Shown piece after piece: positions 1 through 64,000 of a stretch of 64,000 bases of DNA. Position 1 is the first letter of the stretch, and every line of letters begins with the position of its first letter. The notes beneath the pieces are model-generated. The model was not told the DNA's origin and searched no databases. It saw nothing but the letters and a program-made list of their open reading frames with translations. The stretch is from Bradyrhizobium zhanjiangense (GTDB lineage Bacteria; Pseudomonadota; Alphaproteobacteria; Rhizobiales; Xanthobacteraceae): NCBI RefSeq assembly GCF_004114935.1, contig NZ_CP022221.1:6655001-6719000 (forward strand). Direction: 5' to 3'. Position numbers and translations under genes: made by a program.

Positions 1-104
1 ACGAGAACGCGAAAATATATTGCAGTTGCGCTCCGCTATATCGCGATTGCAGCGATGGGGCGACACATCCTAGAGGTGCCGGCGTCCGGACCGCAAGATT
101 GAGG

Positions 105-983
105 TCATTCGACCGGCAGCACGTCGACGGCGACGCCGAGCTTCTGTTTCGGCGAGCCGACGATGACGCCATCGACAGGCGAGACGTCGGAAAAGTCGCG
201 TCCGACCGCGAGCACGATGTGGTCATTGGCGATCAGGAGATCATTGGTCGGATCGAAATCGACCCAGCCGAGCTCAGCCCCGCACCACAGCGACACCCAG
301 GCGTGGGTGGCGTCCGCCCCTTGCAGGCGCGGCTGGCCCGGCGGCGGAATGGTACGCAAGTAGCCGCTGACATAGGCCGCGGGCAGACCGAGCCCGCGCA
401 GCCCTGCGATCATCACATGGGCAAAATCCTGGCAAACGCCGTGGCGCTTATCGAAGACCTCGCCGAGCGGCGTCGAAATTACCGTCGCCTTGGGATCGTA
501 GCGAAATTCGCTGCGGATGCGATGCATGAGATCGACCGCGCCTTTGAGGATGCCCGCGCCGGGCGCAAAGCTCACCGCCGCATAGGCGCTGACCGGACGC
601 AGCACCGGCACCAGCGGGCTCGCGAAGACATAGCCGACCGGCGAGGACGGCCCGAGGCTCGTCGCCTCGAAGGCAACGTCGCGAATGGTCTCCCAGGGCG
701 GGCTAGAGGCATCGCGCGCCGGCGGCTGTCGCGAGACGGACACACGCGAACGTGAATCGATCCTTAAGTTGCGGTGCGCAGCTTCGATCACCACGCTCTC
801 GGTGAGCGTGCCGAAGAAATCGCGGCGGACATTGCGCTCGACCGGACGCGGTCGGATCTCGAGGTTGTGCGAGATCAGTTCCTGGCCATTGCCGCTTCTC
901 GGCTCCAGCCGCAGCGTGCAGCGGGCGAAACTGACCGGATTCTCATATTCGTAAGTCGTGACGTGGCGGATGTCGTAGATCAC
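105..983 (-). CDS. transglutaminase-like cysteine protease family protein (292 aa)
   Basis: Papain-fold transglutaminase-like protein, probably a peptidase or peptide-bond-forming enzyme; the substrate is unknown. An N-terminal beta-rich domain (about 1-100, opening VIYDIRHVTTYEYE) precedes a core with Cys184 (GVCQDFAH), His227 (THAW) and Asp244 (DFDPTN), the expected Cys-His-Asp triad. I chose the GTG at 983 because it overlaps the stop of the upstream ATP-grasp/alpha-E gene as GTGA, a typical coupling arrangement, and because homology to the family begins exactly there. The frame stays open upstream but that part is low-complexity shadow of the neighbour. It is the last gene of a three-gene operon with the ATP-grasp/alpha-E fusion and the large DUF2126 protein. 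Confidence 0.9.
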   Translation of the reverse strand: MIYDIRHVTTYEYENPVSFARCTLRLEPRSGNGQELISHNLEIRPRPVERNVRRDFFGTLTESVVIEAAHRNLRIDSRSRVSVSRQPPARDASSPPWETIRDVAFEATSLGPSSPVGYVFASPLVPVLRPVSAYAAVSFAPGAGILKGAVDLMHRIRSEFRYDPKATVISTPLGEVFDKRHGVCQDFAHVMIAGLRGLGLPAAYVSGYLRTIPPPGQPRLQGADATHAWVSLWCGAELGWVDFDPTNDLLIANDHIVLAVGRDFSDVSPVDGVIVGSPKQKLGVAVDVLPVE

Positions 984-3505
984 GCCAGCCCCGTCAGCTT
1001 TTCCGGCCGGCTGGCATTGGGGCCGTGCGGGAAGTAGTGCTGCCCGATCGCCTCGGCGAGGCTGAGCAGATCCTGCTCCAGCGCAAACAGCATCTTGACC
1101 TCGAGCTTCTCGGCCTCCGCGGTCGCAAGCATCGCCTGCATCGCCACCGCAAGCCGCTGCGGCTGCTCGATCAGGCCGTGCTCCTTCAGGCTCGGCAGCG
1201 CGGCGATGTGCTCGTTCAGCGCCGCCACCTGGAACGCCACCGAACGCGGATTGTAGGGATCGAGCACGGCGAGGTCGCGCACCGGCGCCAGGATCGGCGC
1301 CAGCAGATAGCGCGAGCGATAGGTGATCTGGCAATCCACCAGCGTCAGCAGGATGTCGAGATCCTCGTCGCCGGCCTCGTCGTAGGCGAATTGACGCGTG
1401 AAGCGCGTGGTGTTGATGGCGCGCTCGACGCGGCGGCCGACGTCGAGGAAGCGCCAGCCGGCGGCGCGGTTCATGTTCTCCTGCGCGAGGCCTGCAAAGC
1501 TCGCTAGCTCCTGCAAGGTCAGTTCGGCAGCGCTCAGCACGCTGTCATCGTCCTCGACCTCGTAGGCGAGCCGCTCGGTCATCTCGGTGATGACCTGCCA
1601 GGCATCGGGCGACAGGCGCTCGCGCAACGAGGTCGCGGTGCGCTGGGCCGCGCGGACCAGCGACAGTGCCGAGCCGAAACGCGCCTCGCTCTGCAACGCT
1701 TCGGCGACGATAGGTCCGGGCGCCGCGCGCGAGGTCTGCGAGATCGCCCCCCAGGCCACCAGCAGGCGCTGGATGCGTTCGGCCGATTGCAGCGAGGCCG
1801 CGGTGCCCTTGTTGGGCCCGCTCGGCGAGCCCAGCGCGCGCACCAGGCGCAGCGTCGCCTCGGCGCGTTCCAGATAACGGCCGAGCCAGAACAGATTGTC
1901 GGCGGCGCGGCTCGGCAGTACGCCGGCGATGCGGCGGATGCGCACCTTGTCGGTCGCCGGCAGCAGCGTCGCGGTCGAGACCTGCTTGTCCGATACGACC
2001 CAGACGTCGGCGGCGCGGGCGCCGTCGCCCATCGACACCGCGCGCGCATCGGCCTGCTCGGCGATCCGGCAGAAGCCGCCGGGCATGATCACCCAGCCGT
2101 CGGGCGTGGCGGCTGCGAACACGCGCAGCACGAAGGGCCGCGGCGTGAGCTGCCCGTGCTCCCACACCGGCATGGTCGAGAGCCGCACCACCTCCTGGCC
2201 GACATAGTCCATGCCCCGCGCGGTGATGGCGTCGATCAGGCGCTGGCGGTCGCTCGCATCCAACTCGCTCGCGAGCACCGGCCCCGTGCTGTCGAAGCCG
2301 GGAACGCCGCGCCGGTAGGCGCCTTCGATCGCGACCTCGTCGAGCCGCGCCAGCACCTCATCGCGCGCCGCGGGCTGGCCGCACCACCAGGTCGCGATGT
2401 GGGGCATCTTCAGCTCCTCGCCGAGCAGGCGGCGGCTCAGCGCCGGCAGGAAGCCCAGTAGCGCCCGGGCTTCCGGCACGCCGGAGCCCGGCATGTTGGC
2501 GACGACGACGCCGTCCTTGCGCAGCACGTCGATCAGGCCGGGAACTCCTAACCGCGAGGAGGCATCAAGCTCGAGCGGATCGAGCGAGTTGGAATCGACG
2601 CGGCGGAGCAGCACGTCGAGCCGCTTCAGGCCGGCGACGGTGCGGATGTGGACGCGGCCATCGCTGACGGCGAGATCGTCGCCCTCGACCAGGAGGAAGC
2701 CGAGATAGCGCGCCAGCGTCGCGTGCTCGAAATAGGTCTCGCTGAAACTACCCGGGGTGAGCACGCCGATGCGCGGCTCGTCACGGTCGGCCCGCGCGCG
2801 CAAGCTGTCGCGAAACGCCTCGAAGAACGGCGCGACGCGCGGCACGTTCATCGACTTGTAGAGGTCGGAGAAAGCGCGCGAGAGCACCAGGCGATTCTCC
2901 AGCGCATAGCCCGCGCCTGAGGGCGCCTGGGTGCGGTCGCCGAGCACCCACCAGCGGCCGTCGGGCCCGCGGCCGACATCGGCGGCGTAGATCGACAGAT
3001 ACCGCCCGCCGGGCGGCGGCACGCCGCAGACCGGACGGAGATATTCGGGACTGCCGGCGATCGCGGCCGCCGGCAGCGCGCCCTCGGCGACGAGACGGCC
3101 CTCGCCATAGATGTCGCGCAGCACGAGCTCGAGCAGCTCGGCGCGCTGGATGATGCCGGCGGACAGCTGCTGCCAGTCGGCCTCGTCGATCAAGAGCGGC
3201 AGATGGCTGATCGACCACGGCCGGTCGGCGCTGTCGCCGGGCGCACGATAGGTGACGCCGGCCTCGCGGAGATGGCGGTCGGCCATGCCGAAGCGACGCT
3301 CGACCTCGTCCGGCGCGAGCGCGCCAAAGGCGTCAAAGAAGCGACTCCAGACCGCGCGCGGGGCGCCGTCGGGTCCCAGGAACTCGTCGGGAATGCCGGG
3401 CAGGCGACTATAGTCGCGGACCCATTGCGCCAGGCGGCGCTGGCCGTCACGCTGACCTTGCGCCCTGCCCGCCTGGTCGTCCTGTTCGGCTGCGCCCTCG
3501 CCCAT
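980..3505 (-). CDS. circularly permuted type 2 ATP-grasp / alpha-E fusion protein (841 aa)
   Basis: Fusion of two domains that are separate genes in many bacteria. Residues about 20-480 are the circularly permuted ATP-grasp (DUF404/407), with blocks such as VGQEVVRLSTMPVW and FVLRVFAA and the glycine-rich VMPGGFCRIA. Residues about 500-830 are the helical alpha-E domain (DUF403), opening with AADNLFWLGRYLERAE. ATP-grasp enzymes of this class are predicted to be amide or peptide ligases; no substrate is established. Its 3' end overlaps the transglutaminase start by 4 nt, and the big transglutaminase/DUF2126 gene lies 27 nt upstream, so the three are almost surely cotranscribed. The start at 3505 is the first ATG; residues 1-20 are poorly conserved, so the true start could be slightly internal. 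Confidence 0.88.
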   Translation of the reverse strand: MGEGAAEQDDQAGRAQGQRDGQRRLAQWVRDYSRLPGIPDEFLGPDGAPRAVWSRFFDAFGALAPDEVERRFGMADRHLREAGVTYRAPGDSADRPWSISHLPLLIDEADWQQLSAGIIQRAELLELVLRDIYGEGRLVAEGALPAAAIAGSPEYLRPVCGVPPPGGRYLSIYAADVGRGPDGRWWVLGDRTQAPSGAGYALENRLVLSRAFSDLYKSMNVPRVAPFFEAFRDSLRARADRDEPRIGVLTPGSFSETYFEHATLARYLGFLLVEGDDLAVSDGRVHIRTVAGLKRLDVLLRRVDSNSLDPLELDASSRLGVPGLIDVLRKDGVVVANMPGSGVPEARALLGFLPALSRRLLGEELKMPHIATWWCGQPAARDEVLARLDEVAIEGAYRRGVPGFDSTGPVLASELDASDRQRLIDAITARGMDYVGQEVVRLSTMPVWEHGQLTPRPFVLRVFAAATPDGWVIMPGGFCRIAEQADARAVSMGDGARAADVWVVSDKQVSTATLLPATDKVRIRRIAGVLPSRAADNLFWLGRYLERAEATLRLVRALGSPSGPNKGTAASLQSAERIQRLLVAWGAISQTSRAAPGPIVAEALQSEARFGSALSLVRAAQRTATSLRERLSPDAWQVITEMTERLAYEVEDDDSVLSAAELTLQELASFAGLAQENMNRAAGWRFLDVGRRVERAINTTRFTRQFAYDEAGDEDLDILLTLVDCQITYRSRYLLAPILAPVRDLAVLDPYNPRSVAFQVAALNEHIAALPSLKEHGLIEQPQRLAVAMQAMLATAEAEKLEVKMLFALEQDLLSLAEAIGQHYFPHGPNASRPEKLTGLA

Positions 3506-3532
3506 GCGCCTCTCCCTGCCCCACCATCATAC

Positions 3533-6500
3533 TCATTGCAGGAGCGGGGTCCGCAAGTCGAGGGTCAGTGGAAACTCATTTGTGCGTTCCTCCGGCGGCG
3601 GCTGGACCGGACCCGGGGTGTGGCCGTGGTCCTGGAAGCGCGCCAGCCGCCGCGCCTCGGCCTCATAGGTGTTGACCGGCTTGGTGTCGTAGTTGCGCCC
3701 GCCGGGATGGGCGACGTGATAGACGCAGCCGCCGAGCGAGCGGCCGTTCCAGGTGTCGATCAGGTCGAAGGTCAGGGGTGCGTGGACCGGAATGGTCGGG
3801 TGCAGGCCGGAGGCCGGCTGCCAGGCCTTGAAGCGGACGCCTGCCACGGCTTCAGTCGAGCGGCCGGTCGATGTCATCGGCAGCCGGCGGCCGTTGCAGG
3901 TGACGATGTGGCGGCCCTCGATAAATCCCTCGGCCTTGACCTGAAGCCGCTCGACCGATGAGTCCACATAGCGCACCGTGCCGCCGGCCGAACCCTCCTC
4001 GCCGAGCACGTGCCAGGGCTCCAGCGCCTGGCGCAGCTCCAGCGTCACGCCGCCATGATGGACCCGGCCGAAGGCGGGGAAACGGAATTCGAGCTGGGCC
4101 AGATACCATTCCGGCTCGAAGGCATAACCGAACTGCTTCAGCTCGGTGAGCACGTCCTGAAAATCCTCCCAGATGAAATGCGGCAGCATGAAGCGGTCAT
4201 GCAGCGCGGTGCCCCAGCGCACGAACTTGCCGGCCTGCGGCTCGCTCCAGAATTTTGCGATCAGCGCGCGGATCAGGAGCTGCTGCGCCAGCGACATCCG
4301 CGGATCGGGCGGCATTTCGAGCGCGCGGAATTCGACGAGGCCGAGGCGGCCGGTCGGACCTTCCGGCGAATAGAGCTTGTCGATGCAGATCTCGGCGCGG
4401 TGGGTGTTGCCGGTGATGTCGACGAGCAGATGCCGGAACAGCCGGTCCACCAGCCACAGCGGCGTCTGGGTACCCGGCGGCGGCACATGCGAGAGCGCGA
4501 TCTCGAGCTCGTAGATGCTGTCGTGACGGGCTTCGTCGATACGCGGCGCCTGACTGGTCGGGCCGATGAACAGGCCGGAGAAGAAATAGGACAGCGACGG
4601 ATGCCGCTGCCAGTACAGCACGAGGCTCTTCAAGAGATCGGGCCGCCGCAGGAACGGCGAATCCTGTGGGCTAGAGCCGCCGACCACGATGTGATTGCCG
4701 CCGCCGGTGCCGGTGTGGCGGCCGTCGACCAGGAAGCGGTTGGCGCCGAGCCGCACCTTCGCAGCATCCTCGTAGAGACCGGTGGTGATGTCGACCGCAT
4801 CTTGCCAGCTCTTCGCCGGCTGGATGTTGATCTCGATGACACCGGGATCTGGCGTCACCTTGATCACCTCGATGCGCGGATCAAACGGCGGCGGGTAGCC
4901 TTCGACATGGACCTGGAGCTGCATCTCCTCGGCGGTGTCTTCCAGCGCCGAAATCAATTCGAGATAGTCTTCGATGCGCTCGACCGGCGGCATGAAGGCG
5001 CAGAGCACGCCGTCGCGGATTTCCACGGCCATTGCAGTACGCACTGGAATTGCCGTGTTGAGATGCTCGGGGGCGGTGCGCGGCGGCGATGGCGGTCTCG
5101 CCATGCGGGTGAACACGGGAAGCCTGCCACGCGGCTCCATCGGGTCCTGCTCGACGATGTAAGGATATTGGTTCGGCGGGACGTGACCGAGCGAGCCCAT
5201 CGGCAGGCGCAGGCCAAGCGGTGAATCGCCCGGTGACAGGAACAGGTGATTGCGCCGGAGCGGCCAGCGCTCGCTGCGCCAGCGCGGAGGCGCATTCCAG
5301 CGCTGGATCGGCAGCACGAAGCCGCGCGGTGTGGTAAGGCCCTGGTCGAACACGCGCGCCATCCGCGCGCGCGCTTCGGGATCTGACAATTTGGAATCGG
5401 TGGGGTCGACGTTGATCGGAAGCTCGGCTTCCTTCTGAAGCCAATAGGCCGGGTCTTCATAGGCCGGCATGATGTAGCCGAGATCGAGCCCGAGCCGCGC
5501 CGCGGTGCCTTCCATGAAGGCTTCGGCGTCCTTGACCTCCGGCCGCCTGGGATTCTCGATCCTGGCGATGAGGTCGGCGCTCTTCCAGATCGGAACGCCG
5601 TCCTTGCGCCAATACAGACCAAAGGCCCAGCGCGGCAGGCTCTCGCCCGGATACCATTTGCCCTGGCCGTAATGCAGCAGCCCGCCCGGCGCAAAGCGCG
5701 TGCGCAGGCGGCGGATCAAATCATCACCAAGCGCGCGCTTGGTGGGGCCGACGGCTTCGGTATTCCACTCGCCTGCCTCGAGATCGTCGACCGAGACGAA
5801 GGTCGGCTCGCCGCCCATGGTGAGCCGCACATCCTGCGCGGCGAGGTCGCCGTCGACCTGCTCGCCGAGATCGTTGAGCCGCGCCCAGGCTTCGTCGGAG
5901 AACGGCTTCGTGATGCGCGGCGCCTCGCGGATGCGCTTCACGCTCATGTCGAAGGCGAACTCGACCTCGGCAAAGCCGGCGCCGCCGGAGATCGGCGCGG
6001 CCGAGCGATAGTGCGGCGTCGCCGCAACCGGGATGTGCCCCTCGCCTGCGAGCATGCCGGAGGTCGCGTCAAAACCGATCCAGCCCGCGCCAGGCAGGTA
6101 AACCTCGGCCCAGGCGTGCAGATCGGTGAAATCGTTCTCCACTTCCGGCGGTCCCTCGATCGGGTCGATGTCGGGACGGATCTGAATGAGATAGCCGGAG
6201 ACGAAGCGCGCGGCGAGCCCGAGATGGCGGAGCGTCTGGATCAAGAGCCACGCGGAGTCGCGGCACGAGCCGGCGCCGGAGGCGAGCGTCTCCTCCGGCG
6301 TCTGCACGCCCGGCTCCATGCGGATAATGTAGCGGATCTTCTTCTGCAGCTCGCGATTGAGCTCGACCAGGAAGTTGACGGTGTTCGGCGCTTCGTGCGG
6401 GATCGTATCGAGATATTTCGCAAACAGGCGATCGGGTTTGATGGTCTCGAGATACGGCGCAAGCTCCGTCTTCAGGTCCTTCGGATAGTCGAACGGAAAA

Positions 6501-6802
6501 CTGTCGGCATAGGGCTCGACGAAGAAGTCGAACGGATTGACCACGGTCATCTGCGTCGTGAGATCGACCTCGAATTTCAGCTCGGTCGTCTTCTCCGGGA
6601 AGACATAGCGGGCGAGCCAATTGCCTTGCGGGTCCTGCTGCCAGTTCACGAAATGATTGGATGGCGTGACCTTCAGCGAATAGCTCAGGATCGGCGTGCG
6701 CGTATGCGGCGCCGGCCGCAGGCGGATGGTCTGCGGGCCGAGATCGATCGGGCGGTCGTATTTGTAGTGCGTGACGTGGTGTAATGCGACGTAGATCGAC
6801 AC
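3533..6802 (-). CDS. large transglutaminase / DUF2126 protein (1089 aa)
   Basis: First gene of the transglutaminase/ATP-grasp operon. Residues about 1-280 hold a transglutaminase N-terminal domain ([15 protein letters not shown]) and core with Cys180 (GSCRDSAW), His229 (DLHAW) and Asp245 (IGFDATSG). The remaining 800 residues are the DUF2126 region, which includes [10 protein letters not shown] and contains blocks reminiscent of a glutamine-synthetase-like carboxylate-amine ligase fold; that resemblance is my inference. I placed the start at the GTG at 6802 (VSIYVALHH), preceded by GGAG about 11 nt upstream, instead of the ATG at 6859, because family homology starts there. Length is typical for the DUF2126 class. 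Function is unknown; cytoplasmic peptide modification or turnover is the usual prediction. Confidence 0.9.
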
Positions 6803-6914
6803 GGGGTACGGTGCTCCAGCAGCTTTTTTGAGCAGAACACCTGATGTCAATGCGATCAAGCACTAACAACGGGCAGACCGTGCCTAGGAAGTATCCGCGC
6901 TACGCGGGCAGTAT

Positions 6915-7040
6915 CGTAGGCTGGGCAAAGCGACTTGTCCGCCGTAGCTCGAAGAGCGAAGGCGGAAGCGTGCCCACCGCTTCTGTTGCAATGTGGATCG
7001 ATGGTGGGCACGGCGCAACAGCGCCTTTGCCCACCCTACG
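6915..7040. repeat. GTGGGCA-type palindromic repeat, family A copy 1
   Basis: Intergenic element bounded by GTAGGCTGGGCAAAG and a closing CTTTGCCCACCCTACG-like arm, with internal GTGGGCA/TGCCCAC motifs. Related copies are at 43383-43470 and 49633-49723. This copy is the longest and most diverged, with extra sequence in the loop. It fills the gap between the transglutaminase operon start and the decayed chemoreceptor. Confidence 0.75.
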
Positions 7041-7123
7041 GTTCTGCCGGTGGCTATGGGCCCCGGATCGGCGCGCGCTTTAGGACGCGCTTGTCCGGTG
7101 CGACAGCGGTGGGTGGCGCAGCG

Positions 7124-8441
7124 TTACGCCGCCGAGGTCAGCCGCTGCAGGAACTGCGTCACCTCGCGCCGGAGCGTCTCGACCTCGCCATGGACGCGTT
7201 CGGAGGCGCTGTTGACGCGGCTCGCGACGCGGCCGGTGTCGGCGGCGGCCTCGTTGATGCCGGTGACGTTGGAGGACACCTGCGTCGTGCTGAACGAGGC
7301 CTCCTGGACGTTGCGGGCGATCTCGCGCGTCGCGGCCCCCTGCTGGTCGATCGAAGCCGCAATGCTGGCGGTGATCCCGTCGATCTCTGCGATGGTTTGC
7401 GCAATCGCCTCGACCGCCGCGACCGAGTTGGTCGTCGATTGCTGCATCTCGCCGACCTTGGCGCTGATTCTCGGTCGCCCTCGCAGTCTGGTTGGCGAGG
7501 CTTTTCACCTCGGACGCCACCACCGCGAAGCCGCGGCCGGCTTCGCCCGCCCGCGCCGCCTCGATCGTGGCGTTGAGCGCCAAGAGGTTGGTCTGCTCGG
7601 CGATCTCGCTGATCAGCTTGACGACGTCGCCGATCCGCAGCGCCGCGTCCGCGAGCGTGCGGATCTCGCTGCCGGCGCGATTGGCTTCGTTCACCGCCCG
7701 CCCCGTGCTCGTGGTCGAGCCGGCCACTTGGCGGCTGATCTCGGCGATCGAGGACGCGAGTTGTTCCGCCGCGCTCGCCACCGTCGCGACGTTGTTCGAG
7801 GCTTGATCGGACGCGCTGCGCATCCCGGACGTCTGGCGGCTGGTCGTCTCGGCCGCCGCGGACATCTGGCCGGCGTCGGCCTCGAGATCGGTCGCGGCAC
7901 TCATCAGGCCGCCGGCGACCTGGTCGAGATGCGTGCCGAACTGCTTTGCGAGCTCTGAGATCTCGACGACACGGCGGCCGAGGCTGTCGGTGCCGGAATT
8001 GATCACGGAAGCCGAACGGCGGAACGAGCCGGGCAACCCGCGCGCCAGGATCTTGCGAAAATGCTTGCCGCGGCTCGCATAGTCCATCGACGCCGAAGCT
8101 TCGCGGACGAAGGCATCGGTGACGTCGAGCAAGTCGTTGACCGATTTCTGAATCATTCCGATGCGGCCGGGCTGCCGATCGCCGAACGCGCGCACTTCGA
8201 GGTCGCCATGGGCGGCCTTGCGGCATACCTCCGCGAACTCTTCGATTGCAGCCAGCGAACGGCGCTGGTTCCAGACCGTGTAGCCGAGCAGCAGCACGAT
8301 GGCGCCGAGCAGCGCAGCGGCCGGAGCAGCAGTCAATGCGCCCGCAATCGACAACGTGAGGACAACGACGGCGAGCAGGCAGGCAAGGCCAGCAGCGGCT
8401 TGCGCCTTAGAGAGAGAGCACAAATTCATCGTAGGCGACAC
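7124..8441 (-). pseudogene. methyl-accepting chemotaxis protein, frameshifted near the signalling tip
   Basis: A chemoreceptor with two N-terminal membrane segments ([18 protein letters not shown], then [17 protein letters not shown]) separated by a very short loop, a HAMP-like stretch, and a long signalling coiled coil with the conserved hairpin ([16 protein letters not shown] as [14 protein letters not shown], then [23 protein letters not shown]). Just after ATEN, at about 7463-7468, the frame breaks (net +1 or -2); the rest of the coiled coil, starting [11 protein letters not shown] and ending FLQRLTSAA, continues in another frame to the TAA at 7124. The hairpin half after the break is intact in sequence, so the change is recent or an assembly error. 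The start may be 8441 or the next ATG at 8429; it overlaps the upstream PAS gene. As written, the product would lack half of the CheA/CheW-binding hairpin. Confidence 0.8.
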
Positions 8442-8926
8442 CGTTTTGCTTGAGCAGGCCGACCATCATCTCGAAGCTCGCGCGCATGCCGTTCTTGGCA
8501 TTGGAGTGGCGCGCCTCTTCGGCGCATAGCGCCTTGTAATCGGCTTGATGCGCTCGATCTGCGCAGGATCGGGTTTGCGGCGGTTGGAGTGGGAGCCGAT
8601 GATATTGCCGCGATCGTCCAGCGTTGGGGTGACGTGAGCAAACACCCAATAATGGCTGCCGTCTTTGGCGAGATTGACGACGTAGGCGAAGATTTCCTGC
8701 TTGGCCTCGAGCGTATCCCACAACAGCTTGAAGACGCAGCGCGGCATGTCGGGGTGGCGGATCAGGCTATGGGGAGCGCCCATCAGCTCGGCATAGCTGT
8801 ACTTCGCCATGCGGAGGAAAACGTCGTTGGCGTAGGTGATGCGGCCCTTGAGATCAGTCTTCGATACGATCAGCTCCTCCTCCCGAGGAGATTTTCCACG
8901 CCGGTCGGCCGTATCGCACGCGTCAT
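8407..8926 (-). pseudogene. PAS-domain chemotaxis sensor, two frameshifts
   Basis: Aer-type PAS protein of about 173 aa, readable only by joining three frames. The ATG at 8926 opens MTRAIRPTGVENLLG, then a base is missing in the G-run near 8884 (GGGAGGAGGAG where GGGG is expected). The PAS core follows in the next frame: LIVSKTDLKGRITYAND, HSLIRHPDMPRCVFK, WVFAHVTPT, NRRKPDPAQIERIKP. A second base is missing near 8543, after which the C-terminus YKALCAEEARHSNAKNG ... AYDEFVLSL ends at 8407. Such small PAS proteins are often encoded just upstream of a chemoreceptor, as here, with which it overlaps by about 20-35 nt. A fusion to the chemoreceptor broken in the CT-repeat at 8408-8417 is a less likely reading. 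Confidence 0.75.
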
Positions 8927-9112
8927 CGTTGACGAATCCTCACGAAGGGCGAATGCCCCGAGTGAGTGGAGCTCGCATCTCTCCAGAACTACGGCGAGAG
9001 ATGTTAATCAGGCGTGACCACGGGAACCAGCGCGATCACTTGACGCCTCCGTATCATTACCTAGGTGCGTCGCCGTGCAGTGTTTAGCTACCGCCGGCGC
9101 ACGATGAGGAGA

Positions 9113-10636
9113 TTACATCGTCGCCCCTAACACCCACGGCGCGAACTCGGCGCCGCCGAAATCGAAGCTCTCGCTCTTGGTCGGCTGTCCCGAGGCGGTC
9201 TTGAGGACGAGTTCGAAGATGCGCTGGCCGCAACTCTCGACGCTCTCCTCGCCTTCGAGGATGGTGCCGCAATTGACGTCCATGTCCTCTTCCATGCGCT
9301 TGTACATGGGCGTGTTGGTGGCAAGCTTGATCGACGGCGCCGGCTTGCAGCCAAACACGCTGCCGCGCCCGGTGGTGAAGCAGACGAGATTGGCGCCGCC
9401 TGCCACTTGGCCGGTCGCCGCGACCGGATCGTAGCCGGGCGTGTCCATGAACACGAAACCCTTCTTGGTGACGGGCTCGGCGTAGCGCAGCACCTCGACG
9501 AGATTGGTGGTGCCGGCCTTCGCCATCGCGCCGAGCGACTTTTCCAGGATGGTGGTGAGGCCGCCGGCCTTGTTGCCGGGGCTTGGATTGGCGTTCATCT
9601 CGGCGCCTTCGCGCTCGGTATACGCGTCCCACCAGCGCATGAGGTCGACCAGCTTCTCGCCGACCTCGCGGCTGACGGCGCGGCGCGTCAGCAGATGCTC
9701 GGCACCGTAGGTCTCGGGCGTCTCCGAGAGGATCACGGTGCCGCCGTGACGAACGATGAGATCGCTCGCCGCACCCAATGCCGGATTGGCAGACACGCCG
9801 GAATAACCGTCCGAGCCGCCGCATTGCAGGGCTACCGTGAGCTCGCTTGCCGGCACCGTTTCGCGCTTGACCTTGTTCGCGTCAGCGAGCGCCTCGCGCA
9901 CGAAGGCGATGCCCGCCTCCACCGTCTTGCGGGTGCCGCCGACCTCCTGGATGTCCATCGCGCGCAAGCGGCCGGCGAGCTTCTGCTCTTCCATCAGGCC
10001 GCCGATCTGGTTCACCTCGCAGCCGAGGCCGAGCACGATGACGTGGGAGAAATTGACGTGCCGCGCATAGCCGCCGAGCGTGCGGCGGAGCAGCGCCAGG
10101 GGCTCGTTCTGCGTCATGCCGCAGCCGGTCTTGTGAGTCAGCGCGACCACGCCATCGACATTGGGGAAGTCAGCGAGCGGATTGTCGCCGGTGAAGGGGT
10201 TCTTCTTGAAGACGTCGGCGACGAGGCTCGCGACATGCGCGCTGCAATTCACCGAGGTCAGGATGCCGATATAGTTGCGCGTGGCGACGCGGCCGTCGGG
10301 ACGGCGGATGCCCTCGAAGGTCGCGGGCAGGTCGAAGTTCGGCGTCGGCTTGACGTCGGCACAATAGGCATAGTCCTTGGCGAAATCGCCCATGCCGCAG
10401 TTCTGCGTGTGCACGTGCTGGCCCGGCGCGATGGCCTGGGTGGCAAAGCCGATGATCTGGCCGTAGCGCTTGACCGGTTCGCCCAATGCGATCGGCTTGA
10501 TCGCGACCTTATGGCCGGAGGGAATGCGGTCGATCGTGGTCACGCCGTCGGCGACCACCGTTCCGGGCGGCAGGCTCGCGCGCGCGATCACCACGCCATC
10601 ATCAGGATGCAGGCGGATGACGGGGCTGATGGTCAT
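9113..10636 (-). CDS. UxaA-family sugar-acid dehydratase (altronate/galactarate type, 507 aa)
   Basis: Iron-dependent dehydratase of the UxaA/GarD family, which removes water from a hexonate or hexarate to give a 2-keto-3-deoxy acid. The short N-terminal SAF domain (about 1-95, with HKVAIKPIALGEPVKRYGQ and HVHTQNC) is joined to the large catalytic domain (about 110-507: GRVATRNYIGI, THKTGCGM, GLGCEVNQI, LQCGGSDGYSG, NPSPGNKAGGLTT, FTTGRGSVFG). Length and domain order are normal. It lies on the same strand downstream of the HpcH/HpaI aldolase, separated by a 168-nt repeat. A class II 2-keto-3-deoxy acid aldolase next door would fit a sugar-acid pathway equally well, so the aldolase may serve either this gene or the hpa set. 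Confidence 0.9.
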   Translation of the reverse strand: MTISPVIRLHPDDGVVIARASLPPGTVVADGVTTIDRIPSGHKVAIKPIALGEPVKRYGQIIGFATQAIAPGQHVHTQNCGMGDFAKDYAYCADVKPTPNFDLPATFEGIRRPDGRVATRNYIGILTSVNCSAHVASLVADVFKKNPFTGDNPLADFPNVDGVVALTHKTGCGMTQNEPLALLRRTLGGYARHVNFSHVIVLGLGCEVNQIGGLMEEQKLAGRLRAMDIQEVGGTRKTVEAGIAFVREALADANKVKRETVPASELTVALQCGGSDGYSGVSANPALGAASDLIVRHGGTVILSETPETYGAEHLLTRRAVSREVGEKLVDLMRWWDAYTEREGAEMNANPSPGNKAGGLTTILEKSLGAMAKAGTTNLVEVLRYAEPVTKKGFVFMDTPGYDPVAATGQVAGGANLVCFTTGRGSVFGCKPAPSIKLATNTPMYKRMEEDMDVNCGTILEGEESVESCGQRIFELVLKTASGQPTKSESFDFGGAEFAPWVLGATM

Positions 10637-10658
10637 GGGTATCTCCTTCGGTCTTACT

Positions 10659-10826
10659 TCACCTCTCCCCGCTCTTACGGGGAGAGGTCGGATCGCGTTT
10701 GGCGATGCGAAGCATCGTCCAATGCGATCCGGGTGAGGGGCGAGCTGCGCGCTCGATCGTTAGATTAGTCCGTGTTGAGAGAGGCCCCTCACCCTAACCC
10801 TCTCCCCGTAAGAACGGGGAGAGGGA
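10659..10826. repeat. CCTCTCCCC/GGGGAGAGG palindromic repeat, family C copy 1
   Basis: Two hairpins of the type CTCTCCCCG-loop-CGGGGAGAG frame a variable centre containing GATGCGAAGCATCGTCC and CCGGGTGAGGGGCGAG, and the unit closes with GCCCCTCACCCTAACCCTCT. A second copy is at 45481-45641. It sits between the aldolase stop and the dehydratase start, so transcription of both genes from one promoter would run through it. Confidence 0.7.
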
Positions 10827-10837
10827 AAGGAGAGAGA

Positions 10838-11614
10838 TCAGGCCTTGCCGCCCGACTCCTTGCGGGTCGCGTTGACCTGCATCTTGGCGTAGGTCGTCAT
10901 CAGGCCGACCTCGTTCGAGAGCGTCACCAGCTTGAAGCCCATGTTGATGGCGCGCGCTGCGCCTTCGGCGCCGCTGCAATGGATGCCCGGGTTGAGGCCG
11001 CGCTTGCCGCACTCCTTGATGATCTTCTCATAGATCGCGAGGATCTCCGGCTCGCTGCGATCGAGCTTGGGCTCGAGGCCGTAGGAGAAGCCGAGATCGG
11101 ACGGACCGATATAGACGCCGTCGATGCCTTCGACGTCCAGGATCGCTTCCATGTTCTCGACCGCGGTCCTCGTCTCCATCATCGGCAGCAGCACGATCTC
11201 GTCGTTGGCCGTCTTCTGGTAGGAGCCCGCGGTGCCGTACATGCCGGCGCGGATCGGACCGTTGGAGCGCACGCCCTTCGGCGGATATTTCGAATAGGAG
11301 ACGAGGTTCCTGGCTTCCTGCGGCGTGTTGACCATCGGGCAGATCACGCCATAGGCGCCGCCGTCGAGCACCTTGCCGATGATGCCGGGCTCGTTCCAGG
11401 GCACGCGGACCATCGGCGTGATCGGATGCTTGTCCATGGCCTGGAAGCACTGGACCATCGACAGATAGTCCTGCACGCCGTGCTGCATGTCGACGGTGAC
11501 GCTGTCGAAGCCGCATTGCGCGATCATCTCGGCCGAGAAGCCGGAGGGAATTGCGAGCCACGCGTTGACCACGGCCTTGCCCGACTTCCAAGTTTCCTTA
11601 ACTTTGTTCGCCAC
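10838..11614 (-). CDS. hpaI: HpcH/HpaI-family class II aldolase (258 aa)
   Basis: Metal-dependent aldolase of the HpcH/HpaI family; HpaI cleaves 4-hydroxy-2-oxoheptanedioate to pyruvate and succinate semialdehyde. Visible family motifs are VTVDMQHG (catalytic His), MVRVPWNEPG (substrate Arg), LLPMMETRTA (metal Glu) and VYIGPSDLGFSYG (metal Asp). I placed the start at the GTG at 11614 (VANKVKETWKSG), which has GGAAGG about 5 nt upstream; the ATG at 11653 adds 13 residues not typical of the family. It lies downstream of hpaR on the same strand and opposite hpaH-hpaF, which supports the HpaI assignment. Other 2-keto-3-deoxy sugar-acid aldolases share the fold, so the exact substrate is uncertain given the neighbouring UxaA dehydratase. 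Confidence 0.85.
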   Translation of the reverse strand: MANKVKETWKSGKAVVNAWLAIPSGFSAEMIAQCGFDSVTVDMQHGVQDYLSMVQCFQAMDKHPITPMVRVPWNEPGIIGKVLDGGAYGVICPMVNTPQEARNLVSYSKYPPKGVRSNGPIRAGMYGTAGSYQKTANDEIVLLPMMETRTAVENMEAILDVEGIDGVYIGPSDLGFSYGLEPKLDRSEPEILAIYEKIIKECGKRGLNPGIHCSGAEGAARAINMGFKLVTLSNEVGLMTTYAKMQVNATRKESGGKA

Positions 11615-11856
11615 GTTGCCTTCCTTCTTTGTTGTTTGGACCGTCGTCACCATGACGAGTGCCGCGACAAGGCGATGCCGTTATTACCGCGAACTCGATC
11701 GCCGCGCTACGCTCGCGATAACGCAAGATGTCATCCGACAAGAGGGGCGCCATCCGTCCCGGCGCCGACTTTCTAGCGATCGGCTTGGGCGGCACTTTGA
11801 GCGAAAAAACGCGGCTATGTCCATGGCTGTTGCCGCGCGCTCGCGCATATCTGCTT

Positions 11857-12375
11857 TCACTCCTCGGCACTTGCCTCCTCGCCGGCGCCGAGGCCTGCGA
11901 GACTCTGCTCGAGCTCGCCGAGCATGTCCTGCAACTCGGCGAGCTTGCGCGCGCCAAAGCGTCGCGTGATCTCGGTATAGATCGCCTCCGACGTCGGCGC
12001 CACGGAGGCCATCAGCTTCACGCCCTCTTTCGAGATCGAGACCATGCTGCGGCGCTGGTCCGCTTTGGCGGTCTTGCGCTCGATCAGATTGCGGGCCTCG
12101 AGGTCGCGCAGGATGCGTGACAGGCTCGGCCCGAGCAGAAACGCCGTGCGCGCGAGTTCCGTGACCTCGACCGCCTCGATGGCCGCGAGCGCGCGCAGGA
12201 TGCGCCATTGCTGCTCGGTCAACCCGTGCTCGCGCAGCGAGGGGCGGAATTGCCGCATCACCGCCTCGCGCGCCCGTAGCAATGACATCGGCAGCGAGCG
12301 CGAGAAGTCGCGCATCGGCACCTGGCGCGCGGCAGGCGCGCTTCCGTTGGCGGGATCAGCGGATTTCTTCGTCAT
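11857..12375 (-). CDS. hpaR: MarR-family regulator, HpaR type (172 aa)
   Basis: Winged-helix MarR repressor. Residues 25-65 carry the HpaR signature (RSLPMSLLRAREAVM ... SLREHGLTEQQWRILRAL), followed by the recognition helix (LLGPSLSRILRDLEARNLI) and the wing (KADQRRSMVSISKEG). In the families studied, HpaR represses the homoprotocatechuate meta-cleavage genes and is released by pathway aromatics. It is divergent from hpaH with 111 nt between, which holds a perfect 14-bp palindrome. Next gene on the same strand is hpaI, 242 nt away. The C-terminal extension after residue 155 is Glu/Ala-rich and longer than the usual 140 or so residues. Confidence 0.88.
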   Translation of the reverse strand: MTKKSADPANGSAPAARQVPMRDFSRSLPMSLLRAREAVMRQFRPSLREHGLTEQQWRILRALAAIEAVEVTELARTAFLLGPSLSRILRDLEARNLIERKTAKADQRRSMVSISKEGVKLMASVAPTSEAIYTEITRRFGARKLAELQDMLGELEQSLAGLGAGEEASAEE

Positions 12376-12439
12376 GACGCCCTTTCAAGCCGCAAAATGT
12401 TTGCAGTGCAGCAAGCCCAATTTGTGTTTGACGCATTCA

Positions 12440-12453
12440 CTTAACATGTTAAG
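12440..12453. promoter_or_regulatory. perfect 14-bp palindrome, candidate HpaR operator
   Basis: CTTAACATGTTAAG is an exact palindrome in the hpaR-hpaH divergent intergenic region, 34 nt before the hpaH start and 65 nt before the hpaR start. MarR proteins bind AT-rich palindromes of this size, and the site is AT-rich against a GC-rich background. The binding assignment is inference. Confidence 0.65.
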
Positions 12454-12470
12454 CATCTCCGGGCACCACG

Positions 12471-12488
12471 ATTTGTAAGATCACAAAT
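12471..12488. promoter_or_regulatory. second inverted repeat over the hpaH start
   Basis: ATTTGT-6 nt-ACAAAT inverted repeat whose right arm ends inside the hpaH ATG. A repressor bound here would block initiation of transcription or ribosome access. It could be the second operator of HpaR, as two sites are usual for this regulator. Confidence 0.4.
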
Positions 12489-13293
12489 GGCGCTTTCCAC
12501 CGACGATATCCAAGCTTGCGCGAGGCGTCTGCACCAGGCGGAGAAGACCCGCACGCAGATCCGGCAGCTCTCGCAGGATTTCCCTGACATCACCATTGCC
12601 GATGCCTACGCGATTCAGAAGGCCTGGGTCGACGTCAAGATCGCGGAGGGGCGCATCGTCAAAGGCCACAAGATCGGCCTGACCTCGAAGGCGATGCAGA
12701 GCGCGCTCAATATCGATGAGCCGGATTCCGGCGTGCTGCTCGACGACATGTTCTTTGCCGACGGCGGCATCATTCCGACCGAGCGCTTCATCGCAACGCG
12801 CGTGGAAGCGGAGCTCGCCTTCGTCATGAGCAAGCGCCTCGCAGGACCCGACTGCACGATGTTCGACGTGCTCAACGCGACCGACTTCGTGGTGCCCGCG
12901 CTGGAGATTTTGGACACGCGCATCGAGCGCGTCGATCCCAAGACCAAGGCGACGCGAAAGATTTTCGACACCATCGCCGACAATGCGGCCAATGCCGGCA
13001 TCGTGCTCGGCGGCCGGCCGATCCGGCCGCTGGAGGCCGATTTGCGCTGGGTCGGCGCGCTGTGTTTCCGGAACGGTCAGCTTGAGGAGACGGGCCTTGC
13101 CGCCGGCGTGCTCAACCATCCCGCAACTGCGGTGGCCTGGCTCGCCAACAAGATCGCGCCGCTTGGGCTAGCGCTGGAGCCCGGACAGGTCGTGCTCGCC
13201 GGCTCCTTCATCCGCCCGATCGAGACCCGCAAGGGCGACACAATTCAGGCCGACTATGGCGGCTACGGCTCGGTGAGCTGCTACTTCGCTTAG
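12487..13293 (+). CDS. hpaH: 2-oxo-hept-4-ene-1,7-dioate hydratase (268 aa)
   Basis: Member of the fumarylacetoacetate hydrolase/hydratase fold; HpaH hydrates 2-oxohept-4-ene-1,7-dioate to 4-hydroxy-2-oxoheptanedioate, the substrate of HpaI. Motifs: [13 protein letters not shown], the metal-ligand block [14 protein letters not shown], the [14 protein letters not shown] strand, [14 protein letters not shown] and [14 protein letters not shown]. Length matches the family (about 267). Start ATG at 12487 has only a weak ribosome site, and the start overlaps an inverted repeat. It is the first gene of the plus-strand arm with hpaF 28 nt downstream, divergent from hpaR-hpaI. Confidence 0.92.
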
Positions 13294-13321
13294 GCGAACA
13301 AGAAGACAGGGTGAAACCGCG

Positions 13322-13720
13322 ATGCCGCATTTCACGATCGAATATTCGGCCAATCTCGATGGCCGCCTCGACATGGGCCTGGTATGCGAAGTCGTGCGCA
13401 AGGCGGCGGTCGAGACCGGGATCTTCCCGCTCGGCGGCATCCGCGTTCGCGCCGTCAAGTGCGAGCATTACGCGATCGCGGATGCGCGGCAAGAATACGG
13501 CTTTCTCGACATGGTGCTGCGCATCGGCGAGGGCCGCGACCTCAAGACGCGTCAGAAGGCCGGCGAGCACGTCTTCCAGGCGCTCTCCAGACATCTCGAT
13601 CCCGTCTTCGCGGCCAGCAAGTTTGCCTTGTCGTTCGACATGCAGATCAACGACAAGGACACGAGCTGGAAGCGCAACAACATCCATGACGCCCTGAAAG
13701 CGGAGGCGCAGCCCGGCTGA
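13322..13720 (+). CDS. hpaF: 5-carboxymethyl-2-hydroxymuconate isomerase (132 aa)
   Basis: Tautomerase-superfamily isomerase that converts 5-carboxymethyl-2-hydroxymuconate to its oxo isomer in homoprotocatechuate degradation. The catalytic Pro follows the initiator Met (MPHFTIEYSANL). Other family blocks are VRAVKCEHYAIAD, YGFLDMVLRIGEGR and FDMQINDKDTSWKRNNIH. Length is about 130, as expected. It is 28 nt after hpaH and ends at an inverted repeat. The ring-cleavage dioxygenase, dehydrogenase and decarboxylase of the pathway are not in this window. Confidence 0.9.
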   Translation: MPHFTIEYSANLDGRLDMGLVCEVVRKAAVETGIFPLGGIRVRAVKCEHYAIADARQEYGFLDMVLRIGEGRDLKTRQKAGEHVFQALSRHLDPVFAASKFALSFDMQINDKDTSWKRNNIHDALKAEAQPG

Positions 13721-13783
13721 CGTTCCCATTCCCTGCCCTGGCAGGGACATCTCGACCTTTGCCACACTCGCATTTGGGAACGT
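13720..13783. other. nested inverted repeats after hpaF
   Basis: ACGTTCCCA at 13720-13728 pairs perfectly with TGGGAACGT at 13775-13783, and between them CCCTGCC-CT-GGCAGGG forms a tight 7-bp hairpin at 13731-13746. There is no T-run after it, so it is not a standard intrinsic terminator. It could be a weak terminator or an operator for the ThDP enzyme gene 86 nt downstream. Confidence 0.45.
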
Positions 13784-13869
13784 GATCGACGTCGAAGCCG
13801 AGGGCATCGCAAGCATGCGCAACTGCGTCGTCGATGAAGCCCGGACAACACTCGAAGTGGAATAGCACC

Positions 13870-15498
13870 ATGACCACCCTCACCGGCGGCGAAGCGATCG
13901 TAAGCGGCCTCGTTGCTCACGGAGTCGACACCGTCTTCGGCCTGCCCGGCGCGCAGGTCTACGGCCTATTCGACGCTTTCCATCAGGCCCAGCTCAAGGT
14001 GATCGGCGCGCGGCACGAGCAGGCCTGCGGCTACATGGCCTTCGGTTATGCGCGCTCCAGCGGCAGGCCCGGCGTGTTCAGCGTGGTGCCCGGCCCCGGC
14101 GTGCTCAACGCCAGCGCGGCGCTGCTCACCGCCTTCGGCTGCAACGAGCCGGTGCTCTGCGTCACCGGCCAGGTGCCGACGCCATTTTTGGGAAAGGGCC
14201 GCGGCCATCTGCATGAGATGCCGGACCAGCTCGCGACCGTGCGGACCTATGTGAAATGGGCCGATCGCATCGAATATCCCGGCAACGCGCCGACGGTCGT
14301 CGCGCGCGCGTTCCAGGAGATGACCTCCGGCCGCCGCGGGCCTGCTTCTGTCGAGATGCCCTGGGACGTTTTCACCCAACGCGCCGACACCGCGGCCGCA
14401 CAGCGGCTGGAACCGCTGCCTGCGCCGCAGCCCGATCCTGACCTGATCAAGCAGGCCGCCGCGCTGATCAAGACTAGCAAGGCGCCGATGATTTTCGTCG
14501 GCAGCGGCGCCATCGATGCGCGCGAGGAGATCCTCGAACTCGCCGAGATGATCGATGCGCCCGTCGTTGCCTTCCGCAGCGGCCGCGGCATCGTCTCCAA
14601 TGCGCACGAGCTCGGACTCACCATGGCCGCCGCCTACAAGCTGTGGCCCACGACCGATTTGATGATCGCAATCGGCACCCGCGCGGAGCTGCCGGCCTCG
14701 GGCTTCCGCTGGCCCTATCAGCCGAAGGGACTGAAATCTGTCAGGATCGACATCGATCCGGCCGAGATGCGCCGGCTCGCTTCCGATACCGCTATTGTCG
14801 CCGACGCGAAGGCCGGCACCGCCGATCTCGTCGCAGCCGTGAAGAAGGCCGGCTATGCGCGAAGCCGCGGCCGGCGCGGAGACATCCGCGAGGCCACCGC
14901 AACCGCGCAAGCGGAGATCCAGCGCATCCAGCCGCAGATGGCGTATCTCAACATCCTGCGCGAGGTGCTGCCGGCAAACGCGATCGTGACAGATGAATTG
15001 TCACAGTTCGGCTTCGCCTCCTGGTACGGCTTTCCAGTCTATGAGCCGCGCACCTTCATCACGTCAGGATATCAGGGCACGCTCGGCTCCGGCTTTCCGA
15101 CTGCGCTCGGCGCCAAGGTCGCCAACCCCGACAAGCCGGTGGTGGCGATCACCGGCGACGGCGGCTTCATGTTCGGCGTGCAGGAGCTCTCGACCGCCGT
15201 GCAGTTCAACATCGGCGTGGTGACGCTGGTGTTCAACAATAATGCCTACGGCAATGTGCGCCGCGACCAGCGCGAACGCTTTGACGGCCGCGTGGTAGCC
15301 TCGGATCTCGTCAATCCGGATTTCGTCAAGCTCGCCGAATCCTTCGGCGTTGCGGCGGCGCGCATCACCGCGCCGGACCAGTTCAAGGCGGCGATGGAGA
15401 AGGCGCTCGCCCATGGCGGGCCCTATCTGATCTCGGTCGAGGTGACGCGGGACTCCGAAGTCAGTCCGTGGGCGTTCATTCACCCGCCGAAGCCGTAA
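13870..15498 (+). CDS. thiamine-diphosphate-dependent enzyme, acetolactate-synthase-like (542 aa)
   Basis: Three-domain ThDP enzyme. N-terminal PYR domain (about 1-170) has the catalytic Glu50 (GARHEQACGYMAFGYARSS); the middle domain (about 190-325) includes KAPMIFVGSGAI and DLMIAIGTRAELP; the PP domain (about 370-540) has ITGDGGFMFGVQEL ... VFNNNAYGNV, the GDG-NN cofactor/Mg motif. Family members include acetolactate synthases, benzoylformate-type decarboxylases and oxalyl-CoA decarboxylase-like enzymes; the sequence does not settle which. The ATG at 13870 was chosen over the ATG at 13834 because homology starts at TTLTGGEAIV. It may belong with the upstream aromatic genes, for example acting on a 2-oxo acid, but this is unproved. 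It converges with alkB 3 nt away. Confidence 0.85.
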   Translation: MTTLTGGEAIVSGLVAHGVDTVFGLPGAQVYGLFDAFHQAQLKVIGARHEQACGYMAFGYARSSGRPGVFSVVPGPGVLNASAALLTAFGCNEPVLCVTGQVPTPFLGKGRGHLHEMPDQLATVRTYVKWADRIEYPGNAPTVVARAFQEMTSGRRGPASVEMPWDVFTQRADTAAAQRLEPLPAPQPDPDLIKQAAALIKTSKAPMIFVGSGAIDAREEILELAEMIDAPVVAFRSGRGIVSNAHELGLTMAAAYKLWPTTDLMIAIGTRAELPASGFRWPYQPKGLKSVRIDIDPAEMRRLASDTAIVADAKAGTADLVAAVKKAGYARSRGRRGDIREATATAQAEIQRIQPQMAYLNILREVLPANAIVTDELSQFGFASWYGFPVYEPRTFITSGYQGTLGSGFPTALGAKVANPDKPVVAITGDGGFMFGVQELSTAVQFNIGVVTLVFNNNAYGNVRRDQRERFDGRVVASDLVNPDFVKLAESFGVAAARITAPDQFKAAMEKALAHGGPYLISVEVTRDSEVSPWAFIHPPKP

Positions 15499-15501
15499 GC
15501 G

Positions 15502-16155
15502 TCAGCGCGTCCTGCGGAAGGTCAAATTGATCCGCTTCCGTCCGAGCAGCGCATGTTCGCCGTCGGCGAGCGGCGCGACGCCGTGATAGGCGAGCCTGCT
15601 AGCGCCGCCCCAGACCACGACGTCGCCATGCACCAGGCGGAAGCGGCGCGGCTTATCGCTGCGCGCCAGGCCGCCGAACAGGAAAGTCGCGGACAGGCCG
15701 AGCGAGACCGAGGCGATCGGGGCCGAATAGTCGAGCTCGTCCTTGTCCTGATGCAGCGACAGCCGCGTGCCGGGCTCGTAGCGGTTGACGAGGCAGGCAT
15801 CGGGCGCGAAGTCTTTGAAGCCGCCCTGCTCCGCCGCGCGGCGGGCGAGAGCCCGAAACACGGGCGGCATCGCGGGCCAAGACGCGCCAGTTCGCGGATC
15901 GATCGGATCGTAGCGATAGCCGGTGTGATCGGTGATCCAGCCGCGCTCGCCGCAATTGGTCATGGCCACCGACATCTGGTAGCCGCCGGGCGTCGTCATG
16001 CGCCGGAACGGCGATTGCGCCACGATGGCGCGCACGGCTTCGAGCAGCTCGCTCTCGATCGGCTTGACGAAGCCGCGCAGCAGCACGGCGCCGTCGGCGA
16101 TCTCCTCGCGCGATGGCTGCGCCTCGGCGACGCTGTCGAACAGATCACCCATCAA
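15502..16155 (-). CDS. alkB: AlkB-type alpha-ketoglutarate-dependent DNA repair dioxygenase (217 aa)
   Basis: Oxidative demethylase that removes 1-methyladenine and 3-methylcytosine lesions using Fe(II) and 2-oxoglutarate. The iron triad is His135 and Asp137 (LSLHQDKDE) and His191 (LAYHGVAPL); Arg208 and Arg214 (RINLTFRRTR) bind 2-oxoglutarate. QMSVAMTNCGERGW and NRYEPGTRL are substrate-lid and core motifs of AlkB. Length equals the E. coli enzyme. It follows another 2OG oxygenase gene by 9 nt on the same strand, so both are probably cotranscribed. The 3' end faces the ThDP gene stop with 3 nt between. No ada gene is visible in the window. Confidence 0.93.
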   Translation of the reverse strand: MMGDLFDSVAEAQPSREEIADGAVLLRGFVKPIESELLEAVRAIVAQSPFRRMTTPGGYQMSVAMTNCGERGWITDHTGYRYDPIDPRTGASWPAMPPVFRALARRAAEQGGFKDFAPDACLVNRYEPGTRLSLHQDKDELDYSAPIASVSLGLSATFLFGGLARSDKPRRFRLVHGDVVVWGGASRLAYHGVAPLADGEHALLGRKRINLTFRRTR

Positions 16156-16164
16156 TCGCAGCGC

Positions 16165-16911
16165 TCATTTGGCATCATGAAAAATCACACCCAGCGTGTG
16201 GCGCTGGCCGGACCTGATACGGCTGACGCCATGGCGGAGATTAACGCGGTAGGTGCCGCGTGTCCCCTGCACCGGCCGGTGATGCACGGCAAAGGCCACC
16301 GCATCGCCCTGTGCCAGCGGCACCACCTCGGCGCGGGACTGCATGCGTGGCCGTTGCTCGGTCAGCACGAACTCGCCGCCGGTGAAATCGCGCCTAGGCT
16401 CTGACAGCAGGATCGCGACCTGGATCGGGAACACGTGCTCGCCATAGAGATCCTGATGCAGGCAATTGTAGTCGCCAGCCTCATATTGCAGCAGCAGCGG
16501 CGTCGGCCGGCTCTGGCCGGCCTCGTGGCAGCGCTTCAGGAAAGCTGCGTGCGCGGCGGGATAGCGGATGTCGATCCCCATCGCCTCGTTCCAGCGGTTG
16601 GCGACGCCCTGAAGATGCGCATAGAGCGCCGGACGCATCTGCGCGATCAAGTCGGGGAGTGGATAGGAGAAATATTTGTACTCGCCTCGGCCAAAGCCGT
16701 GGCGGCCCATGACGATGCGGCTGCGGAAGTGTGTGTCGTCGGGATAGAGGGCGGTCACGGCGCGGCATTGGTCCGGCGTGAGCAGGTTCTTCAGGACGGC
16801 GCAGCCCTGGCTGTCGAGTTCGGCGGTGATCTGCGGCCAGTCGAGGATGTCGACGTGGGAGGCAATGTCGACGGATAGCTTAGGGGCTGATTTGCGTGCT
16901 GTTGCTGTCAT
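16165..16911 (-). CDS. 2OG-Fe(II) oxygenase, prolyl-4-hydroxylase-like (248 aa)
   Basis: Double-stranded beta-helix dioxygenase. The iron site is His152-x-Asp154 (NCLHQDLYG) and a distal His around 227 (LRHGVSRI), with Arg231 likely gripping 2-oxoglutarate. The upstream motif GHGFGRGEYKYF-type segment (RHGFGRGEYKYFSYPLP, 70-86) and the TGGEFVLTEQRPR block are characteristic of a family usually found next to ada or alkB in rhizobia. It is the first gene of the pair with alkB. The product is likely involved in alkylation damage response, which is inferred only from the context. The substrate is not known. Confidence 0.85.
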   Translation of the reverse strand: MTATARKSAPKLSVDIASHVDILDWPQITAELDSQGCAVLKNLLTPDQCRAVTALYPDDTHFRSRIVMGRHGFGRGEYKYFSYPLPDLIAQMRPALYAHLQGVANRWNEAMGIDIRYPAAHAAFLKRCHEAGQSRPTPLLLQYEAGDYNCLHQDLYGEHVFPIQVAILLSEPRRDFTGGEFVLTEQRPRMQSRAEVVPLAQGDAVAFAVHHRPVQGTRGTYRVNLRHGVSRIRSGQRHTLGVIFHDAK

Positions 16912-16970
16912 GGCTACGACTCTCGCAATATGCCGCCCTCCGCCGCCACCCGATTTCCGACTATCTTCCC

Positions 16971-17055
16971 GTCATTGCGAGGAGCCCTTGCGACGAAGCA
17001 ATCCAGAGTCCCTCCGCGGAACCAGTCTGGATTGCTTCGCTTCGCTCGCAATGAC
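16971..17055. repeat. GTCATTGCGAGG palindromic repeat, family B copy 1
   Basis: Starts GTCATTGCGAGGAGCCC and ends with GCTTCGCTCGCAATGAC. Internally CGAAGCAATCCAGA faces TCTGGATTGCTTCG, so the whole unit can fold into one long hairpin. Other copies are at 37437, 37552, 40113, 58614 and 62577. It fills the gap upstream of the 2OG-oxygenase gene and downstream of the DUF2848 stop. Confidence 0.85.
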
Positions 17056-17067
17056 GATGGAGAGCTA

Positions 17068-17754
17068 TCAACCCAGCACCGGGAGCGTCACCACGTCATA
17101 GCCGTGCTTGATCGTGCGCTTCAGCACGGGATCCTCCAGCTCGAAATCGAAGCGGCCGGCGGGGCGGATGCCGCCCTTGGCGGCGAAGGTGCCGCCGAAC
17201 ATGGCGCAGCCGTCGGGCAGCTTCCCGCCCGGAAAGCCGCGCGTGATGAGGTCAGGGACCGGGAGCATCGCATCGAGCGTGCCCTCCTGGTAGAGCACGC
17301 GCTCGCCGTTGATCGTGGCGTAGGATCGCAAAATCATCCTGTCCCAATGGCCGATGACGTCCTCGAGCTCCCACAGCGTGGAGGCGATCGGCTTGTCGCA
17401 CATCTGCTTTGAGACCGTGACGCTATAGGCCTCGACCTTGCGGTCGGTGTGATCGGAGCCGCAGCCGACGAAGATGCGGCCCTGCCAGCCGATCAGCACG
17501 AACTCGACCTCGCCGGACGACTCGCCGCCGGTACATTCGATGCGGTCTTCCATCGTCAGCCGCCGCGCCGAGGCGCGGTAGTAGATCGGCGTCGAGGCCG
17601 GAGGGGCGATGCCCATCTCTTGCAGCTCGGCGATGTGCTTGTCGCGCGCGACAGGATCGCGGCCGGTCCAGCCGGCGATGATCATCTGGTCGATCGCCAG
17701 CGTCAGCGGCGTCGTGGTGTCCTGGGCGTCGACGGTGAAGGTCAGGTCAAACAC
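17068..17754 (-). CDS. DUF2848 family protein (228 aa)
   Basis: Matches the DUF2848 family across its length: MIIAGWTGRDPVARDKHIAEL near the N-terminus, PIYYRASARRLT, FVLIGWQGRIFVGCGSDHTDR, EAYSVTVSKQMCDKP and the C-terminal FDFELEDPVLKRTIKHGY. The fold recalls fumarylacetoacetate-hydrolase-like proteins (the FVGCGSDHTD strand), but no enzymatic function is established. It overlaps the 3' end of the amidase gene by 8 nt, so the two are translationally coupled. This pairing suggests a role in handling an amide-derived acid. Confidence 0.88.
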   Translation of the reverse strand: MFDLTFTVDAQDTTTPLTLAIDQMIIAGWTGRDPVARDKHIAELQEMGIAPPASTPIYYRASARRLTMEDRIECTGGESSGEVEFVLIGWQGRIFVGCGSDHTDRKVEAYSVTVSKQMCDKPIASTLWELEDVIGHWDRMILRSYATINGERVLYQEGTLDAMLPVPDLITRGFPGGKLPDGCAMFGGTFAAKGGIRPAGRFDFELEDPVLKRTIKHGYDVVTLPVLG

Positions 17755-19096
17755 GGATCACGGCCTCCATGCCGGCAGCAAGTTCGAAGATACGGCGGTC
17801 GGATCCGCCGGCGCCGGCCAGCATCAGGCCGACGGGAACGGCGCCCTGACGATGCGCAGGCAGCGAGATGGCGCAGCCGTCGATCATGTTGATCAGGGTG
17901 CAATTGCGCAGGGCACGCAGGTTCTGGGTGGTGAACGCCTTGTCGTCGGCGAGATCGGCAATCTTCGGCGGCGTGTTGGCGGTGGTGGGCAGCACCAGGG
18001 CGTCATAGGGCGCGATGCGTGCATTGACGCGGGCGATCAGCGAGCGGCGCTCGTTGAGCAGATCGATGTAGTCGGCCGCGCTCTGCGCCTCGCCGCGCAT
18101 GATGCGGACAGCGACGCGTGGATCGTAGACATCGCCCTTGGACGTGATGAGATAGCGGTGCCAGGCATAGCTCTCGGCCGCGGCAAAGCCGCCCTTGGCG
18201 TTCATCGGGCCGATGTCGTGGAATTCAGCCATCTCGATGCGCTCGATGATGGCGCCGTGATCGGCGAGCGCCTTCAGCGCGCGCTCGAAGGTTTCAGAGA
18301 CGGCTGTGTCGAGGTCGTCGAGCGCGATCGTGGTCGGCACGGCGAGCCGCATGCCCTTTACGGGTCGCGGCTTCACCGCGGTGATCGGCTCGTTGGCGAG
18401 CACCGCATCGAGTATGGCACAGCAACTGACCGATCGCGCCAGCGGGCCGATGCTGTCGAGCGAGAACGACAGCGGCACAGAGCCGTCGAGCGGCACACGG
18501 CGCTGCGTCGGCTTGTAGCCGACGATGCCGTTGAAGGCGGCCGGAATCCGACAGGAACCGCCGGTATCGGTGCCGAGCGCGCCATGCGCCATGCCGTCGA
18601 GCACGGACACTGCCGCGCCCGAGGACGAGCCGCCGGGGACGTGGCCCTCCGCCCGGTTCCAGGCGCCCTTCGGCGTGCCGTAATGCGGATTGATGCCGAT
18701 GCCGGAATAGGCGAACTCGGTCATGTTGGTTCGCCCGATCACGACGAAGCCGGCGCCGCGCAGCCGCGCAACCGCCGCCGCGTCGTGCTCCGCCGGATCG
18801 GAATCGTCGAGCGCACGGGAGCCGGCGCGCGTCGTCTGCCCCTTGATGTCGAAGAGATCCTTGATCGAGATCGGAATACCGGCATAGCGCGATGGCGCGG
18901 CCTTGGCCTTGCGCAAGCCGTCCATCGCGTCCGCCGCCGCGAGCGCGGCGTCCTTGTCGACATGTATGAAGGCGCGTTGGCCCTCACCGGTGGGATCGGC
19001 GATCCTGGCAAGGCACGCCTCGACCAGCTTGCGGGAGGTGGTGCGGCCGCTTTCGAGGTCTTCGGCGAGCTTCGCCAGCGTCGGAAAATCGGGCAT
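17747..19096 (-). CDS. amidase signature family hydrolase (449 aa)
   Basis: Ser-cisSer-Lys amidohydrolase. The triad is Lys79 (ISIKDLFD), cis-Ser157 (GGSSSGAA) and the nucleophile Ser181 (GTDTGGSCRIPA). It ends in the usual HRQGAVPVGLMLAG block. Length 449 is normal. The ATG at 19096 was chosen because the family starts with MPDFPTLAKLAEDL; the open frame continues far upstream but only as a shadow of the thiolase operon. It heads a two-gene operon with the DUF2848 gene and is divergent from the DUF35/thiolase operon (178 nt apart). Related proteins include Asp/Glu-tRNA amidotransferase A subunits, but there is no GatB/GatC neighbour, so a metabolic amidase is more likely. Confidence 0.9.
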   Translation of the reverse strand: MPDFPTLAKLAEDLESGRTTSRKLVEACLARIADPTGEGQRAFIHVDKDAALAAADAMDGLRKAKAAPSRYAGIPISIKDLFDIKGQTTRAGSRALDDSDPAEHDAAAVARLRGAGFVVIGRTNMTEFAYSGIGINPHYGTPKGAWNRAEGHVPGGSSSGAAVSVLDGMAHGALGTDTGGSCRIPAAFNGIVGYKPTQRRVPLDGSVPLSFSLDSIGPLARSVSCCAILDAVLANEPITAVKPRPVKGMRLAVPTTIALDDLDTAVSETFERALKALADHGAIIERIEMAEFHDIGPMNAKGGFAAAESYAWHRYLITSKGDVYDPRVAVRIMRGEAQSAADYIDLLNERRSLIARVNARIAPYDALVLPTTANTPPKIADLADDKAFTTQNLRALRNCTLINMIDGCAISLPAHRQGAVPVGLMLAGAGGSDRRIFELAAGMEAVIRV

Positions 19097-19274
19097 GTCT
19101 GTCTCACGGAATATTGGCGCGCGCAATCTATAGCGCTGGCTCAGTTCGACACAAGCATTGTGCGCATGATGGCATGCATGTGCATTGCTGGACCGTTGAC
19201 GCACTATGGTCGATTGTCGCATCAAGATCGAAACAGGCGGGCGCGAAGCCTGTCTCTTGGGAGGAGCTGCCGAT

Positions 19275-19687
19275 ATGGCCGAACCGCAGCGCGCGCGACC
19301 GAAACCAACGCCGGAAACCAGCATTTCTGGGACGGTACAAAGGCGGGCGAATTGCGCCTGCAGCGTTGCGACGCCTGCGCGCATGTCTACTTCCCGCCGC
19401 GCCCGTTCTGCCCTTCCTGCGCCTCGCGCAAGGTCTCGGTGTTCAAAGCAAGCGGCAAGGGCTTTCTTTACAGCTACGTGATCAATCACCGCCCTGCCGC
19501 GCCCGGCTTCACGCCGCCCTACGCGATCGCGGTGGTCGAGCTCGCCGAGGGGCCGCGGATGATGAGCAACATCATCGACTGCCCGCAGACGCCGGAGGCA
19601 CTCGAGCTCGACATGAAGCTCGAGGTCGCCTTTGAGAAACTCGACGACAAGATCACCCTCCCCGTCTTCCGTCCGGCGAAGGGGTAA
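19275..19687 (+). pseudogene. Zn-ribbon/OB-fold DUF35 protein with early frameshift
   Basis: DUF35 proteins have an N-terminal helix, a rubredoxin-like Zn ribbon and an OB fold, and partner with thiolase-like enzymes. The ribbon (RCDACAHVYFPPRPFCPSC) and OB fold (SYVINHRPA, PYAIAVVELAEGPRMMSN) are intact. The start is clear: ATG at 19275 with GGAGGAG upstream, reading MAEPQRARPKPTPET. One C then appears to be missing near 19319: the expected continuation QHFWDGTKAGELRLQRC is in the next frame. As written the reading frame ends in unrelated sequence. Either this is a recent 1-nt deletion, an assembly error, or the protein starts downstream, although there is no good in-frame start before the ribbon. 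The stop at 19687 is 3 nt before the thiolase. Confidence 0.75.
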
Positions 19688-19690
19688 GCC

Positions 19691-20830
19691 ATGCGCAAGA
19701 ACCAGGTTGCCGTCGTCGGCGCGGCCGAGACCACCGAACTCGGTGTCATCCCCAACGCCTCGCAGCTCCAGCTCCATGCCGACGCGGCGCTCAATGCCAT
19801 CGCCGATGCCGGGCTGAAACTCTCCGACATTGACGGCTTTGCCACCGCGGTCGAAACACCGCAGCAGGTCTGCCATTATCTCGGCATCAAGCCGACCTGG
19901 GTGGACGGCACCTCGGTTGGTGGCTGCTCCTTCATGCTGCACGTCCGGCATGCCGCCGCGGCGATCGAGGCCGGCCTGTGCAAGACCGTGCTGATCACCC
20001 ATGCCGAGAGCGGCAAGTCGATGATCGGCAAATTGCCGCGCTCGACGCCGGCAGACAGCCTCAACGGCCAGTTCGAGGCGCCCTATGGTGTCTACGGCCC
20101 GCCCAGCATGTTCCCGATCCCCGTGCTGCGCTTCATGAAGACCTACGGCATCACGCATGAACAGCTGGCTTCGGTCGCAGTGGTGCAGCGGGAATGGGCG
20201 GCGAAGAATCCGCGCGCGACGATGAAGGACCCGATCACGGTCGCCGATGTCCTCAACTCGCGCATGATCGCCTATCCGTTCCGCCTGCTCCAATGCTGCC
20301 TGGTCACCGATGGCGGCGGCGCGCTGATCCTGACCTCGGCGGATCGGGCCAGGGACTTTCCGCGCAAGCCCGTCTACATCATGGGCACCGGCGAGAGCGT
20401 CGAGACGCCGATGGTCAGCCAGATGGAGACCTTCAACTCCTCGCGCGCGTTCAAGACCGCAGGGCCCCTCGCCTTCAAGGAAGCCGGCATCGCGCACGCC
20501 GACGTCGACCATCTCATGATCTACGACGCGTTCGCACATCTGCCGCTGTTCGGTCTCGGCGATCTCGGCTTCATGCCGTATGAGGAGACCGGCGGGTTCA
20601 TCGCAGACGGCAACACGCGGCCGGGGGCCAAGCTGCCGCTCAACACCAATGGCGGCGGATTGAGTTACATGCACTCCGGCATGTACGGCATGTACGCGCT
20701 CCAGGAGAGCGTGCGCCAGATGCGCGGCATCGCGCCGGCGCAGGTCCCTGGCGCGAAGATTTCGGTGTGTCACGGCGTCGGCGGCATGTTCGCGGCATCA
20801 GGCACGATCGTGTTTACGAACGAGAGGTAG
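19691..20830 (+). CDS. thiolase-like protein (379 aa), DUF35 partner
   Basis: Thiolase-fold protein of the SCP-x/acetyl-CoA acetyltransferase type. Visible: QVAVVGAAETTELG at the N-terminus, the DGTSVGGCSFMLHV segment in the place of the usual nucleophile loop, HLMIYDAFAHLPLF, and the C-terminal GGLSYMHSGMYG and CHGVGGMFAASGT. The conventional CxSG nucleophile motif is not clear, so a retro-aldolase role, as for Ltp2-DUF35 complexes in steroid side-chain breakdown, is possible. It follows the DUF35 gene by 3 nt and precedes the SDR gene by 5 nt, in a tight operon. The acyl-CoA substrate is unknown. Confidence 0.85.
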   Translation: MRKNQVAVVGAAETTELGVIPNASQLQLHADAALNAIADAGLKLSDIDGFATAVETPQQVCHYLGIKPTWVDGTSVGGCSFMLHVRHAAAAIEAGLCKTVLITHAESGKSMIGKLPRSTPADSLNGQFEAPYGVYGPPSMFPIPVLRFMKTYGITHEQLASVAVVQREWAAKNPRATMKDPITVADVLNSRMIAYPFRLLQCCLVTDGGGALILTSADRARDFPRKPVYIMGTGESVETPMVSQMETFNSSRAFKTAGPLAFKEAGIAHADVDHLMIYDAFAHLPLFGLGDLGFMPYEETGGFIADGNTRPGAKLPLNTNGGGLSYMHSGMYGMYALQESVRQMRGIAPAQVPGAKISVCHGVGGMFAASGTIVFTNER

Positions 20831-20835
20831 TTCAC

Positions 20836-21750
20836 ATGAGCAAATCACTGCAGGACAAGGTCATCATCGTCACCGGCGCAGGCCGCGGCATCGGGCGGGA
20901 GATCGCGCTGCTGTGCGCCGCGGAAGGCGCCAAGGTCGTGGTCAACGATCCCGGCGGTGCCGCCGACGGCGCCGGCTCGAACGCGGCGCCTGCCGAGGAG
21001 GTGGTCGAGGAGATCAAGAAGCGCGGCGGCACTGCGGTTGCGAACTTCGAGTCGGTGGCCGAAGCAATTCCCGCCAGCAAGATCGTGAAGACCGCGACCG
21101 ATCATTTCGGCCGGCTCGATGGCGTCGTCAACAATGCCGGCATCTTGCGCGACATGATCTTCCACAAGATGAGCGTGGAAGCGTTCGAGGCCGTCATCAA
21201 GGTGCATTTGATGGGCTCGTTCTACGTGTCCCACGCCGCGGCGCGGATCTTCCGCGAGCAGGAGTCAGGCTCCTTCGTGCACTTCACCTCGACCTCCGGC
21301 CTGATCGGCAACTTTGGACAAGCCAATTACGCCGCCGCCAAGCTCGGCATCGTCGGGCTCTCAAAATCCATTGCGCTCGACATGGGCCGCTTCAACGTCC
21401 GCTCCAACTGCGTCTCGCCGTTCGCCTGGACCCGCATGATCGGCACCATCCCGACCGAGACCGAAGCCGAGAAGGCGCGCGTCGAGAAGATCAAGCAGAT
21501 GGGACCGGAGAAGATCGCCCCGCTCTGCGGCTATCTTCTCTCAGATCCCGCCAAGGACGTCACCGGGCAGATCTTTGGCGTGCGCATGAACGAGATCTTC
21601 CTGTTCAGCCAGAACCGTCCGATCCGCTCGGTGCAGCGGAGCGAAGGCTGGACGCCGCAGTCGATCGCGGAACATGGCATGCCGGCGCTGAAGGGCTCGT
21701 TCTACAAGCTCGACCGTTCCGCCGACATCTTCACCTGGGATCCCGTCTAG
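20836..21750 (+). CDS. short-chain dehydrogenase, peroxisomal-MFE-like (304 aa)
   Basis: SDR oxidoreductase with the Rossmann motif TGAGRGIG (14-20), NNAG (99-102), catalytic Tyr165/Lys169 (NYAAAK) and a preceding Ser around 152-154. The N-terminal DPGGAADGAGSNAAPAEEVV segment resembles the (3R)-hydroxyacyl-CoA dehydrogenase domain of multifunctional enzyme type 2, so a hydroxyacyl-CoA or hydroxysteroid substrate is likely. The C-terminal 50 residues extend beyond a standard SDR. The ATG at 20836 has AGAGG upstream and lies 5 nt after the thiolase stop; an earlier ATG at 20767 is inside the thiolase gene. Third gene of the operon. Confidence 0.88.
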   Translation: MSKSLQDKVIIVTGAGRGIGREIALLCAAEGAKVVVNDPGGAADGAGSNAAPAEEVVEEIKKRGGTAVANFESVAEAIPASKIVKTATDHFGRLDGVVNNAGILRDMIFHKMSVEAFEAVIKVHLMGSFYVSHAAARIFREQESGSFVHFTSTSGLIGNFGQANYAAAKLGIVGLSKSIALDMGRFNVRSNCVSPFAWTRMIGTIPTETEAEKARVEKIKQMGPEKIAPLCGYLLSDPAKDVTGQIFGVRMNEIFLFSQNRPIRSVQRSEGWTPQSIAEHGMPALKGSFYKLDRSADIFTWDPV

Positions 21751-21865
21751 CCGCGTTTCCGGCATCCCTGCCCTGCGATCTCCGGCTGCCTCGGCCTGAG
21801 ATCGCCCTGCTTTACGCCCGAATGCGGGCGGATGGTGCCCTCCCAACAAACTTTGGGAGGAAACC

Positions 21866-22975
21866 ATGACAAGAATACTGACTAACCCCGACATCTCTGC
21901 CACCGGCGGCCTTGGGCGCCGCGCTCTCCTCAAAGGCACGGCGGCTCTCGCCGCCTCCACCGTCCTCGCCTCGCAGGCCAACGCGCGCGACTTCGGCGCC
22001 AATGCCGAGCCGCAGCGCTATCCCGACCCCGACATCGTCGTCATCGACCCCAAGCGCTTCAAGGCCAAGGTCGGCAACACCGCGATCAAGCGGCTCTATA
22101 CCGGCTGCCTGTGGGCGGAGGGACCGGCGTGGAATGCGCAGGGGCAATATCTCGTCTGGAGCGACATCCCAGCCAACCGTCAGCTTCGCTATCTCGACGA
22201 CGACGGTCACATCTCCGAGCAGTTCCACAAGCCGTCGAACGAAGCCAACGGCAACTCGTTCGACACCGAAGGACGTCAGATCAGCGCCGAGCGCACCCGC
22301 CTCGTCCGCTACGAGCACGACGGTTCGGTAACGGCGCTGGCCGAGCAGGCAGGCGGCAAGCCGCTCAACGGCCCGAACGACATGGTGGTGCATCCTAACG
22401 ACAAGGCGATCTGGTTCACCGATCCCGGTTATGGCGCGATCAGCATCTACGAAGGCAAGCTTGCCAACACCGGCTCGCTCCAACCTCATCAAAAGGAAGC
22501 TGTCTATCGCCTGGACACCCAGACCGGGCAGGTCGCGAAGGTCGCCGACGAGCCGTTCAAGCCGAACGGCATCGCCTTCAGCCACGACTACAAGAAGCTC
22601 TATGTCTGCGATACCGGCATCACGCATTATCCGCAGGCCGAGAACGTGGTGTGGTCCTACGACATCGACGGTGCCAAGCTGTCGAACCCGAAGAAGCTGA
22701 TCGACATGAAGCTCGACAGCAAGTCGGGTTTCCCCGACGGCTTGCGCGTCGATACCGAAGGCAACATCTGGGTCGGCGCCGGCTGGGTCGGACCCGGCTA
22801 TGACGGCGTGCAGGTGTTCGCGCCGACCGACGGTGCGCGCATCGGCCAGATCCTGCTGCCCGAGACCTGCGCCAATGTCTGCTTCGGCGGCAAGAAGCGC
22901 AACCGCCTGTTCATGACCGCAAGTCAGTCGCTCTATGCCGTGTATGTGGAGACGCAGGGCGCGCATTTCTGTTGA
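21866..22975 (+). CDS. SMP-30/gluconolactonase family protein, Tat-exported (369 aa)
   Basis: Six-bladed beta-propeller lactonase. A twin-arginine signal (LGRRALLKGTAALAASTVLA, ending at about residue 36 in QANA) directs it to the periplasm. Propeller motifs: CLWAEGPAWN (metal Glu), NGPNDMVVHP, FKPNGIAFSHD (Asn) and FPDGLRVDTEGNIWVG (Asp). These give the divalent-metal site of SMP-30 enzymes. Clear SD GGGAGG 5 nt before the ATG. Substrate is unknown; a sugar lactone is typical. It is 115 nt after the SDR gene on the same strand but may have its own promoter. It converges with ppc; a strong inverted repeat lies between them. Confidence 0.9.
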   Translation: MTRILTNPDISATGGLGRRALLKGTAALAASTVLASQANARDFGANAEPQRYPDPDIVVIDPKRFKAKVGNTAIKRLYTGCLWAEGPAWNAQGQYLVWSDIPANRQLRYLDDDGHISEQFHKPSNEANGNSFDTEGRQISAERTRLVRYEHDGSVTALAEQAGGKPLNGPNDMVVHPNDKAIWFTDPGYGAISIYEGKLANTGSLQPHQKEAVYRLDTQTGQVAKVADEPFKPNGIAFSHDYKKLYVCDTGITHYPQAENVVWSYDIDGAKLSNPKKLIDMKLDSKSGFPDGLRVDTEGNIWVGAGWVGPGYDGVQVFAPTDGARIGQILLPETCANVCFGGKKRNRLFMTASQSLYAVYVETQGAHFC

Positions 22976-22989
22976 AGTAAGCGAATAGT

Positions 22990-23024
22990 GAGTGGCGAAT
23001 GGCGCTACTCGCCATTCGCCACTC
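22990..23024. terminator. perfect 15-bp inverted repeat between convergent genes
   Basis: GAGTGGCGAATGGCG at 22990-23004 pairs exactly with CGCCATTCGCCACTC at 23010-23024 around a 5-nt loop. It sits 14 nt after the gluconolactonase stop and just before the ppc stop at 23030. It is placed where a bidirectional terminator would be, but lacks T-runs; it may instead be a small mobile repeat. Confidence 0.6.
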
Positions 23025-23029
23025 GCCGC

Positions 23030-25828
23030 TCAACCCGTATTCCTCAGCCCCGCCGAGATGCCGTTGATCGTGAGCTGGATTCCACGCAGCACCTGCTCAT
23101 CCGGGTTCTGCGCGCGGTGCTCCTTCAACAGCTCGACCTGCACATGGTTGAGCGGATCGAGATAGGGGAAGCGGTGGCGCACGGAGCGCTCCAGCAGCGG
23201 GTTGCTCTGAAGCAACCGATCCTGGCCCATGATGTCGAGCAGCGTCTCGATGCAGGAATGCCATTCGCGGCGGATACGACCGAAGATCTTCTCGCGCAGG
23301 GCTTCGTCCGGCACGAGTTCGGCATAGCGCGAGGCGATCGCGATCGAGCTTTTCGCCAGCACCATGTCCATGTTCGAGAGCAGCATGCGGAAGAACGGCC
23401 ATTCCCTGTAGAGCTCTTTCAGGAACGGCATGCCCTGGTCGGGATGATCAGCGATCCACTGCTCGACCGCGCTGCCAAAACCGTACCAGCCCGGCAGCAT
23501 CAGGCGGCATTGCGCCCAGGAGAACACCCAGGGGATCGCGCGCAAATCCTCGATCGCCCGGGTCTTCTTGCGCGAGGCCGGGCGACTGCCGATGTTGAGC
23601 GTTGCGATCTCGTTGATGACGGTGGAGGCCCAGAAATAATCGACGAAGCCGTCGGTCTCGTAGACGAGGCCACGATAGGCTTTGAAGGCGAGGTTCGACA
23701 ATTCGTCCATCGCGGTCAGGTATTCGCGGCGCGGCGCGCTCTGGCGCGGATTCAGGAGACTCGCCTCCAGCGTCGCCGCGGCGAGGATCTCCAGATTGCT
23801 GCGGCCGACCTCGGCGTTGGAATATTTCGACGAGATGATCTCGCCCTGCTCGGTGATGCGAATCTGGCCGTTCACGGCACCGCCGGGCTGCGCGATGATG
23901 GCATCATAGCTCGGCCCGCCGCCGCGGCCGACCGAGCCTCCGCGGCCGTGGAACAGGCGCAGCCGGACGTGATGCCGCTCGAATACTTCGACGAGCCCGA
24001 TCTCGGCCTTGTAGAGCTCCCAGCCCGAGGTGACGAAGCCGCCATCCTTGTTGCTGTCGGAATAGCCGAGCATGACCTCCTGCACGCTGCCGCGGCTGTC
24101 GACGAGGCGGCGGTAATCGTGCAGCGACAGCATGCGGTCCATGATGCCGGCGGAAGCCTGCAAATCCTCGATGGTCTCGAACAGCGGCACGATGTTGATG
24201 GCGCTGCGCCCGGAGGGATGGACGAGGCCGACCTCCTTCAAGAGCACCGCGACTTCGAGCATGTCGGACATGCCCTTGCACATCGAGATGATGCATTGGG
24301 GGATGGCGTCCGAACCGAACTTCGCATGCGCTTCCGCGGCGGCATGGAACACGTTGAGCTCGCCCATCGTTTCGTCGCTGTATTTGACGAAGGGCGAGAC
24401 CAGCGCGCGCGTTGAGCGCAATTCGTTGGTGAGCAGCGAAATGCGGGCGTCCTCGCCGAGCGCGAGATAGGACATGCCGGGGTTGGCAGCGTCCATCAGC
24501 TCGGCGATGGTGCGCTCATGCACGGCCGAGTTCTGGCGGATGTCGAGCCGCGCCAGATGGAAGCCGAAGCAGTCCACCGCGCGCCGCAAGCGCCGCAGCC
24601 GGCCGCGGGCGATGACGCGGGCATTGTTGGAAATCAGCGAGCGGTGCAGCACGTCGAGATCGGCTTGTAGCTCCCTGACGCTCTCGTAAGGCTTGCCCTT
24701 GCCGACCGGCCGGCGGGTGATCTCGACCTCAAGCTTTTCGGCCGTCGCGGTGAGGCGCGCATAGATGCCGGAGACCGCGAGGCGATAAGGCTCGCCGCTT
24801 CGGTGCGGCGAGGTGTCCGGCGAGCGTTCCGCGAGTGTGCGCAGCTCTTCGGAGACGTCGGCGAGATGGGCTGCGATGGAAAGTTCGGAGCCGAGCACGT
24901 GCAGCTCGTTGAGGTAGAACTGCATCACGCGGCTCGACTGCAGCCGCAGCGTGCCGCGCATCACGTCGGCGGTGACGAAGGGATTGCCGTCGCGATCGCC
25001 GCCGATCCAGCTGCCCATGCGCAGGAACGAGGCGAGCTCGCTTGCCGCCTGCTCGCCGCCCTCCTCCAGCCGGTCTTCCAACGCGTTGACCAGGCGCGGC
25101 ACCTCGCGCAGGAAGGTGTAGTCGTAGAACGACAGGCCGTTGGAGACCTCGTCGAGCACGGTGAGCTTGGTCCGACGCAGGAGATTGGTCTGCCACAGCG
25201 TCAGCACCTCGCGGCGGAGTTGCTCGTCGCTTGCGGCGGCCTCCTCCGCGGTCAGCGCAACGCGCTCGCGGCGGTCGAGCAGGGCTGCAATCTCCATCTC
25301 GCGGTCCATGGTGCTCTTGCGGCGGACCTCGGTCGGGTGCGCGGTCAGCACCGGGCTGACCAGCGCGGACTTGAAGAAAGTGCGCAGCGCGTCGGGGCCG
25401 ATGCCCGCCGCCTTGGCATGGGCGAGCGTTTCCGCCAGCACGCCGGAGCCGCCGTTCTTGCCCGCGCCGCGGGCACGCATCTGGCGGATGTTGTTCTGGT
25501 CCTCGGCGATGTTGGCGAGATGGGAGAAATAGCTGAAGGCGCGGACGATCCGCACCGTCTCGGAGGTCGACATGCCATCGAGGATCTGCTCGAGCTCGCG
25601 GCGCGCGAGCCGGTCCTCGTCGCGATGGAAGCGGATCGAGGTCTGGCGGATGCGCTCGACCAGATCGAACACGTCAGCGCCCTCCTGGTCGCGCACGGTA
25701 TCGCCGAGAATGCGCCCGAGCAGGCGGATGTCGTCGCGCAGGCGCGCATCCGCCTCCATCGCCTGGACGTCCTCCGGGCGGTTGGGGCGATGCTCAGTGG
25801 CGTCGGATGATATGGTCTGGAGGGACAT
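23030..25828 (-). CDS. ppc: phosphoenolpyruvate carboxylase (932 aa)
   Basis: Anaplerotic enzyme that carboxylates PEP to oxaloacetate in the cytoplasm. The catalytic His is at about 164 in [12 protein letters not shown]; other signatures are [28 protein letters not shown] (Lys in the second PROSITE motif), [14 protein letters not shown] and the C-terminal [14 protein letters not shown]. Length of 932 is standard. SD GGGGAG is about 8 nt before the ATG at 25828. It is monocistronic, convergent with the gluconolactonase gene and preceded by a 740-nt non-coding stretch with a structured element. No frame problem is visible. Confidence 0.97.
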
Positions 25829-26007
25829 GGCTCGCTCCCCTTTAAGAGCTCCCTGGCTCCTCGGTCCGGAGGAGTGTGCGATATTTGTCTACCGCAGTGC
25901 AAGATGAACTTGGTGGCGGCGCGGCAGAACAGCGTACACACGTCCTCGGTCTCGCGGCGCAGGCGCCCGAGCTTTGCTGTCCGTTTCGCCCTCATCGAGA
26001 AGAAAGG

Positions 26008-26487
26008 GCGCAGGGAAGGCCGGGCGCCGGCTGGCACCCAGGGTCCGCACGCGAGAAACGCACGCGGGGTGACCACAGGTGACGCCGGGACATCCCGGCC
26101 TTCCCTGCGCAACGGTTTTACGGCTTATGGCGCGCTCTCCCCGGGGAGCGATGCACTATTGCCCCCGCCGCCTTGCGGTTGACTGATGCGCGCGGTCCGG
26201 TCGGGCCGCTTCACCACCGCAAGCCTTGACGCACAGACCCCGGGCGTCAGGACCACACGCTTTTGCCGCCGCGGACGTCCCTCCCAAACATTCGGAAGCT
26301 CGCGCGTGCTCGCCCCCGAAGCCGAAAGGAAACGCTGTGACCGCGCCGTGTCGATCGCGCGGATCGCGATGGCTCACAGGCGTAGCCCGCCCTGCCACCT
26401 CGTCACGCGCCGGCGCTACCGCGTCCATCGCATCCCGGCCTACGTATCGTGACGATCGCGAAACGTCCCTTTGACGGGCCGGGATGC
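26008..26487. repeat. structured non-coding element with three long inverted repeats
   Basis: A 480-nt non-coding stretch between ppc and the IS. It has three nested stem regions: a 17-bp perfect pair at 26008-26024 / 26094-26110, an 8-bp pair at 26172-26179 / 26216-26223, and an 11-bp perfect pair at 26430-26440 / 26477-26487. In addition CTCCCCGGGGAG near 26137-26148 is palindromic. From memory such blocks recur in many Bradyrhizobium intergenic regions, but I cannot check the copy number here. No convincing protein is coded on either strand. It could be a multicopy repeat or a structured RNA. Confidence 0.6.
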
Positions 26488-26568
26488 CTTGCGGTTTAAC
26501 CGAAAGCGTGAATTCGGTCAATCAGAATATTTTGTGCCCCTCTCCCTTGACCTGCATGTGGCGTGATT

Positions 26569-26591
26569 TGCCCGTCGAGGCCGGGCAAGAA
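26569..26591. repeat. left terminal inverted repeat of the IS
   Basis: 23-nt end, TGCCCGTCGAGGCCGGGCAA plus GAA, matching the reverse complement of 28250-28272 at 21 of 23 positions. It contains the internal palindrome TTGCCCG/CGGGCAA. Confidence 0.7.
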
Positions 26592-26607
26592 TTGGTCGTT
26601 GGCGGCC

Positions 26608-28214
26608 TCAGGCCGGAACGGACCGGCCGATTGCGAGCCGCTGCCGGATATTGGTCCAGAATGCCTCTGGAGCAGCCAAGATGCGCTGCAGGAGGGCTGC
26701 AAGGATACATCGGCAAACAGCAAGCGTCTTTGCGAGCGCGGCCAGAAACCCGTCAAAGCCAAGGATGTTGAGCGCACGGGTGAAGTTGTAGCAGAGCGCC
26801 ATCAGGCTCCATTCGCCGCGGACCTTGTCGAAGCCGCGGACCAGGAAATGACGATAGCCGGCACGGCATTTGAGCGTGCCAAACGGATGCTCGACAATCC
26901 CGAACGACGGCGCATCAGATCGCCCGCGCCCTGCATGCGCGCGCGGTGACGTTCGAGAACATCTTCATGCTCCCAGCGACCGATGGTCCGGTAGGTCGTG
27001 GTCGGTGAGAGACAGCGGACCTTGAGCGGGCAGGTCCTGCAGATCGCTCCGCGGGCTGCGTAGCGGATCTCGATGCGGCCGCTGGTGTTCTTTTGCCTGC
27101 TCTTGAGCGGATGCAGCGGCTGGCCCGCGGGACAACGGTAGGTGTCGGTTGCGCCGTCATAGTTGAAGTCCTTGAGCGCAAAGCGGCCTTGCTTCTCGAG
27201 CCGCGCGTTACCTTCGGGCAGCGGCACATAGGCAATGATGCCCTCGTCCTCGCACGCCTTCAGCTCGAAACTGCTGTAATAGCCCTCATCGGCCAGCGCC
27301 TGCAGTGTCTCGGCTCCAAGGGCTTCTTTGGCCGCCTTGGCCATCGCAGAGAGCTGTCGAACATCGCTGCTGTCATTGACCACCTCGCTTGCGACAATGA
27401 GCTTGTGCTTGTCGTCAACCGCGGTCTGCACATTGTAGCCTGCAATGCCCTGACCGTTCTTGACCAGAAGCCGGGCGTCCGGATCGGTCAGCGACAGTTG
27501 TGTCTCGCCATTCTCTTCCAGCCGAGCGAGATCGGCCTCGGCACGCGAACGCTTCGCCATCAGCGCCGCGACCTTCGCACCGATATCGCCGCCATCTCCT
27601 CGGCCATCACCGCCCGCGCGGTCCTTCCCCACCTTCTTGGCTTCTGCCGCATCATTGTCTTCGAGAGACTTGCGGTAAGCCTCGATCTCCTGGTCCAGCC
27701 TTGCGATCTGGTCGCCGAGCCGCTTGCGCGTGAAGATGGAAGCCTTGCTGGCGTCGCCGTGGAACAGGGAGCCATCAATCGCAACGATCGTGCCGCCGAC
27801 AAGCCCAAGCTCCCGAGCCAGCAGCACGAAGCTCCGGTTCGCGGCCTTCAGGGCCTTCCAGTTCTCCTTGCGGAAGTTGGCGATCGTCCGATAACCCGGC
27901 TTCAGTCCCTTCAGCAGCCAGATCAGCTCCAGATTGCGGCCAGCTTCCCGCTCCAGCCGGCGCGACGACCTGACCTGGTTGATGTAGCCGTAAAGATAGA
28001 GCTTCAGCAGATCGGCAGGATCGTAGGGCGGCTGCCCGACTTCTTCCGCGCCACGATCCGCGTGGCGGAAGCCAAGCTTTGCAAGATCGAGCGCGCAAAC
28101 GAAGCTCTCGATCGCCCGGACCGGATTGTCCGGCCCGACATAGTCCTCAATCCGCGCAGGCAGAAGACTGGGTTGTTCCCGGCTCTCGCCGGTCTTGAAA
28201 GTGCGATTCGCCAT
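26608..28214 (-). pseudogene. IS1182-family transposase, frameshifted
   Basis: DDE transposase with an N-terminal DNA-binding region (LPARIEDYVGPDNPVRAIE), LYLYGYINQVRSSRRLE, TIVAIDGSLFHGD (first Asp), a coiled-coil-rich insertion (about 175-245), DNKHKL-like VDDKHKLIVASEV, LADEGYYSSFE and the CPLKVRC metal-binding-like cluster. Close to the C-terminus the frame breaks at about 26910 (after MRRRSG): the native continuation IVEHPFGTLKCRAG ... SLMALCYNFTRALNI is in the next frame and runs to the TGA at 26608. One base seems to be missing. The fragment read from 28214 to 26802 ends in unrelated residues. Confidence 0.85.
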
Positions 28215-28249
28215 AAGACGAATCCTACATCAACTCCCAAAAAGCGCCG

Positions 28250-28272
28250 TTCTTGCCCAGCCTCGTCGGGCA
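28250..28272. repeat. right terminal inverted repeat of the IS
   Basis: Right end, starting TTCTTGCCCAGCCTCGTCGG, the partner of 26569-26591 with two mismatches. The transposase start is 36 nt inside it. Confidence 0.7.
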
Positions 28273-28889
28273 GCGCGAGGGATTGGGCGCGCAAGCGCCC
28301 GAGCTGCCTCCTTCCACCCGCACTGGTCGGGTAAAGATACAAGTCAGCAGTCAAGTCGGGCGGGCCAAATGAAAGGCGCTGTCGCAAGGTGGTCTCGCGG
28401 CTCATGAGTGTTCATAGCACACGGCGGAGCGGCGACCACCCTTGGTACGGTCCGCTCCAGGTAAAATAGCGCCGGCTCAAGTGCCCACGAATGAGGTCTG
28501 ATTCACCCCAATCAGCTGAGGTCCTTCGCGTGAGTGCCAACAGGCGACCTTACTCGGTCGGCCACTGGCGGCGGACATTGGTCGATGCCAGCGGCACAAG
28601 AAACAGGCTCCGCCCCATACGCATGCGTTGATGGAACCGGAGTTCAGCTCGCGTTGTTTTCGGGTCAGGCGTCAAAGCAATATGGCTCAGAGAAGCCTTG
28701 TATACGTGAGTATAGTCGTCACAAGGCACATTCCTGATCGATCATTGGCCGCTGCGAGGCCAGGTTCGACCCGCCGTGCATCGTTAGCGATCGCCGGCGC
28801 TATTTGCCACTCCGGGGGCGAGAAGCAGCCCCGCAAGCCGGTACGAGAGATGCGTCGGTTGATTCATCGCTCGTGAGCAAGAGGTGATT
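28273..28889. other. non-coding stretch between the IS and the histidine kinase
   Basis: 617 nt with no open frame I can support and lower GC and more AT-rich patches than the flanks, consistent with an acquired or decayed segment. No repeat of the intergenic families A-G is visible. A promoter for the histidine kinase must lie here or be absent. Confidence 0.5.
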
Positions 28890-30425
28890 ATGCAACATCC
28901 GATTCAAGTGCCGTCGGTCGCGCTCGATTCGAATGGGCGCAAGCGCCCCGAGGAGGCACTGCGCGAGAGCGAGGAGCGCTTTCGCACTTTGGTGCAATTC
29001 TCCTTTGATGTGTACTGGGAAACTGACGCGCAGCATCGCTTCATCCGCCAGGAGTTCGCTGAGACACTTCCCGAACCGCCGGTCTCCGAGATCGGCAGGA
29101 CACGATGGGAGGTCCCTTATCTGGAGCCTAGTGCAGAGGGCTGGCGCAAGCACCGGGAGATACTCGATGCCCGCCTCCCGTTTCGTGATTTCGAGCTCGC
29201 GCGGCCGACGCCCGACGGCGGCAAGCGCTATGTTTCCGTCTCTGGGCTGCCCATCTTTGACGAGACGGGGCAGTTCATGGGCTACCGCGGTGTGGGGCGC
29301 CACATCACGGAGCGCAAGCGCGCCGAACAGGCGCTGATCGAGAGCGAGGCCCGTTTCCGTACCTTCGTGGACCACGCGACCGATACGTTCATGCTCCACG
29401 GTGAAGACGGTCGCGTTCTCGATGTGAATCGAAATGCCTGCGAAAGCCTCGGCTACAGCCGGAGCGAACTGGTCGGGGCAACTGCGTCCTTGTTCGATCT
29501 GGAGATGGATGAAGCGACCTGGCGTATCAACCGCGAGCGCCTCAAGGCCGGCGGCATCGCTACGCTCGAGAGTCGCTATTGCCGAAAGGACGGCACTGTG
29601 TTTCCCGTCGAAGTGCGTATGCGGGAATTCTACGAAGGCGGCCAGTCACGGATCATTTGTCTGAGCCGCGACATCACCGAACGGAAGCGAACCGCCGAGA
29701 CGTTCCGCGAGATGCAGGCTGAACTAACACGCGCCAATCGCGCGGCGGCAATGGGCCAGGTCACGGCTTCGGTGACACACGAATTAAGCCAACCAATCAC
29801 CGCGATGCTCTGCAACGCAGAAGCCGCACTGAACTGGCTAGGAACTCAATCTCCGAATCTCGAAAAGGCACGGCAGGCGCTCGCATCCATTGTCGCAGAA
29901 GCCAAGCGAGGCAGCGAGATCATCGGTTGGATCCGTTCCCTGATCAAGAAAACTCCGGCGCCGAAGGAGAGCGTCGACATCAATGGTGCAATCCTGGACG
30001 TGATCACCATAGCCCGGAGCGAACTGCTCAAACATGATGTCTTGATCCAGACTGACCTCGCCCCGGGCTTGCCGCTCGTGAACGGATATCGCGTCCAGCT
30101 GCAACAGGTTGTTCTCAATTTGATCCTCAACGCGATCGAGGCAATGAACTGCCTCGACGTCGGGAGACGGAAGCTGCGGATCAGCACGGCTGTAGATGCC
30201 TCAAGTCTAGTAGTTGTCGCCGTGCGGGATAACGGTCCCGGATTTGACGTGGCAATGGTTGACCGCCTGTTCGAGCCCTTCTACACCACCAAGCCGGACG
30301 GGACCGGCATGGGGTTGTCGATCTGCCAAACGATCATCGAGGCGCACGGAGGACGACTTTGGACCCGTGCGAATGAACCACGCGGGGCCGTGTTTCTGTT
30401 TAGTCTGCCTTCGGAACAGGGGTGA
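28890..30425 (+). CDS. PAS-PAS sensor histidine kinase (511 aa)
   Basis: Soluble two-component kinase with no membrane segment. PAS 1 spans about 25-145 (SEERFRTLVQFSFDVYWET ... GVGRHITERKRAE), PAS 2 about 150-270 (ESEARFRTFVDHATDTFM ... LSRDITERKR). The H-box has phospho-acceptor His297 (ASVTHELSQPITA); the ATPase has NLILNAIEAM (N box), VRDNGPGF (G1), FEPFYTTK (F) and GTGMGLSI (G2). I use the ATG at 28890, which has GAGG 5 nt upstream; the open frame begins at a GTG two codons earlier. There is no receiver domain and no response regulator gene within the window, so it is an orphan. It lies next to the IS and has a GC-lower upstream, suggesting transfer. Confidence 0.9.
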   Translation: MQHPIQVPSVALDSNGRKRPEEALRESEERFRTLVQFSFDVYWETDAQHRFIRQEFAETLPEPPVSEIGRTRWEVPYLEPSAEGWRKHREILDARLPFRDFELARPTPDGGKRYVSVSGLPIFDETGQFMGYRGVGRHITERKRAEQALIESEARFRTFVDHATDTFMLHGEDGRVLDVNRNACESLGYSRSELVGATASLFDLEMDEATWRINRERLKAGGIATLESRYCRKDGTVFPVEVRMREFYEGGQSRIICLSRDITERKRTAETFREMQAELTRANRAAAMGQVTASVTHELSQPITAMLCNAEAALNWLGTQSPNLEKARQALASIVAEAKRGSEIIGWIRSLIKKTPAPKESVDINGAILDVITIARSELLKHDVLIQTDLAPGLPLVNGYRVQLQQVVLNLILNAIEAMNCLDVGRRKLRISTAVDASSLVVVAVRDNGPGFDVAMVDRLFEPFYTTKPDGTGMGLSICQTIIEAHGGRLWTRANEPRGAVFLFSLPSEQG

Positions 30426-30487
30426 TCCACTTCGCTTTTCATGAGCGGGCGCTGCGCAGGCGGGAGCCCACGGCCTCAAACGCAGCA

Positions 30488-30570
30488 CGTAGGATGGGTT
30501 GAGCCCTTGCGAAACCCATCATGCTGCGTCATAGGCGGGAATTGATGGGTTTCGCTTCTACCCATCCTGC
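30488..30570. repeat. GGATGGGTT palindromic repeat, family E copy 1
   Basis: GTAGGATGGGTTGAGCCCTTGCGAAACCCATCA opens and TGATGGGTTTCGCTTCTACCCATCC closes, forming a long imperfect hairpin. A near-identical copy is at 31105-31197 and a half copy at 31537-31569. Located between the kinase and a small secreted protein. Confidence 0.8.
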
Positions 30571-30615
30571 GAGCTCTGCTCCCTGCGGGCGACCTCTGGC
30601 CTTGGCTCAGCGCCC

Positions 30616-30975
30616 TCAATTGCGCTGTGCGGTCCAGTAGCCCGAACAGCGCGCGTTTCCTGAATGGCCGCTCCACGTCCCGCGGCCAAAATTGCTGGAG
30701 AGCCTACCTGAGCCGGAGGCGAATTTATCCTGAACTGTCACCGACGCCCGAACTGCGCCGGAACGCGCCACATAGCCTCTGAACCTGACTAAATTCGGAT
30801 GTGTCACTATTCCGTTGGTGATGTTGACGGTGAAGTTATAGGTCGCGTCGCAAGGTCCTCTTTGCGTCACGAAAACGAGGCCCCAGGAGCCGTCGAATGC
30901 AGAGCGGGCTTGCGCGACGGAGTGGAAGGCGACCAGGCAGCCCAGGATCGCCACACAGGTGAAAAGCTTCTTCAT
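30616..30975 (-). CDS. small secreted protein of unknown function (119 aa)
   Basis: Signal peptide at 1-24 (MKKLFTCVAILGCLVAFHSVAQA, cut before RSAFDG) followed by a 95-residue mature domain with GSWGLVFVTQRGPCDATYNF, a run of short beta-like repeats and a Cys pair (PCDAT and ARCSGY). I chose the ATG at 30975, which has GGAG 7 nt upstream; the ATG at 30999 adds eight residues before the signal sequence. Periplasmic or secreted. Small proteins with this GSW-x-VTQ-G-CD pattern are common in Bradyrhizobium; function unknown. It has repeat copies on both sides. Confidence 0.75.
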   Translation of the reverse strand: MKKLFTCVAILGCLVAFHSVAQARSAFDGSWGLVFVTQRGPCDATYNFTVNITNGIVTHPNLVRFRGYVARSGAVRASVTVQDKFASGSGRLSSNFGRGTWSGHSGNARCSGYWTAQRN

Positions 30976-31104
30976 TGTCTGCTCCAAGCTGTCTCCCACA
31001 CATGGCGAGCGAAGCTGGCGAGTTCAATGCGGCTCGCCGGGGGCCGGAGAAGTGATGTCGGCTACGGGTCCGAATGCGCAGAACTCAACCTGAGCAAATC
31101 TAGC

Positions 31105-31197
31105 ACGGAGGATGGGTTGAGCCCTTGCGAAACCCATCATCGCTTCGTCATCGCCTGGCGGATTGATGGGTTTCGCTTACGCTCTACCCGTCCTACG
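31105..31197. repeat. GGATGGGTT palindromic repeat, family E copy 2
   Basis: Same unit as at 30488: GGAGGATGGGTTGAGCCCTTGCGAAACCCATCATCG, then TGATGGGTTTCGCTTACG and TACCCGTCCTACG. Same orientation, 0.6 kb away, so the pair brackets the secreted-protein gene. Confidence 0.8.
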
Positions 31198-31199
31198 AA

Positions 31200-31501
31200 C
31201 TAAGGTTCCGAAGACGATCGACGTAGGCGGAAGAGTGGCCAGATCGCGAACGACATTACGATCCACCAGAAGCCAAGGAGGCAGAGCCCGAACCAAAGGT
31301 GATGTGCGCCTTGGCTGACCGACCCAGAACGCATCTCACGCCTATCGGTGGACATAGCACGTTCGACAGACGAACCAGCCAGGTTGCTGGCATCCAAACG
31401 ACTGCGAAAACGGGCTCTGCAGCTCCGTGACTAACAACACCTATTGCAATCACGGCCAGCGCGCAGATCAATCCGACGACCAAGTGCAAAATCAAACGCA
31501 T
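31200..31501 (-). pseudogene. small membrane protein split by a frameshift
   Basis: ATG at 31501, with AAGGA 5 nt upstream, opens MRLILHLVVGLICALAVIAIG, a clear membrane segment, continuing to VRCVLGRSAK. In the next frame the sequence AHHLWFGLCLLGFWWIVMSFAIWPLF gives a second membrane segment and ends RRSSSEP at the TAG at 31200. Joined, this gives a two-helix protein of about 97 aa. A 1-nt indel near 31300-31330 separates the halves. No family recognised. It may be a pseudogene or an assembly error. It is flanked by repeat E copies. Confidence 0.5.
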
Positions 31502-31536
31502 TGCGTCCTTAGACCTTCGTAAGCAGCGGACGAATC

Positions 31537-31569
31537 GATGGGTTTCGCTGGCGCTCCACTCATCCTACA
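31537..31569. repeat. GGATGGGTT repeat, half copy
   Basis: Half of the family E unit: GATGGGTTTCGCTGGCGCTCCACTCATCCTACA, matching the right arm of copies 1 and 2. Confidence 0.6.
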
Positions 31570-31576
31570 TCTACGC

Positions 31577-31981
31577 CTAGGCCGGCACGATCACCTTGCC
31601 GATCGGCCAAAGCGCGATGCCCGCGAGCTTCAGATGGGCCCAGGCGAAGGGGATGCCGATGATGGTGACCGCGAGCACCAGCGCGGTCACGAGGTGGCCA
31701 AGCGCCAGCCACCAGCCGGCCAGCACGAACCAGATGATGTTACCGATCACCCCGAGCGGGCCGGTGCCGATATCCTCGACACCGGTGACATCGTAGCGGC
31801 TGACCGCCTTCGAGCCGAACGGCAGCAGCGTGTAGACCGCGATGTTGAACGCCGCACGGGCCCAGGGCAGGCCGATGATGGTGATGGCCATGATGATCGC
31901 AGCGACCAGCCAGCCGAACGCCATCCAGGCGCCGCCGATCAGGATCCAGAGCAGGTTGAGCAGGATGGAAACGGGAGCCAT
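31577..31981 (-). CDS. YccF domain inner-membrane protein (134 aa)
   Basis: Small membrane protein with four hydrophobic segments (about 6-26, 28-50, 78-98, 103-122) in two YccF repeats: WILIGGAWMAFGWLVAAIIM ... GLPWARAAFN and IWFVLAGWWLALGHLVTALVL ... GIPFAWAHLK. The LPFG and LWPIGK turns are repeated at the end of each half. This is the pattern of the YccF/DUF307 family, a widespread inner-membrane protein with no proven function. The start at 31981 lacks a clear SD. It is monocistronic between repeats E and F. Confidence 0.9.
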   Translation of the reverse strand: MAPVSILLNLLWILIGGAWMAFGWLVAAIIMAITIIGLPWARAAFNIAVYTLLPFGSKAVSRYDVTGVEDIGTGPLGVIGNIIWFVLAGWWLALGHLVTALVLAVTIIGIPFAWAHLKLAGIALWPIGKVIVPA

Positions 31982-32045
31982 GGGATGATCCGGAAGTGGA
32001 TGACCACGTCTATATAGGCTCGAAATCTGTCGCCGCTAAGACGGA

Positions 32046-32132
32046 CGTAGCCCGGATGGAGCGCAGCGCAATCCGGGGTCGTGCCACAAGCTGCGACGGT
32101 CCCGGATTACGCTTCGCTCCATCCGGGCTACG
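32046..32132. repeat. CGTAGCCCGGATGGAGC palindromic repeat, family F
   Basis: CGTAGCCCGGATGGAGCGCAGCGCAATCCGGG opens, and CCCGGATTACGCTTCGCTCCATCCGGGCTACG closes: a long perfect-ended hairpin. Single copy in this window. Confidence 0.8.
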
Positions 32133-32140
32133 AACTGCGG

Positions 32141-33682
32141 CTAGATCTTCCGGCCCAGCTGCTCCCAATAGGGATCGCGCAGGCGGCGCTTGAAGATCTT
32201 TCCGGAGTCTTCGCGCGGCAGCCCGGCGCGGATCTCGATGTGCTTTGGCACCTTGTAATCGGCGAGATGGGCTTTCAGGCTGGCGCGTATGGAGGCTTCA
32301 TCGAGCGCGACGCCGGCTTGCGGCTCGACCACCGCCATCAGCGCCTCGCCGAATTCGGCATCGGGGATGCCGAACACCGCGCAATCGTGCACGCCGGGCA
32401 CGGCATGCAGCACGGATTCGATCTCGGCCGGGTAGATGTTGACGCCGCCCGAGATCACCATGTCGCGCTTGCGGTCGCAGATGAAGACGTAGCCGTCCTC
32501 GTCGATATAGCCAACATCGCCGGAGGTGATGAAGCCGTCGCGATCGATCTCGACGCGCTTCTCCGGCTTGTTGTGATAGGTGAAATCGGCCATATCAGGC
32601 ATGCGGGAATAGATCTCGCCGATCTCGCCGACGCCGAGCACGCGGCCGTCCTCGCTGAGGAAGCGCAGCTCGGCGCCGGGCGAGATCTTGCCGACCGTGC
32701 CGGGCTTCTTCAGCGCGTCCTCGGAGGTCGCGAAGGTAACGGCGCCGGATTCGGTCGAGCCGTAGAATTCATAGATCACCGGCCCCCACCATTCGATCAT
32801 GGCGCGCTTGACGTCGGCCGGACATGGCGCGGCGGCGTGGATGACGTGGCGCAGCGAAGAGACGTCGTACGTCTTGCGGACCTGCTCCGGCAGCTTCATC
32901 AGGCGGATGAACATGGTCGGCACCATGAAGATGGTGTCGACCTTGTAGCGCTCGATCAGCTGCAAAAACTCCTCCGCCTCGAAACGCGGCATCAGCACCA
33001 GCGCGCCGCCGAGCTTGCCGGCACGGATGCCGAAAGAATTCGGCGCGGAATGATAGAGCGGGCCCGGCAGCAGCGCGCGGGCGCCGGGCTTGAGCCCGTA
33101 GATCATCGCGCGCATGCGCTCGCCGGCGGCCTGCTGCTCCAGTGTCGGCGCATTGCGGCGGACGCCTTTGGGATGGCCTGTCGTCCCCGAGGTGTAGATC
33201 ATGTTCATCGGCTGCGGCACGACCGGGCCGTCATAAGGCTGGTGCTGCGCGAGCCAGGACTCGAAATCGATTGCGAAGTCCGGCGTCGCCAGATGATGGG
33301 GATCGATCTTGTAGCTGGACAGGATCTCCGGCGGCGTCGGCACGCTGAGCACCGTAACGCCTCTCGGGATCGCATCGCGCAAGGCATGCAGCATATCGGC
33401 ATGTCCGATCAGCACGGACGTGCCAGTATCTCCGAGGATGTAGTTGATCTCCTCCGGCTTGAAATGCCAGTTGATCGGCACGCCATAGGCGCCCAGACGC
33501 ATCGCGGCGTAGGCGGCCTCCAGGAAGGCGATGTCGTTGCGCATCAGCATGCAGACGCAATCACCTGGCTTGACGCCGAGCTTGGCGAGGCCGGAGGCGA
33601 TGCGATCGGCACGGTCAGCGATTTCGGCGTGGGCACGGCGGCCGCCGGAGACGATGCCGAGGAATTGGGACGTTTCGCTCAT
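32141..33682 (-). CDS. acyl-CoA synthetase, AMP-binding (513 aa)
   Basis: Adenylate-forming acid-CoA ligase that activates a carboxylic acid via acyl-AMP. The P-loop-like motif is YTSGTTGHPKGV; A5 is YGSTESGAVTF; A8 is SGDVGYIDEDGYVFICDRKRDM; A10 contains the catalytic Lys (PREDSGKIFKRRL). I placed the start at the ATG at 33682 (MSETSQFLG), because the open frame to 33727 encodes MVSTFLNPTKDR, which looks like leader. Length is normal for a medium-chain or dicarboxylate ligase. It is the last gene on this strand before repeat F and lies downstream of the crotonase at 34654, separated by repeat D4. Confidence 0.88.
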   Translation of the reverse strand: MSETSQFLGIVSGGRRAHAEIADRADRIASGLAKLGVKPGDCVCMLMRNDIAFLEAAYAAMRLGAYGVPINWHFKPEEINYILGDTGTSVLIGHADMLHALRDAIPRGVTVLSVPTPPEILSSYKIDPHHLATPDFAIDFESWLAQHQPYDGPVVPQPMNMIYTSGTTGHPKGVRRNAPTLEQQAAGERMRAMIYGLKPGARALLPGPLYHSAPNSFGIRAGKLGGALVLMPRFEAEEFLQLIERYKVDTIFMVPTMFIRLMKLPEQVRKTYDVSSLRHVIHAAAPCPADVKRAMIEWWGPVIYEFYGSTESGAVTFATSEDALKKPGTVGKISPGAELRFLSEDGRVLGVGEIGEIYSRMPDMADFTYHNKPEKRVEIDRDGFITSGDVGYIDEDGYVFICDRKRDMVISGGVNIYPAEIESVLHAVPGVHDCAVFGIPDAEFGEALMAVVEPQAGVALDEASIRASLKAHLADYKVPKHIEIRAGLPREDSGKIFKRRLRDPYWEQLGRKI

Positions 33683-33733
33683 TTTTGTTTTCCGATCTTT
33701 CGTCGGGTTAAGAAATGTGGAGACCACCAGCCC

Positions 33734-33840
33734 GTCGCTCCGGGGCGATGCGAAGCATCGAGCCTGGAATCCATTTCACCTCAAAAAATGTGGCTCGATG
33801 GATTCCGGGCCTGCGTCTACGGCGCATTCCGGAATGACAA
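33734..33840. repeat. mosaic palindromic repeat, family D copy 4
   Basis: GTCGCTCCGGGGCGATGCGAAGCATCGAGCCTGGAATCCAT opens and GGATTCCGGGCCTGCGTCTACGGCGCATTCCGGAATGACA closes. GATGCGAAGCATC is a tight hairpin. It shares the GGAATCCA / TGGATTCC arms with other D copies and separates two genes of the acyl-CoA island. Confidence 0.6.
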
Positions 33841-33844
33841 GTTG

Positions 33845-34654
33845 CTAATCCGCAAATTTCGGCGCGCGCTTCTCCAGATTGGCGCGGACCGCCTCGGTCT
33901 GGTTGGCACTGCCGATCAGCTTCTGCTGCTCGACGGATTCGGCGAGCAGCGCGGGGCCCGGATCGACCGAGAGATTGTTGAGCAAACGCTTGCCGGCGCG
34001 GATCGCATCGGGACTCTTGCCGGCGATCTCGCGCGCGACTTCGAGGGCGCTAGCGCGCGGGTCGTCGCAGATGCGCGTGGCGAGACCGTAGGTCATCGCC
34101 TCCTGCGCGGAGAAGATGCGGCCGGTATAGGTGAGATCGCGCAAGATATCGTCGCGCACGAGCGAGGCCAGGATCGGCGTGCCCGCCATATCAGGGACGA
34201 GGCCCCATTTGATCTCCATCACCGACATCCGCGCGTCCGCCGAGAGGAAGCGCATGTCGGCGCCGAGTGCGAGCTGGAAGCCGCCGCCGAAAGCGACGCC
34301 GTGCACGGCCGCGATCACCGGCACCGGAAGCTGGCGCCAGCCCCACACCGCCTGTTGCGGGAAGTTCGCCTGGCCATGGGTGCGCTTGGTGAGATCACGA
34401 TTTTCGCCACCCGGAATTCCGTTGCCACCTTTCTCCTTCATGGCGGCAAAGCGCCCCATGTCGAGGCCGGCGCAGAAGGCGCGGCCCTCGCCGGACAGCA
34501 CGACGACGCGTACACTCTTGTCGTTCGAGAGACGCTCGGTTGCGGCGACAAGGGCCTCGAACATGGCCTGATCCAGCGCATTCATCTTGTCCGCGCGCAC
34601 CAGCCGGACGTCGGCAACGCCTTCCGAGATCGAGATCGAGACGCGCTCTTCCAT
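33845..34654 (-). CDS. crotonase/enoyl-CoA hydratase family protein (269 aa)
   Basis: Crotonase-fold protein acting on acyl-CoA thioesters. The oxyanion-hole blocks are GRAFCAGLDMGRF and GVAFGGGFQLALGADMRF; the site where hydratases carry Glu (here MEIKWGLVPDMAG) appears in the third motif. The GENRDLTKRTHGQANFP segment (about 81-98) is an insertion compared with typical short hydratases. ATG at 34654 has GGGGAG about 9 nt upstream; the much longer open frame to 35260 is antisense to the SDR gene and spurious. It is divergent from the dienoyl-CoA reductase-like gene at 34760. Confidence 0.88.
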   Translation of the reverse strand: MEERVSISISEGVADVRLVRADKMNALDQAMFEALVAATERLSNDKSVRVVVLSGEGRAFCAGLDMGRFAAMKEKGGNGIPGGENRDLTKRTHGQANFPQQAVWGWRQLPVPVIAAVHGVAFGGGFQLALGADMRFLSADARMSVMEIKWGLVPDMAGTPILASLVRDDILRDLTYTGRIFSAQEAMTYGLATRICDDPRASALEVAREIAGKSPDAIRAGKRLLNNLSVDPGPALLAESVEQQKLIGSANQTEAVRANLEKRAPKFAD

Positions 34655-34759
34655 GGATGAATTCTCCCCTGTTCTTGTTCGGTGCCGCTTTACAGGAAGC
34701 CGGCGGCCAGATTTAGTCAATCGACCAATTAACTGACAATCCGTACGGGAGAAACAGCC

Positions 34760-35632
34760 ATGTTCAAGGAAAATCTTCTGGCCGGACGGCGCATTCTCGT
34801 CACCGGCGGCGGCACTGGGCTGGGCAAGTCGATGGCGGCGCGGTTCCTCCAGCTCGGCGCCGAGGTGCACATCTGCGGCCGGCGCAAGATCGTGTGCGAC
34901 GAGACCGCGACCGAATTGATGGATCTCCATGGCGGCCGCGTCACCAGCCACGGCGTCGATATCCGCAACGCGCTCGCGGTCGAGGAGATGATCGAGACCA
35001 TCTTTCGCGACGGCCCCCTCACCGACCTCATCAACAATGCCGCCGGCAATTTCATCTCGCGCAGCGAGGAGCTCTCGCCGCGCGGCTTCGATGCCGTCGC
35101 CAACATCGTCATGCACGGCACGTTCTACGTCACCCACGCGGTCGGCAAGCGCTGGATCGCCTTGAAGCAGCCCGGCAACGTCGTCTCGATCACCGTGACC
35201 TGGGTGCGCAACGGCTCTCCTTACGTGGTGCCATCGGCGATGAGCAAGTCGGCAATCCACGCCATGACGATGTCGCTCGCCACCGAATGGGGCCGCTACG
35301 GCATCCGCCTCAACACCATCGCGCCGGGCGAAATCCCGACCGAAGGCATGAGCAAGCGCATCAAGCCCGGTGATGAAGCCGGCGCACGCACCAAGGCGAT
35401 GAACCCGATGGGCCGCGTCGGCACCATGGAGGAACTGCAGAACCTCGCAGTGTTCCTGATCTCCGGCGGCTGCGACTGGATCAACGGCGAGACCATCGCC
35501 ATGGATGGCGCGCAGGCGCTCGCGATGGGCGGCAATTTCTATCAGCTCCGCGACTGGAGCGACGACGACTGGAAAGCCGCGCGCGAGAGCATCATGGCGC
35601 AGAACGAGAAGGACCGGGCGAAGCGGGGGTAG
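34760..35632 (+). CDS. SDR oxidoreductase, 2,4-dienoyl-CoA reductase-like (290 aa)
   Basis: NAD(P)H-dependent reductase with TGGGTGLGK (15-23), LINNAAGNF (90-98) and ITVTWVRNG. The usual YxxxK is replaced: Lys163 is preceded by Ser159 four residues back (PSAMSK), as in the mitochondrial/peroxisomal dienoyl-CoA reductases that use a different Tyr. That, with the AAGNF loop, favours a 2,4-dienoyl-CoA reductase, which removes conjugated double bonds during beta-oxidation of unsaturated acids. SD GGGAG 6 nt before the ATG. It is divergent from the crotonase, with an AT-rich 105-nt gap, and is followed by an acid-CoA ligase after a repeat. Confidence 0.87.
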   Translation: MFKENLLAGRRILVTGGGTGLGKSMAARFLQLGAEVHICGRRKIVCDETATELMDLHGGRVTSHGVDIRNALAVEEMIETIFRDGPLTDLINNAAGNFISRSEELSPRGFDAVANIVMHGTFYVTHAVGKRWIALKQPGNVVSITVTWVRNGSPYVVPSAMSKSAIHAMTMSLATEWGRYGIRLNTIAPGEIPTEGMSKRIKPGDEAGARTKAMNPMGRVGTMEELQNLAVFLISGGCDWINGETIAMDGAQALAMGGNFYQLRDWSDDDWKAARESIMAQNEKDRAKRG

Positions 35633-35637
35633 TTATC

Positions 35638-35759
35638 GTCGTCCCGGCGAAGGCCGGGACCCATACGCACTGAATTTTGTTTGGCGAAGATTGGTCACGA
35701 CCAGTCTTCGTCAAATTGCGTTCAGTGGTTATGGGTCCCGACCGTCGCCGGGACGACGG
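35638..35759. repeat. mosaic palindromic repeat, family D copy 1
   Basis: CGTCGTCCCGGCGAAGGCCGGGACCCATACGC opens; the unit closes with TATGGGTCCCGACCGTCGCCGGGACGACGG. Each arm is a hairpin and the two arms pair. Between two genes of one strand. Confidence 0.75.
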
Positions 35760-35856
35760 CGTTGAGAGAGTTGCGCACTCTCCCTCCCCCACCTTGTCTT
35801 CACCTGCGGATGACGCCACACTTCCCCGCATAAAAACAAGACGCGACGGGAGAAAC

Positions 35857-37434
35857 ATGACCACACAGCCATTGGCCAATCTCGCCGACATGGTGCGCGA
35901 GCGCGCGACAAGCCGCGGCGACGCCATCGCCTACGAGTTCGAGGGCCGCCTCACCAGCTTTGCAGAGTTCGATATCAAGACGAACCAAGTCGCCAACGCA
36001 CTGATCGCGATGGGCGTGAAGAAGGGCGACCGCATCGCCTATCTCGGCAAGAACAGCGACTTCTATTTCGAGCTGTTGATGGGCGCGATGAAGGCCGGCG
36101 TGGTGATGGCGCCGGTGAATTGGCGGCTCGCGGGACCCGAGGTCGCATTCATCGTGGAGGACTGCAAGGCGCCGGTGCTGTTCGTCGGGCCGGAGTTCAT
36201 CACGCTCGTCCGCCAGATCAAGGACAAGCTATCGAGCGTACGGACAATCATCACCACCGAGGGCGGCGCGCCGGAATGGCCGGATTTTGCGGCCTGGCGC
36301 GATGCGCAGAGCGGTGAGGACCCGAAGGTGCCGATCGCTACCCGCGACATCGCGATCCAGCTCTACACGTCGGGCACGACGGGCAAGCCGAAGGGCGCGA
36401 TGCTGTCGCACGCAAACTTCCTTAACCTGGTGCAGTCAGGCAATGCCGAAGACAAGCCGGAGTGGAACCGGTGGTCAACCGACGATGTCTCGCTGGTGGC
36501 GATGCCGGTCTTCCACATCGGCGGTTCGGGCTGGGGCGTGATGGGGCTCTATCACGGCGCGCGCGGCGTGATCGCGCGCGAGTTCGATCCGACAAAAGTG
36601 CTGGATTTCCTCGAGCAGTCGGGGATCACAAAGCTGTTCATGGTGCCGGCGGCGATGCAGTTCGTGGTGCGGCAGCCACGCGCCAGGACAGTCGATTTCT
36701 CGCGCCTGAAATACATGCTCTATGGCGCCTCGCCGATACCAGCGGCGCTGCTGAAGGAGTGCATCGAGGTTTTCAAGTGCGGCTTCGTGCAGCTATACGG
36801 CATGACCGAGACCACGGGCACGATCGTCGCCCTGCCGCCGGAAGACCACGTCGAGGGTCTGGAGCGGATGCGTTCGGCCGGCAAGGCACTGCCGGGCGTC
36901 GAGATCGCGATCCTGGACGTGGACGGCAAGCCACTGCCGCCGCGTGAGGTCGGCGAGATCGCGACGCGCTCCGGCTCGAACATGGCCGGCTATTGGAACC
37001 TGCCCGAGGCGACCGCCGCGACGCTGCGCTCGGACGGCTGGCTGCGCACCGGCGATGCCGGCTACATGGACGAGGACGGCTATCTCTACATCCACGACCG
37101 CATCAAGGACATGATCATCTCCGGCGGCGAGAACATCTACCCCGCCGAGGTCGAGAGTGCGTTGTGCGATCATCCCGATGTCGCCGAGGCCGCCGTGATC
37201 GGCGTGCCCGACGACAAATGGGGCGAGGCGGTGAAGGCCGTCGTGGTGATGAAGCCGGGCAAGCAGGCGAGTGCCACCGACATCATCAACTTCACCCGCG
37301 AGCGCATCGCCGGCTACAAGACGCCGAAGAGCGTGGAGTTCCTGCCGGCGCTGCCGCGCAATCCATCAGGCAAGATCTTGCGGCGGCAATTGCGCGAGCC
37401 GTATTGGGCGGGGAAGGACCGAAGGGTGAATTGA
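35857..37434 (+). CDS. long-chain-type acid-CoA ligase, AMP-binding (525 aa)
   Basis: Adenylate-forming CoA ligase. Motifs: QLYTSGTTGKPKGAMLSH (A3), YGMTETTG (A5), RTGDAGYMDEDGYLYIHDR (A7-A8), ISGGENIYPAEVESAL and NPSGKILRRQLRE with the catalytic Lys. The pattern is that of fatty-acid-CoA ligases of the FadD3/caffeoyl-type group. Start chosen at the ATG at 35857 (MTTQPLANLADMV) with GGGAG 5 nt upstream; the open frame extends to 35677 through a repeat and is not coding there. It lies downstream of the dienoyl-CoA reductase-like gene and before two copies of repeat B, convergent with the acyl-CoA dehydrogenase. Confidence 0.93.
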   Translation: MTTQPLANLADMVRERATSRGDAIAYEFEGRLTSFAEFDIKTNQVANALIAMGVKKGDRIAYLGKNSDFYFELLMGAMKAGVVMAPVNWRLAGPEVAFIVEDCKAPVLFVGPEFITLVRQIKDKLSSVRTIITTEGGAPEWPDFAAWRDAQSGEDPKVPIATRDIAIQLYTSGTTGKPKGAMLSHANFLNLVQSGNAEDKPEWNRWSTDDVSLVAMPVFHIGGSGWGVMGLYHGARGVIAREFDPTKVLDFLEQSGITKLFMVPAAMQFVVRQPRARTVDFSRLKYMLYGASPIPAALLKECIEVFKCGFVQLYGMTETTGTIVALPPEDHVEGLERMRSAGKALPGVEIAILDVDGKPLPPREVGEIATRSGSNMAGYWNLPEATAATLRSDGWLRTGDAGYMDEDGYLYIHDRIKDMIISGGENIYPAEVESALCDHPDVAEAAVIGVPDDKWGEAVKAVVVMKPGKQASATDIINFTRERIAGYKTPKSVEFLPALPRNPSGKILRRQLREPYWAGKDRRVN

Positions 37435-37436
37435 TC

Positions 37437-37519
37437 GTCATTGCGAAACCGAAGCGATGAACAATCCAGCATCCCGCCACGGCGACATTCCTGGATTGCT
37501 TCGCTCCGCTCGCAATGAC
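37437..37519. repeat. GTCATTGCGAGG palindromic repeat, family B copy 2
   Basis: A short version of the unit: GTCATTGCGAAACCGAAGCGATGAACAATCCAGCA then GGATTGCTTCGCTCCGCTCGCAATGACG. It starts 2 nt after the ligase stop. Confidence 0.75.
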
Positions 37520-37551
37520 GATGTAGAAGCAGATGCACACCTCTCTCCTCC

Positions 37552-37667
37552 GTCATTGCGAGGAGCTCGCGACAAAATTGCGGAGCAATTTTGCGCTGAT
37601 GCGACGAAGCAATCCAGACTGTCTCTGCGGAAACTCTCTGGATTGCTTCGCTCCGCTCGCAATGACG
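37552..37667. repeat. GTCATTGCGAGG palindromic repeat, family B copy 3 (long form)
   Basis: Long form with the extra module CTCGCGACAAAATTGCGGAGCAATTTTGCGCTGATGCG between GTCATTGCGAGGAG and CGAAGCAATCCAGA. The module has its own AAAATTGC/GCAATTTT hairpin. The unit is 32 nt from copy 2 and 2 nt from the acyl-CoA dehydrogenase stop, in a convergent gap. Confidence 0.8.
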
Positions 37668-37668
37668 G

Positions 37669-38943
37669 CTAATGTTTCCCCGGCCCCATATAGCCGAACA
37701 AAAACCCCGCCACTTTCCGCATCTGGATCTCCTCGCTGCCCTCGGTGATCCTATAACGCCGGTGGTGGCGGTAGATGTGCTCGAACGGCTTGTGGCGTGA
37801 GTAGCCCATGCCGCCGTGGACCTGCATGGCGCGGTCGGCGGATTCGCAGCAGAGGCGGTTTGCCCAGTAGTTGCACATCGAGACGCGGTCGGAAAGCGTG
37901 CGCTCGATCTGCTCCTCGGTGAGCTGGTCCATCTCCCAGGCGGTCTTGCGGATCAGAAGACGCAGCATCTCGGCCTGCGTGGCGAGCTCGACCAGCGGGA
38001 ACTGGATCGCCTGGTTCTCGGCAAGTGCCTTCCCGAACGGCTTTCGCTCGCGCGCGTACTTCACGCTCTCGTTGATGCAGTAGACCGCAGCTCCCAGCGA
38101 GCTCGCGGCCTGCCGGATACGGTTCTGGTGCACGAAGCACTGCGCCAAGGACAGGCCGCGGCCGACCTCGCCGAATAGCGCATCCTCCGGCACGAACACG
38201 TCGGTAAAGCTGACGCGGGGATGGTCGGTCGGCATGTTGAAGGTCCACATGTATTCTTCGACCTTGACGCCGTGGCTCTTCGCCGGCACCAGGAAGCAGG
38301 TGATGCCGCGCGCATCGCCATCATTGCCGCTCGTGCGCGCAAACAGCGCGCAATGCGTGGCGACATGCATGCCGGTCGTCCACATCTTCTCGCCGTTGAT
38401 GATCCAGCCCTTGACGTTATCCCGGGTCGCCGGCACCGCACGCGTCTCCATGTGGGTCGCGTCCGAGCCGTGATGCGGCTCGGTCAAGCCAAAGGTGATG
38501 CGGTACTTGCCTTTGATCGAGCCGTCGATCATCGCCTTCTGGTCGTCGCGGCCGTAGCGGTCGAGCATGGTAACGACGGGGAAATTGCCGACGATGGAGT
38601 GCTCGTTCTGGAGGTCGTTGTGCAGGCCGAGACCCTTTGCGGCAAAATGCTCGCGGATCACGGCCATCCAGAGATTGGAGCCGTCCTTGCCGCCATATTG
38701 CTTCGGCACCGGAAAGCGCAGATGGCCGGCGGCGTCCGCAAGGTCCTTGGCCTTGCGCAGCAACACCTCCCATTCGTGGCGTGGCAGGCCGCCATTCTCG
38801 AAATCGGTGCGCGCCCATTCGCGGCGGTGATCGAAGAAGCGGATGTTGTCGTCGGCTTCTTCCAGCGGCTTGATCTCGCGTTCGATGAAGCGGTCGAGCT
38901 CTCCGAGATAGGCGACGAGATCGGCAGGCAATGAGAAATCCAA
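37669..38943 (-). CDS. acyl-CoA dehydrogenase (424 aa)
   Basis: FAD-dependent acyl-CoA dehydrogenase. Motifs: ITFGLTEPHHGSDATHMET (the substrate/FAD signature), GWIINGEKMWTTG, FTDVFVPEDALFG, the helical C-domain with AMQVHGGMGYSRHKPFEHIYRHHR, and RITEGSEEIQMRKVAG with the catalytic Glu in the usual place. About 425 residues, somewhat longer than short-chain types because of an N-terminal arm (about 1-60). LvaC-like dehydrogenases of this size act on 4-phosphoacyl-CoAs in levulinate catabolism, which the genomic neighbours allow. Single gene on its strand, convergent with the ligase and divergent from the crotonase at 39155. Confidence 0.9.
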   Translation of the reverse strand: MDFSLPADLVAYLGELDRFIEREIKPLEEADDNIRFFDHRREWARTDFENGGLPRHEWEVLLRKAKDLADAAGHLRFPVPKQYGGKDGSNLWMAVIREHFAAKGLGLHNDLQNEHSIVGNFPVVTMLDRYGRDDQKAMIDGSIKGKYRITFGLTEPHHGSDATHMETRAVPATRDNVKGWIINGEKMWTTGMHVATHCALFARTSGNDGDARGITCFLVPAKSHGVKVEEYMWTFNMPTDHPRVSFTDVFVPEDALFGEVGRGLSLAQCFVHQNRIRQAASSLGAAVYCINESVKYARERKPFGKALAENQAIQFPLVELATQAEMLRLLIRKTAWEMDQLTEEQIERTLSDRVSMCNYWANRLCCESADRAMQVHGGMGYSRHKPFEHIYRHHRRYRITEGSEEIQMRKVAGFLFGYMGPGKH

Positions 38944-39154
38944 GGGCTCTCTCCCGGAATGATTTTTCGTTTTGCGTTAAGGCGCTACGCGCATTCTTGC
39001 TTCGCATGATTAAGCGGAGAAGAGCGCATCCAAGTCAAGCAAGCCGAGACGTGTGAGGCGCGCAAGGCGCGCTTGCGCAATTCGATGGTGTTCAGACGCA
39101 CCCGCGCGCTACTATGCCGGCAATATTCCTTCACGAGAAAATGCGGGAGCGATC

Positions 39155-39934
39155 ATGGAGCTGAAATTTTCGAAGGTGGAACGCAAGGGCCCGATCACGA
39201 TCGTCACGCTGTCGCGCCCCGAGGTCTACAACGCGCTGCACACCGATGCGCATTTCGAGCTCAACAAGGTGTTCGACGACTTCTCCGCCGATCCCGAGCA
39301 ATGGATCGCGATCGTCACGGGTAGCGGCGACAAAGCGTTTTGCGCCGGCAACGATCTGAAGTGGCAGGCGGCGGGCGGCAAGCGCGGCTGGGACAAGGGC
39401 GGCTTTGCCGGCCTGACCTCGCGGTTCGACTGCGACAAGCCGATCATCGCAGCGGTGAATGGCGTCGCGATGGGCGGCGGCTTCGAGATCGCGCTGGCCT
39501 GCGACCTCATCATCGCCTCGGAGAACGCGACCTTCGCTCTGCCCGAGCCGCGCGTCGGCCTAGCCGCACTCGCCGGCGGCCTGCATCGGCTGCCACGGCA
39601 GATCGGGCTCAAGCGCGCCATGGGCATGATCCTCACCGCACGCCATGTCAGTGCCAAGGAAGGCCTCGAGCTCGGCTTCGTCAACGAGGTGGTGCCGCAG
39701 GACGAAGCACTCAACGCCGCGCTGCGCTGGGCAGAGATGATCACCAAGAATTCGCCGATGTCGATCCGAGCCTCGAAGCAGGCGATCCAGAAGGGGCTTG
39801 GCGTCTCCCTGGAGCAGGCGATCGAGGAGCAGCGCGAGTATCCGGCGGTGAAGGCGATGGCGGCGTCGCAGGATTACATCGAGGGCCCGAAGGCGTTCTC
39901 GGAGAAGCGGCCGCCGAAATGGGTGGGGAAGTGA
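39155..39934 (+). CDS. enoyl-CoA hydratase (259 aa)
   Basis: Crotonase family with GDKAFCAGNDLKW and NGVAMGGGFEIALACD as oxyanion-hole segments and the catalytic Glu pair region FALPEPRVGLAALAGGLHRLPR. Length is typical. ATG at 39155 is preceded by GGGAG (6 nt), and the earlier open frame to 39053 has no support. The C-terminal FSEKRPPKWVGK is the conserved tail of this family. It is 211 nt from the divergent acyl-CoA dehydrogenase and followed by repeats D2 and B4, so probably monocistronic. Confidence 0.9.
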   Translation: MELKFSKVERKGPITIVTLSRPEVYNALHTDAHFELNKVFDDFSADPEQWIAIVTGSGDKAFCAGNDLKWQAAGGKRGWDKGGFAGLTSRFDCDKPIIAAVNGVAMGGGFEIALACDLIIASENATFALPEPRVGLAALAGGLHRLPRQIGLKRAMGMILTARHVSAKEGLELGFVNEVVPQDEALNAALRWAEMITKNSPMSIRASKQAIQKGLGVSLEQAIEEQREYPAVKAMAASQDYIEGPKAFSEKRPPKWVGK

Positions 39935-39976
39935 CCGCGCTCGGCGCCGTCATTCCGCGCGCCCTAACATCACTGG

Positions 39977-40080
39977 TGTCATGCCCCGGCTTGACCGGGG
40001 CATCCAGTACGCCGTCGCTTCTCCGTATGTCACTGCCGTCTCTCGAATACTGGATCGCCCGCCTGCGTGGGCGATGACAG
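39977..40080. repeat. mosaic palindromic repeat, family D copy 2
   Basis: TGTCATGCCCCGGCTTGACCGGGGCATCCAGTACGC opens and TACTGGATCGCCCGCCTGCGTGGGCGATGACAG closes; CCCCGGCTTGACCGGGG is a tight hairpin. Same end sequences as the copy at 43908. Confidence 0.8.
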
Positions 40081-40112
40081 CTGAGAGCTTGGATGACGAG
40101 TACCACAAACTC

Positions 40113-40260
40113 GTCATTGCGAGCCAGCGCCGCGGGAAGCGCGGCCCGATGACAGGCTCCGCGAAGCAATCCAGAATCTTTCCGCGGAAGCAGTCTGGAT
40201 TGCTTCGTCGCATCAGCGCAAAATTGCTCCGCAATTTTGTCGCGAGCTCCTCGCAATGAC
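40113..40260. repeat. GTCATTGCGAGG palindromic repeat, family B copy 4 (long, inverted)
   Basis: GTCATTGCGAGCC ... GGCTCCGCGAAGCAATCCAGA and, in the opposite arm, GATTGCTTCGTCGCATCAGCGCAAAATTGCTCCGC ... GCTCCTCGCAATGAC. The extra module of copy 3 is present in reverse orientation. It sits in the convergent gap with the DUF6285 gene. Confidence 0.8.
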
Positions 40261-40277
40261 GGAGCAGGTGGCTACGC

Positions 40278-40655
40278 CTACCCGCCTCGCCCGAGCTCCC
40301 GCTTGTATGACGCGTAATTCGGCTGATCGACTGCGAGCTTGTCCATCGTGGTCGCCCAGAGGTGCTCGGCAAGGCCCGGCGTTGCGAGATCGACCTCGCC
40401 TTTGGCGATGCGATCGGCGAGCGCTTGATTGAGCTCGGCGACGGAGCCGTCCACGCCCAGCAGCGCGCGCAGCCGCTCCACCTCCCGTGCATCGCTCTCC
40501 TCCTCCCGTGTCAACTGCCGCGTGACGAGGTCGAGGATGTTGATGGCGACGCGCAGCTTGAAGGCCTGGTGGCCGGAGATCAGCGGCGTGATGTCGTTGC
40601 GCAAGAAATCTGCGACTGACTTGGTCAGCTCGATCGGTGTGGGTTCGTCCTGCAT
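40278..40655 (-). CDS. DUF6285 protein, LvaB-like (125 aa)
   Basis: Small acidic helical protein (ELTKSVADFLRNDITPLISGHQAFKLRVAINIL ... VARQLTREEESDAREVERLRALLG). It matches the DUF6285 family, which I associate with the small partner of APH-type acyl-CoA kinases (LvaB in Pseudomonas levulinate catabolism); the equivalence is from memory, not from a search. It starts 2 nt after the APH gene stop, so coupling is very tight. ATG at 40655 was chosen; the longer open frame to 40784 is shadow of the kinase. The likely role is to form a complex with the kinase. Confidence 0.75.
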   Translation of the reverse strand: MQDEPTPIELTKSVADFLRNDITPLISGHQAFKLRVAINILDLVTRQLTREEESDAREVERLRALLGVDGSVAELNQALADRIAKGEVDLATPGLAEHLWATTMDKLAVDQPNYASYKRELGRGG

Positions 40656-40657
40656 GG

Positions 40658-41644
40658 TCAACTCCCGCGCGGCGCCAGCAGCCGCAACAGATCGATCTCG
40701 GTCTCGGACGCGCGGCGGCCGATCATGGCGCGCTCCATGGAATGGTCGGGCCCCTCGCGGAACCGCTGCATCATGCCGCCGCACATGATGCCCCAGCGCA
40801 GCGTGCCCATCACTTCCCAGAATTTCACGCGCGCCGGATCGACCTTGCGGCCCGCGGCCTCATAGCCCGCGAACAATTCCTCGCGCGAGCCAAAGCCGCC
40901 GACCGGCTTGTCGATCTCGCCGAAGCGCCAGGAGTTGACGCAGACCCAGCCGAGATCCTCCATGGGATCGCCGAGATGGGCGAGTTCCCAATCTAGGACC
41001 GCACGGACACCGTCGGCGCCGATGATGAGATTGCCGTTGCGGAAATCGCCATGCACCAGCGTCTCCACGGCCGAGGGGCCGGGATCGTGATCGCGCAGCC
41101 AGCGCAGCGCCAGCTCGAACACGGGCTTTGGCCAGTTCAGGCTGCGATAGTCGCGCTCGAACTCGCCGATCTCCTTCGTTGCGGTCATGCGGCGCAGCTC
41201 GGGCAGCTTGTCCAGCGGCAGCCTGTGCAGGCCGGCGAGCACGCCGCCGATCTGCCGCGCGAGATGCGGCCGTGCAGCTGCGAACTCGTCATCGCGAAGG
41301 ATCTTGCGGGCGATGGTCTCGCCCTCGACCCGCTGCATGATGAAGCCGGTGCCGAGATCGTCCTCCGGCGCGAGCACATGCATCACCCGCGGCGACGGCA
41401 CGCCGGCCTCGTATGCGAGCTGCATCAGCTGCGCTTCAGCGGCAAGACCGGCCGCACGCGTTGGCGCAGCGCCATAGCCCTTCGGCGAGCGGCGCAGGAT
41501 CGCGCCGATCGGCCCATCAGGATGCACGACGTCGAAGCGCCAGGTTTCCTGGCTGGCGCCGCCCGAGAGCTTTGCCGCGCCGGTGACGCCGGTCGCACCT
41601 TCGCACCAGCGCACCACGCTGCGGGAGAGTTCCGCCTCGATCAT
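40658..41644 (-). CDS. APH-family phosphotransferase, LvaA/ACAD11-kinase-like (328 aa)
   Basis: Aminoglycoside-phosphotransferase-fold kinase. Catalytic loop HGDFRNGNLII (His and Asp) and metal site AVLDWELAHLGDPMEDL (Asp of the DFG-like triad) are intact, and LSGGASQETW at the N-terminus gives the P-loop equivalent. This form matches the kinase that ACAD10/11 carry fused at the N-terminus, which phosphorylates 4-hydroxyacyl-CoA. The start at 41644 overlaps the crotonase stop as ATGA. It is followed by DUF6285 2 nt later. Antibiotic resistance is unlikely given the context. Confidence 0.88.
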   Translation of the reverse strand: MIEAELSRSVVRWCEGATGVTGAAKLSGGASQETWRFDVVHPDGPIGAILRRSPKGYGAAPTRAAGLAAEAQLMQLAYEAGVPSPRVMHVLAPEDDLGTGFIMQRVEGETIARKILRDDEFAAARPHLARQIGGVLAGLHRLPLDKLPELRRMTATKEIGEFERDYRSLNWPKPVFELALRWLRDHDPGPSAVETLVHGDFRNGNLIIGADGVRAVLDWELAHLGDPMEDLGWVCVNSWRFGEIDKPVGGFGSREELFAGYEAAGRKVDPARVKFWEVMGTLRWGIMCGGMMQRFREGPDHSMERAMIGRRASETEIDLLRLLAPRGS

Positions 41645-42429
41645 TTGCCTTTGAACTGCGCGGGCCGCTTCTCCAGGAACGCGCCGACGCCCTCGCGAAA
41701 ATCCTGGGTGTCGCCGGCGCGGAGCTGGCACTGGAATTCAAGGTTGAGCTGATCCTCGAAGGAATTTTCCGGGCTGTCCCAATAGAGCTTGCGGATCAGC
41801 GACAGCGCGACCGTCGGGCCGCTGGCGAGCTCGCGCGCGAGCTTCATCGCTTCCTCCATCAGCACGCCGTCATCGTAGACGCGGTTGACGAGACCCCATT
41901 CCAGCGCCTTCTCGGCCGGCAGCCGCTCGCCCATCAGCGACAATTCGATCGAGCGCGCCCGGCCGATGAGGCGCGGCAGTAGCCAGGTCGAGCCGCAATC
42001 GGGCACGAGACCGATGCGGCGGAAGGCTTGCAGGAAATACGACGAGCGCGCACACAGGATCATGTCGCCGAGCAGCGCGAAGCTCATGCCGGCGCCGGCG
42101 GCCGGGCCGTTGACCGCAGTGATGATGGGGCAATGCAGGTTGCGGATGCGGCGCAGGAAGGGATGAAAGCCGGTCTCCAGCGTCAGGCCGGCCTTGGTCT
42201 TCTTCGACTGATTGTTGCGGCCCTGGAGATTCGCGCCGGTGCAGAACGCCCGCCCCGCGCCGGTCAGCACGACGCAGCGCACCTCGTCCCTCTTCTCCTC
42301 GATGGTGTCAAGCGCTTCGGCAAGACCGCCCAGCATGTCCAAGGAGACTGCGTTCATCACCTCCTGATGGTCGAGCTTGAGGATCGCGACCGCGCCATCG
42401 AAATCGAGCGTGACGTGTTTGAACTGCAT
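41641..42429 (-). CDS. enoyl-CoA hydratase/isomerase (262 aa)
   Basis: Crotonase family; GRAFCTGANLQGRNNQ and NGPAAGAGMSFALLGDMIL are the oxyanion-hole blocks, and RRIGLVPDCGSTWLLPRLIG holds the site where the second catalytic acid usually lies (Asp in VPDCG). The C-terminus FREGVGAFLEKRPAQFKGK is standard. It opens a three-gene operon with the APH kinase (4-nt overlap) and DUF6285. In the levulinate-like pathway such a protein could hydrate the enoyl-CoA produced after dephosphorylation. Divergent from the SDR at 42597. Confidence 0.9.
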   Translation of the reverse strand: MQFKHVTLDFDGAVAILKLDHQEVMNAVSLDMLGGLAEALDTIEEKRDEVRCVVLTGAGRAFCTGANLQGRNNQSKKTKAGLTLETGFHPFLRRIRNLHCPIITAVNGPAAGAGMSFALLGDMILCARSSYFLQAFRRIGLVPDCGSTWLLPRLIGRARSIELSLMGERLPAEKALEWGLVNRVYDDGVLMEEAMKLARELASGPTVALSLIRKLYWDSPENSFEDQLNLEFQCQLRAGDTQDFREGVGAFLEKRPAQFKGK

Positions 42430-42596
42430 GGTTTCCTCGTCAGTTGCGGGCCTGCGTCAGTTTCGCAGACCGGAATTTGTTTTGCCGGGGCGCATATTTG
42501 ATTTTTGGCGCGGCCTTGTCCATGGTGATCGGGACATAGCAAGCAATCTTGTGCGCAGCGGCTGACGCGCGCCATGCCAAATATGGGAAACGCGCC

Positions 42597-43376
42597 ATGA
42601 ACCTTTTCGACCTCACCGGCCGCGTCGCCGTGATCACCGGCGGCAATGGCGGCATCGGGCTCGGCATCGCGCAGGCGCTCGCCGGCCAGGGCTGCAACGT
42701 CTCGCTCTGGGGCCGCAATCCTGACAAGAACAGAAGCGCTGCCGCGAGCCTGGCCGACCTTGCCGGCAAGGTCGATACCCGCGTCTGCGACGTCACCGAT
42801 CCGGCCTCGGTCAATGCCGCGATGAAGGCGACGCTCGACACGTTCGGCCGGGTCGACGGCTGCTTTGCCAATGCAGGCATCGGCGGCGGCGGCCGGCGCT
42901 CCTTCATCGAGCGCACCGAGGAGGAATGGCGCACGATGTTTTCGACCAATCTCGACGGCGTGTTTCATGCGTTCCAGGCCGCGGCGAAGCACATGACCGA
43001 ACGCGCCAATGCCGGCGATCCCTTCGGCCGGTTGGTTGCCACCTCGAGCCTCGCCTCGATCTTCGGCACCGCGCGCAACGAGCACTATGCGGCGACCAAG
43101 GCCGCCATCAACGCGCTGGTGCGCGCGCTCGGCGTTGAGCTGGCGCGTTACGGCGTCACCGCGAACGCGATCCTGCCCGGCTGGATCAAGAGCGACATGA
43201 CCGCCGGCATCATGGCGAACGACAAATTCGTCGCCAATGTGATGCCGCGCATTCCGGTGCGCCGCTTCGGCGAAGCCTCCGATTTCGGCGGCATTGCCGT
43301 GTATCTGATGAGCAAGGCGTCGTCGTATCACACCGCCGATACGTTCGTGATCGACGGCGGCTATACGGCGTTCTGA
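42597..43376 (+). CDS. SDR family oxidoreductase (259 aa)
   Basis: Classical SDR: TGGNGGIGLG (14-23), ANAG (91-94), catalytic Ser around 150, Tyr164 and Lys168 (EHYAATKAA), and the C-terminal FVIDGGYTAF. The family resembles 3-ketoacyl reductases and hydroxyacyl dehydrogenases. ATG at 42597 was chosen over 42549 because homology begins at MNLFDLTGRVAVIT and GGGAA lies about 8 nt upstream. It could be the ketone reductase (LvaD role) in the proposed 4-hydroxyacyl-CoA route. It is followed by repeat A2. Confidence 0.88.
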   Translation: MNLFDLTGRVAVITGGNGGIGLGIAQALAGQGCNVSLWGRNPDKNRSAAASLADLAGKVDTRVCDVTDPASVNAAMKATLDTFGRVDGCFANAGIGGGGRRSFIERTEEEWRTMFSTNLDGVFHAFQAAAKHMTERANAGDPFGRLVATSSLASIFGTARNEHYAATKAAINALVRALGVELARYGVTANAILPGWIKSDMTAGIMANDKFVANVMPRIPVRRFGEASDFGGIAVYLMSKASSYHTADTFVIDGGYTAF

Positions 43377-43382
43377 TTTTTT

Positions 43383-43470
43383 GTAGGGTGGGCAAAGGCG
43401 CTCTTGCGCCGTGCCCACCATAGGCATCTTCCAATGTCGTGGTGGGCACGCTGCGCTTTGCCCACCCTAC
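43383..43470. repeat. GTGGGCA-type palindromic repeat, family A copy 2
   Basis: Perfect 15-bp arms GTAGGGTGGGCAAAG (43383-43397) and CTTTGCCCACCCTAC (43455-43469), with inner GGCGCTCTTGCGCC hairpin and TGCCCACCAT/GTGGGCACG arms. It lies 7 nt after the SDR stop and 38 nt before the VOC gene. Confidence 0.9.
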
Positions 43471-43507
43471 GGCTTCTCGTTTTGTCAGCGCAGAAGGGAA
43501 TGGGCAA

Positions 43508-43888
43508 ATGTTCTCGCACGTCATGATCGGCACCAACGACTTGGACAAGGCCAAGGCGTTCTACGACAAGCTGCTCGGCACGCTTGAGGTACGGCCGGCC
43601 AGGGTCGACGGCCATCGCATCTTCTACATCACCAAGACCGGTGTGTTCTCGGTGTCGAAGCCGATCAACGGCGAACCGGCGACCTGCGCGAATGGCGGCA
43701 CGATCGGCTTTGCTTGCAATTCGCCGGAGCAGGTCGAGGCTTGGCACGCGGCCGGAGTCGCCGCCGGTGCAAAATCGATCGAGGATCCGCCTGGCATCCG
43801 CCAGGGCCCCGGCGGCAAGCTCTACCTCGCCTATTTGCGTGATCTCGACGGCAACAAGATCTGCGCGATGCATCGGCTGCCGGCGTGA
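43508..43888 (+). CDS. VOC/glyoxalase family protein (126 aa)
   Basis: Vicinal-oxygen-chelate fold with two beta-alpha-beta-beta-beta repeats. HVMIGTNDLDKAKAFYDKLLG is the first metal-binding strand (His), and GKLYLAYLRDLDGNKICAMH is the second module (Asp/Asn in RDLDGNK). The ATG at 43508 follows AGGGA at a good distance. The product may be a dioxygenase, epimerase or detoxifying enzyme; no substrate can be assigned. It could be a methylmalonyl-CoA-epimerase-like helper in this acyl-CoA region, but motifs are generic. Probably transcribed alone, with a repeat on each side. Confidence 0.85.
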   Translation: MFSHVMIGTNDLDKAKAFYDKLLGTLEVRPARVDGHRIFYITKTGVFSVSKPINGEPATCANGGTIGFACNSPEQVEAWHAAGVAAGAKSIEDPPGIRQGPGGKLYLAYLRDLDGNKICAMHRLPA

Positions 43889-43907
43889 GCTAGCTACATC
43901 CACCGCT

Positions 43908-44012
43908 GTCATTCCCCGCGAAAGCGGGGAATCCAGTACGCCGCGGCTTCTCGATTCAATCACTGCGGTCTCTGGAATACTGGATCGCCCGGTCTTCGCC
44001 GGACGATGACAG
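43908..44012. repeat. mosaic palindromic repeat, family D copy 3
   Basis: TGTCATTCCCCGCGAAAGCGGGGAATCCAGTACGC opens and TACTGGATCGCCCGGTCTTCGCCGGACGATGACAG closes. TTCCCCGCGAAAGCGGGGAA is a strong hairpin. It shares ends with the copy at 39977. Confidence 0.85.
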
Positions 44013-44186
44013 CGGAGAGTGAGGCGCGCGCCTGCCGCCTCTCGCCCAGCACCATTCAAACAACATTTCAAACGCCCGCGCAAAATTCCATCGCATGGCA
44101 TGGCGCGCGTGAAAAATGCGTGCTCGCACTTTGGCAGCGCTGCGACTATTCTCCGGCTCAGCAGTCTCAACGATCCGGGAGGAACA

Positions 44187-45464
44187 ATGACAAAACACAC
44201 CTACATTCCCCGCACCACCAACTACACTCTCAATCCCGGCGACGAGCTCAACGACCTCAGGATGTCGGACCAGGTCCGGCCGCTCTATGATCACGTCAAG
44301 AAGTTCATCCGCGACACCGTCGAGCCGATGTCGATCGAGTTTGCCAAGGCTGGCGAGAGCAAGGAGGATCGCTGGAGCTTTACCCCGAAGCAGCTCGAGG
44401 TGCTGGAGAAGGCCAAGAACAAGGCCAAGCAGGAAGGCCTCTGGAACTTCTTCCTGCCCGACGACGAGACCGGCCAGGGCCTGAAGAATCTCGACTACGC
44501 CTATATCGCGGCCGAGCTCGGCAAGAGCCCGCTGGCTTCGGAGACCATGAATTGCTCGGCGCCCGACACCGGCAACATGGAGGTGCTGGAGCGCGTCGGC
44601 ACCAAGGAGCAGAAGGAGAAGTGGCTAAAGCCGCTGCTCAACGGCGAGATCCGCTCGGCCTACGTCATGACCGAGCCGAACGTCGCCTCCTCCGACGCCA
44701 AGAACATCTCGACGACGGCCAAGCTCGTCGGCGACGAATGGGTCATCAATGGCGAGAAGTACTACATCTCAGGTCTCGGCGATCCCCGCTGCAAGATCCT
44801 CATCGTGATGGTGAAGACCAATCCGGATGCGCCGCCGAGCAAGCAGCAGTCGCAGATCCTGGTGCCGCGCGACACGCCCGGCGTCGAGGTGCTCGGCCCC
44901 ATGTACGTGTTTGGCCAGGACCACGCCCCGCGCGGCCACATGCATATGCGCTTCAACAACGTCCGCGTGCCGAAGGAGAACATGCTGCTCGGCGAGGGCC
45001 GCGGCTTCGAGATCTCGCAGCTCCGCCTCGGACCGGGGCGCATCCACCATTGCATGCGCACCATTGGCAAGGCCGAGAAGGCGCTCGACCTCATGGTGCA
45101 GCGTGGCCTCACCCGCGAGGCCTTCGGCAAGAAGATCGCCCATCTCGGCGGCAACATGCAGATCATCGCGCAGGCGCGCTGCGAGATCGAGGCGATGCGG
45201 CTGATGGTGCTGAAGGCGGCGAAGGCGATGGATGTGCTCGGCAACAAGGAGGCCCGCGTCTGGGTCTCCATGGTCAAGGCCATGGTGCCGGAGCGCGCCT
45301 GCAAGATCATCGACCAGGCGATCCAGATGCACGGTGCCACCGGCATCTCGCACTGGACCCCGCTGGCCGAGATGTACCAGGACGTCCGTCACCTGCGCTT
45401 CGCCGACGGCCCGGACGAGGTGCACTGGATGGTGGTGGGGCGCCACGAGTTGAGCATGGCGTGA
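44187..45464 (+). CDS. acyl-CoA dehydrogenase, ACAD10/11-like (425 aa)
   Basis: FAD acyl-CoA dehydrogenase whose motifs match those I remember for mammalian ACAD11: CSAPDTGNMEVLER, YVMTEPNVASSDAKNI, GEGRGFEISQLRLGPGRIHHCMR and the C-terminal LRFADGPDEVHWMV. In ACAD10/11 the same domain works with an APH kinase on 4-hydroxyacyl-CoA; here the kinase is a separate gene at 40658-41644. SD GGGAGGA 6 nt before the ATG at 44187. The plus-strand open frame runs to 44019 but lacks homology. Length and fold are complete. Preceded by repeat D3, so it may have its own promoter. Confidence 0.9.
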   Translation: MTKHTYIPRTTNYTLNPGDELNDLRMSDQVRPLYDHVKKFIRDTVEPMSIEFAKAGESKEDRWSFTPKQLEVLEKAKNKAKQEGLWNFFLPDDETGQGLKNLDYAYIAAELGKSPLASETMNCSAPDTGNMEVLERVGTKEQKEKWLKPLLNGEIRSAYVMTEPNVASSDAKNISTTAKLVGDEWVINGEKYYISGLGDPRCKILIVMVKTNPDAPPSKQQSQILVPRDTPGVEVLGPMYVFGQDHAPRGHMHMRFNNVRVPKENMLLGEGRGFEISQLRLGPGRIHHCMRTIGKAEKALDLMVQRGLTREAFGKKIAHLGGNMQIIAQARCEIEAMRLMVLKAAKAMDVLGNKEARVWVSMVKAMVPERACKIIDQAIQMHGATGISHWTPLAEMYQDVRHLRFADGPDEVHWMVVGRHELSMA

Positions 45465-45480
45465 GGCGCCGCTCTATCTT

Positions 45481-45641
45481 TCCCCTCTCCCCGCTTGCGG
45501 GGAGAGGGTCAGGGTGAGGGGACTCTCCACAAGGACGGTGACAGATGGACTCGCGGAGACTCCCCTTCACCCGCCGCGCTCAGGACGATGCCTCGCATCG
45601 CCCAGAGCGCGTCGGCCTCTCCCCGCAGGCGGGGAGAGGCG
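45481..45641. repeat. CCTCTCCCC/GGGGAGAGG palindromic repeat, family C copy 2
   Basis: CCTCTCCCCGCTTGCGGGGAGAGG is a perfect 11-bp hairpin, followed by GTCAGGGTGAGGGGACTCTCC and, at the far end, CCTCTCCCCGCAGGCGGGGAGAGG. Same design as the copy at 10659. It separates the convergent acyl-CoA dehydrogenase and GST genes. Confidence 0.85.
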
Positions 45642-45650
45642 AAGACCGCC

Positions 45651-46523
45651 TCACGTCACCGGCGCGAGCTTGTCCTGCGTCTTGGTCTCGAAGTCGCTCG
45701 CATCGTGGCGTTCGTGGAGCTGGCTGGCGGGATCGCCGGAGACGCGGTTGACCATGCGGCCGCGCTTCACGGCCGGGCGCTTGGCGATCCGGTCGGTCCA
45801 GCGCTGCACGTTTTTGTAGTCCTGCACCGAGAGGAATTCGCCGGCACCATAAACCAGCCCCTTGGCGAGCGCACCGTACCAGGGCCACACCGCCATGTCG
45901 GCGATGGTGTACTCGCTGCCCGCGAGATATTCGTTGTCGGCGAGCCGCCGATCGAGCACGTCGAGCTGGCGCTTGGTCTCCATCGCGAAGCGATCGATGG
46001 CGTATTCGATCTTGGTCGGCGCGTAGGCATAGAAGTGGCCGAAGCCGCCGCCGAGATAGGGCGCGCTGCCCATCTGCCAGAACAGCCACGACATCGCCTC
46101 GGTGCGGGTCTTGACGTCCTTCGGCAGGAAGGCGCCGAACTTCTCGGCGAGGTAGAACAGGATCGAGCCGGACTCGAACACGCGGATCGGCTCGGGCCCG
46201 GAGCGGTCCATCAGCGCCGGGATCTTGGAGTTCGGATTGATGTCGACGAAGCCGCTGCCGAACTGGTCGCCGTTGCCGATCCTGATCAGCCAGGCGTCGT
46301 ATTCGGCGCCCTTATGGCCGAGCGCCAGAAGCTCCTCCAGCATCACCGTGACCTTCACCCCGTTCGGCGTCGCCAGCGAGTAGAGCTGGAGCGGGTGGCG
46401 GCCGACCGGCAGCTCCTTGTCGTGGGTGGGCCCGGCGATCGGGCGGTTGATGTTGGCGAACTGCCCGCCATTTTCCTTGTCCCAGATCCAGACTTTGGGC
46501 GGTACGTAGGGGGTGTCGGTCAT
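45651..46523 (-). CDS. yghU: YghU-type glutathione S-transferase (290 aa)
   Basis: GST superfamily protein with thioredoxin-fold N-domain (about 60-135) and helical C-domain (about 150-270). YghU features: the N-terminal extension YVPPKVWIWDKENGGQFANINRP, NPNSKIPALMD, GSILFYLAEKFGAFLP, MGSAPYLGGGFGHFYAYAP and MAVWPWYG. YghU binds two glutathiones and reduces disulfides or organic peroxides. ATG at 46523 has GGAG 7 nt upstream; the frame is open to 46706 but not conserved. It is divergent from the nitronate monooxygenase gene. It may protect against peroxides from acyl-CoA oxidation. Confidence 0.92.
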   Translation of the reverse strand: MTDTPYVPPKVWIWDKENGGQFANINRPIAGPTHDKELPVGRHPLQLYSLATPNGVKVTVMLEELLALGHKGAEYDAWLIRIGNGDQFGSGFVDINPNSKIPALMDRSGPEPIRVFESGSILFYLAEKFGAFLPKDVKTRTEAMSWLFWQMGSAPYLGGGFGHFYAYAPTKIEYAIDRFAMETKRQLDVLDRRLADNEYLAGSEYTIADMAVWPWYGALAKGLVYGAGEFLSVQDYKNVQRWTDRIAKRPAVKRGRMVNRVSGDPASQLHERHDASDFETKTQDKLAPVT

Positions 46524-46792
46524 GAAAATGCTCCGGCGCGGAAGGGCGCGTGCAACGTTAGCTAGCGAGACCGGTAAAATTGACAAGGGCGCCGACATGC
46601 ATTGCCGGGCGGGGCCGCTCTCCATTTCGTCATGGCACTCGTCCCTGCAACCCGTCCTGCACATGGCGCCTGCACGCAAGATGCGCCTCAGAATCCGGCG
46701 TGGCATCGCCGGTGGTGATGGGCTAGCGTCGGGATGCCTTCGCCCGAGGAAAGCAACAAGAGCAAGCGAAGGCCCGCCGCCGGGAGAGAGCC

Positions 46793-47926
46793 ATGAAATC
46801 GCCGATCTGCGACATGCTGGGCATCGAGTTCCCGCTGCTCGCCTTCAGCCATTGCCGCGATGTCGTTGCCGCCGTCAGCCGCGCCGGCGGCTTCGGCGTG
46901 CTGGGCGCCACTGTGCACACGCCCGATACGCTCGAACGCGAACTGAAGTGGATCGACGATCACGTCGACGGCAAGCCCTACGGCATCGACGTGCTGATCC
47001 CCGAAAACATCTCCACCGCAGGCGAAAAGGACGTCACCTGGAAGAGCCTGGAGGCGCGCGTGCCGCAAGAGCACCGCGACTACACACGCGATCTTCTGAA
47101 GAAATACGATATCGAGCTGACCGCCACTGAAGTGGCAGACAATCAGCCGCAACCGTTCGACGGGAAGACCGCACTTCAATTGCTCGAGGTCTCCTTCAAG
47201 CATCCAATCCGCTTAATCGCAAATGCGCTGGGCGTGCCGCCGAAGGCGATGATCGAGATGGGCAAAAAGCATGGCGTGCCCGTTGCCGCACTTGTCGGCG
47301 CCAAGGAGCACGCACTGCGCCAGGTCGCGGCCGGCGTCGACATCCTCGTCGTGCAGGGCACCGAGGCCGGTGGCCATTGCGGCGAGGTCTCGACCATGGT
47401 GCTGGTGCCGGAGGTGATCAAGGCGATTAAGCCGATCCGCGACGTGCCGGTGCTGGCGGCCGGTGGCATCATGACCGGACGGCAGATGGCGGCCTGCATG
47501 GCGATGGGCGCGGCCGGCGCCTGGACCGGCTCGGTGTGGCTGGCCACCGTCGAGGCCGAGACCACGGAGATTTTTCGCGAGAAGATGATCGCGGCGTCCT
47601 CGCGCGACGCGGTGCGCTCGAAGGGCCGTACCGGCAAGCCGGCACGGCAGCTTCGCTCGGTCTGGACCGATGCCTGGGACCGCGCGCCGGACAGCCCGGG
47701 CGCGCTGCCGATGCCGCTCCAGAGCATCATCAGCCGCGACGCTTTCAACTCGATCGACCGCGCGGCGGCGAGCGGCAACGCCAAGGCGCGCGATCTCGTC
47801 AGCTATTTCGTCGGCCAGGGCGTCGGGTTGATCGACAGCGTGAAATCGGCCGGCGCCGTGGTGCAGGAGTTCAAGGAAGAGTTCGCCGAAGCCGTCGAGC
47901 ACATGAATGCGCTGGTGGCGGAGTAA
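46793..47926 (+). CDS. nitronate monooxygenase family protein (377 aa)
   Basis: FMN-dependent TIM-barrel enzyme of the 2-nitropropane dioxygenase/NMO type. Seen: VVAAVSRAGGFGVLGA at the N-terminus (phosphate/FMN loop), QGTEAGGHCGEVSTM (signature with His), VPVLAAGGIMTGRQM and GAAGAWTGSVWLAT. Family members oxidise alkyl nitronates or reduce enoyl-type quinones and acyl carriers; the actual substrate is not set by sequence. SD GGGAGAG just before the ATG at 46793. It is transcribed alone after 269 nt of non-coding DNA and followed by repeat G. Confidence 0.9.
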   Translation: MKSPICDMLGIEFPLLAFSHCRDVVAAVSRAGGFGVLGATVHTPDTLERELKWIDDHVDGKPYGIDVLIPENISTAGEKDVTWKSLEARVPQEHRDYTRDLLKKYDIELTATEVADNQPQPFDGKTALQLLEVSFKHPIRLIANALGVPPKAMIEMGKKHGVPVAALVGAKEHALRQVAAGVDILVVQGTEAGGHCGEVSTMVLVPEVIKAIKPIRDVPVLAAGGIMTGRQMAACMAMGAAGAWTGSVWLATVEAETTEIFREKMIAASSRDAVRSKGRTGKPARQLRSVWTDAWDRAPDSPGALPMPLQSIISRDAFNSIDRAAASGNAKARDLVSYFVGQGVGLIDSVKSAGAVVQEFKEEFAEAVEHMNALVAE

Positions 47927-47951
47927 TGGTGTGTGGCCGCACTAGCGCCCG

Positions 47952-48068
47952 TGGCCCATCCTTCGAGGCTCGCCCGACCGCGCGTTGCGCCGTCAGCCTC
48001 GCACCTCAGGATGACGCTTCCCCCGTAGCCGTCACCCTGAGGTGGCCGCTTCTTCAGCGGCCCTCGGA
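47952..48068. repeat. ATCCTTCGAGG palindromic repeat, family G
   Basis: GGCCCATCCTTCGAGGCTCGCC, then CACCTCAGGATGACG facing GTCACCCTGAGGTGG, and GGCCGCTTCTTCAGCGGCC as a strong hairpin. Typical intergenic repeat; single copy in this window. Confidence 0.7.
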
Positions 48069-48112
48069 GGGCGACGGCGTGCCCAAGATCTGAAACGTGA
48101 AGCAAGAAGAAA

Positions 48113-49627
48113 ATGAACAACTCCTCTATCCCCGCAGACCGCATCCCCGTTATCGTCGGCATCGGCGAGATCGTCGACCGTCCCAAGGAGATCACGGATG
48201 GCCTCGAGCCGCTCGATCTCCTGGAACAGGCCCTGCGCCGCGCGGAAGCAGACGCCGGCGCAAAGCTGCTCGGCGAGGTGCAATCGCTCGACGTCGTCAA
48301 CTTCCTGAGCTGGCGCTATCGCGATCCGGAGAAGCTTTTGGCGCATCGGCTCGGCATCTCGCCGTCGCATTGCTACTACGGCCCGGTCGGCGGCGAGAGC
48401 CCGATCCGCTACATCCACGAAGCCGCAAAGCGCATCGCGCGGGGTGAATGCACCGTGGCGGCCATCTGTGGCGCCGAGGCGCAGTCGACCGTGACCAAGG
48501 CAGAGCGCGCCGGCGTCAAGCTGCCGTGGACGCCGTTCGCGCACGACGTCGAGGAGCCCAAGCGCGGCGCGGCGTTCCAGAAGCCGCTCGCTGTGAAGCT
48601 CGGCGTGTTCCGCCCCGTCACCGTCTATCCGTTCTATGAGGCGGCCTCCTCCGCGCATTGGGGCCAGACGCCGCGCGAGGCGATGGCGGAATCCGGCACG
48701 CTGTGGTCGCGCTATTCGGAAGCCGCCGCACAGAATCCCAACGCCTGGCTGAAGCGGCGCTATGCGCCTGACGAGATCACGACGCCGACCGCGGACAACC
48801 GCCTGATCGCGTGGCCCTACAACAAGCTCATGGTCGCCAATCCCAGCGTCAACATGGGCGGCGCGCTGCTGCTCACGAGCCTCGCCAAGGCGCAGGCCGC
48901 TGGGATCGCCGAGGACAGACTGGTCTATCCGCTCGGCGGCGCCTCGGCGGAGGAGCCGCGCGACTATCTCCTGCGCGACCAGTTCTACGAGAGCCACCCG
49001 CAGAACGCGGTGCTGAAGGCCGTGATGGACCTCGCCGGCGGCGACGGCAAACAGTTCGACGCCATCGAGCTCTACAGCTGCTTTCCGTGCGTGCCCAAGA
49101 TGGCGCGGCGGACGCTGGGCCTGGGCGTCGACGTGCAGCCGACCGTGACCGGCGGCCTCACCTTCTTCGGCGCCCCGCTCAACACCTACATGACGCACGC
49201 GGCCTGCGCGATGGTCCGCCGCGTGCGCGACGGCGCCAAGCTCGGCCTGCTCTACGGCCAGGGCGGCTTCGTCACCAAGCATCATGCGCTGGTGGTGTCG
49301 AAGACGCCGCCGCACGAGGCGCTGGTGCAGGAGACGAGCGTGCAGGCGGTGGCGGACCGCAACAAACGCACGGTGCCGGAGTTCGTCACGGAGGCAACTG
49401 GCAAAGGCAAGGTCGAGAGCTTTACCGTGCTCTACGGCCGCGGCGGCGACGTCGAGCACGGCGTGGTGATGCTGCGCACGGAAGACGACCGGCGCACGCT
49501 CGCGCGGATTCCGGCGAGCGACAGCGCGACGCTGGCGCATCTGCTCAACATGGATCGCACGCCGGTAGGCTCACGCGGCGAGATCACAATGGCCACCGAC
49601 GGGGTGCCGGAGTGGCGGGTGGTGTAG
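48113..49627 (+). CDS. thiolase-like protein, TLP1 type (504 aa)
   Basis: Thiolase-fold protein with N-terminal ADRIPVIVGIGEIVDRP, GPVGGESPIRYIHEAAKRIARGE, an AICGAEAQSTVTKAER strand, the GGLTFFGAPLNTYMTHAA segment and a C-terminal extension from about residue 395 that looks like the extra domain of thiolase-like protein type 1. The CxSG nucleophile motif is not obvious, so it may lack conventional thiolase activity. ATG at 48113 is followed by MNNSSIP and homologous sequence. Presumably part of the acyl-CoA catabolic set. Ends 6 nt before repeat A3. Confidence 0.88.
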   Translation: MNNSSIPADRIPVIVGIGEIVDRPKEITDGLEPLDLLEQALRRAEADAGAKLLGEVQSLDVVNFLSWRYRDPEKLLAHRLGISPSHCYYGPVGGESPIRYIHEAAKRIARGECTVAAICGAEAQSTVTKAERAGVKLPWTPFAHDVEEPKRGAAFQKPLAVKLGVFRPVTVYPFYEAASSAHWGQTPREAMAESGTLWSRYSEAAAQNPNAWLKRRYAPDEITTPTADNRLIAWPYNKLMVANPSVNMGGALLLTSLAKAQAAGIAEDRLVYPLGGASAEEPRDYLLRDQFYESHPQNAVLKAVMDLAGGDGKQFDAIELYSCFPCVPKMARRTLGLGVDVQPTVTGGLTFFGAPLNTYMTHAACAMVRRVRDGAKLGLLYGQGGFVTKHHALVVSKTPPHEALVQETSVQAVADRNKRTVPEFVTEATGKGKVESFTVLYGRGGDVEHGVVMLRTEDDRRTLARIPASDSATLAHLLNMDRTPVGSRGEITMATDGVPEWRVV

Positions 49628-49632
49628 CTCTC

Positions 49633-49723
49633 GTAGGGTGGGCAAAGCGGAGCGTGCCCACCATCTTGCCACGATGGCGGACGTAATGGTGGGCACGGCG
49701 CAAGAGCGCCTTTGCCCCCTACG
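49633..49723. repeat. GTGGGCA-type palindromic repeat, family A copy 3
   Basis: GTAGGGTGGGCAAAGCGGAGCGTGCCCACCAT, then ATGGTGGGCACGGCGCAAGAGCGCCTTTGCCCCCTACG. Related to copies at 6915 and 43383 with a partly changed right arm. In the convergent gap with the RND adaptor gene. Confidence 0.8.
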
Positions 49724-49731
49724 ATACTGCC

Positions 49732-50928
49732 TCAGCTCCTCGGCGCCTGCTTCTCCGAAGCTGTCGCCGGCTTGGCCTTGGCGCCAACCACGCGCACCGC
49801 ATCCCCATCCGACAGGCCGTCCGGCGGTGCGGTGACGACGCGATCATCCGCTGCGATCCCCGAGGCCAGCTCGATCTCGCGGCCGAGGTCACGGGCGATG
49901 GTGACGGTCTTGAACAGCACCTTGTCGTCGGGACCGACAGTCGCAACGCGCAGGCCGCTGCCGTTGAAGATCAGCGCGCTGGCGGGGATGCTGAGCGGCG
50001 CGGCATCGCGCTGGAGGTTCAGCTTCACGCTGGCATAGCCGCCGGGCATCAGCTCGCCTGAGGAATTGCCGAGCCCGAGCTGCATGCGCGTGGTGCCGGA
50101 GGCGACGTCGACGGCCTGGGAGGAGGCTTCCACTGTCGCCTGGAACGTCCGGTTCGGATATTCCGGCAGGGTGATGGTGGCCTTGGCGCCGATCTTGATC
50201 GCCGGCACATAGTTCTGGGGCACGTTGACGTAGACGCGCAGCTTGGTGATGTCGGACACCACGAACATCGCCGGGCCCGCCCCGCCGCCGGCATTGATCA
50301 GCGCGCCGACGTCGGTGTCGCGCGCGGTGACGACGCCGTCGAACGGCGCGGTGATCTTCTTGTAGCCGGCCAGCGCTTCCAGGCGCTCCACATTGGCCTG
50401 GCCCGAATGCACGGCGGCGTTCTTGTTGGAGAGATCGGCGGTGCGCTCGTCGATCTCCTGCGCGGAGACGAAGTTCGAGGCGACCAGCGTCTTGCGCCGG
50501 TTCAGCGTTGCCTCGGACAGCCTGGCGCTGGCCTGCTGGCTGGCGAGGTCGGCGCGGGCCTGCAAGAGCTGCTGATCCAGGTCCGGCGCCTCGATCTCGG
50601 CAATCACCTGCCCTGCCTTGACGCGGGCGCCGATGTCGGCGTTCCAGGTCTTCAGGTAGCCCGACACGCGCGCGAAGATCGGCGCGCGGTAATAGGCTTC
50701 CAGCCGGCCCGGCAGATCGATGGTGGCGTTGAGGACCTTGGCGTTGGGCTGGGTCACCGCAACGCTGGGAACGGCCTGATCATCGGTCCATTCCTTTAGC
50801 TTGGAGCCCTGCTCCTCGCGGGCACGGATGCCGGTGCCCACGACGAGGCCAGCCGCGATCAGCGCCACCACGCCGAAGATGCCCAGTTTCCGGCGCGACA
50901 CCGGGGAGCGGGGTTCAGTGGGCGACAT
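49732..50928 (-). CDS. RND efflux periplasmic adaptor, membrane fusion protein (398 aa)
   Basis: Periplasmic adaptor linking an RND pump to an outer-membrane channel. One N-terminal anchor segment (KLGIFGVVALIAAGLVVGTG, 14-33), a lipoyl half (ARVSGYLKTWNADIGARVKAGQVIAEIEAPD), a coiled-coil hairpin (about 115-185) and the second lipoyl half (KITAPFDGVVTARDTDVGALI), then a beta-barrel and membrane-proximal domain. ATG at 50928 was chosen, with GGAG upstream; it overlaps the RND gene end by 14 nt. The gene order is pump first, adaptor second. No outer-membrane channel gene is in the window. Confidence 0.92.
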   Translation of the reverse strand: MSPTEPRSPVSRRKLGIFGVVALIAAGLVVGTGIRAREEQGSKLKEWTDDQAVPSVAVTQPNAKVLNATIDLPGRLEAYYRAPIFARVSGYLKTWNADIGARVKAGQVIAEIEAPDLDQQLLQARADLASQQASARLSEATLNRRKTLVASNFVSAQEIDERTADLSNKNAAVHSGQANVERLEALAGYKKITAPFDGVVTARDTDVGALINAGGGAGPAMFVVSDITKLRVYVNVPQNYVPAIKIGAKATITLPEYPNRTFQATVEASSQAVDVASGTTRMQLGLGNSSGELMPGGYASVKLNLQRDAAPLSIPASALIFNGSGLRVATVGPDDKVLFKTVTIARDLGREIELASGIAADDRVVTAPPDGLSDGDAVRVVGAKAKPATASEKQAPRS

Positions 50929-53900
50929 GCGGGGTCTCCAATGAGGCGGCGGCTTTGGCGCCTTGTTTCTTGTGTACCATGCTGAACACGACAGGAACAA
51001 ACATCAGCGTGGCGAAGGTTGCAAAGATCAGGCCGCCGATCACGGCGCGGCCGAGCGGCGCATTCTGCTCGCCGCCCTCGCCGAGCCCCAGGGCCATCGG
51101 CGCCATGCCGATGATCATGGCGAGCGCGGTCATCAAGACGGGGCGGAACCGGACGAAACCGGCTTCGAGCGCAGCGGCGACGGGATCGCCGAGCTCCTCG
51201 TAGCGTTCGCGCGCGAAGGAGATCACGAGCACGCTGTTGGCGGTGGCAACGCCCATGCACATGATGGCGCCGGTGAGCGCCGGCACCGACAGCGTCGTCT
51301 CCGTCATGAACAGCATCCAGACGATGCCGGCGAGCGCCGCCGGCAGCGCCGTGATGATCACGAAGGGATCGGACCAGGACTGGAAGTTCACGACGATCAG
51401 GAAATAGATCAGCACGACGGCGCCAAGCAGGCCGAACAGGAGACCAGTAAAGGCGCTGTTCATGGTCTGCACCTGACCGAGCAACACCACGGAGGACCCC
51501 TTCGGTACCTCCTTCGCGGTGTCGGCGATCAGCTGACGGATATCGGCGGCGACCGCGCCGAGATCGCGGCCCGACGTGGTCGCGAAGATCTGCACCATCG
51601 ACTGGATGTCGTATTGCGAGACCACGGCGCTCGAGGTCGAGCGCTTGATGTCGGCGATGCCGCCGAGGATCGGCGACTGCGCATTGCCGGCGGCGGTGAT
51701 CGGCAGCGTCTGCAGCGCGCTGAGCGAGTCGATCTGGTATTGCGGCGTCTGCATCACGATCGAGTAGGACACACCGTTGTCGGGGTTGAGGTAATAAGTC
51801 GGCGCCACCTGCGAGGAGCCGGCGAGGTTGACCACGAGGCTGTTGGTGACGTCGCGCTCGGTCAGGCCGACATATTGCGCGCGGGTGCGATCGACATCGA
51901 TGTTGAAGGTCGGATTGTTCGGCGACTGCTGGATGCGCGCATCGGCAACACCGGGAATCCTGCGGACCTTTGCCAGCAGATTATTCGCGTAAGCGAAGTT
52001 GGCGCTGAGATTGGCGCCGCGGATCTGCAGGTCGATCGGTGCCGGCGCGCCGAAATTCAGGATCTGGCTGACGATATCGGCGGGCAGGAACGCGAAGCTG
52101 ACGCCGGGGAACAATCGCGGCAGCTGCTCACGCAGCACGCGCACATGTTCTTCGGTCGGCTTGTGGCCTTCTTTCAGCTTGATCTGGATATCGCCGTCCT
52201 GCGGGCCGATGACGCCGGTGTTGTTGTAGGTCATATTGATGCCAGAGATCGGCATGCCGATATTGTCGGTCATGGTCTCGATCTCGCCCGGGATCAGCTT
52301 GCGGACGGCCTTCTGCACGTCGGCAAGCTGGTTGGCGGTCTCCTCGACCCGGGTGCCGACCTGGGTGCGGACGTGCATCAAAATGTTGCCGGCGTCGACC
52401 GCAGGAAAGAAGTTGCGTCCGAGGAACGGCACCAGCGCGAAGGACGCGCCGACGACGCAGAGGAAGCCGATCACGAACACCGCACGGTGCGCCAGCGCGA
52501 GCCCGAGCAAACCACGATAGCCGCCGCGAATGCGCTCGAACCGGGCCTCGAAGCCGCGCTGGAACCAAACGAAGGGATTGCGCGACTTCGGCGGCCCGCC
52601 GTCGTGATGGACATGCGCCTGCAGCAGGTAGTTCGCCATGGTCGGCACCAGCGTGCGCGACAGGATGAACGACCAAATCATCGCGAACATCACGGCTTCC
52701 GCCATCGGCACGAACAGGAAGCGCGCGACGCCGGTCAGGAAGAACATCGGCACGAACACGATGCAGATGCAGAGCAGCGACACGAAGGCCGGCGTCACGA
52801 TCTGGTTGGCGCCGTCGAGGATCGACTGCTCGACCGGCTTGCCCTGCTCCAGATGGTAATTGATGTTCTCGATCGTCACGGTGGCGTCGTCGACGAGGAT
52901 GCCGACCGCGAGCGCGAGGCCGCCGAGCGTCATGATGTTGAGCGTCTCGCCGATCGCCGACAGCATGATGATGGCGCCCAGCACCGACAGCGGGATCGAG
53001 ACCGCGATGATGATGGTCGAGCGCCAGCTGCCGAGGAACAAGAGGATCATGACACTGGTGAGCAGCGCCGCGATCACGCCTTCGAAGGCGACGCCCTGGA
53101 TCGCGCCGCGGACGAACACCGACTGGTCGCCGATGAAGCCGATCTTCAGCGCGTCGGGCAGCTGGTCCTTGACGTCGATCACCTTCTGCTTGATGCCGGC
53201 GATGATGTCGAGCGTCGAAGTCGCGCCCGCCTTCAGCACCATCATCAGCACCGAGCGGTTGCCATCGACGTGGACGATGTTGGTCTGCGGCGGGTTGCCG
53301 TCGCGCACGCTTGCGACGTCGCGCACATAGACCATGGCGCCGTTGACGGTCCTGATCGGCAGATTGCCGAGTTCGTCGATCCGGAGCGGCGAGTTGTTGA
53401 GCTGAATGTTGTATTCGAACTGGCCGATCTTCTGAGTGCCGACCGGCGTGATCAGGTTCTGGGCGGCCAGCGCATTGGCGACGTCCTGGCCCGAGAGGCC
53501 GCGGGCCTGCAGCGCGGTCGGATCGAGATCGATCTGGACCTGGCGCTGCTTGCCGCCGAACGGGTACGGGATCGCCGCGCCGGGCACGGTGACCAGCGGC
53601 GTGCGAAGCTGGTTGATGCCGATATCGGCGAGGTTCTGCTCGGTAAGCCCCTCGCCCGACAGCGCCACCTGAATGATCGGCACGGTGGAGGCGGAGTAGT
53701 TCAGGATCAAGGGCGGCGTCGCGCCCGGCGGCATCTGCTTGAGCAGCGTCTGCGAGATCGCGGTAACCTGCGCGTTCGCGGTGCGGATATCGACGTTGGG
53801 CTGGAAGAAGATCTTGATGATGCCAAAGCCGTTATAGGAATTGGCAGTGATGTGCTCGATGTCGTTGACCGTCGTCGTCAGCGCGCGCTGGAACGGCGTC

Positions 53901-54094
53901 GTGATGCGGCCGGACATCTGGTCGGGCGGCAGGCCGGTGTACTGCCAGACCACGCCGATCACGGGAATGCGAATGTCCGGGAAGATGTCGGTCGGGGTCC
54001 GCAGTGCCGCGAGCGGTCCGATGATCAGCAGCAGCAGCGCGAGCACCACGAAAGTATAGGGCCGGCTCAGGGCAATACGGACCAGAGCAATCAT
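50915..54094 (-). CDS. RND efflux permease (1059 aa)
   Basis: Inner-membrane proton antiporter of the HAE-1/AcrB type. Residues 12-32 form TM1; two large periplasmic loops occupy about 35-330 and 570-860; TM4 has the essential Asp pair (GILVDDATVTIENI). Other marks: PTDIFPDIRIPVIGVVWQYTGL, FLGSWRSTIIIAVSIPLSVLG, VFVPMFFLTGVARFLF. Length is a little longer than AcrB. Start is the ATG at 54094 (MIALVRIALSRPYTF). The gene is the first of the pump-adaptor operon, preceded by the MCP remnant. No specific substrate can be named. Confidence 0.94.
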   Translation of the reverse strand: MIALVRIALSRPYTFVVLALLLLIIGPLAALRTPTDIFPDIRIPVIGVVWQYTGLPPDQMSGRITTPFQRALTTTVNDIEHITANSYNGFGIIKIFFQPNVDIRTANAQVTAISQTLLKQMPPGATPPLILNYSASTVPIIQVALSGEGLTEQNLADIGINQLRTPLVTVPGAAIPYPFGGKQRQVQIDLDPTALQARGLSGQDVANALAAQNLITPVGTQKIGQFEYNIQLNNSPLRIDELGNLPIRTVNGAMVYVRDVASVRDGNPPQTNIVHVDGNRSVLMMVLKAGATSTLDIIAGIKQKVIDVKDQLPDALKIGFIGDQSVFVRGAIQGVAFEGVIAALLTSVMILLFLGSWRSTIIIAVSIPLSVLGAIIMLSAIGETLNIMTLGGLALAVGILVDDATVTIENINYHLEQGKPVEQSILDGANQIVTPAFVSLLCICIVFVPMFFLTGVARFLFVPMAEAVMFAMIWSFILSRTLVPTMANYLLQAHVHHDGGPPKSRNPFVWFQRGFEARFERIRGGYRGLLGLALAHRAVFVIGFLCVVGASFALVPFLGRNFFPAVDAGNILMHVRTQVGTRVEETANQLADVQKAVRKLIPGEIETMTDNIGMPISGINMTYNNTGVIGPQDGDIQIKLKEGHKPTEEHVRVLREQLPRLFPGVSFAFLPADIVSQILNFGAPAPIDLQIRGANLSANFAYANNLLAKVRRIPGVADARIQQSPNNPTFNIDVDRTRAQYVGLTERDVTNSLVVNLAGSSQVAPTYYLNPDNGVSYSIVMQTPQYQIDSLSALQTLPITAAGNAQSPILGGIADIKRSTSSAVVSQYDIQSMVQIFATTSGRDLGAVAADIRQLIADTAKEVPKGSSVVLLGQVQTMNSAFTGLLFGLLGAVVLIYFLIVVNFQSWSDPFVIITALPAALAGIVWMLFMTETTLSVPALTGAIMCMGVATANSVLVISFARERYEELGDPVAAALEAGFVRFRPVLMTALAMIIGMAPMALGLGEGGEQNAPLGRAVIGGLIFATFATLMFVPVVFSMVHKKQGAKAAASLETPHVAH

Positions 54095-54263
54095 GCGCCA
54101 GACAATTCCAGGTCAACGAGGATGTGGAATCCGCCCCCGGGCGATCCCCATTTCCCCCTTTACCCGAGCACCGCCGGAAACGCTAACCTCCGGCGGCCTT
54201 CGCGCATTCACTTCCCTGCTACCGCACTGCGAAATCTACATTGCAGCCATGCGGCCGCGTGCT

Positions 54264-54815
54264 TCACGCAGCGCGGACCGAGTCCAGGAACTTGCCGACC
54301 TCGAGCTTGGGGCGGTTGGAATCGCGCGACAGCATCTGCGCCGCTGACAGTACCTGAGACGAGGCCGAGCCGGTTTCGGAGGCGCCGCGCTGGACGTCGG
54401 TGATGTTGGAGGAGACCTGCTGGGTGCCTTGAGCAGCCTGCTGGACGTTGCGGGCGATCTCCTGGGTCGCCGCGCCCTGCTCTTCGACGGCCGCCGCGAT
54501 CGCCGATGCGATCTCGGACAAGCGCGCGATGGAGCCGCCGATTTCCCGGATCGCAGCGACGGACTCCTGGGTGCCCTTCTTGTATTCTTCCGACTTTTTG
54601 GACCACTCGCTGTACAGAGCTCGTTCTTCGGGCGAGCTGATCATACCCTCGTAAGACTTGCGGAATTTTGTGTTCGCCTCGACCACTGTTGCCAAGGTTT
54701 TCTCGGCCGCAAGCTTTTCCTCCAGCGTCTCCGACAGCATGTGCTCGCGTTGCGGTAGGTGATGACTCCGGCACGGAGGTCGCCGATCACGCGGACGCTG
54801 GAACGGGCGACTAAG
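54264..54815 (-). pseudogene. decayed methyl-accepting chemotaxis protein, internal deletion
   Basis: Pieces of one chemoreceptor: LVARSSVRVIGDLRAGVITYRNA (54815-54749), then in another frame MLSETLEEKLAAEKTLATVVEANTKFRKS ... EEYKKGTQE, both from a four-helix-bundle periplasmic sensor domain, then directly IREIGGSIARLSEIASAIAAAVEEQ ... ARNVQQAAQGTQQVSSNI, the distal half of the cytoplasmic signalling hairpin. The HAMP domain, second membrane segment and proximal hairpin are missing, so about 300 residues were deleted. A base is also missing near 54748, and the N-terminus is gone. The 54740-54264 frame could still encode a 158-aa product but is unlikely to be a receptor. Confidence 0.75.
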
Positions 54816-54827
54816 AATGCTCTGCGC

Positions 54828-56105
54828 TCAGCGCATGAGCCCAAGCGCGTCGGAGAAAAACTCCGGACCGCCAAAATTGCCGGATTTCAGAGCGAGCAAC
54901 ATCTCGCCTGCCTGCGCACCGACCGCACGCAGCACCGGGACGCCCGCGGCTATTTCCACGCCCACGAGAAACCCAGGAATCCTCAACCGGTCGACCACGG
55001 CGCCCGACGTCTCGCCGCCCGCAACGATCAGGCGCCGGACCCCGGCCTGCACCAAATCCTCGGCGATGTCGGCCATCGCCTGCTCGATGGCATGCCCGGC
55101 CGCGTCACGGCCGTGACGCGCCTGAACGGCGGCAACGGCTTCCGGTGTCGCGCTCGAGGCGATCAGCACAGGACCATCCGCCAGGCGCGGCCGCGCCCAG
55201 GCCAGCGCGCGCTGCGCTTCGCCAGTACCTGCAACGATCTGCTCGGGATCAAGATGTAACACCGGCATGACACGCTCGGCGCTGGCGATCTGCTGAAGCG
55301 TCGCCTGCGAGCAACTCCCGGCAAGGCAGGCCGCGGGGCCGCCAACCGCCGCGCCCCCCTCGGCGCCCGCCGCGCTCGACCGCACCTTTCCGGTCGACAC
55401 CAGCGCCCGCGCCAGGCCAAGGCCGATGCCGGAGGCGCCGACCGACAGCCGATGCTCGGCGGCAACGAGGCCGATGGTCTCGAGGTCGCGGTCGAACACG
55501 GCGTCAATGATCGCGGCACCGATGCCCTTGCCCGCGAGCTCGGCCAGCCGCGCCCGCACCGCGTCTGCCCCGCGCGTGACGGTTGCGAGATCGACGAGGC
55601 CGATCTGCGTCTTGCTCTGGCGCGCCAAGACGCGCACCAGGTTGGAATCCCGCATCGGGTTGAGCGGATGGTCCTTCAGCGGACTCTCGTTCAGCGGCAC
55701 TGCACCGACGAAGAGGTTGCCCTGATAGACGGTGCGGCCGGTCTCCGGAAAGGCCGGCGTCACCAGCACGGTCGCCTCGCCGCAATCGGCGCGGAGTGCG
55801 TCCATGACGGGGCCGATATTGCCGGCGTCGGTGGAATCGAAGGTCGAGCAGATCTTGAACAGCACGTGGCCGGCGCCGCGGCCGCGCAGCCATGTCTCCG
55901 CCGCGCGTGAGCGCGACACGGCAAGGCCCGCCTCGATCGAGCGGCTCTTCAGTGACACAACGACGGCATCGACCTCGGGCAACGCCAGATCCTCGGCAGG
56001 CACGCCGATGGTCTGCACCGTGCGCAGGCCGGCGCGCGTCAGCGTGTTGGCGAGATCGGAGGCGCCGGTGTAGTCGTCGGCGATGCAGCCCAACGCAAGT
56101 GTCAC
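54828..56105 (-). CDS. otnK: 3-oxo-tetronate kinase, four-carbon acid-sugar kinase (425 aa)
   Basis: DUF1537-family kinase: N-terminal CIADDYTGASDLANTL (substrate-binding domain), FKICSTFDSTDAGNIGPV, VTPAFPETGRTVYQGNLFV, and the C-terminal ATP-binding VAGGETSGAVVDRL and GEMLLALKSGNFG. In the L-threonate pathway OtnK phosphorylates 3-dehydro-L-erythronate at C4. Start at the GTG at 56105, overlapping the otnI stop as GTGA; the frame is open to 56510 but the start of homology is at TLALGCIADD. Last of three genes ltnD-otnI-otnK. Confidence 0.93.
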   Translation of the reverse strand: MTLALGCIADDYTGASDLANTLTRAGLRTVQTIGVPAEDLALPEVDAVVVSLKSRSIEAGLAVSRSRAAETWLRGRGAGHVLFKICSTFDSTDAGNIGPVMDALRADCGEATVLVTPAFPETGRTVYQGNLFVGAVPLNESPLKDHPLNPMRDSNLVRVLARQSKTQIGLVDLATVTRGADAVRARLAELAGKGIGAAIIDAVFDRDLETIGLVAAEHRLSVGASGIGLGLARALVSTGKVRSSAAGAEGGAAVGGPAACLAGSCSQATLQQIASAERVMPVLHLDPEQIVAGTGEAQRALAWARPRLADGPVLIASSATPEAVAAVQARHGRDAAGHAIEQAMADIAEDLVQAGVRRLIVAGGETSGAVVDRLRIPGFLVGVEIAAGVPVLRAVGAQAGEMLLALKSGNFGGPEFFSDALGLMR

Positions 56106-56884
56106 GGCTTCACTCCAGCGTAAGGCTTGAACCAAGCGAGCCCATCCGTTGTCTTGCCGCGCGGATTGTATTCGCAGCCGACGAAACCGGCATAGCCGAG
56201 TCGGTCGAGCTCTTCGAACAGGAACGGATAGTTCAGCTCCTCGCCGTCGGGCTCGTTGCGCGAGGGGATGCTGGCGATCTGGATGTGGCCGATGATCGGC
56301 ATCATCTCGCGCAGCCGCATGGTGACGTCGCCATGGATGATCTGGCAGTGATAGATGTCGAACTGGAGCTTCAGGTTCGGAAGTCGCAACTCCTGGATCA
56401 GGTCGCGGGCGAAGCCGAAATCGTTGAGGAAATAGCCGGGCACGTTGCGTGCATTGATCGGCTCGAGCACGATATCGATGCCGTGGGGCGCGAAGAACTC
56501 GGCGGCCCACGCCACCGATTTGTAGAACGCCTCGATCGCGACGCGCTCGCCGCGGTTGGCGATACCAGCCATCAGGTGCAGGCGCTTGACGCCGGTCGCC
56601 TTGGCATACGGCAGCGCCGTCTCCAGGCTCGCCTTGAGATCGGAGAAGCGCGCTGGCAACGCCGCAAAACCTTTCTCGCCGGCATTCCAGTCGCCCGGCG
56701 GCAGGTTGAACAGCGCCTGGGTCAGGCCGTTACGCTTGAGCCGCTCGCCGACCGCCTCGGCCGGATGCTCGTAGGGAAAAAGGAACTCGACGGCGGCGAA
56801 GCCGGCTTGCGCGGCGGCATCGAAGCGGTCGAGGAACGGCACCTCGGTGAACATCATCGAGAGGTTGGCGGCAAAACGGGGCAT
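56102..56884 (-). CDS. otnI: 2-oxo-tetronate isomerase, hydroxypyruvate-isomerase-like (260 aa)
   Basis: TIM-barrel isomerase of the Hyi/OtnI family, which converts 2-dehydro-L-erythronate to the 3-dehydro form. Motifs: MPRFAANLSMMFTEVPFLDRFDAAA, PYEHPAEAVG, FNLPPGDWNAGEKGFA, LEPINARNVPGYFLN (catalytic Glu), QFDIYHCQI (Asp/His) and VGCEYNPRG (second Glu). All metal and catalytic positions look intact. ATG at 56884 was chosen; residues before it (MRRSPASSC) are not conserved. It lies 16 nt after ltnD and overlaps otnK by 4 nt. Confidence 0.92.
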   Translation of the reverse strand: MPRFAANLSMMFTEVPFLDRFDAAAQAGFAAVEFLFPYEHPAEAVGERLKRNGLTQALFNLPPGDWNAGEKGFAALPARFSDLKASLETALPYAKATGVKRLHLMAGIANRGERVAIEAFYKSVAWAAEFFAPHGIDIVLEPINARNVPGYFLNDFGFARDLIQELRLPNLKLQFDIYHCQIIHGDVTMRLREMMPIIGHIQIASIPSRNEPDGEELNYPFLFEELDRLGYAGFVGCEYNPRGKTTDGLAWFKPYAGVKP

Positions 56885-56900
56885 CGGAGTCCTCTCAGTT

Positions 56901-57818
56901 CTACTTGTCGCCGGGCAGCTTGACGCCGGTGACCTGCGCATACATCCGCGCCACCGACGCGTCGTCGTCGCGGCCCATGCCGGCGGCTGATGTCATCAGA
57001 AACATCTGAAGTGCGGCGGCAGAGACCGGCACCGGGAATCTGGCGCTGCGCGCCATGTCCTGGATGATGCCGAGGTCCTTCACGAAGATCTCGACCGCGC
57101 TACGCGGCGTGTAGTCGCCGTCGAGCACATGCGGCATCCGGTTCTCGAACATCCAGGAATTGCCGGCAGAGGCCGTGATCACCTCATAGACCTTGCGGAT
57201 GTCGAGGCCCTGCTTGGCCGCGAACGCCATCGCTTCGGAAGCCGCGGCAATGTGGACACCGGCGAGGAGCTGATTGATCATCTTGAAGGCAGCGCCCTGC
57301 CCCGCGGCCTCACCGAGCTCATAGAGCTTTGCGGCCATGGCGTCGAGCGCTGGACGCGCCTTGGCAAAAGCGGCGGAGCTGCCGGAGGCGAGGATGGTCA
57401 GCTCACCTTGCGCGGCGCGCTGCGCCCCACCGGAGATCGGCGCATCCAGATAATGCCGGCCGGTGGCCTCCAACTGCTTGGCAAGGCGCCGCGCGATATC
57501 CGGGTCCATGGTCGCCGAGGATATGAAGACGCTGCCCTTCGGCATGGTCTCGGCGGCGCCGTCCTTGCCGAACAGGACGGTTTCGGTCTGGGCGGCGTTG
57601 ACCACGACGCTGACGACGATATCGGCGTCCTTGGCCGCCTCGGCCGGCGTCTTGGCGCCTGCGCCGCCGTCCTTCACGAAGCGCGCGACGGCATCCGCCG
57701 AAACGTCGCAGCCGGTCACGGCATGGCCGGCGCGCTTCAGCGAGGTCGCCATGCCAAAGCCCATCGAGCCGAGCCCGATCACGGCGGTGCGCTGATTTTG
57801 TGACGTGGAGGCGGACAT
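56901..57818 (-). CDS. ltnD: L-threonate dehydrogenase (305 aa)
   Basis: Beta-hydroxyacid dehydrogenase family: Rossmann motif VIGLGSMGFGMA, substrate-loop DAPISGGAQRAAQGELTIL, and the catalytic Lys in AAFKMINQLLAG. Oxidises L-threonate at C2 with NAD. ATG at 57818 (MSASTSQNQRTAVIGLG) was taken; the frame runs to 58229 but is antisense to otnC. It is the first gene of the minus-strand arm and divergent from otnC with 105 nt between starts. Similar proteins include tartronate semialdehyde reductase, but the cluster with otnI/otnK/otnC favours LtnD. Confidence 0.9.
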   Translation of the reverse strand: MSASTSQNQRTAVIGLGSMGFGMATSLKRAGHAVTGCDVSADAVARFVKDGGAGAKTPAEAAKDADIVVSVVVNAAQTETVLFGKDGAAETMPKGSVFISSATMDPDIARRLAKQLEATGRHYLDAPISGGAQRAAQGELTILASGSSAAFAKARPALDAMAAKLYELGEAAGQGAAFKMINQLLAGVHIAAASEAMAFAAKQGLDIRKVYEVITASAGNSWMFENRMPHVLDGDYTPRSAVEIFVKDLGIIQDMARSARFPVPVSAAALQMFLMTSAAGMGRDDDASVARMYAQVTGVKLPGDK

Positions 57819-57833
57819 GCAACTAACCCTTGC

Positions 57834-57843
57834 GAAACGTTTC
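57834..57843. promoter_or_regulatory. GAAACGTTTC palindrome between ltnD and otnC
   Basis: Perfect palindrome with the AAACG/CGTTT core, as LacI-family repressors recognise. It is 15 nt from the ltnD start and 90 nt before otnC. No LacI gene is within the window, so the regulator would be elsewhere. Binding is inferred. Confidence 0.5.
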
Positions 57844-57923
57844 CCGGACGGCCGCCCTTTGCGGCGGCTCGGCGAACCGATAACACGGCTTGGCCGCGCT
57901 GCCAAAGCATGAGACAAGCAGGC

Positions 57924-58598
57924 ATGACGGCCATGAACAACGAGACACGGCTGCGTGAGGATATCTGCCGCTTCGGGCGGTCGCTGTTCGAGCGCGGACT
58001 GACGCCGGGCTCCTCCGGCAATATCAGCGTCAAGCTGGACGATGGCGGCTGGCTGGTGACGCCGACCAACGCCTCGCTCGGCTTCCTCGATCCGGCGCGG
58101 CTGTCGCGGCTGGACGGCCGGGGACGGCTGGTTTCCGGCGATGCGCCGACCAAGGAAGTTCCGCTCCACAGCGCGCTCTACGACACGCGCGGGAGCGCAC
58201 GCGCAATCGTGCACCTGCATTCGACCCATTCGGTGGCACTCTCGATGCTGCCCGAGATCGATCCGCGCGCCGCGCTGCCGCCGATGACGGCCTATTACCT
58301 GATGAAATGCGGCGCCACCGCGCTCGTGCCCTATTACCGCCCGGGCGACCCTGCGGTGGCGGACGCGATCAAGGGCCTGGCGGGGAAATATTCATCGGTG
58401 CTTCTCGCCAATCACGGCCCTGTCGTCGCCGGCGACACGCTAGAGGCCGCGGTGTTCGCCACGGAAGAGCTGGAGGAAACGGCGAAGCTGTACCTGCTGC
58501 TGCGCGGAATGAACCCGCGGTATCTGTCGCCGGAGCAGGTGAAGGATCTGGTGAAGGTGTTCGGGGTGACGTTGCCGGAGCATGGGGATGGGCATTAG
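57924..58598 (+). CDS. otnC: 3-oxo-tetronate 4-phosphate decarboxylase, class II aldolase family (224 aa)
   Basis: Zn-dependent aldolase/epimerase fold. RGLTPGSSGNISVKLDD is the phosphate-binding loop, VTPTNASLG a second loop, EVPLHSALYDTRG holds the acid Glu, VHLHSTHSVA the metal His pair and LLANHGPVV a third His. OtnC decarboxylates 3-dehydro-L-erythronate 4-phosphate to dihydroxyacetone phosphate. Three ATGs are possible (57909, 57924, 57933); none has a strong SD, and I chose 57924 as a compromise. Transcribed divergently from ltnD-otnI-otnK. This completes the four-gene set. Confidence 0.9.
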   Translation: MTAMNNETRLREDICRFGRSLFERGLTPGSSGNISVKLDDGGWLVTPTNASLGFLDPARLSRLDGRGRLVSGDAPTKEVPLHSALYDTRGSARAIVHLHSTHSVALSMLPEIDPRAALPPMTAYYLMKCGATALVPYYRPGDPAVADAIKGLAGKYSSVLLANHGPVVAGDTLEAAVFATEELEETAKLYLLLRGMNPRYLSPEQVKDLVKVFGVTLPEHGDGH

Positions 58599-58613
58599 CC
58601 CGGCTCTAACCCC

Positions 58614-58691
58614 GTCATTGCGAGCTTAGCGAAGCAATCCAGAATCCCTCCGCGGGAAGACTCTGGATTGCTTCGCTGCGATCGCAATGAC
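58614..58691. repeat. GTCATTGCGAGG palindromic repeat, family B copy 5 (short)
   Basis: GTCATTGCGAGCTTAGCGAAGCAATCCAGAATCCC and CTCTGGATTGCTTCGCTGCGATCGCAATGAC. Short form without the AAAATTGC module. It starts 15 nt after the otnC stop. Confidence 0.85.
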
Positions 58692-58841
58692 GGAGGATGT
58701 GGTGACGACAGTAGCCCGCATGGGCGGAGCGATATGCGGGACCAGCGGACCGGAATTGATTTGCATCACCGGGATCGCGAGCACATGATCCCCCTGTAAT
58801 TGACTGAAGGAGTTGTTTCATCGATCGCTAGGAGAATTGTC

Positions 58842-59243
58842 ATGGATTTCAAAATATCCTGCGCCCTCCTCTCTGCCGCCTGCTTTATTGCCCTGCCACT
58901 TTCCGCAAACGCCCAGACGTCCGCGCGCGGCGGCGTCCCCGATCTCAAGGTCGAGGCCAATTGCAAGGCAACTCAGGAGATCGACAAGTCGCTGACCGAG
59001 CCGCAGTCCTACGAGGCCTGCATGAGCGACGAACAAACCGCACAGCAACAGCTCGGGTCCATCTGGACGACAACGCCGGAGAAAATTCGCACCCAATGCT
59101 ACGCCGAGGCCTCCGCCGGTGGCATCGAAAGCTATGTCGACCTTCTCTCCTGCATCCAGATGAATGGCTTCGGGCAACCCTCGGCACCCGCGTCAACGCT
59201 GCGCGGCGCAAGCAAGAACCGGAACAAGAAGCAATCAGGATAG
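58842..59243 (+). CDS. small secreted protein of unknown function (133 aa)
   Basis: Signal peptide 1-24 (MDFKISCALLSAACFIALPLSANA, cleaved before QTSARGG). The mature part has ANCKATQEIDKSL, SYEACMSDEQTAQQQL, RTQCYAEASAGGIESYVDLLSCIQM: four Cys at spacing suggesting two disulfides. SD AGGAG about 8 nt before the ATG at 58842. Rhizobial homologues of this Cys pattern exist in my memory but have no assigned role. It ends in a Lys/Arg/Gln-rich tail. It converges with the livF gene, 16 nt away. Confidence 0.8.
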   Translation: MDFKISCALLSAACFIALPLSANAQTSARGGVPDLKVEANCKATQEIDKSLTEPQSYEACMSDEQTAQQQLGSIWTTTPEKIRTQCYAEASAGGIESYVDLLSCIQMNGFGQPSAPASTLRGASKNRNKKQSG

Positions 59244-59259
59244 GGATCGTCGCGAGCGG

Positions 59260-59964
59260 CTATAATCCGAGGTACGCCTTCCTGACGTCGGGATTGCCCT
59301 TGATCTCCGCGGACGGGCCCTGCATCAGCACGCGGCCGGTCTGCAGGATGTAGGCGCGGTCGGCGATCTCGAGGCACTCGGCCATGCGCTGCTCGACGAT
59401 CAGCACGGTCATGCCGGCGTCGCGGATGCGCTTCACCGCCTGAAAGATCTCGTCGACGAGCTTCGGCATGATGCCCTGCGAGGGCTCGTCCAGCATCAAC
59501 AGCCGCGGGCGCGTCATCAGCGCGCGGCCGATCGCGAGCATCTGCTGCTCGCCGCCGCTTAGCGTCTCGGCGCGCTGCTCGAGGCGTTCGGACAAGCGCG
59601 GAAACAGGTTGAAGACGAGATCGAGCGGCTCCTCACGGTTTGCCTCGCCGCGATAGAGATAGCTGCCGAGGCGGAGATTGTCGCGCACTGACAGGCGCGG
59701 AAACAGCCGGCGGTTCTCCGGCACATAGGCGATGCCGGTGGCGGTGATGTGGTGCTGCGCCATGCCGTCGAGGCGCTTGCCGTCGAACATCACGGAGCCC
59801 GAACGCGGGCGCTCGGCGCCGGCGATGGATTTGAGCAGCGTCGACTTGCCCGCGCCGTTGGCGCCGGCGACGCAGACGATCTCGCCCTTCTGAACCTCGA
59901 TCGAGACCGAGGAGATCGCGACCAGGCCCTGATAGGCCGTCGTGACTTCACGCACCGACAGCAT
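59260..59964 (-). CDS. livF: branched-chain amino-acid-type ABC transporter ATP-binding protein LivF (234 aa)
   Basis: ABC ATPase with Walker A GANGAGKST, Q-loop region YVPENRRLFPRL, signature LSGGEQQMLAIGRAL, Walker B LLMLDEPSQG and the H-loop VEQRM. LivF lacks the extra C-terminal regulatory domain. Start at 59964, overlapping the livG 3' end by 17 nt. Last gene of the liv operon. Substrate may be branched-chain amino acids, short amides or aromatic acids; sequence alone does not tell. Confidence 0.93.
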   Translation of the reverse strand: MLSVREVTTAYQGLVAISSVSIEVQKGEIVCVAGANGAGKSTLLKSIAGAERPRSGSVMFDGKRLDGMAQHHITATGIAYVPENRRLFPRLSVRDNLRLGSYLYRGEANREEPLDLVFNLFPRLSERLEQRAETLSGGEQQMLAIGRALMTRPRLLMLDEPSQGIMPKLVDEIFQAVKRIRDAGMTVLIVEQRMAECLEIADRAYILQTGRVLMQGPSAEIKGNPDVRKAYLGL

Positions 59965-60679
59965 GACGATCTCCCAGATATGCGCTGATCACCTTGGGAT
60001 CGCGGACCACCTCGGAAGGCTTGCCCTCGACCAGCACCTTGCCGAGGTCGAGCACGATGGCGCGATCGACCAGCGGCATCACGATCTCCATGACGTGCTC
60101 GACCATCAGCACGGTGATGCCGGCATCGCGCACCTTACGCACCAGCGCCACGCCGGTCTGTGCCTCGGTCGGAGTGAGGCCGGTGAGAACCTCGTCGAGC
60201 AGCAGCAGCTTTGGCTCGGTCGCGAGCGCACGGGCGACTTCGAGGCGGCGCTTCTCGGCCGGCACCAGGTCGCTTGCGAGCACGTCGGCGCGCGCGGCAA
60301 GGCCGGTGAACTCCAGCACCTCATGCGCCTTGCGGCGCGCCTCGCGCATCACGGTGTTACGAACCAAAGCGCCGACAATGACGTTGTCGACAACCGTCAT
60401 GGTCTCAAAGCTCTTGACCACCTGGAAGGTGCGCCCGATGCCGCGCTGGCAGCGCTCGGTCGCCGGCATATGGGTGACGTCCTCGCCGTCGAACCAGATC
60501 GAGCCTTGCGTCGGCGGCAAGACGCCGGCGATGAGGTTGAACAGCGTCGACTTGCCGGCGCCGTTCGGGCCGATCAGGCCGACGATCTCGCCGCGGCCGA
60601 CCGAGATCGAGACGTCGCTGTTGGCGACGAGGCCACCAAAACGCTGCCAGACGCCGCGGGTTTCAAGGAGCGCGGTCAT
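59948..60679 (-). CDS. livG: branched-chain amino-acid-type ABC transporter ATP-binding protein LivG (243 aa)
   Basis: ABC ATPase: Walker A GPNGAGKST, the LivG-type FEGEDVT-like loop (WFDGEDVTHM), Q loop IGRTFQVVKSFETMTV, signature region LVPAEKRRLEVARAL (weakly conserved LSGGxxQ replaced by VPAEKRR), Walker B LLLLDEVLTG, H-loop MVEHVME. It lacks a canonical LSGGQ, so the variant is worth note. ATG at 60679 overlaps the livM stop as ATGA. Confidence 0.93.
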   Translation of the reverse strand: MTALLETRGVWQRFGGLVANSDVSISVGRGEIVGLIGPNGAGKSTLFNLIAGVLPPTQGSIWFDGEDVTHMPATERCQRGIGRTFQVVKSFETMTVVDNVIVGALVRNTVMREARRKAHEVLEFTGLAARADVLASDLVPAEKRRLEVARALATEPKLLLLDEVLTGLTPTEAQTGVALVRKVRDAGITVLMVEHVMEIVMPLVDRAIVLDLGKVLVEGKPSEVVRDPKVISAYLGDRHAVGA

Positions 60680-61662
60680 CGCGTGGCCCCCTTCGCCTTG
60701 GTACGCGAGAACAGGCTCACCAGACCCTGCGGCAGCGCCAGCGAGATCAGCACGATCAGGGCGCCGTAGACGATGAGGTCGACGCCGCGCCCGGAGCCGC
60801 CGATATAGGAGCGCGTCAGCTCGGTCATCGGGATCAGGATGGCGGCCCCTAACACCGGCCCCCAGAGGGTGCCGATGCCGCCGAGCACGGCCGGCAATGC
60901 CATCAGCAGCGAGAACTGGAAGCCCATCACGCTCTCGGGATCGATATAGGCGAGAAACTGCGCATAGAAGGCGCCACCAATGGCGACGAGGAAGGCGGAG
61001 ACGGCCGCCGCGCCCATCTTGGAGTTGAACACGACGACGCCGAGGCTTTCGGCCGCCTCCGGATTGTCCTTCACCGCACGCCACCAAAAGCCCCATTTGG
61101 AGTCTTCCAGCCACCAGGTGACGAACCAGGCGAGGCAGCAGAGTGCCAGCGCGAAATAGAAGTACGGCAGCTTGGTGCGCAGGAACTGGAATTTCAGCCA
61201 GCTGTCGCCGCGGATCGGAATGGTGATGCCCATCGCAGCTCCCGCCCACTCCCAGTTCTGGAACAGCAGCAGACCGATTTCGGCGATGACGATGGTCGCG
61301 ATCACGAAGTAATGGCCGCGCAGGCGAAAGAAGGGATAGCCGAGGCCCATCGCGATCAGGGCGGCAATCACGCCGCCGCCGAGCATGCCGAACCAGGGCA
61401 GCACGCCGAACTTGGTGAAGAAGAGCTCGGTGGTGTAGGCGCCGATGCCGAAATAGAGCGCGTGGCCCAGCGAGATCTGTCCGCAATAGCCGGAGAGAAT
61501 GTTCCAGCTCTGCGACAGTGCCGCATACATCAAGGTCAGGATCAGGATGTTCTGGACGTAGACATCCTTGATGAACAGAGGCGCGAGCGCGGCGAGCCCG
61601 GCCAGCACCGCGGCGATGATGAGGTCGCGGCGGCGCCGCGCGGCAAAATTCTTGTCCATCAC
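60676..61662 (-). CDS. livM: branched-chain amino-acid-type ABC transporter permease LivM (328 aa)
   Basis: Inner-membrane permease with about ten hydrophobic segments starting LIIAAVLAGLAALAPLF. LivM motifs: NILSGYCGQISLGHALYFGIGAYT and the EAA-like RAVKDNPEAAESLGVVVFNSK loop that contacts the ATPases, then VLGGIGTLWGPVLGAA. Start ATG at 61662 overlaps the livH stop by 4 nt. Cytoplasmic tail is Lys/Arg-rich. Confidence 0.93.
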   Translation of the reverse strand: MMDKNFAARRRRDLIIAAVLAGLAALAPLFIKDVYVQNILILTLMYAALSQSWNILSGYCGQISLGHALYFGIGAYTTELFFTKFGVLPWFGMLGGGVIAALIAMGLGYPFFRLRGHYFVIATIVIAEIGLLLFQNWEWAGAAMGITIPIRGDSWLKFQFLRTKLPYFYFALALCCLAWFVTWWLEDSKWGFWWRAVKDNPEAAESLGVVVFNSKMGAAAVSAFLVAIGGAFYAQFLAYIDPESVMGFQFSLLMALPAVLGGIGTLWGPVLGAAILIPMTELTRSYIGGSGRGVDLIVYGALIVLISLALPQGLVSLFSRTKAKGATR

Positions 61663-62537
61663 ATCGACCCGAACAGGCCGCGCGGCCGGATGAAGACGAC
61701 GAGCAGGTAGACGGCGTAGATGCCGACCGACTTCAGCGACGGCGGCAGCACCAAGGCGGTGACCGCTTCGACGAGACCGACGATGATGCCGCCAGCGAAG
61801 GCGCCGAACACGCTGCCGAAGCCGCCGAGCGCCACGGTGACATAGGCGATCAGCGCAAAGGAGGCGCCGACATCGGGATAGATGTAGAAGAACACCGCCA
61901 TGATCGCGCCGGCGAGGCCGACCAGCGCGGCGCCAAGACCCCAGCCGAGCGCGAACACGCGGTTCTTGTCGATGCCGACGAGGGCCACCGCGCCGGGATC
62001 CTCACGCGTCGCTTCCAGCGCGCGGCCGAAATCGGTGCGATGGATGAAGAAGTAGAGACCGGCAAAGGCGAGAATCGAAACCAGCGCGCCGATCAGCTGC
62101 GGCTCCGGCAGGAAGATGCCGGCGACCGAAATAGTTTTGCCGCCGAGCCATGACTGCGGAATGCTGCGATAATCCGGCGTGAAGAAGAACTGCGCCAGGC
62201 CGCGCATCACGATGGCAAGGCCAAAGGTGGAGAAGATCTGCACCATGCCGGCATTGGCCTTGGCTCGCATGGCGAAGCGTACAATGAGCAGGTAGACCAC
62301 CGCTCCGAACACGAACAACGCCGCCGCAACCAATGGCGCCGACAGCAAGGGATCGATGGCGAAGAAGGCGAACAGAAAGAAGCTCGCATACATCGCGATC
62401 ATCAGGAACTCGCCATGGGCGAAGTTCACGACGTCCATCAGGCCGAAGATCAGCGCGAGGCCGACCGCGATCAGTCCGTAGAGCAGGCCCATGAGCAGGC
62501 CGCTCGCGAGACTCTGGATAATGGCTTGGGCTGTCAC
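61659..62537 (-). CDS. livH: branched-chain amino-acid-type ABC transporter permease LivH (292 aa)
   Basis: Permease with eight or so membrane segments. LivH features are SLASGLLMGLLYGLIAVGLALIFGLM, NFAHGEFLMI, the EAA loop ATREDPGAVALVGIDKNRV and TVALGGFGSVFGAFAGGI. Length is as expected (about 290). First of the tightly coupled livHMGF block; livK lies 229 nt upstream with repeat B6 in between. Confidence 0.93.
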   Translation of the reverse strand: MTAQAIIQSLASGLLMGLLYGLIAVGLALIFGLMDVVNFAHGEFLMIAMYASFFLFAFFAIDPLLSAPLVAAALFVFGAVVYLLIVRFAMRAKANAGMVQIFSTFGLAIVMRGLAQFFFTPDYRSIPQSWLGGKTISVAGIFLPEPQLIGALVSILAFAGLYFFIHRTDFGRALEATREDPGAVALVGIDKNRVFALGWGLGAALVGLAGAIMAVFFYIYPDVGASFALIAYVTVALGGFGSVFGAFAGGIIVGLVEAVTALVLPPSLKSVGIYAVYLLVVFIRPRGLFGSM

Positions 62538-62576
62538 TGCTTTGCCTCCACCAGAAAAACGTCACGGTAGGGCTCC

Positions 62577-62693
62577 GTCATTGCGAGGAGCTCGGGACAA
62601 AATTGCGAAGCAATTTTGTGCTGATGCGACGAAGCAATCCAGATTGTCTTCGCGGATTCATTCCTGGATTGCTTCGCTTCGCTCGCAATGACG
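62577..62693. repeat. GTCATTGCGAGG palindromic repeat, family B copy 6 (long)
   Basis: Long form with AAAATTGCGAAGCAATTTTGTGCTGATGCG. Ends GCTTCGCTTCGCTCGCAATGAC. It sits between livK and livH on the same strand, so a transcript from livK to livHMGF would include it as a strong hairpin. Confidence 0.88.
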
Positions 62694-62766
62694 GAGAATG
62701 CGGTTAGCGGCTCGATCTTCTCGGCTCTCACAATGCTTGGTTCCCTGCCCCGGCGCTGCGTCCCGC

Positions 62767-64000
62767 TTACTTCATCGGCCAGATCGCCTCGGCGATCGCG
62801 GCCTGCGGCGGGAAGATGGTGACGAACTTGCCGCCGACATATTGCAGCAGCACCGGGTCGGCGTCGTTGTTCTGGCCCGCCTCGTCGAACTTGACGCGCT
62901 TCCAGGGCATGATGGTCTGCTCGCCGGGGATGTCTGTCGCCGCCAGCGCATCGCGGATCTTCTCGCCGTCGGTCGACTTGGCGCGGCTGATGGCGTCGGC
63001 GAGGATGATCAGGCCCATGAACTGGCGCGAGGTGAGGTCGTTGAAGTCCTTGCCCGACCGCGCCTTGAACATCGCGTTGATCTTGCCGACCATCGGGCGC
63101 TTCTGCGCGAGGTCGAGCGAGAAGGTGCCGCGCGAGATCACGCCTTCGAGCTTGTCACCGACGGCATCATAGAGCGCCTTCTCCGAGAAGCCGGCGTCCT
63201 GCGCCACGATCGCGTTCGGCTTGTAACCGAGCTCGGCCATGGTCTTGACCAGCAGGATGCCGTCGGTGGTGTAGCTCGAGGGCATCAGCACGTCGGCATT
63301 GGCGGTCTTGAGCTGCTGCACCTCGGCCGAGAGCGACGGCGAGTTGGCGCGATACTTGATGTCGGTGACGATCTTGTAGCCGCGCTCGCCGGCGATCTTG
63401 GCCTGGGCGTTGCCGGAATCGGTGCCGAAGATAGTGTCCTCGTGGAACAGCGATAGCGTCTCGATCTTGGTGCCCTTCTTCTTCATGGCATCGAAGAAGT
63501 CGAACATCGCGGCCGAGTACATCTCGTCATGCGGCGCGGCGCGGAAATAGTATTTCAGGCCGCGGCGATGCAGGCTCGGCGAGGAATTGTCGGCGGAGAC
63601 GAACGGGATCTGGTAGCGTTCGCAGATCTGGCTGACGGTGACGGCGACCGCGCTCTGATAGGTGCCGATGATGGCGGCGACCTTTTCCTGCGTGATCAGG
63701 CGCTCGGCCTCGGCGCGGCCCTTCTGCGGATCGGCCTGATGGTCGGCGAACACGAGGCGCACTTTTGCGCCGCCGAGGCCCGGCAGGCCCTCACCTTTCG
63801 CCAGCGGCAGGTCGAAATCGGTGTCCTTGTTGATCACCTCGAGCGCGGTCTCATAGGCCTTCTGCGCATCGACGCCCTGCTGCGCGCTGCCGCCGGAGAA
63901 CGGATAGATCACGCCGATCACGACTTCCGAAGTCTGTGCGCGCGCTGCCAGCGGCACCAGGGCGGCTGTAGCGGTAGCTCCCAACAACACGTCGCGGCGA
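62767..64000 (-). CDS. livK: ABC transporter substrate-binding protein LivK-like, 5' end outside window
   Basis: Periplasmic binding protein of the Leu/Ile/Val or amide type. A signal sequence with twin arginine (RRDVLLGATATAALVPLAARA) starts before the window edge, then QTSEVVIGVIYPFSGGSAQQG, TQEKVAAIIGTYQSAVAVTVSQICE, IPFVSADNSSPSL, FRAAPHDEMYSAAMF, MPSSYTTDGILLVKTM and AIVAQDAGFSEKAL. The TGA stop is at 62767. The RR-x-VLLG motif suggests Tat export. Upstream of livHMGF with 229 nt between. Confidence 0.9.
   Translation of the reverse strand, partial: RRDVLLGATATAALVPLAARAQTSEVVIGVIYPFSGGSAQQGVDAQKAYETALEVINKDTDFDLPLAKGEGLPGLGGAKVRLVFADHQADPQKGRAEAERLITQEKVAAIIGTYQSAVAVTVSQICERYQIPFVSADNSSPSLHRRGLKYYFRAAPHDEMYSAAMFDFFDAMKKKGTKIETLSLFHEDTIFGTDSGNAQAKIAGERGYKIVTDIKYRANSPSLSAEVQQLKTANADVLMPSSYTTDGILLVKTMAELGYKPNAIVAQDAGFSEKALYDAVGDKLEGVISRGTFSLDLAQKRPMVGKINAMFKARSGKDFNDLTSRQFMGLIILADAISRAKSTDGEKIRDALAATDIPGEQTIMPWKRVKFDEAGQNNDADPVLLQYVGGKFVTIFPPQAAIAEAIWPMK

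Follow-up and report, generated by a model that had tools for sequence, protein, structure and literature searches.

A kinase–DUF6285 pair and two acyl-CoA dehydrogenases in Bradyrhizobium zhanjiangense suggest a so far undescribed form of a known pathway of hydroxylated-acid breakdown

The genes described here, from the window (the whole 64,000-nucleotide stretch of DNA analysed, from the soil rhizobium Bradyrhizobium zhanjiangense), suggest that a known way of degrading hydroxylated acids exists in a form not yet described. A kinase gene and a DUF6285 gene encode a pair of the LvaA/LvaB kind, known from levulinate degradation, and the partner most closely tied to this pair is an acyl-CoA dehydrogenase, here called ACADa, that lies outside the region delimited by the first-pass annotation. 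A second dehydrogenase, of the ACAD11 type, belongs to a subfamily that is co-inherited with DUF6285. In the reading we favour, to which we give about an even chance, an LvaAB-kind two-subunit hydroxyacyl-CoA kinase, a phosphate-removing ACAD11-type enzyme and an oxidising ACADa would serve one pathway.

Gene set and layout

Table 1. Genes of the cluster and its surroundings, with positions in the window.
Feature	Position	Strand	Evidence
Acyl-CoA ligase (PRK12406 subfamily)	32141..33727	-	NCBIfam NF009071, 922 bits (cut-off 701)
SDR, 2,4-dienoyl-CoA-reductase-like	34760..35632	+	NCBIfam NF005811, 233 bits, under its cut-off of 318
Acyl-CoA ligase (PRK06187 subfamily)	35677..37434	+	NCBIfam NF004837, 663 bits (cut-off 476)
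ACADa, Glu-base acyl-CoA dehydrogenase lacking the HCMR residues	37669..38943	-	
Crotonase between ACADa and DUF6285 genes, opposite strand to both	39053..39934	+	Pfam ECH_1
DUF6285 protein, LvaB family	40278..40655	-	PF19802, E 1e-32
APH-fold kinase, LvaA-like (DUF6285-associated clade)	40658..41644	-	Pfam APH, E 1.9e-35; catalytic HGD, N, DWE intact; clade support 100/97
Crotonase PRK05981	41641..42429	-	NCBIfam NF004635, 484 bits (cut-off 351); ATGA-coupled to kinase
SDR oxidoreductase of the cluster	42597..43376	+	
VOC/glyoxalase-like protein	43508..43888	+	
ACAD11-type (HCMR) acyl-CoA dehydrogenase	44187..45464	+	R280, H288, R291, D407; 393 bits to ACAD11
Nitronate-monooxygenase-family protein	46793..47926	+	
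Thiolase-like protein TLP1	48113..49627	+	

The gene coordinates of the first-pass annotation hold, as do the intact kinase motifs (HGDFRNGN and DWE), the ATGA at which the stop of the PRK05981 crotonase gene overlaps the kinase start, and the start of the DUF6285 gene 2 nt past the kinase stop. The kinase, the DUF6285 protein and the ACAD11-type dehydrogenase had been presented as one set; all three genes are present, but the dehydrogenase gene lies on the opposite strand to the kinase and is therefore a separate transcription unit. Nor does the region look like an acquired 17-kb island, given a GC content of 0.63–0.67 over 32–52 kb against 0.65 for the window, the lack of any tRNA in the window, and core genes that are nearly genus-wide: DUF6285 occurs in 55 of 60 Bradyrhizobium genomes, and of those 55, ACADa is present in 53 and the ACAD11-type gene in 52.

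Several of the surrounding genes recur in other clusters. Homologues of the crotonase between the ACADa and DUF6285 genes (388–540 bits) are found in four loci (L052, L059, L090 and L091), in the first of which a homologue of the PRK05981 crotonase (389 bits) comes after ACADa, and the cluster of L059, from another genus of the same family, holds both the nitronate-monooxygenase-family and the TLP1 genes. In L189, a 371-bit homologue of the 2,4-dienoyl-CoA-reductase-like SDR has ACADa and a fused kinase at a distance of 3.5 kb. No clue to the substrate emerged from the neighbouring genes.

An LvaA/LvaB-type kinase pair

On the P. aeruginosa plasmid NZ_MF344569.1 (L112), the protein annotated as LvaB in an lva operon belongs to the Pfam family PF19802, as does the DUF6285 protein of the window. 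In a tree with a midpoint root only, the DUF6285-linked kinases, LvaA included, form one clade (40 rows, with one Nocardia kinase entered twice; support 100/97) apart from the ACAD10/11-type kinases. The window kinase thus groups with LvaA. Within the clade, LvaA falls in a subclade of nine rows (100/99) and the window kinase in one of 31 rows, whose support of 88/85 is under the tool's star level.

In all 36 loci picked for DUF6285, its gene adjoins one of these kinases or is fused to it, the fusions numbering 10. P. putida is reported to need LvaB to grow on levulinate, and LvaB to be in contact with LvaA; the portion of that paper available to us gives no mechanism for it (PMC6692424). The DUF6285 protein is probably a second subunit of the kinase, a role that it would also have in B. 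zhanjiangense. Its model is all-helical (best of five pLDDT 85.9, range 64.0–85.9; pTM 0.60). NCBIfam is silent on both the window protein and the annotated LvaB, so that this silence is no argument either way on LvaB membership. The term DUF6285 was absent from the literature searched, and LvaB does not occur in the two mammalian ACAD10/ACAD11 papers (PMC11342911, PMC12440821).

The view that the kinase and the ACAD11-type gene are separated halves of ACAD10/11 finds no support, because the kinase lies outside the ACAD10/11-type clade, has Lys at the Arg176 site, and the genome has an ACAD10/11-type pair of its own at 4.16 Mb. At the CoA-contacting Arg176 site and at the Arg beside the αC Glu, all 13 ACAD10/11-type kinases have R/R, and the window kinase has K and A (numbering follows the source paper; the 176 site maps cleanly, R86 uncleanly). 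Across the loci read, a kinase that retains Arg176 is without a DUF6285 of its own, and the DUF6285-associated kinases are without that Arg, a pattern from which a hypothesis on the role of DUF6285, and hence on the mechanism of LvaB, follows directly. Matches of the window kinase to solved kinases reach 32–52 bits only. It was also considered as a drug-resistance aminoglycoside phosphotransferase and rejected as such (NCBIfam APH(3') 30.5 bits, cut-off 205).

ACADa is the most conserved partner

A phylum sample of 299 genomes contains 19 with ACADa, and all 19 hold DUF6285. In public genomes, the kinase lies at most 3 kb from ACADa in 57 of 80 ACADa loci, and 21 of the remaining 23 genomes hold DUF6285. 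The adjacency is seen in actinobacterial and proteobacterial loci, and in Bradyrhizobium ACADa is on the same strand as its partner in 53 of 53 genomes, with a median gap of 1179 nt, compared with 3641 nt for the ACAD11-type gene. This tie of a Glu-type dehydrogenase to an LvaAB-type kinase extends over actinobacteria, alpha- and gammaproteobacteria; if it holds, phosphorylation-dependent β-oxidation would reach beyond levulinate and the 4-hydroxy acids of mammals.

ACADa itself has F, Q, S and E at the equivalents of mouse ACAD11 R626, H634, R637 and D753, and none of the 19 ACADa proteins has any of the four hallmark residues. It may be a sister of the HCMR dehydrogenases, a placement whose support of 99/96 fell to 88/77 when six ordinary ACADs from this genome were included (a tree with 7 of 18 'other' rows kept, plus 10, 6 and 10 rows of the three classes).

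Such linkage would also be expected if the kinase worked with ACADa alone, ACADa handling a phosphorylated or hydroxylated acyl-CoA and the ACAD11-type gene being a Bradyrhizobium neighbour served by another kinase, for example that at 4.16 Mb. Indeed, in G347, from another genus of the same family, the cluster is present and the ACAD11-type gene is absent from the 19 kb read, with no close copy elsewhere in the genome (best 56%), and ACADa adjoins a different APH kinase both in haloarchaeal plasmids and at 5.01 Mb. However, ACADa lacks all four residues throughout, and each of its 19 genomes in the 299-genome sample also has an ACAD11-type ACAD (E 1e-70), which is a weaker clue since such ACADs are common, 85 of the 299 genomes having one. 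We consider this explanation possible, with a chance well short of even.

The ACAD11-type dehydrogenase

Compared with structure chains, the second dehydrogenase scores 374–393 bits against those of ACAD11 and 371 against 4hr3, which carries no name, and then drops to 138 for 1ukw, the next in line. It has the ACAD11 motifs reported earlier (RLGPGRIHHCMR and ADGPDEVH), and the residues listed in Table 1 correspond to the four mouse ACAD11 hallmarks, which supports its assignment to the ACAD10/11/LvaC kind. In the dehydrogenase domains of ACAD10/11, non-conservative changes of R626, H634 or R637 are described as the most disruptive (PMC12440821, in the part available). Judged by its residues, the protein is probably a 4-phosphoacyl-CoA eliminating enzyme. 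In 20 of 21 further ACADa genomes, R/H/R/D is intact in the best ACAD11 match.

The window-type ACAD11 subfamily occurs in 14 of the 299 genomes, 13 of them with ACADa and DUF6285, and is co-inherited with DUF6285 (Fisher p 7e-15; 2e-7 without Bradyrhizobium). In L229 its gene is separated by 1.3 kb from a kinase-DUF6285 fusion, and in L161 and L177 by 1.2–2.3 kb from ACADa. A comparison of gene neighbourhoods, as had been proposed, upholds a nearly genus-wide core in Bradyrhizobium, but outside the genus the gene seldom adjoins the kinase: none was found near it in nine loci (L081–L089) or in four more (L230–L233) over the 18–19 kb read, and in L057 the distance is 15 kb. The 14 actinobacterial ACADa genomes have no window-type ACAD11 gene, and more distant ACAD11-type genes are present there.

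The first-pass annotation took the kinase, DUF6285 and ACAD11-type proteins alone as the equivalent of LvaABC or ACAD10/11 for a 4-hydroxy or 4-oxo acid, which would leave ACADa as an ordinary β-oxidation neighbour. The identity of LvaB as DUF6285, the hallmark residues and the subfamily co-occurrence all speak for it; the tighter tie of ACADa to the kinase (19 of 19 genomes against 13 of 14, the shorter median gap within the genus, and the frequency of a nearby kinase) speaks against it, and we think it unlikely.

Proposed pathway

The two-dehydrogenase pathway that we favour is built on what was observed of the genes: what they are, which clades and residues their products have, and how they are placed and inherited together. 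The acyl-CoA substrate would be made by a ligase encoded nearby, putatively from a 4-hydroxy acid, and the two-subunit kinase would phosphorylate its hydroxyl, most likely at C4. The ACAD11-type enzyme would yield a 2-enoyl-CoA by removing the phosphate. ACADa, being Glu-type and without the phosphate-binding residues, would carry out an oxidation step obligatory for the same carbon skeleton, and the product would pass through β-oxidation by way of the two crotonases, the SDRs and the thiolase-like protein. Substrate, hydroxyl position, order of steps and the subunit role of DUF6285 in this organism are inferred.

Another arrangement, which we regard as doubtful, is that the kinase-coupled acyl-CoA dehydrogenases include a third class, so far undescribed, which ACADa represents and which performs the ACAD10/11 reaction in open form. 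The steps proposed as internal to ACAD10/11 (PMC11342911, in the part available) would then be split over separate enzymes: ACADa would oxidise the 4-phosphoacyl-CoA with its normal Glu base and pass the electrons on, phosphate loss would yield a 2,4-dienoyl-CoA, and the 2,4-dienoyl-CoA-reductase-like SDR would reduce it, while DUF6285 would replace the CoA-binding arginine absent from its kinases. That the kinase acts on a non-acyl-CoA compound (sugar, choline or drug) amid a loose β-oxidation collection is very improbable: APH-fold kinases are diverse and its NCBIfam matches weak and varied, but the NCBIfam kinase equivalogs all score far short of their cut-offs (34.9 bits at best), the kinase shares a clade with LvaA and its conserved partners are acyl-CoA dehydrogenases.

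Related systems

The window set resembles LvaABCDE of P. putida, and its annotated homologue in L112, in having a kinase with a DUF6285 subunit, an HCMR-type dehydrogenase, an SDR and an acyl-CoA ligase. It differs in having ACADa and crotonases in addition, in a kinase of another subclade, and in genes split over both strands rather than forming one operon of kinase, DUF6285, LvaC-class ACAD, SDR and ligase. LvaC is another ACAD class: the L112 protein (rather than that of KT2440) is 33% identical to the ACAD11-type protein of the window, against reported LvaC identities of 62% to ACAD10 and 56% to ACAD11 (PMC11342911, in the part available). Among the 6 of 65 candidates scored, no LvaC match at E 1e-80 was found in this genome.

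An ACADa-like gene beside an APH-fold kinase also occurs in L045, at 5.01 Mb of this genome, and an ACADa-family dehydrogenase adjoins an APH-fold kinase on haloarchaeal plasmids (L114–L116); these kinases are of other subfamilies and no DUF6285 was recognised at these loci. For a haloarchaeal 159-aa protein encoded between the two, descent from DUF6285 found no support (hhalign probability 2.6%), and Pfam DUF6285 gave no match in either of the two proteins scanned out of three. With mammalian ACAD10/ACAD11, the ACAD11-type protein of the window shares the HCMR residues and the catalytic Asp, whereas the window kinase is not of their kind. At 4.16 Mb (L044), an ACAD10/11-type kinase lies beside its own ACAD11-type (HCMR) dehydrogenase, with no DUF6285 in the 20 kb read, and this kinase scores 251 bits to ACAD11 compared with 42 for the window kinase.

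Gene cluster

The window lies in a 9.34-Mb genome with close protein relatives in Bradyrhizobium and holds, exactly where the first-pass annotation had placed them, the three genes it combined into an LvaABC- or ACAD10/11-like set: an APH-fold kinase, a DUF6285 protein (PF19802) and an ACAD11-type dehydrogenase (hereafter the 44187 dehydrogenase). On the minus strand, crotonase, kinase and DUF6285 follow one another, with an ATGA overlap between the first two and a gap of 2 nt between the last two, as had also been claimed. The other cluster genes are two acyl-CoA ligases, two SDRs, a VOC gene, a second crotonase, a nitronate-monooxygenase-family gene and a thiolase-like gene. Two copies of an intergenic repeat flank the kinase genes, and a transposase gene lies outside the cluster.

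Features of the window discussed in the text
Feature	Position	Strand	Remark
APH-fold kinase	40658-41644	-	position as in first-pass annotation
DUF6285 protein	40278-40655	-	position as in first-pass annotation
Crotonase	41641-42429	-	upstream of kinase
ACAD11-type dehydrogenase	44187-45464	+	position as in first-pass annotation
ACADa, second acyl-CoA dehydrogenase	37669-38943	-	outside the span of the first-pass annotation
Intergenic repeat, two copies	39985-40061, 43914-43991		two blocks, 79% and 94% alike
DUF772/DDE-type transposase	26802-28214		outside cluster

Kinase and DUF6285 protein

Using the kinase of locus L067 as query, we reached plasmid NZ_MF344569.1 of Pseudomonas aeruginosa, which carries an lva operon with genes for a regulator, a kinase, LvaB, a dehydrogenase, an SDR, a ligase, a DUF485 protein and a symporter. 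By sequence, DUF6285 is the LvaB family, since the plasmid protein annotated as 'lvaB: 4-hydroxypentanoyl-CoA kinase subunit LvaB' is PF19802 (Pfam, E 4.8e-24), as the proposed LvaA/LvaB analogy requires. An APH kinase adjoined or was fused to DUF6285 in all 36 loci chosen for DUF6285 (33 outside the genus Bradyrhizobium, leaving out the non-genus matches G128 and G196, plus the window and two Bradyrhizobium loci). The two form a single reading frame in 10 of these loci (L069, L070, L072-L074, L076-L080) and in 37 of the best 80 of 588 ACADa loci (L119-L198; see below), in hosts including Gammaproteobacteria, Gordonia and a sphingomonad. Exceptions are Nonomuraea (L118), where kinase and DUF6285 are about 5 kb apart, and two ACADa loci (L150, L188), where DUF6285 is present with no kinase match within the available stretch. 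In one genome of the genus (G053, C1:2583909-2584183) the DUF6285 match is in two pieces in different frames. On a Thermus oshimai plasmid (L049), genes for an LvaC-class dehydrogenase, kinase, DUF6285 and histidine phosphatase are consecutive; the available text of PMC6692424 describes a histidine phosphatase gene likewise adjoining lvaA in P. citronellolis.

The kinases of DUF6285 loci formed one clade of 40 rows (support 100/97), split into LvaA (9 rows, 100/99) and window (31 rows, 88/85) subclades, in a midpoint-rooted tree of 59 rows in which one Nocardia kinase was entered twice and L049, L104 and the haloarchaeal rows were flagged as long branches. Kinases accompanying canonical ACAD11-type genes fall apart from this clade, and of 20 loci of such genes (L092-L111), 12 had a kinase, which belonged to a different subfamily, and none showed DUF6285. 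The window kinase scores far lower to ACAD11 (42 bits) than does another kinase encoded in this genome, at 4.16 Mb (251 bits), which adjoins its own ACAD11-type gene; scores to 3dxp were 52 and 408 bits, respectively. Judged by these similarities, the ACAD10/11 counterpart of this genome is the 4.16-Mb pair, not the window pair.

ACADa is the closest companion of the kinase-DUF6285 pair

At E 1e-100, 19 of 299 genomes of the phylum sample carried ACADa; these 299 are assumed on shared handles to lie within the 398 searched for DUF6285, and all 19 carriers also had DUF6285 (Fisher p 1.3e-24; 8e-17 and 12/12 without the genus; kinship ignored). The remaining 7 DUF6285 genomes all had an LvaC match at E 1e-80; about five candidates per genome were scored in the ACADa, LvaC and 44187-subfamily searches, which makes a recorded absence less certain than a presence. 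The link does not reflect shared transfer only, because ACADa lies more than 0.8 Mb from DUF6285 in G197 and G278 and on a different contig in G133, G205, G314 and G343. Within the genus, 53 of 55 DUF6285 genomes carried ACADa, always on the same strand (53/53) and within 3 kb in 52; the exceptions, G030 and G045 with DUF6285 alone and G016 with ACADa alone, are all drafts.

Searching public genomes with ACADa peptide patterns, without regard to the kinase, we obtained 588 loci confirmed by likeness to a Nocardia ACADa. Among the best 80 of these, from actinobacteria, proteobacteria and others, a kinase lay within 3 kb in 57 (within 500 nt in 55; same strand in 54 of 57), and in 47 of the 63 with 3 kb on both sides of ACADa; only four kinase matches in the 80 stretches were farther away. 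Where the ACADa locus showed no kinase (23 genomes), DUF6285 was present in the genome in 21 cases and was not found in two. At L117, ACADa had no kinase within 7 kb, and outside Bradyrhizobium, ACADa was missing from the stretch read at 16 of 27 kinase loci of the window subclade, among them a Thermus locus with an LvaC-class gene instead.

Of 299 genomes, 14 carried the 44187 subfamily (at least 72% identity), and all of these but G251 also had DUF6285 and ACADa (13/14). In L229 (Pseudomonadales) a member lies 1.3 kb from a gene that fuses kinase and DUF6285, and in L057 the distance to a kinase is 15 kb. In the actinomycetotal L161 and L177, whose genomes hold DUF6285 elsewhere, proteins scoring 624 and 658 bits are encoded 1.2 and 2.3 kb away from ACADa, respectively. 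In 22 ACADa genomes queried, with L153 left out, the subfamily was carried by 5/7 gammaproteobacterial and 0/14 actinobacterial genomes. No kinase was found near the subfamily gene in the stretches read of L081-L089 (0/9) and L230-L233 (0/4). Thus, the kinase-44187 pairing of the first-pass annotation gains real support from co-inheritance, but the genes seldom adjoin outside the genus and their association is looser than that of kinase and ACADa.

Active sites and possible pathway

According to the available text of PMC12440821, the phosphate in mouse ACAD11 is held by R626, H634 and R637, non-conservative substitutions there being the most disruptive, and D753 is the catalytic base. The four sites read R, H, R and D in 36/36 proteins of the GRIHHCMR-typed class (37 rows, window protein twice) and 9/9 of the RLTHCMR-typed LvaC class; since both classes were chosen via HCMR, the independent tests are limited to the first Arg and the Asp. 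The 19 ACADa proteins, chosen by score alone, all carry F, Q, S (17; G in one, A in one) and E. Each class is one side of a branch in the dehydrogenase tree. By these residues, the window holds one enzyme equipped for phosphate elimination, the 44187 dehydrogenase, and one not so equipped, ACADa.

The evidence favours a putative two-subunit hydroxyacyl-CoA kinase. In models of the ACAD11 kinase, the available text of PMC12440821 gives as CoA contacts Arg176 and an Arg adjacent to the alphaC glutamate (its R86 does not fall on this neighbouring Arg by residue count). Our alignment has Arg at both sites in 13/13 ACAD10/11-type kinases; at the Arg176 site, in a region hard to align in distant rows, Arg occurs in 0/9 LvaA-type and 0/31 window-type rows, and in APH45-type (2/2), L104 and haloarchaeal (3/3) kinases. 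Because this Arg is absent from its partner kinases, DUF6285, predicted to be all-helical, may supply substrate recognition, which we suggest as a lead. The phosphorylated acyl-CoA would pass to the 44187 dehydrogenase, and ACADa could perform a dedicated oxidation before or after that step, or belong to an opened-up ACAD10/11 cycle with a dienoyl-CoA-reductase-like SDR acting last (cf. the available text of PMC11342911).

Systems of this class are known; what is new is the conserved Glu-type dehydrogenase partner. The open literature searched, which excludes subscription papers such as the original lva paper, contained no mention of DUF6285 and, among the matches listed, no title or abstract opening on its pairing with ACADa. 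The genome of the window also has a second kinase system (L045, C1 5,004,001-5,024,000). It comprises a ligase, SDRs, a dehydrogenase resembling ACADa (60% to window ACADa), an APH kinase from a different subfamily and a CoA-transferase-like gene (95 bits), and a periplasmic binding protein gene lies nearby. On haloarchaeal plasmids (L114-L116), genes for ACADa, a 159-aa protein in which we recognised no family and an APH kinase adjoin each other, with hydantoinase/acetone-carboxylase-like genes alongside in two of the three.
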